From Paracoccaceae bacterium (lineage in GTDB: Bacteria > Pseudomonadota > Alphaproteobacteria > Rhodobacterales > Rhodobacteraceae), in NCBI GenBank assembly GCA_013373325.1, contig JABXIA010000400.1, positions 1 to 34,301 on the forward strand: a DNA stretch of 34,301 bases, given 5' to 3'. Positions 1 through 34,301 of this stretch are shown here, piece after piece. The stretch's first letter is position 1. Each line of letters starts with the position of its first letter. A model generated the notes under the pieces. It was not told where the DNA came from. It did no database searches and saw only the letters and a list, made by a program, of their open reading frames with translations. The position numbers and the translations under genes were made by a program.

Positions 1-138
1 CCACAGACGAACGGAGGCCAAACACTGCTTATGTTGATGCTGGCTGCGTCGGGATTGGCAATGGCGTTTGCCGTTTGGGCGGCATGGCTGAGGAAGAAGG
101 GTGGCTATCCGGCAAGGAGCAGCGATCCATCGCTTTGA
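1..138 (+). CDS. 3' end of a cut-off gene with a C-terminal membrane anchor (unknown)
   Basis: Frame 1 is open from the window edge to a TGA at 136-138, giving 45 residues of a protein whose start lies outside the window. The tail has one strongly hydrophobic stretch of about 23 residues (roughly residues 9-31, rich in Leu, Met, Ala and Trp) followed at once by Arg-Lys-Lys and a short polar end. That is the layout of a C-terminal transmembrane anchor with a cytoplasmic basic stop-transfer signal. I do not recognise the family. A minus-strand frame (29-223) and a second plus frame are also open over the same bases, so the coding call rests only on the hydrophobic-plus-basic pattern and is tentative. 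Confidence 0.35.
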   Translation, partial: PQTNGGQTLLMLMLAASGLAMAFAVWAAWLRKKGGYPARSSDPSL

Positions 139-306
139 GCCCAAACTGCGCGATAGCTGCACCCTGCGCGAATGCTGGCTTGGCTTTAATGATCCGATAA
201 CCTAATCTGCGCGGAACTATCATCTTGGAAGATGAAGCTCCCGCGTGACTCCAGAAGTCGCAGCCAGGAATGTCCTTCTTCAGTCAAACTGTGGAGGGCG
301 TCTTTT

Positions 307-667
307 TTGAACCATACCCTAAATGTGAATTTCGTTCCTGGACGTTATGCCGTCTCGCAACTTGCCACCGATGCTGACATTCCCGAGTGGTTTAGAGGGC
401 CAGGATTCAAGGCTGCTATCTATTCGGATGACGAGACAACCCTGGTTTGCCTCGAAGATCGTGTTCCTGCTGAAATCCAGACGGAAAAGGGTTGGGTTTG
501 CTTGCGCACTGTGGGTCCCTTTCCATTTGATGCTGCTGGAATTGTCCAATCGCTGATTGCGCCGCTGTCCTCCAATGACATCGGCGTATTTGTCGTCTGC
601 ACTTATGACGGCGAGCACGTGCTGATCCCAGCCACAGAAACTGAAAAGGCAATTCGGTGTCTGAGAG
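307..667 (+). pseudogene. ACT-domain protein gene, interrupted by an IS (5' part)
   Basis: The fragment encodes a small ACT-domain protein of the kind often annotated as aspartate-kinase-like or CASTOR-like ACT domain protein; it probably binds an amino acid, but its role is unknown. Visible family landmarks are FVPGRYAVSQL near the start, CLEDRVP, GWVCLRTVGPF and VVCTYDGEHVLIP. I prefer the TTG at 307 as start: GGAGGG at 293-298 lies 8 bases upstream and the protein then begins NHTLNVNFVPG, as expected for the family. An ATG at 232 in the same frame would add 25 residues of unlikely sequence. The IS at 668 breaks the gene after CLR. Joining 667 to 1727 (one copy of the duplicated 9 bp) restores the ending AAGHIIKN and a TAG at 1750-1752, about 128 residues. 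The gene was therefore intact before insertion. Confidence 0.7.
659..667. repeat. 9-bp target-site duplication of the IS (second copy 1718-1726)
   Basis: The sequence gtctgagag is found directly before the left IS end (659-667) and directly after the right end (1718-1726), with no mismatch. Nine base pairs is the duplication length known for the IS903 group of the IS5 family. Confidence 0.92.
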
Positions 668-1717
668 GGCTCTGTTGCACAAATCCCATGTGGGATTCAT
701 CTCATGAATCCAGCGTGGTAGCTGGGATGCATGAGCAGACCTACACCCCCGACCTACAGGACCAGGAACTGGCCAGCCTACAATGACGCGCTCAAGCGCC
801 GAGGCTCGCTGACGATCTGGTTCGACCCCGAGATGAGCTGGGATGCCGCGCCGACAGGCAGGCGTGGCCGCCAGCAGACCTACAGCGATGCCGCCATCCA
901 GACATGCCTTTCGATGAAGGTGCTGTTCGGCATGGCGCTTCGGCAGACGACAGGCTTCGTCGAAAGCCTGCTGCGGCTGGTCGGCCTCGACTGGGTGGTG
1001 CCCGACTTCAGCACCCTGTCCCGCCGCCAGAAGACCCTGGCCGTCAACATCCCCTACCGTGGCGCGAAGGGCCCGCTGCACCTGTTAATCGATAGCACCG
1101 GGATCAAAGTGGAGGGCGAAGGCGAGTGGCACGCCCGCAAGCATGGTGGTCCCAAGCGGCGCGTCTGGCGCAAGATCCACTTGGGGATTGATGAGGAAAC
1201 GCTGGAGGTTCGGGCCGTAGAGATCACAGGGAGCCATATCGGCGATGCGCCGGTGTTACCCGACCTGCTCAACCAGATCCCGGCGTACGAGCAGATCAGC
1301 AGCGTCACTGCCGACGGTGCCTACGACACCCGCAAATGCCACTATGCAATCGCTGACCGCGGCGCCCACGCTGTCATCCCGCCCCGCAAGAACGCCAAAC
1401 CGTGGAAGACCGTCACCGCCGGCGCGGTCGCACGAAACGAAGCACTGCGGGCATCGAAATACCTCGGTCGCGCCCTCTGGCGACGATGGAGCGGATACCA
1501 CCGCCGAAGCCGCGTCGAAACGAAGATGCACTGCGTGAAACTGCTGGGGCAGCGCCTCATGGCGCGGGACTTCGACCGACAGGTCGCGGAGCTTCAGGTC
1601 CGTATCGCCGTTCTGAACGGCTACACCGCGCTCGGCATCCCTGTCACAGAACCCGTGGGATAAGTCTGTCCGGAGAAAGGGGAACCCCGGGCATCAGCCG
1701 ATTTGTGCAACAGAGCC
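668..1717 (+). mobile_element. Complete IS5-family element, IS903 group, 1050 bp
   Basis: The element is bounded by perfect 18-bp terminal inverted repeats, ggctctgttgcacaaatc at 668-685 and its reverse complement at 1700-1717. It carries one transposase gene in the same direction and is flanked by a 9-bp direct repeat. Total length (1050 bp), end length and duplication length all match the IS903 group (IS903 itself is about 1.06 kb with 18-bp ends and 9-bp duplications). Undamaged ends, intact reading frame and perfect duplication indicate a recent insertion that may still be mobile. Confidence 0.93.
731..1663 (+). CDS. IS5-family (IS903-group) DDE transposase
   Basis: This 310-residue protein is the transposase of the surrounding element; it cuts and joins the IS ends in the cytoplasm. 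The DDE catalytic triad is readable: the first Asp in LLIDSTGIKV, the second in VTADGAYDT, and the Glu in RRSRVETKMHC, the YREK-like signature region of IS5 enzymes. The N-terminal part (about residues 1-95) contains the DNA-binding region with GRRGRQQTYSDAAIQ and a FVESLLRLVGLDWVVPDFST segment typical of the group. Length is usual for IS903-type transposases (about 307). The start lies 46 bases inside the left inverted repeat and the stop 54 bases before the right end. No frameshift is needed. I see nothing damaged in it. Confidence 0.95.
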   Translation: MSRPTPPTYRTRNWPAYNDALKRRGSLTIWFDPEMSWDAAPTGRRGRQQTYSDAAIQTCLSMKVLFGMALRQTTGFVESLLRLVGLDWVVPDFSTLSRRQKTLAVNIPYRGAKGPLHLLIDSTGIKVEGEGEWHARKHGGPKRRVWRKIHLGIDEETLEVRAVEITGSHIGDAPVLPDLLNQIPAYEQISSVTADGAYDTRKCHYAIADRGAHAVIPPRKNAKPWKTVTAGAVARNEALRASKYLGRALWRRWSGYHRRSRVETKMHCVKLLGQRLMARDFDRQVAELQVRIAVLNGYTALGIPVTEPVG

Positions 1718-1752
1718 GTCTGAGAGCAGCAGGGCACATCATAAAAAACTAG
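1718..1752 (+). pseudogene. 3' end of the interrupted ACT-domain gene
   Basis: After the second copy of the target duplication, cagcagggcacatcataa and the following bases continue the ACT-domain frame as AAGHIIKN and then TAG (1750-1752). A terminal LRAAGH is typical for this small ACT family, which supports the reconstruction. The piece has no start of its own and is not expected to be expressed. Confidence 0.6.
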
Positions 1753-1793
1753 CATCTAACGTATATAACGAACTGAAAAGGTTGAGAGAAAGT

Positions 1794-2276
1794 ATGCCGA
1801 CTGGATTAACTGGAAGCTGTCTTTGCGGGAAGGTGACTTACGACACAGGTAGCGAACCGCTTTGGGTCACCATTTGCCACTGCAAGTTTTGCCAACGTGC
1901 GACTGGGTCTGATCGAATGATCCAGCCGGTTTTTGAGAAACAAGACTTTAGCTTCACCGCTGCCACCCCTGCAGTCTTCACGCAACCCTCTGACGGAAGC
2001 GGCAAAAACATCAGCGCGCACTTCTGCTCGGATTGCGGTACCAAATTGGCGCTGACCTTTGAAAGGTGGCCGGACAAGATTGGCATATACCTGGGAACGC
2101 TGGACAGTCCGGATGCGATCAAGGTCGGGCCTGACAATAGTAAGCACATATTCGTTTCCGAGGCTCAGCCAGGGACTCTGTTGCCTCCTAACGTGAAGAT
2201 CTTCGATCATCATGCGGCAGAAATTGATGGAACGCCAATCGAGCCAACCATTCATTCGAAGCCAGTCGCCACTTAA
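1794..2276 (+). CDS. GFA (glutathione-dependent formaldehyde-activating enzyme)-like zinc protein
   Basis: A 160-residue protein of the GFA/CENP-V fold. The zinc-binding cysteines are in the usual places: GSCLCGKV near the N terminus, CHCKFCQ about 20 residues later, and HFCSDCGTKL in the second half. The namesake (Gfa of Paracoccus) was linked to S-hydroxymethylglutathione formation, but most family members have no proven reaction, so only 'GFA-like' is safe. I start at the ATG at 1794, which gives MPTGLTGSCLCG, the usual short lead; the in-frame TTG at 1782 has no room for a ribosome site. Base composition is less GC-rich than the catabolic genes downstream, as in the rest of this mobile-element zone. 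It lies 41 bases after the ACT-gene stop and was perhaps in the same transcript before the IS arrived. Confidence 0.85.
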   Translation: MPTGLTGSCLCGKVTYDTGSEPLWVTICHCKFCQRATGSDRMIQPVFEKQDFSFTAATPAVFTQPSDGSGKNISAHFCSDCGTKLALTFERWPDKIGIYLGTLDSPDAIKVGPDNSKHIFVSEAQPGTLLPPNVKIFDHHAAEIDGTPIEPTIHSKPVAT

Positions 2277-2389
2277 CAGCAGCAGCCATTGGCGCAACCG
2301 CAGCGAAAGCCCGTTTCGTCCGGCCTCTTCGATGGTCGATCCCGGTCGCGGCGAACGGGCGGTTTGGATTTGGCCGATATTTAAACCGA

Positions 2390-2638
2390 TGAATGACCGC
2401 AATCGGGAAATCCGCTGCGTCGCCACAAGAACCCTGCCGCAAAGGCGAAAGCTTTCTGCATCAGCAATAGCGGCGTGAGCAAAAGGCGGGTTTGTCCCGC
2501 TCACTGCTAGTCCAATCCCCACCAAATGAAGGGCCGCTGTCTCGGAAAATCGCCGCGCGGCCGAAAGTTTCGCTCTGCTGTTGCGAGGCTTTTCAGCGTC
2601 AGCAGTAGCCGCAGGAACAAAAGCCGGCTTCTCCCGCT
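2390..2638. repeat. Two diverged tandem units of about 138 bp
   Basis: Bases 2445-2501 and 2583-2638 align over almost their full length at roughly 70 percent identity by eye. Both contain a cagcaatagc/cagcagtagc core, a caaaag run, and end in tcccgct. Weaker similarity continues upstream (about 2390-2444 against 2525-2582). The offset is 138 bases. The function is unknown; it is probably an old duplication in decaying sequence. Confidence 0.5.
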
Positions 2639-2691
2639 GTGCGGTTCTTCAGTCTTCAGAAATGCTGCAGAATGCACGAACGGCGGCAATG

Positions 2692-2775
2692 CAATGAATA
2701 GCGCTGCCTCGTTCGGCCAGATTTAAGGCGACAACCAGGCGTGCCTTGTAGGATTTTTCAAATTTCCCGGCCTGC
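2692..2775. repeat. Diverged copy 1 of a dispersed intergenic segment
   Basis: The segment shares agcgctgcc, cgttc, gccaga, aagg, gacaacc and ttgtag in the same order with 19895-19980, with about 75 percent identity by eye. Read on the minus strand both give YKA..VV.L.LAERGSA, so the pair may come from an old small coding sequence or from a dispersed element. Confidence 0.45.
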
Positions 2776-2854
2776 GAATTGAGCCCTTCGACCCAAACGA
2801 ACGAACCCGATACTTCTTCAACGTTTTTTTCGCACGATGCCAAAGTTTCAACGG

Positions 2855-3955
2855 TCAATGCCAGACAGGTCGACGTTCCAAGTCTTCAGCACGCTGGAGC
2901 AGCCGGGATGCAATCCGGAGGTCGATGCGCATCCCATATTGGCAAGTGCGGTCAACAGCTTCGGTAACAGCTTGGACGGCGATGGACGAAAGATGCCGTT
3001 TAGCGCCTTCCCGCCGCACAAAATCACTCAGTTCCATGGCTGTAAGCTCGCGCAACCGGACAGGCGGGCACCTGCTGAGAAGCGGTTCAGGCAGCAGGCT
3101 GTAATTGTTGGACGTCAGCACCCAGCCCACCCAGCTCATGTCGAACTTCACCTGATAGTAAGGGCAATTCCAGCGTTTGGCAGTCATGGGTTCGAGCAAC
3201 GGCAAGAGCGCCTCAGCCAGACCAAAAGTATGGCCTTTATTGGACGTAGCTTTCCCGGCCTTTTCCACTTCATCCACGACAAGGATCGGGTTTGCTACGC
3301 CCGCCTGCAGAATGGTTTCCAGCACGCGCCCCGGATACGCACTGCCCCAGCCCCGCTGCGACCCGACAACGCCGAACGAGGCGTTCTCGCTGGTAGCTTC
3401 AACAACGGCCGTTGGGACTGTGAGCAACTGCCCGAGGCGCCGCGCCCAGTGGCTCTTACCGATGCCGGGCGGCCCATCCAGAAGCATGGGCGGCAGCCGC
3501 AGGCCCGGCCACCCTTCGCGTACAGACCGGCGCATCGCATGCCACACTGCTTCCGTCGCCGGGGCCATCCAAGGCATTTCCCCATGCAGTTCAGCCGCCA
3601 GTTCATCAGCCTGGTGTTCGGTAGCGATCGCAACCAGCCTGACGCCATCCCGAAATACAGAGAGCCGCTCCCGGTGCTCCCGGCTGAGATGCCCCATGCC
3701 GGAAGCTGCCTTCCGGCGCTCAAGAAGAAGATCAACACGGCGTTTGATCCGCGCTCTGTCCTGTTCGCTGGGGCTGGTGGAGTGGCGGCGCCTTGCGGCT
3801 TTTTCACCGCTGTCTTCGCCCTCCGCACCAGCGCTGGTATCTGGCAGCTGCCGGCTTCGCAGGTCGCGCAGGTGCTGCACGAACCGTTTTTCCAGCGAGT
3901 AGGTGGTGTCCTCCGGGCTGAAAAAACGGGCTTCGATAAAGGGGATGCGGGACAT
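2855..3955 (-). CDS. AAA+ ATPase, Lon-like ATPase core without a protease domain
   Basis: This 366-residue protein carries a complete AAA+ ATPase module in its C-terminal half: Walker A GPPGIGKSHWARRLG, Walker B ILVVDEVEKA, a sensor-1-like LTSNN and an LLSRC segment suitable for the arginine finger, followed by a helical lid. The pattern resembles the ATPase core of Lon, but no Ser-Lys protease domain follows. The first half has a basic, charged segment (ARIKRRVDLLLERRK) that could be helical or coiled. I start at the ATG at 3953-3955 (MSRIPFIEARFF). The frame is open up to 4210, but that extension lies over an IS66 transposase remnant in a different frame and cannot be original. The ribosome site is weak. 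The function is unknown; an association with mobile DNA is inferred only from its neighbours. Confidence 0.8.
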   Translation of the reverse strand: MSRIPFIEARFFSPEDTTYSLEKRFVQHLRDLRSRQLPDTSAGAEGEDSGEKAARRRHSTSPSEQDRARIKRRVDLLLERRKAASGMGHLSREHRERLSVFRDGVRLVAIATEHQADELAAELHGEMPWMAPATEAVWHAMRRSVREGWPGLRLPPMLLDGPPGIGKSHWARRLGQLLTVPTAVVEATSENASFGVVGSQRGWGSAYPGRVLETILQAGVANPILVVDEVEKAGKATSNKGHTFGLAEALLPLLEPMTAKRWNCPYYQVKFDMSWVGWVLTSNNYSLLPEPLLSRCPPVRLRELTAMELSDFVRREGAKRHLSSIAVQAVTEAVDRTCQYGMRIDLRIASRLLQRAEDLERRPVWH

Positions 3956-4077
3956 CAGGGGAAAACCTTTGGCAAAATTGGCCTGTTGGCTGGGAAGGCT
4001 CCAGCCGCTGAACAAAGGATTGGCTGTTGGATTTACAGGAATACGGGCTTGCGGCTGTTTGGTGCTGTCACCTGGGT

Positions 4078-4263
4078 CTAATCGACCTCTTCGAAAAGTG
4101 CGTTGAACTGGACTTTGCTCAATGTTTCGGGCCCGGCTTGCGGTTTCGGCCAGGTGAAGCGCTTGCCATTCAGCCGTTTCATGATCAGCACAAGGCCTGA
4201 ACCATCCCAAGCCAGAAGCTTCAATCGGTCGGCACGCCGGGACAGGAATTGGTAACGCCGGTC
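4078..4263 (-). pseudogene. IS66-family TnpB (Orf2) remnant
   Basis: On the minus strand from about 4263 to the TAG at 4080-4078 one frame reads RRADRLKLLAWDGSGLVL and then MKRLNGKRFTWPKPQ, ending in FNALFEEVD. This is the conserved second half of the IS66 accessory protein TnpB (usual pattern RRGDRLKLLxWDGxGLxLxxKRLExGRFxWP). The N-terminal half and the last few residues after VD (normally WR and on) are missing, so about 60 of roughly 115 codons remain. Neither IS66 end nor the large transposase gene is seen nearby. The remnant lies directly upstream of the AAA+ gene and shows that the longer AAA+ frame is spurious. Confidence 0.8.
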
Positions 4264-4342
4264 AGACCGTCTCCGCGAATGATCTACGCCACGTCCGTGC
4301 TCAAGCGCTCAAACAGTGTGTGCCATCCATCGCCAGAGGTGA

Positions 4343-5116
4343 ACGATCAAGCTCATCAAAGAATTCAACGACAGTCAAACCCTCATGCCCAACGGAAGGC
4401 CAGGAGAAATACTCTATTGCAAACTCGATGGTTCGGTCAGCTGGAAGGACCTTGGGCAAAAGACGCTCGAAAAGCTCGGGTACAGCGCCTCTCCCAGGCG
4501 GACGCAGAGCGAAATCTGGCGTCTCGTACGCCATCACAGTCGCGAACTCGGCGTGATAGGCTTTTACTACGACGAGTGCCAACACGTCTTCACGCCTGGT
4601 TCCAAGTCGAACCGCATTTTCTTGGATAGCTTCAAGTCCCTGATGAAAGAACCCGAATGGCCCCTGATACTGGTCTTATCAGGTGTCCCAGCCCTTGGGA
4701 CATATGTGCATTCCGAAGAGCAGCTATCCCACTTGCTGACACCGGTTCATTTCGATGAGATCACCCTTGGCAAGAGCGCCGACCCGACCAAGGACCCTGA
4801 CATGATCGAGCTGAACAAACTTGTATATGCTTATGCCGAACTGGCTGAGGTCGATGTCGAGGCGGTAGTGGATGTCGACTTCCTGGAGCGGCTGGACTTT
4901 GCATGTTGCTCACGCTGGGGGCTGGTCATTGAGCTCATGATTAGGGCATTCGCGTTGTGTCGGATGCGCGGAAAGGATGTTGCCACACTCAAGATGTTCA
5001 CGAAAGCGTACGATAGGGGTTCCCGTCTCCCCAAAGGCCTATCACCCTTCACAGCACCGGACTACCGGGACATCTTCGATAGGGCGAAGCTCCTAGAGAT
5101 AATCAACAAGACATAG
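4343..5116 (+). pseudogene. TniB/TnsC-type transposition ATPase, N-terminally truncated
   Basis: Reading TIKLIKEF from 4343 and then MPNGRPGEILYCKL, this frame (257 codons) matches the part of TniB-family ATP-binding proteins that comes just after the P-loop. The Walker B region is present (GVIGFYYDECQHVF), as is the sensor region LILVLSGVPALGTYV, and the length to the C terminus is normal. The Walker A GxxGxGKT and everything before it are missing: a TGA at 4340 stops the frame just where the P-loop Lys-Thr should be. TniB proteins are AAA+ regulators that select targets for the TniA transposase in Tn5053/Tn402/Tn7-like elements. Without a P-loop it should not bind ATP. If translated, the first ATG is 4385. 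No tniA or tniQ is near. Confidence 0.75.
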
Positions 5117-5145
5117 CAGATGCGGTGAAATCAACGGTTGCACTG

Positions 5146-5171
5146 AGGGCTCGTATTCGCGGGCCCTTTTT
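5146..5171 (+). terminator. Rho-independent terminator after the TniB remnant
   Basis: An 8-bp stem (agggctcg at 5146-5153 with cgggccct at 5160-5167, one G-T pair) with a 6-base loop runs straight into a T run (5167-5171). It is 30 bases after the tniB stop. Confidence 0.7.
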
Positions 5172-5183
5172 CTTGGCTAAGGG

Positions 5184-5314
5184 TGTGCATGCTTATGTGT
5201 TTGCTGTGCATGCTTATGCCTCAGTGAGCAGAAGGGAAATCATCAAGTAGCTGATTAATAACAGATTTTTGCGGCGCCACGTCGATACGAATCGAATGGG
5301 TGTGCAAACTTATG
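5184..5314 (+). repeat. Three copies of a 14-bp motif, candidate transposon-end binding sites
   Basis: The motif tgtgcatgcttatg is found exactly at 5184-5197 and 5205-5218, 21 bases apart (two helical turns), and again as tgtgcaaacttatg at 5301-5314 (12 of 14). All are in the same direction and lie 70-200 bases after the tniB stop. Several directly repeated transposase sites near the ends are a known trait of Tn7- and Tn5053-type elements; their role here is inference. Confidence 0.5.
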
Positions 5315-5673
5315 AGTCATTGGCAATCAGTTAGTAAGTAGCTTCCTTCGGCGCAGGGCACGTATAGTGGACCTATACAGGGGCCGAATTTGAAGCCACA
5401 GAGATTTCAGCAGCCATTCATGATCTCCCTCGCCTTGCCCTTCCCCGCCAATGTGCGTGCAAATAGCACTTCGCAACTGCCGCGGGCTTGCTCTCGAAAG
5501 GCTGACTGAATCCTGCCGTAACTGTCGTTTGCGGATGCGGCATAACGCGTGGCAGATGGAGTCATCGGCTCAAGTCCGTAAATTGAGATAGCGCCAAGGA
5601 GGGGGTAGCAGAGCGCAGACCACCGCAGATGCAGCTCTGCTTTCCTTGCAGCAGCTGATTGCAGAGGGCTGGC

Positions 5674-6861
5674 TCAGTCTTGCCGCCTTTCCGGAGATGC
5701 ATCTGACAGGCTGCCCTTGCACAGCTGTGCGGCAAGGTATTGCTGGAAGTACCAAACCGTGCGCTCCTTCGACGACAGCCGCCCGGGCGCCGCGGCCAGC
5801 GCCTTGGCGTTCTGCGCGATGCCGCCGATGATCGGTTTGTCCTCATCGTTGATACGGTCGAATCCGGCCTTCAGCTCTGCGGCATAGGCGGCGTGCTCCT
5901 CCGGATCTTCCGGCACCGCGCCGGGGTAGTAATCAGCCCCCCAGAATACCTTGACCCTGTCGGTGCCATAGGGTTGCAGCGACAGCCAGAAGGTGCGCTC
6001 AGCCACAACCGACATCACATGGCAGGGGAAAATCGCCGACAGTACCGCTTTTTCGCGCTCCTCACCGGTCAGCAGCGGATTGTCCACCTGCATATCCGAA
6101 TTGCGTTCATAGGATTTGCCGGGCACCCTGCCCTGCTCATAAAGGCTGTAGGCCGCGCCGCCATGCATCGCATTGGCCAGCCGGGTCGGCATCGCCGGTT
6201 CGATGGTCTGGGCGTGGGCCACAAACAGGTGATAGCCCTCAGTGAAATTCTGCACCAGGATCTTCCAGTTGGTGTCCCAGATCTCCTCAGCCCGGAACAG
6301 GGTGCGGTACTTCGGCAGCTGGTAATTCTCCAGCCGCTTGGACAGGCCCGCCAACCGCGGTCCCAGAGGCGCGGCATTGGGATCAAGCGAGACATAGACC
6401 CAGCCTTGCCAGACCTCGACCTGAAACTGCGGCAGGCAGACCTCCTTCTTGTTAAAATTGTCGCGCATATGGGCGGCGCCGATCAGCTGGCCGTCCAGGT
6501 TGTATGTCCAGGCATGATAGGGGCAGCTGATCCGGCCGCGGATATTGCCCGCGCCTTCCAGCAGGGTCGCCATCCGGTGGCGGCAGACATTGGACATCGC
6601 CCGCAGCACCCCGTCCCGGTCGCGCAGCACCACCACCGGATCGCGCCCGATGGTGGTGGCGCGGTAGTCACCGGGGTTCTCAAACTCATCCTCCCGGCCG
6701 ACACAGAACCATTCGTGATTGAAGATCTCGTCCAGCTCCAGTTCCAGGAACTCCGGCGAAGTATAAACCTGCGGCGGCGTTGCCTCGGCCAGGTCATCCG
6801 GCAGCGCGGCATTGCGCGCTACCGCATCCAACAGCTCATCAACTGACATGCGGGGGGTCAT
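5674..6861 (-). CDS. Rieske non-heme iron oxygenase, alpha subunit
   Basis: A 395-residue aromatic-ring-hydroxylating-type oxygenase. The Rieske [2Fe-2S] ligands are C93-R-H95 and C113-P-Y-H116. The mononuclear iron site is NFTEGYHLFVAH with H211 and H216, and an Asp in the later FDRINDEDKP is a candidate carboxylate. The pattern is close to the glycine-betaine/stachydrine/carnitine demethylating group rather than to ring dioxygenases, so oxidative N-demethylation is a reasonable guess. No beta subunit or ferredoxin reductase is adjacent; an electron donor must come from elsewhere. I start at 6861: AAGGAG lies 7 bases upstream, and the ATG overlaps the TGA of the SoxG-like gene (ATGA), which suggests translational coupling. 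The long upstream frame to 7230 is a shadow of that gene. It is the last gene of the LysR-linked operon. Confidence 0.9.
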   Translation of the reverse strand: MTPRMSVDELLDAVARNAALPDDLAEATPPQVYTSPEFLELELDEIFNHEWFCVGREDEFENPGDYRATTIGRDPVVVLRDRDGVLRAMSNVCRHRMATLLEGAGNIRGRISCPYHAWTYNLDGQLIGAAHMRDNFNKKEVCLPQFQVEVWQGWVYVSLDPNAAPLGPRLAGLSKRLENYQLPKYRTLFRAEEIWDTNWKILVQNFTEGYHLFVAHAQTIEPAMPTRLANAMHGGAAYSLYEQGRVPGKSYERNSDMQVDNPLLTGEEREKAVLSAIFPCHVMSVVAERTFWLSLQPYGTDRVKVFWGADYYPGAVPEDPEEHAAYAAELKAGFDRINDEDKPIIGGIAQNAKALAAAPGRLSSKERTVWYFQQYLAAQLCKGSLSDASPERRQD

Positions 6862-7349
6862 TCCAGCTCTCCTTCTGCAGGAATAAAGGGGGTTTCGCGC
6901 GTTTTCAGCCCGTATTGCAGGGCGCTGCCCTCCAGCAACTCCCGCAGCGAGGCGGCAAAGCTGCTCGGTAGTGCCAGGGTAAAGCCCGCATTGGTGCGCC
7001 ACAGGGTGACGCCAACGTGGTGAAAGGCGGTGGAGGTGGCGCAGCCAGCAGGAAAGGCAGAGGGGCGCAGGTCCTGCGGCAGAAAAGGGTTCAGCAGCAC
7101 AGGCGCTTGCGGTCCCGAGACCTGCATCAGTGTCCGGGCGCTGGAAATATCCGGAACGGCGCAGGTGCAGCCGCCCTGCGCGGGCGCTGTTTGGCAGCCC
7201 GCGGCGGCAGCGGCCAGCGTCTCCGGCCATGCGGCGATCTGGGTGAGGCGGAAGCCGGTTAGCAGGCTTAGGGTGACACCCGCAGGCCCGGGCTTACCAC
7301 CGCGCACAGGCACCAGCTGCTTTTGAAGTGCATTCATTTGGTCATCCAT
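6858..7349 (-). CDS. soxG: Sarcosine oxidase gamma-subunit-like protein (SoxG)
   Basis: A 163-residue protein resembling the gamma subunit of heterotetrameric sarcosine oxidase, itself related to the folate-binding GcvT fold. Visible family-type segments are SSARTLMQVSGPQAPVLLNP and the stretch AFHHVGVTLWRTNAGFTLALP followed by SFAASLRELLEGSALQYG. In intact operons the order is soxB-soxD-soxA-soxG, and here it follows a remnant carrying soxB and soxA pieces, which supports the name. It starts at the ATG 7347-7349, overlapping the upstream stop; GGAAGGAGAG lies about 9 bases before. It ends in an ATGA overlap with the Rieske gene. It is somewhat shorter than usual (about 180-200). Without alpha, beta and delta partners it cannot form sarcosine oxidase; it may serve another complex or be drifting. 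Confidence 0.65.
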   Translation of the reverse strand: MDDQMNALQKQLVPVRGGKPGPAGVTLSLLTGFRLTQIAAWPETLAAAAAGCQTAPAQGGCTCAVPDISSARTLMQVSGPQAPVLLNPFLPQDLRPSAFPAGCATSTAFHHVGVTLWRTNAGFTLALPSSFAASLRELLEGSALQYGLKTRETPFIPAEGELE

Positions 7350-7956
7350 GCATCCGCTCTCCTTCCGGATCGAACATGTGCGGGGAGACAACCTCGACTT
7401 TGAAGGGGGCGCCGCGCACCGGATCGCTGGCCACCAGCGCCCTCCCGGCCCAGGTCCCGTGGCCGCCCGCGACATAGCTCAACCCGATCCAGTGGCCGAG
7501 CGCAGGCGAATGCTTTACCGCGGTGACCCAGCCTTCGCCGAACCCCTCGCCCTCTTCCGGCAGGCACAGCGGCGCACCGCCATTGAAGGTTTTGCTGCGA
7601 TCTTTGGGGAAAATTCCGGCCAGCCGCCAGATTTTGCCTGCAACCGCAAAGCCGACCTTGCCCGCGGTTATCCGGCCCCGCGCATTTCTGCACCGAGGCC
7701 CCATCACCGGGAAGCGGACGCCCTCGGCATAGTTCAGATGCGGCACCGCCTGCTTCAGCGAATGCGCATAGAACTGGCGGTTTACCGGACGCGCATAGTT
7801 GGAGCACACGATGGTGGTGTAGCGCCCGGCGTTGCCGCCGCCGCCGATGATTACGTCGTAATGGCTCTTGGGTTCGGGGTCCCGCCACTGACGAGTCCCC
7901 CCCTTCTGGCCGGTGACACCCTGCCAGAGCACATTCCATGCGGAAAAACGGGTCAT
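7342..7956 (-). pseudogene. Chimeric in-frame remnant of sarcosine oxidase soxB (N part) and soxA (C part)
   Basis: This 204-codon open frame joins pieces of two sarcosine oxidase subunits. Residues 1-38 (SAWNVLWQGVTGQKG, WRDPEPKSHYDVII) are the SoxB start. The FAD motif GGGGHG and the roughly 30 residues after it are missing, and the frame resumes at GGGNAGRYTTIVCSNYARP. Later SoxB pieces follow (VPHLNYAEGVRFPVMG; KVGFAVAG). From about residue 118 on the sequence is the SoxA C terminus (KTFNGGAPLCLPEEG, WVTAVKHSPALGHWIGL, VVSPHMFDPEGERMHG). soxD and most of soxA are lost. The order of the pieces matches the soxB-D-A order, so deletions inside one operon explain it. The frame is still open, with an ATG 21 bases after the previous gene. 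With no nucleotide-binding motif it cannot be an oxidase. A novel role for the leftover protein is possible but unsupported. Confidence 0.75.
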
Positions 7957-7977
7957 TTATCAGGTCTTTCAGGGGCC

Positions 7978-8775
7978 TTAGACGGTGGGTTGCAGCACCC
8001 GCCCCGGATGTTTGAAGATCTGGCCGAAGCCTTCCAGTTCATCCATGATCCCCGCGCGGCGCAGGCAGGACCAGAATTGCGCCTGGTTCGAAGTGATAAC
8101 CGGCTTGCCGGTTATCTGCTCGATCTCCTCCACCGCCGGAAGCGAACGCACTCCGCCGCAGCTGAGGAAGATTGCATCCGCCTCCGGCTGGTCGATTTCC
8201 AGCGCGAACGTCTTCCAGTATTCCGGCGTCACCAGCCCCATGTCCCAGCCGCTGGCGATGTTGAGCCCCTGAATGTCCAGCACGTCAAAGCCGCGCTCGA
8301 CCAGGAACTCCGCCTCGGCTGTGTTGATGTCATCCAGATACGGCGTGCCGACCACCAGCTTTTTGGCGCCCAGCTCGTTCAGCGCATCCAGAACTCCCTG
8401 GACCAGGCACATCGGCTGCGCCCAGGGCGCGCCTTTTTTAATCTCGGCCATCACCCGCTGTTCGCCGATCACAATTGAACCTGAGGTGCAGCTGTAGCTG
8501 ATCACGTCGGGCTGTGCCTCCGGCTGAATGCGCGCGGCTGCATCGGCCATATGCTCGATATGCTTGGCCAGCGTTTCTGTTGTGGTATGGTCGTCGGTCT
8601 TCAGACGGGTGACATAGACCGCCACGCCCTCTGGTGCCATGTCCCAGAAATCCCCCTCGGCGGAGGGGTCGGTGGACATCAGGATAAAGCCCAGCTTGGC
8701 GCGGTGGAAACGCCCGGCATCCATCTCCGGGATGCGCGGCTTGGACTGGATGATCTGGCCTGGCTGGAACATCAC
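7978..8775 (-). CDS. Asp/Glu racemase superfamily protein (maleate isomerase / EutA-like), copy A
   Basis: A 265-residue member of the two-cysteine Asp/Glu racemase, maleate isomerase and arylmalonate decarboxylase superfamily. The first catalytic Cys lies in SYSCTSGS (about residue 96) and the second in FLSCGGVRS (about residue 206). The ITSNQAQFW stretch near the C terminus is also typical. EutA of ectoine utilisation clusters belongs to this family, and like EutA this gene sits next to an M24-family hydrolase gene. Substrate and reaction are unknown. The start is either the GTG at 8775 (GAGG 7 bases upstream) or the ATG at 8772; both overlap the M24 stop, so the two genes are translationally coupled. 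It is the second gene of the LysR-linked operon. A related copy B lies at 17946-18728. Confidence 0.85.
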   Translation of the reverse strand: MMFQPGQIIQSKPRIPEMDAGRFHRAKLGFILMSTDPSAEGDFWDMAPEGVAVYVTRLKTDDHTTTETLAKHIEHMADAAARIQPEAQPDVISYSCTSGSIVIGEQRVMAEIKKGAPWAQPMCLVQGVLDALNELGAKKLVVGTPYLDDINTAEAEFLVERGFDVLDIQGLNIASGWDMGLVTPEYWKTFALEIDQPEADAIFLSCGGVRSLPAVEEIEQITGKPVITSNQAQFWSCLRRAGIMDELEGFGQIFKHPGRVLQPTV

Positions 8776-9914
8776 AGGATAACCTCATCTACGGATTTCG
8801 GATGCCGGGTCAGCTGTTCCCAGCCGTCCTCGGTGATGATGAAACTGTCACCGACCTGGGCGCGGAAGGTGTCAACTGACACCGACCCGTCCACTGCCAG
8901 CACCATGCCCGGCTGGATGATCGTGGTGTCGCCGGTGACCAGCTGCGGCGCCTCAAGGAAGCTGAAACCGGTGGCCCGGCCGCAACGGAAGGGGCATTCG
9001 TATCCCGCCCCCTGGATCACCTCGGCATAGGCGGCATGCACACTTTCCGCCGTCACGCCGGGGCGCAGGGCCTCCAGCGCAGCCTTCTGGCTGGCCACTG
9101 CTACCTCATAGACCTTGACCTGCTCGGGATCCGGCTCGCCGATCCAGAAGGTGCGGTCAAAACCCAGTTTGAAGCGGTGAAAATTGGTCATGCCGCAGAA
9201 GCACAGGAACACCGGCTCACCCCGCCGCATGATCCGGGTCGAGGCCCGGTGGTGGGTTTTCACAATGTCCTTGCCCGAGGCCATGATTTGCAGGAAATGG
9301 GTGTTGGGCGACATGTCGCCATCGTCGTAATGCGCCGCCAGCAGCTCCGCCGCCTTGCGGGTGCCCGCCTGGCTGGTCGCAATTGCCACCTCGAACTCTG
9401 CCACACCGCCGCCGATCGCGGCCCGGCCTGCGGTCATCATCGCAGTTGCGACCTCACCGGCATGGCGCGCCAGCTGCAGCTCCTGCGGTGATTTGATCAT
9501 CCGCATCTGATTCAGGATCGGCGTCGCGCTGGTGATCTTTTCGGCCGCCACCAGGTCGTTTACATAGGTGCGCACCGGCGGCGGCATGTGGCCGGGCTCG
9601 ATGCCCACTGTGCTGGCATTGCGGACCGCCGCAGGCAGCTGCTCGCGCCACTCGTTTCCCATGCCGTCATTCCACGCCGCAATCCGGTCCACCCGCGCCG
9701 AAGCTTCGGCGCTGTTAAGGTCGATTGTCGGGGTGATCAGCAGCGTTTCGCCGTCCCTGGGCACGACAAGAATGGTCGGGCGGCCGAACTCCATATGCAG
9801 GTAATCGTAATAGCCTGTCAGGTAATAGACGTTGTCGTCATCGGTGATCAGCGCCACATCAATGCCGGCATCGGCAAGGTTTGCCTGAAAACGGGACAGT
9901 CGCTCGGTGAACAT
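8772..9914 (-). CDS. Creatinase-like M24-family hydrolase without the usual metal ligands
   Basis: A 380-residue two-domain protein of the M24 (creatinase/prolidase) fold: N-terminal domain to about residue 145, ending QMRMIKSPQEL, then the pita-bread domain. It lacks the M24 metal ligands. The first Asp position reads VFLCFCG, the GHG histidine region reads CGRATGFSF, and the late Glu reads AVDGS. This is the creatinase-type, metal-free pattern. Creatinase-like features include EFGRPTILVV, MRMIKS and a candidate catalytic His in KTHHRASTR (H221/H222). Creatinase splits creatine into sarcosine and urea; ectoine hydrolase is another M24 member, so C-N hydrolysis of a small compatible-solute-like substrate is likely but unproven. 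It starts at ATG 9912-9914 (AGGGAA about 6 bases upstream) and is the first gene of the LysR-controlled operon. Confidence 0.85.
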   Translation of the reverse strand: MFTERLSRFQANLADAGIDVALITDDDNVYYLTGYYDYLHMEFGRPTILVVPRDGETLLITPTIDLNSAEASARVDRIAAWNDGMGNEWREQLPAAVRNASTVGIEPGHMPPPVRTYVNDLVAAEKITSATPILNQMRMIKSPQELQLARHAGEVATAMMTAGRAAIGGGVAEFEVAIATSQAGTRKAAELLAAHYDDGDMSPNTHFLQIMASGKDIVKTHHRASTRIMRRGEPVFLCFCGMTNFHRFKLGFDRTFWIGEPDPEQVKVYEVAVASQKAALEALRPGVTAESVHAAYAEVIQGAGYECPFRCGRATGFSFLEAPQLVTGDTTIIQPGMVLAVDGSVSVDTFRAQVGDSFIITEDGWEQLTRHPKSVDEVIL

Positions 9915-9980
9915 CGGATTTCCCTGTAAGTTATGGAGAGCCCCGCGGCAAAGCCCTGCCGCTCCTAGGGCCTGCCCCAA

Positions 9981-10049
9981 ATGCTATGGGCAAAACCCCG
10001 CTTTCCAAAGTGACATTCGGTCTGGACTTGTGATAACCAGAAGTTATGA
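9981..10049 (-). promoter_or_regulatory. LysR-type operator and promoter of the creatinase-like operon
   Basis: The inverted repeat ATAAC-N5-GTTAT (10033-10047), with the T-N11-A spacing of LysR-type sites, lies in gataaccagaagttatga (10032-10049). Towards the operon follow TTGGAA (10008-10003), 16 bases, and TAGCAT (9986-9981). The site centre is about 66 bases before the expected transcription start, the usual activation position for LysR regulators. The same arrangement, with the same distances, is found at 14182-14250. Confidence 0.65.
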
Positions 10050-10918
10050 AAAACTACCGCCGCTCACTGCCGCCGCTCGACTATCTGCTGTTCTTCGAAG
10101 CTGTTGCCCGGCACGGCAATTTCACCCGTGCGGCAGAGGAGCTGAATGTCAGCCAAGCCGCTGTCAGCAAGCGGATCAAGGTGCTGGAGGACTGGCTGGG
10201 CATGACCCTGGTGAACCGCCGCGGCCGCAACCTGTCGCTGACCCGCAACGGCAAGTTCCTGGCCGCCAATTCGGGTGAGGCGCTGGATTACCTGCACTCA
10301 TGCCTGCAGCAGCTGCGCCGCGCCAGCACCCGGCTGTCGCTGGCAGCCAATGTCGCGGTATCGCAATACTGGCTGACGCCCAGAATCAATGAATACCTGC
10401 TCAGCAGCGATGCTGCACCCGTCACCCTCACCGCCTCGGACAAGGATGCTGACCTGTTTGCGCTGGAGGCGGATGCGCTGATCTACTACGGCCAGGACAT
10501 CCCTGCCGGCTGGGACGGTGCGCTCCTGTTCGAGGAGCGCTGGATGCCGGTCACCTCCCCCGCCAAGGCGCAGCGCAGCGGCGGGCTGGCGGCGGCCACC
10601 CTGCTCGATTTCGACAAGCTGACGCCGAAATGGGTGAACTGGGGAGATTTTGCAGAGCTGACCGGCAATCCGGAAGTCGCCCGGGCCGCCAAGGTCAACC
10701 TGGGCTCATACGGCAGCACGCTGGATACTGCCATCCGCGGCCGCGGGGTGGCGCTTGGCTGCCCCGATGTGCTGCGGTTCGAAATCGACTCCGGGCGGCT
10801 GGTGCCGCTGGAGGAGTACCAGCTGCTGACCGGTCGCAGCTACTTCGTGATCTGGCGCATGGGCCTGCTGACCGACCAGACCCACAGCCTGCTGCGGGAT
10901 GTGGGCATCCCGCTCTGA
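10046..10918 (+). CDS. LysR-family transcriptional regulator (GcvA-like)
   Basis: A 290-residue LysR-type regulator. The N-terminal winged helix-turn-helix reads LPPLDYLLFFEAVARHGNF then TRAAEELNVSQAAVSKRIKV (about residues 8-47), followed by the linker helix and an effector-binding domain of normal length. The start is the usual GcvA-type lead before LPPLDYLLFFEA. No good ribosome site precedes it. The ATG lies inside the inverted repeat ATAAC-N5-GTTAT, so binding at that site should affect its own transcription or initiation. It is divergent from the creatinase-like operon (131 bases apart) and convergent with the ABC ATPase gene, whose stop is only 5 bases away. The same site is found before the importer operon, so I infer that this protein controls both. 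The inducer is unknown. Confidence 0.9.
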   Translation: MKNYRRSLPPLDYLLFFEAVARHGNFTRAAEELNVSQAAVSKRIKVLEDWLGMTLVNRRGRNLSLTRNGKFLAANSGEALDYLHSCLQQLRRASTRLSLAANVAVSQYWLTPRINEYLLSSDAAPVTLTASDKDADLFALEADALIYYGQDIPAGWDGALLFEERWMPVTSPAKAQRSGGLAAATLLDFDKLTPKWVNWGDFAELTGNPEVARAAKVNLGSYGSTLDTAIRGRGVALGCPDVLRFEIDSGRLVPLEEYQLLTGRSYFVIWRMGLLTDQTHSLLRDVGIPL

Positions 10919-10923
10919 CGCGG

Positions 10924-11739
10924 TTACACCGCTTCACGCACCGCGCTCAGGAACTGCTGCGTCCGCTCCCGCTGCGGGTTTCCGAACAGCTCTGCCGGCG
11001 GGCCCTGCTCCTCGATCCTGCCTCCATAGAAGAAACAGACCCGGTCCGAGATGTCGCGGGCAAAACCCATCTGGTGGGTAACCATCAGCATGGTCAGATT
11101 ATGCTCGGAGACCAGCTGGCGGATCACGTTGGTCACCTCGCCGATCACTTCCGGGTCCAAGGCGGACGTCACCTCGTCAAACAGCATCACCTTGGGCCGC
11201 ATGGCCAATGCGCGGGCAATCGCAACCCGTTGCTGCTGGCCGCCGGACAGGCGCGACGGATGCTGGTCCTTCTTGGAGATCATGCCGACCATCTCCAGCA
11301 GCTCTTCCGAGCGGTCGCGCGCCTCCGCCTTGGAGAGGCCCAGCACCTGCACCGGCCCCTCCATGCAGTTCTCCAGCGCCGTCATATGCGGGAAGAGGTT
11401 GAAGTGCTGGAAACACATACCGATGTCAGCACGGCGGCTGCGCAGGTGGCGTTCGTTGGCGGGTACAAGCTGGCCGCCTTTGGGCATATGGGTCAGCGGC
11501 TGGCCATCCACATAGATCACCCCGCCATTGATCCGCTCCAGCGTCATCAGCATCCGCAGCACGGTGGTTTTGCCCGAGCCGGAGGGGCCAATGATCGACA
11601 CCATCTCACCTGCGCTAACATCCAGGTCCAGATCGTCCAGAACGGTCAGCGCCCCGTAGGATTTGCGCACCTTGCGGAAGCTCACCATCGGCGTGTCTTC
11701 ACCTGTCATCTCAAGCGGAAAGCCAGTCTTGTCCAGCAT
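10924..11739 (-). CDS. ABC transporter ATP-binding protein, polar amino acid/ectoine type (EhuA-like)
   Basis: A 271-residue ATPase that powers the importer encoded just upstream, at the cytoplasmic face of the inner membrane. Walker A GPSGSGKTT, signature LSGGQQQR, Walker B VMLFDEVTSALD and H-loop VTHQMG are all present and intact. It starts at ATG 11737-11739, 2 bases after the permease stop; a later in-frame Met (MVSFRKVRKSYG) would give the common shorter N terminus, so the first 17 residues are uncertain. The longer frame to 12393 is a shadow of the permease gene. It is the last gene of the binding protein-permease-permease-ATPase operon, ending 5 bases from the converging LysR gene with no terminator hairpin visible between them. 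Confidence 0.93.
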   Translation of the reverse strand: MLDKTGFPLEMTGEDTPMVSFRKVRKSYGALTVLDDLDLDVSAGEMVSIIGPSGSGKTTVLRMLMTLERINGGVIYVDGQPLTHMPKGGQLVPANERHLRSRRADIGMCFQHFNLFPHMTALENCMEGPVQVLGLSKAEARDRSEELLEMVGMISKKDQHPSRLSGGQQQRVAIARALAMRPKVMLFDEVTSALDPEVIGEVTNVIRQLVSEHNLTMLMVTHQMGFARDISDRVCFFYGGRIEEQGPPAELFGNPQRERTQQFLSAVREAV

Positions 11740-11741
11740 CG

Positions 11742-12407
11742 TTACAGTCCCAGTTTGCGGCGCACATACCCTTCGAACAGCCGGATCACTCCGGCCGCCG
11801 GCAGGGAGATTGCCAGAAAGATGATGCCAACCATCGTGTAGGGTTCCAGGAACCGGTAGTTCTCGGACCCGATGGCATTGGCGGTATGAATTAGCTCGGC
11901 AACCCCGATCACCGACAGCATCGGCGTGTCCTTGAAGATGCCGACCAGATAGTTGCCCATGCCGGCCAGCGCGGGCGGGATCGCCTGCGGGATGATCACC
12001 CGGCGGTACTTCTGCGCCGTGGTCATGTTGAGCGCGATAGCGGCCTCCCACTGGCCTTTCGGCACGCTCTCGATGCCGCCGCGGTAGACCTCTGACAGGT
12101 AGCAGGCATAGTGCAGGCCGATCGCGATCATCCCGGACATCCAGGGGCTGAGCCGGATACCGAACTGCGGCCCCACATAGAAGACAAAGAAGATCTGCAG
12201 GATCAGCGGGGTGGAGCGGATGAACTCCACGAATTCCCTTACGGTGAAGGTCAGAGCCTTTGACGGCGTGCGCTGCGCCAGCGCCAGCATCAGCCCCAAT
12301 ACCACAGCTATGACGTACCCTGCGCCGGCGGCGATCAGCGTATTGCCAGTGGCGTAGACCAGCCGTGGCAGGATTTCCCAGGTAAAGTCCCATTTCCAGT
12401 CGAACAT
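11742..12407 (-). CDS. ABC transporter permease, polar amino acid/ectoine type (EhuD-like)
   Basis: A 221-residue inner-membrane permease of the HisMQ family, with about five hydrophobic segments. The EAA loop that docks the ATPase reads GQWEAAIALNMTTAQKYRR and then VIIPQAIPPALAG. The N terminus MFDWKWDFTWEILPRL resembles EhuD of the ectoine importer (N-terminal W-D-F-W-ILP pattern). FIRSTPLILQIFFVFY is the conserved family stretch. It starts 3 bases after the stop of the other permease and ends 2 bases before the ATPase start, so the operon is tightly packed. The substrate cannot be deduced from the permease itself. Confidence 0.9.
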   Translation of the reverse strand: MFDWKWDFTWEILPRLVYATGNTLIAAGAGYVIAVVLGLMLALAQRTPSKALTFTVREFVEFIRSTPLILQIFFVFYVGPQFGIRLSPWMSGMIAIGLHYACYLSEVYRGGIESVPKGQWEAAIALNMTTAQKYRRVIIPQAIPPALAGMGNYLVGIFKDTPMLSVIGVAELIHTANAIGSENYRFLEPYTMVGIIFLAISLPAAGVIRLFEGYVRRKLGL

Positions 12408-12410
12408 GGC

Positions 12411-13076
12411 TCAGGTCCTCCCCAGCTTGCGCGCCATATGGCGTTCCAGCCAGCGCATGAACGGCGTCACCAGAAAGCGGGCCAGCACATAGTAGATCAC
12501 CAGCGCCGCGCCAAAGACCTGCGCCGACAGGAAGGTGGAAGCATTGATCTGCCGCGCCTCGAACATCAGGTCAGCGACCGAGATCAGCGACACCAGCGCG
12601 GTGCCTTTGAGCAGCTCGATCATTAGGTTGCCCCAGGGCGGCAGCATGTTGACCAGCGCCTGTGGCAGGATGATCCGCCGCATCCGCTGCGCCGGGCTCA
12701 TGTTGATGGCCAGCGCCGCTTCCCATTGCCCCTTGGGCACTGACAGGATGCCGCCGCGCACCAACTCCGCCCCGTAGGCGCCGATATTCATGCCAACCGC
12801 CAGATAGCCGGCGGTGAATTTCTCGATCGTCAGCCCGAACAGCGGCAGGACAAAGAAGATCCAGTAGAGCTGCACCACCAGTGAGGTGCCGCGGAAAATC
12901 TCAATATAGGTTACGGCGGTGCCGCGCAGCAGCGCGTTCTGCGACAGCTTCATCAGCCCCATGCAGAGGGAAATGGCGACACCCAACGCGGCGGCGAGCA
13001 GGAATTGAGCAACAGTTATCCCGGCGCCGGACAACAGCCGCGGCCAGTACTGTGCCAGAAAGTCGTAAAGCCCCAT
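12411..13076 (-). CDS. ABC transporter permease, polar amino acid/ectoine type (EhuC-like)
   Basis: A 221-residue HisMQ-type permease, the partner of the next gene. It has about five membrane segments, the family stretch EIFRGTSLVVQLYWIFFVLP and the EAA loop GQWEAALAINMSPAQRMRR then IILPQALVNMLPPWGN. It begins 64 bases after the stop of the binding-protein gene, separated from it by a strong hairpin, and ends 3 bases before the second permease. Two permeases of equal length (221) that differ clearly in sequence fit a heterodimer such as EhuC/EhuD. Confidence 0.9.
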   Translation of the reverse strand: MGLYDFLAQYWPRLLSGAGITVAQFLLAAALGVAISLCMGLMKLSQNALLRGTAVTYIEIFRGTSLVVQLYWIFFVLPLFGLTIEKFTAGYLAVGMNIGAYGAELVRGGILSVPKGQWEAALAINMSPAQRMRRIILPQALVNMLPPWGNLMIELLKGTALVSLISVADLMFEARQINASTFLSAQVFGAALVIYYVLARFLVTPFMRWLERHMARKLGRT

Positions 13077-13106
13077 CCGTCATTCGTCTTTCAAACAGAA
13101 TTATAT

Positions 13107-13131
13107 GCGGCGGAGCGCAGGGCTCCGCCGC
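13107..13131 (-). terminator. Intercistronic hairpin between binding-protein and permease genes
   Basis: A perfect 9-bp GC-rich stem (gcggcggag with ctccgccgc, 7-base loop) lies between the binding-protein stop and the first permease. No T run follows on the minus strand, so it is more likely an mRNA-stabilising or partly terminating hairpin, which would keep binding protein above permease levels. This is common for such importers. Confidence 0.55.
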
Positions 13132-13140
13132 ACTGTCAGA

Positions 13141-13983
13141 TCAGCGGTTGGCGCAAACCCACTCCGCGGTCTTGTCGCCGGGCAGGTTGCTTGCAGTATA
13201 GCCGTAGGTTTCAACGGACTGCATCATCGCGTCGGTCCCGACATATTCCGCCAGCGCCGCGTTGAACTTGGCCATGAAGTCGCCATCCGCCTCGCGGAAG
13301 CCGACACCCACCCAGTTCTGCGTCCAATCCGGCAGCGCGCCCGGATCGGTCACATCAACGGCGGCGTCGCTTTCCGCCAGATGCGCCGCTTCGAAATAGG
13401 TCATGCCGCCTGCATCCGCCCGGCCCGCCTTGACCGCTGCAAGCATCTCGGTCGGTCCGGGAACCTGCATAATCATTGCGTCGGTCAGGCCTTCCTTCTT
13501 GGCAGCTTCAACAGTGTTGTAGCCCGCGCCGGTGACCAGCAGCGCCTCAGCCGCCAGAATATCCTGATAGGTCTGGATGCCCTTGGGGTTGCCCGCAGGC
13601 ACGATAAAGGCATCGCCAGCCTGCGCAATCGGCTCGGAGAAGGCGATGTTCTGGCAGCGGCTGTTCAGGATATACAGCCCGCCTGTGATCAGGTCATAGC
13701 GGTTGGCCTGCAGGCCGGGGATCAGCCCGCCCCAGTCGGTCACGGTGGTTTCCACGTTCTCGTGGCCCATTTCCTTCAGGATGCCGAGCGCGATTTCATT
13801 CACGAAGCCCTTGGCGTCGCCGTTTTCATCCGGGTAGCCCCAGATCGGAATGTTGGAGAAGCCGATACGGATCGGCTCGCCCGCGGCGATCCGGTCCTCG
13901 ATCGGGCCGGCCAGGGCCGCGAAGCCGCTGGCAACTACCGCCAGGGCTGCCGCGCCAATTGTCTTCAGTGTTTTGCTAGTCAT
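13141..13983 (-). CDS. ABC transporter periplasmic substrate-binding protein (EhuB-like)
   Basis: A 280-residue binding protein of family 3 that delivers the substrate to the permeases. The signal peptide is clear: a basic start (MTSKTLK), a hydrophobic core of about 15 residues and an ALA cleavage site before GPIEDR (about residue 25). IRIGFSNIPIWGYPDENG, the GLIPGLQANRYDLITGGLY stretch and SRCQNIAFSEPI match the pattern of the ectoine-binding protein EhuB, so an ectoine-like or other zwitterionic substrate is plausible; the exact ligand needs the binding-site residues. The start at 13983 is fixed by GGGAGGA about 5 bases upstream; an in-frame ATG 18 bases earlier (14001) has no such site. 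It is the first gene of the importer operon, transcribed from a LysR-type promoter near 14180. Confidence 0.92.
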   Translation of the reverse strand: MTSKTLKTIGAAALAVVASGFAALAGPIEDRIAAGEPIRIGFSNIPIWGYPDENGDAKGFVNEIALGILKEMGHENVETTVTDWGGLIPGLQANRYDLITGGLYILNSRCQNIAFSEPIAQAGDAFIVPAGNPKGIQTYQDILAAEALLVTGAGYNTVEAAKKEGLTDAMIMQVPGPTEMLAAVKAGRADAGGMTYFEAAHLAESDAAVDVTDPGALPDWTQNWVGVGFREADGDFMAKFNAALAEYVGTDAMMQSVETYGYTASNLPGDKTAEWVCANR

Positions 13984-14287
13984 GATATCCTCCCAGTTCA
14001 TTCATGGATCAGTTGCTGTTTTGATGCCGCCGCCTCTTTTGGGCCTTCCGGCAGGTTATGTTTCTGGCACTGGCTGCCTATTGGTATCCGCGGCTTTTGC
14101 GGCTGCGCCTCCCCGCACACGGTTCGTCCGAAGATCTGCGTTTTCCCTTGTAAATATGGCGGTCCTGCCCAGGATGAGCTTAGCGTAAGGTCGCAAACAC
14201 ATATTTCAAAATGACCATTCCTGCCGCCTTATGATAAACAAAGGTTATGATTGTCCGCCGCTCTCCTTTTCTTCCGGCCGCAGGCCC
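13984..14287. other. Intergenic region carrying the importer promoter
   Basis: These 304 bases separate the flavoprotein stop from the binding-protein start. They contain the LysR-type site and promoter near 14182-14250 and then an untranslated leader of about 190 bases in which I see no clear riboswitch or hairpin. No gene is supported on either strand. Confidence 0.6.
14182..14250 (-). promoter_or_regulatory. LysR-type operator and promoter of the importer operon
   Basis: gataaacaaaggttatga (14233-14250) matches the site before the LysR gene in 15 of 18 positions and keeps the T-N11-A spacing. Towards the importer follow TTGAAA (14209-14204), 16 bases, and TACGCT (14187-14182). The distance from site centre to the -35 first base is 32.5 bases in both promoters, so the geometry is the same. 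Confidence 0.65.
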
Positions 14288-16759
14288 TCATGCCCGCGCC
14301 AGCATCCTCTTGCTTTGCGGGTCGTAGAACGGCCTCAGGCTGACATCGGCTTCAATGCTTTTGCCTTCGACCAGAACCGTGAAGTTGCCGTCCGCCGCCG
14401 CAGCCTTGCCCGTTTGGCCCTCCGGCAGGGTCAGGAAGCACAGGCCAACCGCGGCCCCGACCGTCTGCCCCCAGGCGCCGGCGGTCACGAAACCCGCAAC
14501 CTTGCCGTCCCGCAGCACCGGTTCATTGTGATGCAGCAGCGGCCCCGGATCGCGCAACTTGATGGAACAAAGGAACGGCCCCTTATTTTCTGCCTTGCGC
14601 GCCAGATAGGCCTCGCGCCCGATGAAGGGGACGGGTTTCTCGGTCTTGCAGACAAACTCCAGCCCGATCTGATGCGGCGCCTCGGTATAGGCCATGTCAT
14701 GGCCCCAATGCAGGAACCCCTTTTCCAGCCGCAGCGCGTTCAGTGCCTCGCCGCCGATCAGCCGGATGCCGAACTCTTCGCCTGCCTGCATCAGCACCTC
14801 GAACACGTGCTCGGCAAAATCCGGGGTGATGAAGATCTCCCAGCCCAGTTCACCCGAATAGGACAGCCGCTGCGCAAAGACCGGCGCGTGGCCAATGTGG
14901 AAATGCCGCAGACTGTTGAACGGAAACGCCGCGTTCGACAGATCCGCGTCGCTGACAGCCTCAAGCAGCGCCCGGCTCTGCGGCCCCATGACGCCCAGCA
15001 CCCCATAAGCCGCGGTCGCATCCCGCAGCCGCACGTCCTCATCCTCGCGGATCAGGTCGCGCAGATGCAGATAGTCGCGCCGCGTGTGCGAGATCGAGCT
15101 CATCACCATAAAGCTCTCGTCCCCGTGGCGCGCCACCGTGACGTCGCTCTCAATACCGCCGCGTTCGTTCAGCATCAGCGTATAGGCAACACGGCCATTG
15201 GCCATCGCCATGTTGTTGGTGCAGGCCCTCTGCAAGAAGCTCTCGGCGTCCCTGCCCTCAACCATCAGCTTGCCCAGCATCGAGTAGTCGATCATCGCAA
15301 CCGCTTCGCGGGCGGCCTTCTGCTCCTCCTGCACATACGGGAACCAGTTCTGGCGGCCAAAGCTGTATTCATACTTCGGCTCCACACCTTCGGGTGCAAA
15401 CCAGCCGGGACGCTCCCAGCCCTGAACTTCGGTGAAACAGGCGCCGCGGGCCTTCATCGGATGATAGAACGGGGTGCGGCGCAGGTTGCGGACGGTCTCG
15501 CGCTGGCGGTTCGGCCAATGCATTGCATAGGTCAGCACCAGGGTTTCCGGGCAGCGCGCCTGCAGATAGGGGTCGCGCGCCTGAAACTCTTCGCAGCGCT
15601 TCGGGTCCATCTCGCTCAGGTCGATCGGCGGATGGCCGTCGATGATCCACTGCGCCAGCGCCCGGCCCGCACCCGAACCGGACTGAATGCCAGTGGAGTT
15701 CACCCCGCCCAGAACAAAGTAATTCGCAATATCCGGCGCCTGCCCCAGGATGAACCGCCCGTCATAGGAATAGCTCTCCGGCCCGTTAAAGAAGGTGCGG
15801 ATACCGGTTTCCTTCAGCAGCGGCACCCGGTTCATCGCCAGCTCCAGCACCTCCATCACGTCGTCTTCGACAAACGGCAGGCTGTCGAACTCAAAGTCCT
15901 CGGAGATCCCCTTCATGCCCCAGGGCTTGGCCTGGAAATGGGCAAATCCGAACAAGAGCTTGCCTGCGTCCTCCTTCCAGTAGGTGCCGTCGCAATAGGA
16001 CCGCAGCACCGGCAGGTCGCTGGGCAGGTTCTCAATGGCCTCGGTCACCAGATAGTAATGCTCGCAAGCATGCAGCGGCACGCCGACGCCGTTCTGCCGG
16101 CCCAGCTCCCGCGCCCACATGCCGCCGCAGTTCACCACGTAGTCGGCGCTGATAGTGCCCTGACCAGTGCGCACACCCACCGCCTTGTTGCCGCGGGTCA
16201 GCACCTCTTCGACCTTGATGTTTTCAATAATCTTCGCACCGCGCATCCGCGCGCCCTTGGCCAGCGCCGTGGTCAGATCCACCGGGTTGGCCGATCCGTC
16301 GCTGGGCATGTAGATGCCGCCCTGAACGCCCTCTGGATTCATCAGCGGCCAGCGCTCCTGAATGGCCGCCGTTTCCATATAATGTGCCTCAATGCCGAAC
16401 AGCGCCGCGAAATCCGCTTTTCGCTTCAATTCCGCCATCCGCTCATCGTTAACGGCGATAGAGATCGACCCCGACCGGCGGTAACCCGGGTTCTGGCCGG
16501 TTTCCGCCTCAATCTCCTGCAGCAGCTCGATGCCGTATTTCGCAAACGCGGTTGTGGCATGGCTGCCCTGCAGCTGTCCGACCAGCCCGGCCGCGTGCCA
16601 GGTGGTGCCGCTGGTCAGCTGCTTGCGCTCCAGCAGCACAACATCCGTCAGCCCCTGTTTGGCCAGGTGATAGGCAACGGAACAGCCATGAATGCCGCCG
16701 CCGATAATGACAACCTGGGCATGGGAAGGAAGCTGTTTGGTCATGTGTTCGGAACCCAT
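14288..16759 (-). CDS. FAD-dependent dimethylglycine/sarcosine dehydrogenase-like protein with GcvT domain
   Basis: An 823-residue flavoprotein. Residues about 15-400 form a DAO-type oxidoreductase with the dinucleotide motif VVIIGGGIHGCSVAYHLAK, and SGTTWHAAGL, where the His after Trp (H55) is the position of covalent FAD attachment in dimethylglycine dehydrogenase. Residues about 440-800 are the folate-binding GcvT/aminomethyltransferase region (YSYSGELGWEIF in spirit: SYSGELGWEIFITPDF; LRLEKGF). Family enzymes oxidatively N-demethylate dimethylglycine, sarcosine or similar amines and pass C1 units to tetrahydrofolate. The length fits that family (about 810-830). The start at 16759 is 3 bases after the M24 stop; a second Met at 16744 is possible and neither has a clear ribosome site. 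It is third in the GntR-linked module. Confidence 0.88.
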   Translation of the reverse strand: MGSEHMTKQLPSHAQVVIIGGGIHGCSVAYHLAKQGLTDVVLLERKQLTSGTTWHAAGLVGQLQGSHATTAFAKYGIELLQEIEAETGQNPGYRRSGSISIAVNDERMAELKRKADFAALFGIEAHYMETAAIQERWPLMNPEGVQGGIYMPSDGSANPVDLTTALAKGARMRGAKIIENIKVEEVLTRGNKAVGVRTGQGTISADYVVNCGGMWARELGRQNGVGVPLHACEHYYLVTEAIENLPSDLPVLRSYCDGTYWKEDAGKLLFGFAHFQAKPWGMKGISEDFEFDSLPFVEDDVMEVLELAMNRVPLLKETGIRTFFNGPESYSYDGRFILGQAPDIANYFVLGGVNSTGIQSGSGAGRALAQWIIDGHPPIDLSEMDPKRCEEFQARDPYLQARCPETLVLTYAMHWPNRQRETVRNLRRTPFYHPMKARGACFTEVQGWERPGWFAPEGVEPKYEYSFGRQNWFPYVQEEQKAAREAVAMIDYSMLGKLMVEGRDAESFLQRACTNNMAMANGRVAYTLMLNERGGIESDVTVARHGDESFMVMSSISHTRRDYLHLRDLIREDEDVRLRDATAAYGVLGVMGPQSRALLEAVSDADLSNAAFPFNSLRHFHIGHAPVFAQRLSYSGELGWEIFITPDFAEHVFEVLMQAGEEFGIRLIGGEALNALRLEKGFLHWGHDMAYTEAPHQIGLEFVCKTEKPVPFIGREAYLARKAENKGPFLCSIKLRDPGPLLHHNEPVLRDGKVAGFVTAGAWGQTVGAAVGLCFLTLPEGQTGKAAAADGNFTVLVEGKSIEADVSLRPFYDPQSKRMLARA

Positions 16760-16762
16760 GTG

Positions 16763-17941
16763 TTAAGAGATGATTGGCAGCTCGCGCGGAGCACGGCGCG
16801 AGAGTAATTCCGCGCCACCGGCGCGGATGACGATGTTTTCTTCGTGCAGCATCATCTTGTTGCCGCCGAAGGCAAAACCGGGCTCAAGCGTTAGCACCAT
16901 GCCTTCCTCGATCATGGTATTGTCGCCGGGCATCAGCGAGGGCCATTCGGTGACCTGCATGCCCAGCCCGTGGCCCATGCGCCCGATCTGATGGCCGCTG
17001 CAGCCGCCGTCCTCCAGCACTTTGGCCATCACCCCCCACAGGTCTGTGGTGGTGATACCGGGCCGTGCCGCTTGTAATCCGGCCTCGGTTGCGTGCCAGG
17101 CCAGGTCATAGGCCCGTTTGGCAGCGTCCGCGGCATGGCCAAAGGCATAGTTGCGGTCAAAATCGCAGCTGTAACCGCCCCACAGTGACCCGGTATCCAA
17201 GAGCAGCATGTCGCCGTCTGCAATCACCCGGTCGGTGGGCCGGTTGATCACATCTGCAAACCCGCCAGGACCGGAGCTGCCCACCAGGTAAGGCACATCA
17301 TCGGCGCCGTTCTGCAGCAGGCTGATCTTGAACTTGGCAAAGGCCTGACGCTCGGTGTCGCCTGCCCGTATATGGTTCGGCAAGTCCTCAAAGGCTGAGG
17401 AGGCGATGCTGCAGATCCGGGCGATCTTGGCGATCTCGGATGCGGATTTAACCATCCGCAGACTGCGGACGACATCGGTGCCGTCGGAAAGGCGGATACC
17501 GCCCAGGTTCTCCTGCAATTTCCGGAAATCCGCCGCTGGCATCCGCACATGGGTTTCATGCCCCATCGGCACACCCAGGGTGCCGCCGCCGGGCATCAGC
17601 TCCCGCAGGGTGTCCGCCAGCAGCGAAATGCCGTCGTCCTCCGGCTGCGGCGCCAGCCATGTGCGGATATCGGAAACCCAGGTCAGCGCCATACTGGGTG
17701 CACCGATTTCCGGGATCACCGCCACCGGCGCGCCGCTTGCCGGGATCACCACGAACCAGGGCCGGGTCGGGCTCAGCCAGAAGATGGTGTCGAAGCCGGT
17801 GAAATAGCGCACCTCCGGTTCGGTGGTCAGCAGAAGCGCATCCAGTCCAAGCCCCGCCATGAACTTCTGGGCGGCTTGCGTGCGCTGCTCAAACTCCTGT
17901 GTGATAAACCCGCGCTCCGCGGCGGGGTGCATATCGGTCAT
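16763..17941 (-). CDS. M24-family metallohydrolase (Xaa-Pro peptidase / ectoine hydrolase type)
   Basis: A 392-residue M24 protein with a creatinase-type N-terminal domain (to about residue 165) and a complete metal-dependent catalytic domain. The five ligands are readable: D249 in LLLDTGS, D260 in YSCDFDRNY, H324 in RMGHGLGM, E353 in LTLEPGF and E367 or E368 in LHEENIVI. That makes it a two-metal hydrolase of the aminopeptidase P, prolidase or ectoine hydrolase (EutD/DoeA) kind; sequence alone does not say which. The pairing with an EutA-like gene and an Ehu-like importer leans toward a small cyclic or N-acylated substrate rather than peptides. It starts 4 bases after the racemase stop with CAGGA about 7 bases upstream. 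Unlike the M24 protein at 8772-9914 it keeps all ligands, so the two are not redundant copies. Confidence 0.88.
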   Translation of the reverse strand: MTDMHPAAERGFITQEFEQRTQAAQKFMAGLGLDALLLTTEPEVRYFTGFDTIFWLSPTRPWFVVIPASGAPVAVIPEIGAPSMALTWVSDIRTWLAPQPEDDGISLLADTLRELMPGGGTLGVPMGHETHVRMPAADFRKLQENLGGIRLSDGTDVVRSLRMVKSASEIAKIARICSIASSAFEDLPNHIRAGDTERQAFAKFKISLLQNGADDVPYLVGSSGPGGFADVINRPTDRVIADGDMLLLDTGSLWGGYSCDFDRNYAFGHAADAAKRAYDLAWHATEAGLQAARPGITTTDLWGVMAKVLEDGGCSGHQIGRMGHGLGMQVTEWPSLMPGDNTMIEEGMVLTLEPGFAFGGNKMMLHEENIVIRAGGAELLSRRAPRELPIIS

Positions 17942-17945
17942 TGTG

Positions 17946-18728
17946 TTATTCCTGCGGCTTCAACTGGGTGTGGAACAGTATGCCGGCCCCGGCGATGCTG
18001 CTGCGCAGGCCCGCAAGACGGGCCAGATGCCAGGCGGTAACCTGATTGCTGGATAGAACCGGCTTGCCGATGGCCGCCTCGGCCTCGGCGATGATGCCCA
18101 TGACCCTCAGGCTGGTGCAGGATACGAACACGCCATCGCAATCCGCGCGGCCGCCGACCTCCTTGACCGCCTCCAGAATGCTCTGAGAGGAAATTCGCGC
18201 CACCTTGAAATCGTCGCTCTGGTTAAAGCTGCCAACCGCGTTCACCTGGAACCCGGCGGCGGCCAGATTGTCCCGCATGCCTTTGGTCACCTCGGCGGCA
18301 TAGGGGGTTATCAGCGCGATCCGCTTCAGCTTCAGCGCGCTCAGCGCTGCCTTGCATGCGGTCAGCGGGTTGGTGGTCTTTGCCGCCGGATGCACGCGGC
18401 GCAGGATCGCATCCACCCGCGCCTCGCCGATCATCGTTACCCCAGACGTGCAGCAATAGCCGATGGCGTCCAGTCCGAACGAGGCAGGCAGCAGCGCAGC
18501 CGCCGCAGGCAGGTCCGCTTCCATCTTCCGCAGCGTATCGCCAGTGACTTCCATCTCATTGGGGATCCGCGCGTGATAAAGCGCAACTCCAGGCTGCCGC
18601 AGCACGCCGGCCAGCTCATGTTCCAGGGTTTGATCCGACTGCAGGACGATCAGCCCGATCCGGGCCACGCTGCCCAGCCCCCCGTCACTTGCGAATTGCA
18701 GTGCTTGAATATCCGGCGCCACATTCAT
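17946..18728 (-). CDS. Asp/Glu racemase superfamily protein (EutA / maleate isomerase-like), copy B
   Basis: A 260-residue two-cysteine racemase-superfamily protein. The catalytic cysteines lie in GYCCTSGVTM (about C93) and VFVSCTSLR (C204), and VLSSNQVTAWHLARLAG near the end is the family C-terminal signature, close to the EutA pattern. In ectoine utilisation operons EutA sits beside the M24 hydrolase EutD, as here. The reaction is unknown. I choose the ATG at 18726-18728 (MNVAPDIQAL) because TTGGAGG lies 8 bases before it; an earlier in-frame ATG at 18803 would add 25 residues of low-complexity lead without a ribosome site. It is the first gene of the GntR-controlled module and divergent from the regulator. 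Copy A at 7978-8775 has the same fold and partner type but clearly different sequence. Confidence 0.86.
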   Translation of the reverse strand: MNVAPDIQALQFASDGGLGSVARIGLIVLQSDQTLEHELAGVLRQPGVALYHARIPNEMEVTGDTLRKMEADLPAAAALLPASFGLDAIGYCCTSGVTMIGEARVDAILRRVHPAAKTTNPLTACKAALSALKLKRIALITPYAAEVTKGMRDNLAAAGFQVNAVGSFNQSDDFKVARISSQSILEAVKEVGGRADCDGVFVSCTSLRVMGIIAEAEAAIGKPVLSSNQVTAWHLARLAGLRSSIAGAGILFHTQLKPQE

Positions 18729-18830
18729 CGGCACGCCTCCAAAACCCGTGGGATTTCCGCCCCGCTCCCCCTGCCCCTCCCTTGCAAACACTGGCTGCGC
18801 CATGCACTCAGGATGTGGAACTCATGAGAC

Positions 18831-18860
18831 TGGTATATACCACTAATCTGGTATATACCA
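18831..18860. promoter_or_regulatory. Twin GntR (HutC-type) operators over the module promoter
   Basis: The perfect 12-bp palindrome tggtatatacca is present twice, at 18831-18842 and 18849-18860, 18 bases apart. It resembles the TGTATATACA-type sites of HutC-family regulators, and the adjacent gene encodes one. On the minus strand TTGGTA (18861-18856), 16 bases and TATATA (18839-18834) form a promoter whose -35 and -10 are both covered by the palindromes, as in direct repression. The site also lies 27 bases before the regulator start, so autoregulation is likely. Confidence 0.78.
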
Positions 18861-18886
18861 AATGAAAACTTGCGGGACCGCGCATC

Positions 18887-19627
18887 ATGAACGCAGACGA
18901 CCTGGACAAAACCAAAAAAACACCTGCTTTTCAGATGGTTATTGACCATCTGCGGAATCAGATCCGCAGCGGCAGACTGGCAGCGCATGCAGCGCTGCCT
19001 TCGGAAAGAGCGATCGCGGAGCAGTTTGGCATCAGCCGGATGACCGCACGCCGCGCGCTTCTTGCAGTTGAAATGGAAGGCCTCGCCTACAGTTCCGGGC
19101 GCCGCGGCCGATTCGTGTCGCCGCAGCGCGTGGCTTATGACATCAGCAAGACTGTCAGCCTCTCGGCTCTGATCGGCGAGGACGGACCCGGACTGACGAT
19201 CAAGGTGATTTCCCAGCAGATGGCCCAAGCGGATGCGGCCTTGTCCGCAAAGCTGGCCGTGCCCGAAGGAGAGGTGCTGTATAAATACATCCGGGTGTTC
19301 CTGCTTCAGGACCACCCCGCCTTTGTCGAAGAAGAATACGCCATTGCCAGCCTTTTCCCCGGCCTGTTCGACCACAACTTGCAGCAGTCGACCACGGTGC
19401 TGATGGAGCGGGAATACAACGTGCCCCCGCATTCCGGTGACATCACGATCCGGATGCGCGCATTGAATGAACAGGAAGCGGGATTGCTGAACCTGCCAAC
19501 CTACAATGCCGGCATCGAGCTTGAGCAGGTGATTTACGGGCCGGACGGCAAGCCGTTCTGCTTCGGCCGCCAGATCTGGCGCGGCGAGCTCGCGGAGTTC
19601 ACCGCGCATGCCATCGTCAGGCGGTGA
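18887..19627 (+). CDS. GntR-family transcriptional regulator, HutC/UTRA type
   Basis: A 246-residue regulator. The N-terminal winged helix-turn-helix (about residues 10-80) shows the GntR hallmark LPSERAIAEQFGISRMTARR and the wing RGRFVSPQR. The rest is a UTRA effector-binding domain (YKYIRVFLLQDHPAFVEEEY, LEQVIYGPDGKPFCFGRQIW), which in HutC relatives binds a pathway intermediate and releases DNA. It faces the racemase/M24/flavoprotein module across a 158-base gap that contains two perfect palindromic sites, so it probably represses that module and itself. The ligand is unknown; a degradation product of the transported compound is the natural candidate. The start MNADDLDKTKK is the first ATG in the frame after the operators. 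Confidence 0.92.
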   Translation: MNADDLDKTKKTPAFQMVIDHLRNQIRSGRLAAHAALPSERAIAEQFGISRMTARRALLAVEMEGLAYSSGRRGRFVSPQRVAYDISKTVSLSALIGEDGPGLTIKVISQQMAQADAALSAKLAVPEGEVLYKYIRVFLLQDHPAFVEEEYAIASLFPGLFDHNLQQSTTVLMEREYNVPPHSGDITIRMRALNEQEAGLLNLPTYNAGIELEQVIYGPDGKPFCFGRQIWRGELAEFTAHAIVRR

Positions 19628-20245
19628 TTTTCAATCTGGAAAGTGCTTCTGAGCAGCTGTTCTTTGAGCTGCGTGCGTTCCACAAGACGCACTCCCATCA
19701 AAAAAGGCCTGCGCGCAGATGGTGGTCGCAGAAAGCATCATGACAGTCAGTAACCGCCTTCGCTGACCTTGGGGAGTGTTTCGCGTTTTTGAAGAACGAC
19801 CCGTTTCAACCCGATCTGCCAATCTCCTCGCAAATGCACCAAGAATCGCGGATCTGCAGCAAAGGACAGGAAGTCCCGGTTTCGCTTGCCTGACCATACC
19901 GCAGCGCTGCCGCGTTCAGCCAGACTCAAGGTGACAACCGGGCAAGCTTTGTAGAATTCTGCGAGTTTTGCCGCTCTGTCTTGCAGGAAGAAGCCGATAA
20001 CTGGCCAGGTAAAGTGCCGGATTTTTTTTGGCGGCGGCGACCTGAACTTTGCTACCGCAGTAAATCCGGGGCGGCCGGCCCTGTTTCGGCTGGCGCTCCA
20101 GACCACAGTTTTCGCCGCCCTTGCAGTCTCAGAGTTTCTGGAACTTATGGAAAGCTATCGGCGTGAAGATCCTGAAACGACAGCTCTCTAAGAAGATCGT
20201 ATTGCGAAAATCCGGTTCTAAAAGTTGGAACTGGAGTTTTACCGT
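19628..20245. other. Intergenic stretch with relics, no supported gene
   Basis: No gene can be supported in these 618 bases. On the minus strand 19747-20106 is open (119 codons) and its middle resembles the segment at 2692-2775. On the plus strand a frame without a convincing ATG ends at the TAA 20189-20191 with LALQTTVFAALAVSEFLELM before it, and could be the tail of a lost gene. Both look like decayed remnants. I see no clear terminator for the converging ppkA operon; a 6-bp stem gcagct/agctgc near 19653-19672 after the GntR gene lacks a T run. Confidence 0.5.
19895..19980. repeat. Diverged copy 2 of a dispersed intergenic segment
   Basis: Similar by eye (about 75 percent) to 2692-2775 over about 85 bases, including gcgctgcc, gccaga, gacaacc and ttgtag. 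On the minus strand it encodes FYKACPVVTLSLAERGSA, parallel to the SYKARLVVALNLAERGSA of copy 1. Confidence 0.45.
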
Positions 20246-22303
20246 TCAATCTCCCAGAGAAGGAGCCAAGGTCCCCGGATCTGAGTGAGAGGCAGCAGCA
20301 GGGGCCGTCAGCAGAACATAGGAAAGGGCCGCGCTGGCCTGGACGCGGTCCGACCGGATCTCCTCCAGCAATTGCGGCAGCAGTTCCGCCGCTTTTTTGC
20401 CGTCCGGCGCGGTGGCGGCGCGGACCAGGGGTGTGTCGCTCGCCACTGCCAGAACGAGTTGCGGAGCTGCTTTTGCTTCTGGCGCCAGGGCCAGGGCGAA
20501 TTCCAGGTGCCGGTTTGCGCCGTGACCCGGGGCCAGCCGGCTGGACAGGTTATAAACTTTGCCCTGGTCGCTGATCAGAACCACCCAGAGCGATTGGCCA
20601 GGCGGCACCCGGATGCCGGCTTGCACCGCTTCGCCGCTGACAGCCTGATCGGCTGAAAGTGACAGCTGCACGGGATCCGGGTGGCGGCCCTGGAGGGCGC
20701 GGGCCAGATCCGCTGCCGCGCATTGCTCCGGGGTTATTGCGCGCTGCAGCAGTGCGGGGCGGGTGCCGAAGCGATCCTCGAAAGCTGCGGGCAAGCCGTC
20801 AAAGCCGCTGCCATCCGCCGAATGGGTTTCCACCATTCCCGCGCTGGGGCCTGCGGCAATCCGGGTGGCAAAGCTGCAGGCTCCGGCGTCGAATGCCGCA
20901 AGAAACCCTTCGCGGGTAACAGGGGAAGGTGGCGGAATACCCGGGGCGGCCGGCTGTGCACCCGGTTGCCCGCCACCGGAGGCCTGAGCGGCAGATCCGG
21001 TCTGCAGCAGCCCTGTCCGCCAGGCATGCCAGCCGGCGGCGCCGGCAAGAGCAAACAGCAGGAGTGTTCCGAATACGGCGGCCTTGCGTCCGGCCCCGGG
21101 CTTCTCAGGAGGCGCCGGTTCTGGCGGCACATGCACAGCCGGGGCAAACGGTGGAGGGCGGCCGCGGGATCCGGCAGATGCGGGGACCTGTAAGTCCGGG
21201 ATGGCAGCTTGCGGCGGCAAGGCCATTCCGGCGGCGGATACCTGCAGCCCTGGCACCGGCTGCGGTGCGCGTTCCGGCAGCCGGGCTGACAACCCCTGCT
21301 TTGCATCGAGACCGTCAAGCAGCTGCAGCACATCCAGCATCGTTGCGGGCCGTCTGACCGGGTCAGGCTCCAGCATCCGTGCAAGCAGCGGCTGGAACGC
21401 CTCTGGCAGTGCCGACAAATCCGGCACCTCGCGGCGGGCCTGGACCGCTTCCGGAATCGAGCTGCCCATGTCCAGCGGTTTGCCGAGCAGTGCCGCCGCC
21501 GTCAGCAGAGCCAGCCCGTAGATGTCGGTTGCCGGGCCGGTGCTGCCCCCGAAGTGGCCCAGTTGCTCCGGGGCAACGTATTTGAACTTGCCGGCGAACT
21601 TGCCCGCAGCGGCGCCCTCGGGGATCGTTTGCGCCCTAGCAATGCCAAAGTCGATCAGCCGCGCCTCGCTGACAATGCCATCTGGCAGCATGACGTTGTC
21701 CGGCGACAGGTCGCGGTGCACAACGCCCTTGCTGTGCGCCTTGGCCAGCCCCTTGGCCAGGCGCTGCAGCAGGACTTTGCCGGTCTCAGCCGGAAGCGGG
21801 CCATACTGCCGCAGGCGATCCGACAAAGGGATACCGCCGATGAATTCCATCACCAGAAAGTAACGGTCCAGATCACGGTCATGGACGTAATTGTAGTACC
21901 GGACAATGGCATCATCGGTCAGCAGCCGCAGGGTGCGGGCCTCGCGCCGGAACATGTCGCCGGCTTGCCCGTCGCTGATCAGCTCCGGCCGGATTGCCTT
22001 GATCGCCACCGGATCCTCGGTGCCGATCTCAATACCCCGGTACACCTCGCCCATGCCGCCGGATTTCAGCGCCGCCTGAATGCGGTAGTTGTTGTTGATC
22101 ACGGTGCCCGGGCTCAGCCCGGCAACTGCCGCTGCGGCGGCGGGCGGTTCGCTGCGTGGTGCCGTCTGCGGACGCTCCCGGGGCGCAGCGGGCAGATGCG
22201 GCATGCTCAGCGCCTGCGCCTCGCTGATGACCTGCGTCCGGTCGTCCGCGCCGCCGGCAGCGGATGCGTCCGACTGGGGATTTGTGGGGGCTGCCCCGGT
22301 CAC
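20246..22303 (-). CDS. ppkA: T6SS-associated serine/threonine protein kinase PpkA-like
   Basis: A 685-residue membrane kinase. The catalytic domain (about residues 73-335) has the glycine loop LKSGGMGEVYRG, Lys in VAIKAIRPE, the catalytic loop GVVHRDLSPDNVML and DFGIA. One transmembrane segment lies at about residues 410-430 (VFGTLLLFALAGAAGW), then a predicted periplasmic part of about 250 residues with no fold I recognise. In type VI systems PpkA phosphorylates an Fha-type protein to switch on assembly, and PppA reverses this; an fha gene is not in the window. The start is the GTG at 22303, overlapping the pppA stop by 4 bases, which implies coupled translation. It is the last gene of the tss block. 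The N-terminal 70 residues are Ala/Pro-rich and probably disordered. Confidence 0.88.
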   Translation of the reverse strand: MTGAAPTNPQSDASAAGGADDRTQVISEAQALSMPHLPAAPRERPQTAPRSEPPAAAAAVAGLSPGTVINNNYRIQAALKSGGMGEVYRGIEIGTEDPVAIKAIRPELISDGQAGDMFRREARTLRLLTDDAIVRYYNYVHDRDLDRYFLVMEFIGGIPLSDRLRQYGPLPAETGKVLLQRLAKGLAKAHSKGVVHRDLSPDNVMLPDGIVSEARLIDFGIARAQTIPEGAAAGKFAGKFKYVAPEQLGHFGGSTGPATDIYGLALLTAAALLGKPLDMGSSIPEAVQARREVPDLSALPEAFQPLLARMLEPDPVRRPATMLDVLQLLDGLDAKQGLSARLPERAPQPVPGLQVSAAGMALPPQAAIPDLQVPASAGSRGRPPPFAPAVHVPPEPAPPEKPGAGRKAAVFGTLLLFALAGAAGWHAWRTGLLQTGSAAQASGGGQPGAQPAAPGIPPPSPVTREGFLAAFDAGACSFATRIAAGPSAGMVETHSADGSGFDGLPAAFEDRFGTRPALLQRAITPEQCAAADLARALQGRHPDPVQLSLSADQAVSGEAVQAGIRVPPGQSLWVVLISDQGKVYNLSSRLAPGHGANRHLEFALALAPEAKAAPQLVLAVASDTPLVRAATAPDGKKAAELLPQLLEEIRSDRVQASAALSYVLLTAPAAASHSDPGTLAPSLGD

Positions 22304-23091
22304 GCCAAATCATCCAGGATATCACCGGCTGGCCAGCAGCCGGCGCCGCCGGCAGCAGTGCAGCGGACAGCCACAACCGTCACATTGTCCCTGGCGCCGC
22401 GGTTGCGTGTTTCGCGGATCAGGGCGTCACACGCCTGTTGCGGCGGCATGGATGCAAGGCAGGCCGCGATTTCGTGGTCCTGCAAATGTTCGGTCAGTCC
22501 GTCCGAGCAAAGACAAAAAACATCACCCGGCTCAAGCCTGCCGCAGACCTGGTCGCACTGCGGTTCACTGCCGGTGCCGACAGCCCGGGTGATCACGTTC
22601 TTGCGGGGCCAGTTTTCGGCCTCTTCCGGCGTTATCGTGCCTGCGATGAGCAGGGCATTCGCCTCTGTGTGGTCGCGGCTTTGCTGGACCAGTTGGCCGT
22701 TCCGCAGAAGGTAGGCGCGGCTGTCACCCGACCAGATGCAGGTGTAGCGGCAGCCATGCACAAGCAGGGTGACAACGGTGGAGCCGACCGTGCTGCCGCC
22801 CAGTTCTTCGCCGCGCGCCCGGATCAGCCGGTTGGCCTGGAGCAGCCGGTCCATCAGCCGGGACGTCAGATCCTCGCCAGAGGCGGCATGACCGATGGTA
22901 TCCAGCTGCCGGACAATCGCGGAGCTGGCAAAATCGCCTGCCTCATGGCCGCCCATCCCGTCAGCGACAGCCCACAGCCCCCAGTCAGGGCGCGCCAGCA
23001 GTGCGTCTTCGTTCACGTCGCGGCGGCACCCTACATCAGTGGCCGACCCGGTCTCAAATTCAGGGCAGAACTCAGCTGTCACCGTCCGCAT
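22300..23091 (-). CDS. pppA: T6SS-associated PP2C-type protein phosphatase PppA-like
   Basis: A 263-residue PPM/PP2C phosphatase that should reverse PpkA phosphorylation. The metal-binding Asp motifs are all visible: GSATDVGCRRDVNEDA near the start, VADGMGGHEAG, WSGDSRAYLL, SDGLTEHL and RDNVTVV near the end. Length is normal for a stand-alone bacterial PP2C. I start at MRTVTAEFCPEF (23089-23091), which overlaps the tagF end by 20 bases; the frame is open to 23163, but the extra 24 residues are a shadow of tagF. It ends in a GTGA overlap with ppkA. The order tagF-pppA-ppkA is the threonine phosphorylation pathway group known from other type VI clusters. Confidence 0.9.
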   Translation of the reverse strand: MRTVTAEFCPEFETGSATDVGCRRDVNEDALLARPDWGLWAVADGMGGHEAGDFASSAIVRQLDTIGHAASGEDLTSRLMDRLLQANRLIRARGEELGGSTVGSTVVTLLVHGCRYTCIWSGDSRAYLLRNGQLVQQSRDHTEANALLIAGTITPEEAENWPRKNVITRAVGTGSEPQCDQVCGRLEPGDVFCLCSDGLTEHLQDHEIAACLASMPPQQACDALIRETRNRGARDNVTVVAVRCTAAGGAGCWPAGDILDDLA

Positions 23092-23746
23092 CCTTTGTGC
23101 TGCCCGGAGTGCCGGCCAGCAGCCAGTGAAGGGCCGGTGCCGCGGGCAGGCCGCTGCATCCAAGCCAGATGGCGGCCTTGGCGCCGCTGGCAGGCGCCCA
23201 CCAGTAGCTGCGGGTCAGCAGAGCGCGTTCAGCGTCGGCTGCGCTGGCCGCCTGGAGCAGCTTCAACAGATCGCCGTTTGGCTGATGCGCCCACAGCGCG
23301 CTGCCTCTCTGCGCGGCGGCGTCATCTTCGGCAGGAAGCTGCAGATGAAGGCCGTCCAGCAATGCCGCCCCGCCCTGGCCCGGCTGCATGACCGAAAAAT
23401 GCGCGGCCAGCGCCTCATAAGCGGACTGGTCCGGGTCCTGCAGCGGGGCGGGCACTGCGGCCCCCTGGGCAACCAGAAACAAAGGGTATCGCCGCCCGGC
23501 ACGGTCGCGCGAACAGCGCAGCACCCCCATCAGGCTGCGCCCCAGCACGGCACGCCCGATCCAGAACCGCAGATCCTGCGCCTTCTCCCAGAAAGCCGGC
23601 CAGTCCTGCCCCCGCTGGTCGCGGATCTCCGGCAGGCAGCTGTCCAGCCAGGCTTCTAGCTGCTCCGCCACTTGGGGTGCCACATTGGCACGGAGAAAAT
23701 CGCCGTATCCGGGATGTTTGCCTAACAGGCCGATGTCCGCTTCCAT
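23072..23746 (-). CDS. tagF: T6SS post-translational regulator TagF
   Basis: A 224-residue TagF protein (the family once called DUF2094). The N terminus EADIGLLGKHPGYGDFLRAN is diagnostic (G-K-P-x-GDF pattern), followed by LEAWLDSCL and the RAGRRYPLFLVA segment. TagF represses type VI assembly after translation, in studied systems by acting on the Fha protein, and is antagonised by PpkA; some homologues are fused to pppA. Here the two are separate but overlapping genes in the same order as those fusions. It starts 4 bases after the tssM stop. Length is near the family norm. Confidence 0.92.
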   Translation of the reverse strand: MEADIGLLGKHPGYGDFLRANVAPQVAEQLEAWLDSCLPEIRDQRGQDWPAFWEKAQDLRFWIGRAVLGRSLMGVLRCSRDRAGRRYPLFLVAQGAAVPAPLQDPDQSAYEALAAHFSVMQPGQGGAALLDGLHLQLPAEDDAAAQRGSALWAHQPNGDLLKLLQAASAADAERALLTRSYWWAPASGAKAAIWLGCSGLPAAPALHWLLAGTPGSTKDADGDS

Positions 23747-23750
23747 ACAG

Positions 23751-26700
23751 TTACTCCAAAGTGACCGGGCAGGAAAAATCCGCCAGTTCCGGCATCAGGA
23801 ACGGCACAGTGGTGCTGTCGAACTCAATCCGGTAGCTGATCGAACGGCCGCCGATTTCATGGCGCACGTCCACCACATTGCCCCTGGCCTTGGCGCGGCC
23901 CTGGCGCAGGAAGGTGACAATGTCCCAGCGTCCGTCGGTAAAGCTGAGCGCCGACTGCCGCTGCCGTTTCTGCGGGAACAGCTCCACCGAAACACCGGAG
24001 GCCTGCCCCGGCCAGGACAGCGCCGCCGGGGTGCTGCCGGGCTGGGTGCGGACGGAGGTGCCGTTGACCGACAGCACCGCCAGCTCCACCGACGGAGAGG
24101 AGTCCGCATGAACAATGGACATCCCCACCTCCGGCTCCGGCGCGCCGGAGGCAAAGAAGGCCAGTTGAATGGCCTGGGCGTTGCTGAACTGGTGCAGAAC
24201 CTCGGGCGACAGCCGCTGCCCGGTTGCGCTGCCCGGCGCGGGTCTCAGCCCGTCCGGCGACCGGACCACATGCGGCTGCAGATAGGAGGTGTAGTACCTG
24301 TCCATCCGGCCGCCGGGGCCGAAAAACTGTCCGAACACCGCAGGCGAGACATGCCGGCCGCTGCCAAAGGGGTAGAGCGGCGCGATGAAGTCGCGGCAGA
24401 ACTGAGTGACCTCATCGTTCAGCGCCCGGTTCAGCTGGGTCATCGCCGCGTCCTGGGCCTCGGCGCGGAATTCGCTTTCAGCCTCGTTCAGCAATTGCGC
24501 CAGAGGGGCCGGCAAAGCCGTGTTGTTCATGGTCAGCGCCGACAACGTTTGACTCAGCATCGCTTCGTCCGCCGGTGTCGGTGCAACGGCCGCCTGCCGC
24601 CGGTTCTCGCGCAGGTCGCCAAGCGCCGCGAGCACGAGATCGATCGGGCGCTGGCCCGGCTTGCCGTTCAGCAGGCTGTGCCATTGCGCAAAGTCATCTG
24701 AGATGCGTTCCACCTGCCGGCGCTGCAAGTCCTCGCCATGAGCCTGGCCAGCCGCGCCCGCTTGGGTCTGCACCTTGCCGCGGGCCTTGAAGCTGTCCAG
24801 TGCCACTTTCTGGAAGACGCCGGATTTGCTGTAGATGCGCTTGAACACTGCATCGCCCATATTGGCGCCCAGATCGCCGCCAGAGGCCGCGACCGCCGCC
24901 GGATCCAGCGTATCTAGCTGATCATAGAAGCGGGACAGACGGGTTTCCTCCTCAACCGCCTCCACCAGTTCCAGCAGCGGTGAGGCGACCTGCGACGACG
25001 CCGCAGCCAGGGCTGCATACTGCGGTGCATCCGCCGACATCCGCGCCAGTCCGATCTGCGCAAACATGGCCTTCCAGGCGGCGCTGAACTCCAGCCGGTA
25101 AACCCGGTGCAGCTCTGCCTCGAGCCCGGCAAGCTGGGTTTCATAGCCGACCCGCCCGGCTGCCTCGCCCAGAACCCATTGGTCTTCGCGCAGGCGCGTG
25201 CGGGCCGTGGTCAGTTCTTCCAGGAAATAGCCCCAGTACCCTTCAAAGGTATAGAGCGCCGGCACGCCAACCGACTGGAGCGGCGTGCCGTCCGTGGTTT
25301 TCAGAACCTGGGCCACCTGGCCGGACAACCGCTCAGCCAGGCCGAAGTCCTGGATGCCGGAGGTTGCCGCGCGCTCCTTGATCAGCGCATAGGCCTGTTC
25401 AGCAAGCGGCAGGTTGACAATGGCCTCGCGCGCCTGCCGAACGATTTCCGGGTCGATGCCGATCACCGGTTTGCGGTCCCCGTCCAGATCCAGCAGCGCC
25501 TCCAGATGCGCCAGCAGCTGCTGACGCTCATCAATCTGGCCCGGCGCGTTGAACTGGCCCCGCCAAAGCTGCTCGAAATAGCTGGTAACAGCAGCGTCAT
25601 TGTCAGCGGCATTGCCCTGCCCCGTCCCGCCAAGAAGAAGATAAACCTTAAGCGCACGGTAGACTTCGGCGGTGTTCTCATCGGCGATGAGCTGCGGGAT
25701 GGCGTTTTCCAGATGCAGCACCAGGCGCGGCCGCAGCATGCGTTCCAGCCCATCAGAATAGGCCCGGTGCGTCGCCCCAGACAGTTCCGCATGGCGCGAC
25801 AGGCCAAGCCCCTGCCAGAACCCCGGCTGTTCAGGGTCGCCGTACCCCGTAGTCATGTCGCGCAGGTCCTGCAGATGCGGCATCACCGGCGAGGGATCGG
25901 TGCCGTCAATCACGGTGCGGGACAGCTCGTTGCGGGCCGCGTCAAAAAACGCCACCGCGTCATGTTCCGCATTGCGGGTCAGCGTGGCGTTCTGCCAGTA
26001 GCTGTAGCCGAAAGCGCCCATTGAGCCTGCCGTGCCCAGCAGAATGGCGGCAAAGGCCGTGCTGCGGAGAAGCGCCGTGCGGCGCATGGCGGCACGGTCG
26101 AAGCCGACCCAGCCGCGCTCCTCAAAGATCACCCTCTTCATCAGATCATGCAGGAAATAGGACTTGCCCTTGCCGGACATGAAGGCAGGCTGAAACAGGC
26201 CCGCATCGCCGCTGTTGCGGGACATCTCACCCAGCACCTGATCAACCGGTGTGCCCTCCTGGGTGCCCGAGGTGAAGTAGAAGCCGCGCAGCAGCGCGCT
26301 GGTCTTGTAGCGGGTGGGTTCGAATACGACGCGCAGGAATTCACAGATGTTCCCGCGCAGCATCGCCATCTGCCCCGGCAGGCCGAATATCGCGATGCGG
26401 CTGGCGCCGTCAGGTTCCTCGTTCATCCGGTCGATCACCTCGTCCGACAGACGGCTGATCAGCTGGTCAAACTCCGCACCCGCCTGTTTGTAGGTTTCCA
26501 CGCTCCGGTCCTTGGTCTGGAACGTCACCCCCCAGACGGATTTGCGGCGGCTTTGGCTGAAGCTGGCAAAGTACTCGCGGAAACCCGAAATCAGGTCTGC
26601 CTTGGTAAACAGCACGTAAACCGGGAAATCGATCCTGAGGGTTTCGTGGATCTCTCCCAGCCGCGCCCGCACCGTCGCGGCATGGGCCGCAATCGAGGCG

Positions 26701-27383
26701 GGGGAGGCAGACATCATGTCCTCGACCGAAAAGGCCAGAATGACGCCGTTGACCGGCTGGTCGGGGCGCCCTTTCTTGAGCAGTCCCAGGAAGGCATCCC
26801 AGCTGGCTTTGTCCGCCGCCGCATCACTGTCGTGCATGGTGTAGCGGCCCGCGGTGTCGATCAGCACCGCGTCCTCGGCAAACCAGAAATCGCAGTTGCG
26901 GGTGCCGCCGAACCCCTGCGCCTTGTCCGGCAGGATGTCCTGGCCTGGGAATTCGATCCCGGCATTAGACAAAGCCGTGGTCTTGCCCGCCGCGGGCGGA
27001 CCGATAATCACATACCAGGGCAGATCATACAGGTAGTTCCTGCCGCCCGCCTTCTTCAGTTTCGCCATCGCCTCCTGCAGGCGTTCGCTCAGAACCGCGG
27101 CATCGCCCGCAGGCTCCTGCAGCAGGCTGTCCTCCAGATCCTGCGCGCGTTTCCGGCGCCGCCGCCAGCGCAGCCCGTAGTACAGCGCCAGCGCAAACAG
27201 AATTACGCCAATCACCGCGGCGCGGAACCAGACCGCGGCAAGCAGGGTCAGGCCGGTCATCGGGAACCCGAACCAGATGGCGGCAAACAGGGAAAGGATG
27301 CCGGTCACGATCAGCGGAATGCGCATCCAGGGCTTACGCAGCAGCTGGACTGGCAGGCTGAGAAAGGAAAGGAACCGGAACAT
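23751..27383 (-). CDS. tssM: T6SS inner-membrane protein TssM (IcmF/VasK)
   Basis: A 1210-residue TssM. It begins with two transmembrane segments (about residues 23-42 and 46-70), then a basic stretch RWRRRRKR and a cytoplasmic GTPase-like domain with an intact Walker A GPPAAGKTTAL (about 128-138) and a DTAGRY switch. A third membrane segment lies at about 440-462 (LRSTAFAAILLGTAGSMGAF), followed by a periplasmic part of about 750 residues that joins TssJ in the membrane complex. The intact P-loop puts it with the ATP/GTP-binding TssM subgroup. The stop of tssL is 1 base before its ATG; tagF begins 4 bases after its end. No tssJ gene is visible in the window. Confidence 0.95.
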   Translation of the reverse strand: MFRFLSFLSLPVQLLRKPWMRIPLIVTGILSLFAAIWFGFPMTGLTLLAAVWFRAAVIGVILFALALYYGLRWRRRRKRAQDLEDSLLQEPAGDAAVLSERLQEAMAKLKKAGGRNYLYDLPWYVIIGPPAAGKTTALSNAGIEFPGQDILPDKAQGFGGTRNCDFWFAEDAVLIDTAGRYTMHDSDAAADKASWDAFLGLLKKGRPDQPVNGVILAFSVEDMMSASPASIAAHAATVRARLGEIHETLRIDFPVYVLFTKADLISGFREYFASFSQSRRKSVWGVTFQTKDRSVETYKQAGAEFDQLISRLSDEVIDRMNEEPDGASRIAIFGLPGQMAMLRGNICEFLRVVFEPTRYKTSALLRGFYFTSGTQEGTPVDQVLGEMSRNSGDAGLFQPAFMSGKGKSYFLHDLMKRVIFEERGWVGFDRAAMRRTALLRSTAFAAILLGTAGSMGAFGYSYWQNATLTRNAEHDAVAFFDAARNELSRTVIDGTDPSPVMPHLQDLRDMTTGYGDPEQPGFWQGLGLSRHAELSGATHRAYSDGLERMLRPRLVLHLENAIPQLIADENTAEVYRALKVYLLLGGTGQGNAADNDAAVTSYFEQLWRGQFNAPGQIDERQQLLAHLEALLDLDGDRKPVIGIDPEIVRQAREAIVNLPLAEQAYALIKERAATSGIQDFGLAERLSGQVAQVLKTTDGTPLQSVGVPALYTFEGYWGYFLEELTTARTRLREDQWVLGEAAGRVGYETQLAGLEAELHRVYRLEFSAAWKAMFAQIGLARMSADAPQYAALAAASSQVASPLLELVEAVEEETRLSRFYDQLDTLDPAAVAASGGDLGANMGDAVFKRIYSKSGVFQKVALDSFKARGKVQTQAGAAGQAHGEDLQRRQVERISDDFAQWHSLLNGKPGQRPIDLVLAALGDLRENRRQAAVAPTPADEAMLSQTLSALTMNNTALPAPLAQLLNEAESEFRAEAQDAAMTQLNRALNDEVTQFCRDFIAPLYPFGSGRHVSPAVFGQFFGPGGRMDRYYTSYLQPHVVRSPDGLRPAPGSATGQRLSPEVLHQFSNAQAIQLAFFASGAPEPEVGMSIVHADSSPSVELAVLSVNGTSVRTQPGSTPAALSWPGQASGVSVELFPQKRQRQSALSFTDGRWDIVTFLRQGRAKARGNVVDVRHEIGGRSISYRIEFDSTTVPFLMPELADFSCPVTLE

Positions 27384-27384
27384 T

Positions 27385-28941
27385 CTAGTTTTCTCTCGGA
27401 ATCATGATTTCGACGCGGCGGTTGCGCGCCCTGCCGTCACGGCTGCTGTTGTCAGCGATCGGGTCGACTGCGCCTTTTCCCTCGGCCGAAATCCGGCTGG
27501 CGTCGGCCAGTGCCGCGCCCAGAACAGTTGCGACAGTTTCCGCCCGGGCCAGTGAAAGCTGCTCATTGGTTTTGTAGCGCCCGCGCCCCGACGGCGGCAC
27601 GCTGTCGGTATGGCCCACCACCCGCACCGGGCCGGTTTCCCCGTCCAAGGCCGCGGCGGCGGCGCCGATCAGCATGCTGATATCGCTGCTCAGATCCGCA
27701 GATCCCGAGGTGAACCGCAGCGCCTGGCCGACACGGATCAGCACCCAGTCATTATTTTGGTCGAGTTCGATCTGGCCGGTTTCCAGCTCGCCCTCCAGCG
27801 CGCCGGTCAACCGCTGCATCTGCGTGCTGGGGGGCGGTTCATACGGGCGGACAACCGGCTGCGTGCGTTCGATGACGATGCCGGGCCGGCCCTGGTGGAG
27901 CGCCAGGATACCGTCACGCACTTCGGCGCTTTGCCGGGTGAGCAGCGTCGAAAGTGTTGCAAACAGCGCCATCACCATCACGGCGGACACGCTGAGCGCC
28001 ACCCACAGCGGCAGTTTGCCCTGATTGCGGCGGGTGCCGAGCGGCACCGCGCTCCAACGCGGCGAGATATCGTCATCCGGGCGCGGCTGCACCCGGCGCA
28101 GGGTTTCGTAGATGGCTGTGCGGATGCGGGCGCTTTCCACCGTGCCGTTGGGCATGGTGCGGTACTGGCCCTCAAAGCCCAGCGACAGACAGGTCAGCAT
28201 CAGCTCCAGCAGGTGAAAGCGCTGGCCGGGCGCCCGCATCGCCTCGTCCACTTTCTGAAAGAAACCCACCCCGGAGGAGCGGTCGCCGAAGAACCGCGCC
28301 GCCATGGAATATTCCTGCCACATGCCGCGGTCGGTGCCGGGCAGGTTCTGGACGATGTCGTCCGCTGTGGCGGACAGCGCGTATTTGGCATCGAGAACGT
28401 CCTGCGGCGCAGCATTTGCAGCATGCGCCTTTTTCTCGAAGGCGTCGATTTCCCGGACCACATGGTCGATCAGCGGGGCGGCCTGCATGTCCACCAGCCC
28501 GGTGCGCAGCCGGCCAAGCAGCACCAGAAGGTCTGCCGCAGCCGCAATCAGCGGATTGGAGGATTGCGCCGCGCCGCTGCCTTGCGCCTTCAGCGCATCA
28601 GCCAGCGCGATCCGCGGTTGTGCCTGTGGCCTGGCCGCCTGGCCCGGCTGCACGATATCGGGGAAAATCCCGGCGCCGGCAGGCTGCTGGCCCGTTGCGG
28701 GCCGGTAATGCGGCTGCATTTGCGGAGGAGCAGGCTGCGGCGGCAGTGCTCCGCCAAGCCAGGTGTCCTCTGCCTGGGCCTGCACCGGAGCAATACGGCC
28801 CGGCCCGCCGCCGGCAGGCGGCAGCTGCTGTCCGAAACCCGTATTTCCTGTCGGCGGAGCTGCTGGCGGGCGCGCCGGCGCCGGGCCGGGCACCGGCGGG
28901 ATCGGCTGTCCGAAAACGGTTTTGTCGTCATCCTCCGCCAT
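27385..28941 (-). CDS. tssL: T6SS protein TssL (DotU) with C-terminal OmpA-like domain
   Basis: A 518-residue extended TssL. It has an N-terminal Pro/Gln-rich, probably disordered part (to about 115), a cytoplasmic DotU domain (about 125-290, with LLELMLTCLSLGFEGQYR), one transmembrane segment (about 310-335) and a periplasmic OmpA-like peptidoglycan-binding domain (about 400-515, with VGHTDSVPP, NEQLSLARAETV and RARNRRVEI). Such evolved TssL proteins anchor the TssJLM complex to the cell wall; in other clusters the wall-binding part is a separate TagL. I start at the ATG at 28939-28941, overlapping the tssK stop (TGATG) with GGAGGG 6 bases upstream; a TTG at 28965 in the same frame is less likely. 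Confidence 0.94.
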   Translation of the reverse strand: MAEDDDKTVFGQPIPPVPGPAPARPPAAPPTGNTGFGQQLPPAGGGPGRIAPVQAQAEDTWLGGALPPQPAPPQMQPHYRPATGQQPAGAGIFPDIVQPGQAARPQAQPRIALADALKAQGSGAAQSSNPLIAAAADLLVLLGRLRTGLVDMQAAPLIDHVVREIDAFEKKAHAANAAPQDVLDAKYALSATADDIVQNLPGTDRGMWQEYSMAARFFGDRSSGVGFFQKVDEAMRAPGQRFHLLELMLTCLSLGFEGQYRTMPNGTVESARIRTAIYETLRRVQPRPDDDISPRWSAVPLGTRRNQGKLPLWVALSVSAVMVMALFATLSTLLTRQSAEVRDGILALHQGRPGIVIERTQPVVRPYEPPPSTQMQRLTGALEGELETGQIELDQNNDWVLIRVGQALRFTSGSADLSSDISMLIGAAAAALDGETGPVRVVGHTDSVPPSGRGRYKTNEQLSLARAETVATVLGAALADASRISAEGKGAVDPIADNSSRDGRARNRRVEIMIPREN

Positions 28942-30275
28942 CAGCCGCCCTCCGGCACCGCCCAAAGCTCAAGCTTCAGGTCCGGCCAGTTGCCCGCAAA
29001 GTGCAGCCCCACCGCCGGGGCGGTCGAGAACTCCCGCCACAGGTCCGAGGACTTGTCGAGCAGGAAATAGACATTGGTCGACACCACCCGGATCTGCCGC
29101 GGCGGGTTGGGCAGATGCACCAGGCCGATGCCGGGCAGGTTGTTGCTGACAATCTGCTTCATGCTGGTGGACGGCCCGGCCTTGCACAGCTGCGGGAACT
29201 GCTGCTGCACCTGGGTCAGGGGCAGGCTGGAGGACACCTCGATAACAAAGGTTGCCTGGGCAAACAGGTTCCGGTCATTGACCAGCGCCGCATAGGAATT
29301 GGCACGGACCTCGTTCAGCGGCAGGCGCACCGCCCGGCCCACGTCCCGGGCCAGCAGCTGCTGGATGTCCTGCACCAGGGCGGTGAAACTGCCCTTGCTG
29401 TCCTGGTGGCTGTAGCGTTCGTAAGTGCGGGTCCGGCGCGCGCCCTGGTCGAAGGTTGACAGCTCGCCTGCCAGCGCCAGCAGTTTTTCATAGAGCCTCT
29501 CGGGATGCAGATTGGCGAGACCCTGCATGTGCTGCAGAACCGGCAGCTCGCGGTTCAGCACCATCAGCATGAGGTAATCCGTGGCCTGCATCCCCCCGCC
29601 CGAGGACGGGTCGGAGGCATAGCGCGCCAGCGTTTCCAGCTTGGCCTCAATCCAGCCGATGACGCGGCTCAGATAGCCCTCATAGGCGGGATGCACCCGC
29701 ATCACCAGCGCCACCGGCGGCACGCTATCGTCCAGGGTCACGATGCCGTCGCGCATGTCGATAATGCGCGCCAGCCGGATGTTCTGGTATCCGGGGCGCG
29801 GGGTCTTGCGCAGCACCAGTTCCAGCCGCGGCTGGGCGATTTCGACGATATGCTCCGAGCGGCCGGCCGACGCGTTGTTCACCACGGTTTCGGCATTCAG
29901 GACGAAACGTGTTGCCGCATTGGCGGCCGCGGGCGACACATCCTGCCCGCTGACGCTGGCATCCGGCAATGTCAGCCAGACATCCAGCCCCTGGGCCTCA
30001 TCCTCCGGCACCTCCACGGGCACCGGCAGCGGCGCCGATCCCGGCGCATCAAAGGCCATACCGTCGGGCATAATGCCTGCAACCGCCCGCAGGCCGATCT
30101 TGCCTTGCTGCGCCAGATCCCGGTCGAACCGCAGCTCGCTCACGCCCCAGGGGTAGGGGGTGATGTTGGCAGTGCGTTCGCGCAGCTGGTATTCCTGGTA
30201 GCGGTCGGCCTGCTGCAGATGGTGCGGTTGAAGGAACAGGCCTTCTTTCCAGGCCACTTTGCTGAAATTCGACAT
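28941..30275 (-). CDS. tssK: T6SS baseplate protein TssK
   Basis: A 444-residue TssK, the trimeric adaptor that joins the baseplate to the TssL/TssM membrane complex. The family N terminus WKEGLFLQPHHLQQADRY is unmistakable (V-x-W-x-EGxFLxPxHFQ pattern). The rest has normal length and ends by overlapping tssL by one base. It is the first gene of this tss block, 105 bases after the autotransporter stop, with a candidate promoter and a small hairpin in the gap. The remaining core genes (tssA, B, C, E, F, G, H, J, hcp, vgrG) are not in the window. Confidence 0.95.
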   Translation of the reverse strand: MSNFSKVAWKEGLFLQPHHLQQADRYQEYQLRERTANITPYPWGVSELRFDRDLAQQGKIGLRAVAGIMPDGMAFDAPGSAPLPVPVEVPEDEAQGLDVWLTLPDASVSGQDVSPAAANAATRFVLNAETVVNNASAGRSEHIVEIAQPRLELVLRKTPRPGYQNIRLARIIDMRDGIVTLDDSVPPVALVMRVHPAYEGYLSRVIGWIEAKLETLARYASDPSSGGGMQATDYLMLMVLNRELPVLQHMQGLANLHPERLYEKLLALAGELSTFDQGARRTRTYERYSHQDSKGSFTALVQDIQQLLARDVGRAVRLPLNEVRANSYAALVNDRNLFAQATFVIEVSSSLPLTQVQQQFPQLCKAGPSTSMKQIVSNNLPGIGLVHLPNPPRQIRVVSTNVYFLLDKSSDLWREFSTAPAVGLHFAGNWPDLKLELWAVPEGG

Positions 30276-30334
30276 GTGTATTCAATCGCTTCTATATCAA
30301 ACGGGCCGCTGGCCCCCGGTAAGAATGACGCAAC

Positions 30335-30361
30335 TTTTAAGGCTTGCGAACGGATCGTCAA
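30335..30361 (-). promoter_or_regulatory. Candidate promoter of the tssK operon
   Basis: On the minus strand TTGACG (30361-30356), 15 bases and TTAAAA (30340-30335) form an acceptable promoter 60 bases before tssK. A 5-bp stem gggcc/ggccc at 30303-30315 lies in the resulting leader. The spacing is short, so this is a weak call. Confidence 0.3.
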
Positions 30362-30380
30362 CACGGCCTGGTAGTGCATC

Positions 30381-33300
30381 CTAAAACTGCAGGCGGATCT
30401 GCGCGGTCAGCCCCCAGCTGTCGAGCCTGTCACTGAACCTGGTGTCGGCACGGAACGAAGCGTCCAGCTGGCGCCCCGGCAGCGCGCTGCCGGGCTGCAG
30501 AATCTTGGTGTAGTTCAGGCCAAGGCTGAGTTCGCCATAGGTGCCAAGATTGCTGCTCTTGCTGCTCAGCGCGGTTCCGGCACGTTCGCCGGTATCCGGG
30601 TCATAGAGGAAAAACTGCGACTCCACGTCGGATCCGAAGTCGTGGTAAACCGTTGCAGTCGCGAAATAGTTGAGTGCAGACGTCCCGGACAGGCCGATCT
30701 TGCTCTTTGACAGGGTCAGGCCCGCAAAACCCACCCGGCTCTCGATGTCCTCAATCTCCAGTTCGCCATTGTCAAAATACAGCGTATCGGTCTCGATATT
30801 GGAAAACGAGAACCCCAGCGAGGGCACGATGCGCAGGTCCTTGGCTTCGTTCAAGGGAATCGAAAGCCCCGCTGAGGCGCCGATGGTCAGGCCGCGGCTG
30901 TCGTAGGACTGATCCTGAACACCAAAGCTCAGATCCTCTGCCGTAAGGGCCGCGTCCCCGGACAATGTCCGCACCGTATCCAAAGCTGCCGCATTCACCG
31001 TGTTTTCAAGATCGAACGCGGTTTTGTCCGCCCTGATCTGCACATCTGCAAACAGCACCCGGCCGCTGTCGCCCAAACTGCGGGAAGCCGCCACATAAGC
31101 ACTGCCGTACCGCTGGGAGAAACTGCTGCGGTTGGTGCTGGTGCGCACATTCGGGTTCAGGAGTCCGGTATTGGCATCGAAATAGTAGACCGGCTGCGTC
31201 GTGGTGCCGCCGTTATAGCCCGCGATGCCGCCAAAGCTCAGATCCCACCCGTTGAAGTAGCCGTTGAAACAGGAATAATCCGCGCCGATCTGAAACCCGT
31301 AGTAATCCGCCGACAGCTCGCTGCTGTAGCTGCCAAGTGCGGTTTCTGATGTCCCGGTGGCGGTAGCCTGACCGCCTGTAGCCCGGCTCCATGTACCCAG
31401 CCCGCACACATCGTCGCCCGGGACGGCAAGGCCTGTCACAAAGGGGCTTGTCGGGCGGTTGACCACACTGCCCATCAGCGATTGCGTCAGCGCAAGCCCG
31501 GTTGCAAGCCCGCCGACCGCAGGGTTGGCCGCGCCTTGCAGCTGGTAGGCGCCTGCACTGCTGTTGTTGACCAGGGCATAAACCGCTGCCCCGGTATTGG
31601 GCAAACCGCTGACCGTGACGCCTTGCAGCGCGCCGCTGCCGTATCTCACAACATCGACACTGCCGGTCAAACGGTTGGTCAGATCCTCTGTGTTACTGAA
31701 ATTGAAGGTGGCCTGGCCGGACAGGTTGCCTGACACTTCGACAACATCGCTTTGAATCACCCCGTCTGCGAACACCGCATCCATTTCGATCGTGCCGTTC
31801 AGCACGGCATCTCCCGAGACTCTGAACACATCGTCCCCCGCCCCGTCCGTCAGATCGATGACCGCCCCCGTCTGATGGGTCAGCTGGCCCGCGCCGGTCA
31901 CGGTGCCATCTGCAACAATTGTGCCGCTGTTCACCACCGCTGCATGGACCGTGGCGCCGTCAGACAGGCCCAGGGAGGAAGTGTTGGTCAGTGTCCCGGA
32001 CGCCAGTACACCGCTGCCGGACACCTGCAGCGAAGCGCCGCTGACATTCATACTGGAATTCGTGGCGGCAGCCTGCGCCGTGCTGCCGCCGCTGATTTCA
32101 AGCGCCCCAAAGGACAAGCTGCCCTCGATGACCATGCGCCCGCTGCTGGACAGCGTTCCCGTGACTTCCGACGTGCCATCCACGGTCAGGGTTCCGCTGT
32201 TGCTCAAGGACCCTGAAACATCGCCTGCCAGCGTCGCGGAACCGTCATTGGCGACATCGCCGGTGACAGTTCCGTCCAGATCCAGTGTTGCGCCGGAATT
32301 GTTGATCACATCTCCGGTCACAGTGCCGCCTGCCGCGATTTCGGCTGTGCCGGCATTTTCCAGCCCCATTTCCAGCCGGGCATTGCCGCCAACCGTCAAG
32401 CTGCCGGTTGCAGAGTTCTCAAAAACCGTTCCCCCTGAGCCGGTGAGCGTGGCGCCGGAAATCTCTGCCCGGCCGCTGTTTGACACTGTCCCGCCACTCT
32501 CCACGGTCGTGCTTCCGCCCGTAAAGGCCAGCGTGCCGTTGCCGGAATTTGACAAGCTCTCCACACCTGTCAGGTCGCCTGAGACAGTGGCCGCTGCACT
32601 GTCCTGAAGGGTCAGACTGCCGTCCAGCGTGCCGGACAGATCAGCTGCGGCGCTGCCGCTGCTCATCAGATCTCCAGCAATCACCCCCGTGGAAACCAAG
32701 GTGCCGGAATTGGTGATGCCGCCAGTGATGGTGCTGTTGTTTGTCAGCGTGCCGCCGGAAATGGTCACGTTGCCGCCGATGGTGCCGTCATTGATCACGG
32801 TGCCGCCCGAGACTGCCGCCGCGCCGCTGACCGTGCCGCTGTTGGTGAAGCTGCCGCCGGTCTGGTTCAGCGTGCCCACGGTGCCCGCGTTTGCGGCGGT
32901 GCCTGCATTGCTCAACGCTGTCACTGCGATGCCGCTGGCAATGCTCAGGCCGCCGCTGCCACGGTTGTCCAGTTCTGCGACCGTGCCGCCGCTCACCGTG
33001 GCGGTGCCGCTGTTGGTAAGCTCTGCAACGCTTCCGCCGGTGACGCTCACCGTGCCGCCATTATCCACCGTCCCGGCATTGCCGCTGGTGGTCAGATCCG
33101 CGCCCGCTCCAACCGTCACATCCCCGCTCAGCGTGCCGGAACTGTCCAGCGTACCGCCCGACAGGATCACCGCCCCGCCCATCGACCCGCTGTTGGTCAC
33201 ACTGCCGCCCGAGATTGACGCCGCGCCGCTGACCGTGCCGTTGTTGGTGAAGCTGCCGCCGGTCTGGTCCAGCGTTCCTACACTGCCTGCGTTCGACACC

Positions 33301-34301
33301 GTGCCAGCGGTGCTCAGCGCTGTCACCGTGCCGCCGCTGCCCACCGTCAGGCTGCCAAAAGCGGAATTCTCCAGGCCGCCAACCGTCCCGCCGGTGACCG
33401 AAGCGGTATTGGTGTTGGTCAGGTTTGAAACTGTACCGCCAGTGACATCCACAACACCTGAATTTTGAACCTGCCCGGCGGTACCGCTGGTAGTCAGCGA
33501 CGCAGCCCCGCCGATAAGAACATTGCCAGACATCACACCAGTATTGGTCAGGGTGCCTCCCGACGATGTGAGCGGACCGCTGATGGTGCCCGAGTTATCC
33601 AGAGTTCCGCCTGTTGCGATGACTGTACCGGTTACCGTGCCGCTGTTGCTGATGCTCCCGCCAGACTGAGTCAGCGTATCAACCGTGCCGCTATTCGTAA
33701 TGCCTCCTCCGGATTGAATCAGAGTGCCAATAGCGCCTGCATTACTTACAGTGCTGGTTCCAGAGTTGTTAACCTCCGTCACGTCAGCACCGCTTGCCAC
33801 AGTGAGACTGCTGCTGCCGGTATTGCTAATTTCTGCTGCAGTCCCGCCTGTCACTGCCACGGAGCCGTTGTTCTGAACCACACCGGCTGTACCGCTTGTA
33901 GTGAGCACAGCACTTGCCGAAACATTGACCTGACCTGAAAGCGTCCCGCTGTTATCCATGGAGCTGTTGGACAAGGCCACAGCCCCGCTGACCGTGCCGC
34001 TGTTGGTGAAGCTGCCACCGGTCTGGTCCAGCGTGCCCACGGTGCCCGCGTTCGAGGCAGTGCCCGCGTTGCTCAATGCCGCCACCGAACCGCCGCTGGC
34101 AATCGTCAGACCGCCGCTGGCGCTGTTTTCCAGGTCCGTCACCACCCCGCCGCTCACCGTGGCGGTGCCGCTGTTGGCCAGCTCTGAAACGCTGCCGCCG
34201 GTGACGCTGACCGTGCCGCCATTATCCACCGTCCCGGCAGTGCCGCTGGTGGTCAGATCCGCGCCCGCCGCAACCGTCACATCGCCGCTCAGCGTGCCGG
34301 A
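30381..34301 (-). CDS. Giant repetitive autotransporter (type V secretion), 5' end outside window
   Basis: The frame is open from the window edge (34301) to the TAG at 30383-30381: more than 1,300 residues, start not visible. The passenger consists of glycine/serine/threonine/asparagine-rich degenerate repeats (patterns such as TLSNSGT, SGGSVTNSGT, LTTSGTAG) that fit a right-handed beta-helix. At least four larger units of about 118-150 residues can be seen. The last 270-290 residues form an outer-membrane beta-barrel (from about TWSRATGGQ to the terminal AQIRLQF, ending in Phe as usual for barrel proteins). It should be exported through the outer membrane and displayed or released as an adhesin or similar surface protein. 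It lies upstream of the T6SS block in the same direction; any functional link is unproven. Confidence 0.9.
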   Translation of the reverse strand, partial: SGTLSGDVTVAAGADLTTSGTAGTVDNGGTVSVTGGSVSELANSGTATVSGGVVTDLENSASGGLTIASGGSVAALSNAGTASNAGTVGTLDQTGGSFTNSGTVSGAVALSNSSMDNSGTLSGQVNVSASAVLTTSGTAGVVQNNGSVAVTGGTAAEISNTGSSSLTVASGADVTEVNNSGTSTVSNAGAIGTLIQSGGGITNSGTVDTLTQSGGSISNSGTVTGTVIATGGTLDNSGTISGPLTSSGGTLTNTGVMSGNVLIGGAASLTTSGTAGQVQNSGVVDVTGGTVSNLTNTNTASVTGGTVGGLENSAFGSLTVGSGGTVTALSTAGTVSNAGSVGTLDQTGGSFTNNGTVSGAASISGGSVTNSGSMGGAVILSGGTLDSSGTLSGDVTVGAGADLTTSGNAGTVDNGGTVSVTGGSVAELTNSGTATVSGGTVAELDNRGSGGLSIASGIAVTALSNAGTAANAGTVGTLNQTGGSFTNSGTVSGAAAVSGGTVINDGTIGGNVTISGGTLTNNSTITGGITNSGTLVSTGVIAGDLMSSGSAAADLSGTLDGSLTLQDSAAATVSGDLTGVESLSNSGNGTLAFTGGSTTVESGGTVSNSGRAEISGATLTGSGGTVFENSATGSLTVGGNARLEMGLENAGTAEIAAGGTVTGDVINNSGATLDLDGTVTGDVANDGSATLAGDVSGSLSNSGTLTVDGTSEVTGTLSSSGRMVIEGSLSFGALEISGGSTAQAAATNSSMNVSGASLQVSGSGVLASGTLTNTSSLGLSDGATVHAAVVNSGTIVADGTVTGAGQLTHQTGAVIDLTDGAGDDVFRVSGDAVLNGTIEMDAVFADGVIQSDVVEVSGNLSGQATFNFSNTEDLTNRLTGSVDVVRYGSGALQGVTVSGLPNTGAAVYALVNNSSAGAYQLQGAANPAVGGLATGLALTQSLMGSVVNRPTSPFVTGLAVPGDDVCGLGTWSRATGGQATATGTSETALGSYSSELSADYYGFQIGADYSCFNGYFNGWDLSFGGIAGYNGGTTTQPVYYFDANTGLLNPNVRTSTNRSSFSQRYGSAYVAASRSLGDSGRVLFADVQIRADKTAFDLENTVNAAALDTVRTLSGDAALTAEDLSFGVQDQSYDSRGLTIGASAGLSIPLNEAKDLRIVPSLGFSFSNIETDTLYFDNGELEIEDIESRVGFAGLTLSKSKIGLSGTSALNYFATATVYHDFGSDVESQFFLYDPDTGERAGTALSSKSSNLGTYGELSLGLNYTKILQPGSALPGRQLDASFRADTRFSDRLDSWGLTAQIRLQF
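32821..34301 (-). repeat. Long DNA repeats inside the autotransporter gene
   Basis: Blocks starting near 32821, 33223 and 33982 share about 310 bases at high identity, including gctgaccgtgccgctgttgg and, further on, ccattatccaccgtcccggc. Offsets are 402 and 759 bases; a more diverged unit sits between the last two. The array continues beyond the window, so the unit count is a minimum. Confidence 0.8.

Follow-up and report, generated by a model that had tools for sequence, protein, structure and literature searches.

Two operons in the window, the 34,301-nucleotide stretch of Paracoccaceae DNA that we analysed, are preceded by the same promoter layout. We propose, with a probability of about 0.82, that one LysR-type activator binds a dyad near position -66 before each of them and would thereby drive both a catabolic operon with M24 and Rieske oxygenase genes and an Ehu-like importer operon. 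This reading defines a regulon that can be tested in a catabolic cluster of roseobacters and would couple the importer to the catabolic genes. With the importer tied to these genes, the search for the substrate of the cluster would become narrower.

Genes and promoter layout of the two operons

The catabolic operon is encoded on the minus strand. It begins with an M24 creatinase/prolidase-like gene (8772–9917), followed by an arylmalonate decarboxylase/EutA-like gene (7978–8775), both assigned by NCBIfam and Pfam. Family searches and locus comparison describe the remainder (5674–7939, minus strand) as an open frame without family match (7334–7939), likely a soxG-like remnant, and the Rieske oxygenase gene (5674–7230); compared with locus L020, most of the block found there at this position is missing from the window. 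The importer operon (10924–13983, minus strand) codes for a substrate-binding protein (13141–13983), two permeases (12411–13076 and 11742–12407), and an ATPase (10924–11742). NCBIfam scores lie above the cut-offs for EhuA (403.9 vs 345.4), EhuC (248.8 vs 196.95), and EhuD (272 vs 205.2) and just below for EhuB (178.3 vs 190.9), which places the operon short of a four-subunit EhuABCD ectoine/hydroxyectoine importer. We also rejected a true ectoine catabolism cluster: EutA reaches 177.7 of 318 and DoeA 91.6 of 613, and EhuB is likewise under its cut-off. The host is a marine roseobacter.

The plus strand carries a gene for a LysR-type regulator of 290 amino acids (10046–10918), which exceeds the Pfam cut-offs for HTH_1 (PF00126, 80.2 bits) and LysR_substrate (PF03466, 47.0 bits). 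This protein is the likely cognate regulator of both sites. Within its helix-turn-helix region, ELNVSQAAVSKR is identical in 20 of the 20 LysR proteins listed.

The two sites are present where the preliminary description had placed them. gataaccagaagttatga (10032–10049) and gataaacaaaggttatga (14233–14250) on the plus strand agree at 15 of 18 positions, both contain T-N11-A, and at both the minus strand reads TTGxAA, 16 bases, and TAxxxT, which makes one common promoter layout. A T-N11-A palindrome near -65/-66 upstream of the target is classic for LysR-activated promoters; this arrangement is found at both sites, with distances counted from predicted starts. The proposed 32.5 bases between the operator center and the first -35 base apply when the 18-mer is centered, and the 15-bp dyad gives 32 at both sites. 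The 18-mer itself had to be redefined: its core is really ATAAC-N5-GTTAT, and at site 1 the outer match is partly the LysR start codon. The full footprint derived from relatives reads ATAAC-N5-GTTAT, 18 bases, GTCAYTTTGRAA, 16 bases, TAnnnT.

At site 1, the window sequence and a core search locate the dyad ATAAC-N5-GTTAT at 10033–10047 (minus strand), a likely high-affinity LysR site that shares two bases with the beginning of the LysR start codon (10046–10048). Composite search and alignment identify GTCACTTTGGAA (10003–10014, minus strand), consisting of the conserved GTCA and the -35 box TTGGAA (10003–10008), as the probable activation site of the M24/Rieske operon. The -10 box TAGCAT (9981–9986, minus strand) was assigned by the TAnnnT register in relatives and a sliding control, and transcription is predicted to start near 9974. 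Site 2 lies 5' of the importer operon, also on the minus strand. Its dyad ATAAC-N5-TTTAT (14234–14248), found by composite and core searches, contains one core mismatch; GTCATTTTGAAA (14204–14215), from composite search and alignment, combines GTCA with the -35 box TTGAAA (14204–14209). The -10 box TACGCT (14182–14187) follows the TAnnnT register of all eight site-carrying importer loci, with a predicted start near 14175. A sigma-70 scan of 9900–14300 detected no consensus promoter, and a terminator scan of the same interval returned two terminator-like sites against 2.8 expected.

Conservation of the layout in related genomes

As proposed in the preliminary description, the genome and its relatives were searched for the site together with its -35 region. 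The query was a composite of the dyad, 18 bases, and GTCAYTTTGRAA with at most three mismatches, and the same composite searched backwards served as a control. In the genome of the window (G000, 4.5 Mb), the composite occurs at exactly two places, site 1 and site 2, and the control at none. In 21 genomes of the genus it occurs at 14 places in seven genomes, all of them LysR or importer loci, with no control match in the same 21 genomes. Among 394 genomes of the family, 12 contain a match, six of which are carriers of the LysR locus (G000, G038, G289, G290, G346, G359). Seven matches with two to three mismatches lie outside the known LysR loci (G045, G244, G287, G300, G355, G398, and an extra place in G359). 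Since the control also matches in five family genomes (six matches), the composite at two to three mismatches is at background level family-wide. The dyad core alone was rejected as a genome-wide predictor, with 14 places in G000 at up to one mismatch vs 23 for its backwards control.

The possibility that orthologous loci might not conserve the sites is countered by the LysR side, where the site is kept in all 21 loci with a LysR orthologue. The dyad holds a constant position relative to the LysR start codon (17 loci without core mismatch, four with one), and GTCA is present in every locus. Each LysR place was counted once (duplicates L001, L002, L004, L005, L008–L013, L016, L039, L085, L086, L089, and L090 dropped). 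LysR matches of 36–53% (L006, L014, L015, L017, L018, L019) were excluded from the orthologue loci, and the site is absent from these six at up to two mismatches. The LysR gene of G038 is cut by a contig end; it was kept among the 21 loci and left out of the LysR tree.

On the importer side, six of eight dyads match the core without mismatch and two, including that of G000, have one. GTC occurs in all eight and GTCA in six, GTC having been part of the alignment search criterion for these sites. Seven were first found by the dyad alone and the one in G359 by the composite; here too each place was counted once (duplicates L040–L043, L045, L048, L049, and L051 dropped). TAnnnT, which entered no selection step, stands in one exact register in 29 of 29 promoters (21 LysR-side, 8 importer-side); when the pattern was shifted to 20 other offsets, no more than 3 of 29 fitted. 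GTC also falls at one and the same offset in all 29 promoters and fits none of the others, but it was a search requirement for the eight importer sites and at the LysR side possibly also belongs to the regulator's own -35. Because the sequences share ancestry, the 29 promoters amount to fewer than 29 independent observations. G217 has a ruined LysR gene and a decayed dyad (ATCAC-N5-GTCTT), yet TTGAGA, 16 bases, and TAGCAT persist.

The comparison supports the two-operon regulon of the preliminary description, with an importer site that is restricted to certain lineages. The importer site occurs with the same spacing in 8 of 20 importer loci, from seven genomes (G359 belongs to another genus), and is absent from the other 12. 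In all eight carriers the locus also contains the LysR gene. Seven loci without the site have a divergent AsnC/Lrp gene there instead, and five further loci lack the site, G211 among them. G211 keeps LysR and site 1 without the importer site, seven other LysR-bearing importer loci also lack it, and both observations count against a shared regulon. A single event may account for the losses in G211, G217, G214, and G210. Also unfavorable to the proposal are the importer site of G206, which is degraded (one dyad mismatch, GTTGT; GTCG; TAGCGC at -35), that of G200b, which contains GTCG and ATGAGA, the core mismatch at site 2 of G000, and the negative sigma-70 scan. Seven outgroup importers (L023, L025–L028, L030, L031) have no site within two core mismatches over 900 bases upstream; the composite at up to six mismatches finds the LysR site alone in these loci. 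The locus would represent the capture of a transporter operon by a catabolic regulator, with intermediates, losses, and regulator ruin within one genus.

Start of the regulator gene and origin of the importer site

The LysR gene is divergent from the M24/Rieske operon, and the site 1 dyad overlaps its start codon. A candidate promoter on the plus strand (10010–10037) would comprise the -35 element GTGACA (10010–10015), 16 bases, and the -10 element GATAAC (10032–10037), which ends eight bases before the ATG. The TGAC core of this -35, the GTCA of the opposite strand, is found at 21 of 21 LysR-side loci. The LysR 5' bases pair weakly with the anti-Shine-Dalgarno sequence, with a median of -2.1 kcal/mol across 21 loci (range +0.6 to -6.3, strongest in G205); for 16 importer genes the median is -10.2 kcal/mol. 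Since dyad and start codon overlap at every one of the 21 loci and no clear Shine-Dalgarno is present, the LysR transcript is likely leaderless, or nearly so, and autorepressed.

At three loci, importer and LysR promoters are also alike outside the conserved bases, and this likeness suggests that the importer site is a copy. The importer promoters of G200a and G200b agree with their own LysR promoters at 21 of 33 unconstrained columns (0 of 5000 shuffles as good), and that of G359 at 17 of 33 (0.0016). Site 2 of G000 agrees with a G200 LysR promoter at 18 of 33 columns (0.0045 after best-of-21 correction). These likenesses make it rather doubtful that the two sites converged independently without copying of the LysR promoter. 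Convergence draws on the two promoters of G000, which agree in just 11 of the 33 unconstrained columns (matched by 0.23 of shuffles), on G216 (0.45) and G206 (0.15), which have no significant best match among the 21 LysR-side promoters, and on G205, whose best match is marginal (0.046). Furthermore, the site label requires at least two changes on the importer tree and at least three on the LysR tree. The importer tree, built without L052–L055 (34–38% importer matches), is weakly resolved, with stars on 2 of its 16 inner branches, so two gains are not separable from one gain with losses or transfer. Summed over eight loci, likeness 5' of the dyad and 3' of the -10 is weak (matched by 0.014 and 0.15 of shuffles, respectively).

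The importer site was probably copied from the LysR promoter, so common descent may explain part of the shared geometry. We tentatively extend this idea, at somewhat below even odds: the start codon would form part of the operator in a leaderless gene, and the compact divergent promoter would have been copied whole to a position before the importer, where relatives have AsnC/Lrp. Such unit copying would bring an importer into a regulon in one step.

Mode of control and relation to known systems

In the reading that we favor, part of a LysR tetramer would occupy the dyad ATAAC-N5-GTTAT, the recognition site centered about -66 from each predicted start, while another part would contact the conserved GTCA leading into the -35 box, the activation site. 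A solute that is N-methylated or resembles ectoine or creatine may be the inducer and would enter through the Ehu-like importer. With inducer, LysR would turn on the M24/EutA-like/Rieske operon and the importer jointly, so that uptake and breakdown form a loop. On the opposite strand, the site 1 dyad overlaps the proposed -10 and start codon of lysR, a gene lacking a clear Shine-Dalgarno, so that bound LysR should repress its own expression.

In this overlap site 1 resembles the operator of a repressor, and the -35 boxes match fairly well. Nevertheless, it is unlikely that LysR acts on both sites chiefly as a repressor relieved by inducer: on the strand of both operons the dyad lies near -66, outside the core promoter, and both -10 boxes (TAnnnT) are poor, as in activator-dependent promoters. 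Still less probable is binding of another regulator to site 2, with a likeness due to promoter descent or chance and no common control. The incomplete distribution of the importer site, G211, and the AsnC/Lrp genes of seven other importer loci speak for such a regulator; the co-occurrence of LysR with every importer site, and the fixed spacing of dyad, GTC, and -10 across divergent loci (G000, G200, G359) despite changing flanks, speak against it. A chance match of AT-rich stretches is close to negligible: window statistics are only moderately surprising (two matches to the common 18-mer at up to three mismatches vs 0.35 expected, and at least two in 5 of 100 shuffles) and the dyad core is not enriched in the genome, but the composite search and cross-species register decide in favor of the original claim that chance is improbable.

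The regulon was not recognised in a literature search, largely of papers outside subscription, on start-codon LysR operators, leaderless LysR genes, promoter layout, promoter copying, and this cluster. Among LysR-type regulators, the best NCBIfam match of the protein is GcvA (PRK11139, 173.6 bits). GcvA controls glycine cleavage operon genes. We rejected this identity because the score is far under the cut-off of 288 bits. The adjoining targets are not genes of the glycine cleavage operon.

In the available part of its description, BhbR1 of Pigmentiphaga kullae binds a palindromic ATA-N9-TAT (T-N11-A) site near -65 and has a second, weaker site for activation that reaches over the -35 box (PMC12016517). 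The present promoters share the recognition site near -65 and a candidate activation site at -35. In contrast to what that part documents for BhbR1, the recognition site here overlaps the start codon of the regulator, and the layout is repeated before an importer operon. The TetR-family repressor AcuR of Rhodobacter sphaeroides, as far as the accessible text describes it, controls its own operon from a mapped leaderless transcript (PMC3017554). The acuR gene lacks a Shine-Dalgarno and has an inverted-repeat operator over its own promoter, and the LysR gene resembles it in having no clear Shine-Dalgarno and a putative operator dyad over its proposed promoter; unlike AcuR, the regulator here is of LysR type, the operons are separate, and the leaderless start is predicted. 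Finally, the available portion of a survey of Proteobacteria reports regulon expansion and replacement, with equivalent target genes under non-orthologous regulators in different lineages (PMC5343134). The importer, with a LysR site or an AsnC/Lrp gene depending on lineage, would fit this pattern. Unlike the cases in that portion, the promoter of the added target may have been copied from that of the regulator, at a position where seven relatives have AsnC/Lrp.

Two sites with one promoter layout

The two 18-mers of the preliminary description, which contain the dyads at 10033-10047 (site 1) and 14234-14248 (site 2), are present and identical at 15 of 18 positions. Its proposal of an identical promoter layout was borne out as well: on the minus strand, a -35-like box comes after each site, with TAnnnT 16 bases further on. 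By itself the shared 18-mer is a modest statistic (2 matches versus 0.35 expected; 5 of 100 shuffles were equally good), and the genome of the window (G000) shows no enrichment of the bare dyad ATAAC-N5-GTTAT, with 14 places at up to one mismatch versus 23 for the same pattern reversed. The observation is solid because of the composite, which adds 18 bases and a conserved GTCA/-35 stretch to the dyad, and because of its conservation. At up to three mismatches, the composite occurs at exactly two places in G000, an assembly of 409 contigs and 90.5% completeness, so additional sites could be missed. Across 21 genomes of the genus it occurs at 14 places in seven genomes, every one at a LysR or importer locus, and the reversed controls gave 0 matches. 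Among 394 family genomes, 12 contain a match, six at the LysR locus (0-2 mismatches) and six elsewhere (2-3 mismatches); reversed controls matched in five genomes. G359, from a different genus, carries the site pair 4.3 kb apart, compared with 4.2 kb in the window, and one extra composite place at three mismatches.

To the right of site 1 lies the gene for a LysR-type regulator (10046-10918, plus strand; Pfam HTH_1 and LysR_substrate). The operon to its left consists of genes for an M24 creatinase/prolidase-like and an arylmalonate decarboxylase/EutA-like protein, then an open frame that matches no family, and a gene for a Rieske oxygenase. Judging from its position in L020, a locus of G205, the unmatched frame is probably a soxG-like remnant. 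Compared with L020, the window at 7200-7990 lacks most of a block between the EutA-like and Rieske genes. In L020 this block contains large open frames (423 and 983 aa) that look sarcosine-oxidase-like; what is left in the window is the soxG-like end and some short pieces, 60-92 bases long. A large FAD-oxidoreductase/GcvT-like gene (14288-16759), which we take to be dimethylglycine-dehydrogenase-like, ends on one side of site 2, and on the other side an Ehu-like importer operon of four genes (10924-13983, minus strand) begins. The window also encodes Type VI secretion proteins (IcmF, DotU/OmpA, VasE), alongside a protein kinase and a phosphatase of the PP2C type (20246-30275). Close to the contig ends are a DDE transposase gene (731-1663) and a 1299-aa open frame (30381-34280) with a glycine/threonine/serine-rich start and no Pfam match at E 1e-8.

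Conservation across 29 promoters

Orthologues of the LysR gene are uncommon. An even family sample contained them in 3 of 198 genomes (E 1e-40), including G000 and one weak 43% match. Within the genus, 9 of 21 genomes gave LysR matches, of which G207 (36-37%) and G210 (broken) were excluded from the orthologue loci. In the species-genome collection, 14 loci were detected, and matching contigs identify the genus as Leisingera. With duplicates removed, the set comprised 21 LysR loci from 20 genomes, including that of a Rhodospirillales bacterium (L032). All 21 have M24 and EutA-like matches to the left, the latter partial in L023 and G038. The importer follows to the right in 16, and none was seen within the fetched stretches of L029, L032, L033, G038 and G290.

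A site of the same layout precedes the importer at eight loci (G000, G205, G208, G216, G206, G200 twice, and G359). The dyad core is free of mismatches in 17 of 21 LysR-side promoters (one mismatch in G290, L023, L028 and L029) and in six of the eight importer-side promoters (one in G000 and G206). TAnnnT, which played no part in any selection, stands in one register in 29/29 promoters, compared with at most 3/29 at each of the other 20 offsets between -10 and +10. GTC is also in register in 29/29, a count that includes eight importer sites excised by a script requiring GTC; seven of these were first detected from the dyad alone and that of G359 from the composite. The full GTCA is found in 21/21 LysR-side and 6/8 importer-side promoters. 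The dyad middle and most spacer bases vary, and the importer copy in G206 shows decay: it has GTTGT and GTCG, with TAGCGC at the expected -35. The sequence CATAACCTGCCGG (14048-14060, minus strand) lies 65-77 bases upstream of the start of the importer and is also present in G205, G208 and G216; it may be a half-site or simply reflect descent.

Importer loci with and without the site

The tree includes 20 importer loci. The eight with the site all have LysR in the same locus; the site is absent from 12. Seven of these are outgroup loci (L023, L025, L026, L027, L028, L030, L031) with LysR and site 1, and in 7/7 an AsnC/Lrp gene (Pfam) is divergent from the importer. Relatives of this AsnC/Lrp protein occur in each of the 21 genus genomes (72-77% identical in 20, 52% in G213), that of G000 on contig C276 at 6586-7032 (L110). 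G217 has a LysR ruin (L087 11330-11690; fragments 60%, 64% and 55% identical). G210 (L091 235-1584) keeps only the end of the gene (53% identical, residues 159-290), next to which comes a DDE transposase gene with the same two Pfam models as the transposase at 731-1663. The best LysR match in G214 reaches only E 2.5e-30, and the importer protein of G207 is only 55% identical. The exception is G211, which lacks the importer site despite having site 1 and a LysR protein 93% identical to that of the window. Its importer gene (L034 5595-6434) shares 97% DNA identity with that of G210 and only 82% with that of G000, suggesting that the site may have been lost through replacement of the allele. Since the importer alleles of G211, G217, G214 and G210 are alike, absence of the site from all four may represent one event. 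At the LysR ruin of G217 the dyad has decayed and TTGAGA-16-TAGCAT is kept, a single natural experiment that agrees with control by LysR.

Origin and regulation of the promoters

Within each genome, importer-side and LysR-side promoters were compared over the 33 columns that are not conserved among LysR promoters. Agreement was 21/33 for both importer loci of G200, 17/33 for G359 (shuffled mean about 8.5), 14/33 for G208 (0.044), 12/33 for G216 and G206, and 11/33 for G000 and G205. Site 2 of G000 agrees with a G200 LysR promoter at 18/33 (0.0045 when selection of the best match among 21 is allowed for). These counts favour the view that a G200-like promoter was copied, with later spread or divergence. 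Counting against copying, two of the eight importer sites (G216 and G206) match no LysR promoter significantly, and selection may act on some spacer bases. On the operon strand, the base directly before GTC is T (16) or A (5) on the LysR side and G at all eight importer sites, as if the putative copy had been freed from serving a divergent gene.

On the plus strand, the stretch at site 1 reads GTGACA (10010-10015), 16 bases, GATAAC (10032-10037), 8 bases and ATG, a proposed promoter for the LysR gene itself. In 21/21 loci the LysR start codon shares its first two bases with the dyad; in G290 the gene starts with GTG and one dyad base is thereby lost. An in-frame stop lies two or four codons upstream of the start in 21/21 loci, and anti-Shine-Dalgarno pairing is weak, with a median of -2.1 kcal/mol and its strongest value, -6.3, in G205; the median for 16 importer genes is -10.2 kcal/mol. 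We infer that the LysR gene may be leaderless, or nearly so, and self-repressed. AcuR from R. sphaeroides, a regulator of a different family, provides a mapped leaderless precedent (PMC3017554).

Sequence, spacing, conservation and gene context together make it probable (about 0.8) that one LysR-type activator controls both operons; this confidence was lowered slightly because GTC was partly a selection criterion at the importer sites. Change of regulons between lineages is well known (PMC5343134). Textbook LysR activation involves a recognition site near -65 and an activation site at -35 (PMC12016517, PMC8407307), and these two sites, each with a putative activation site, follow that layout.
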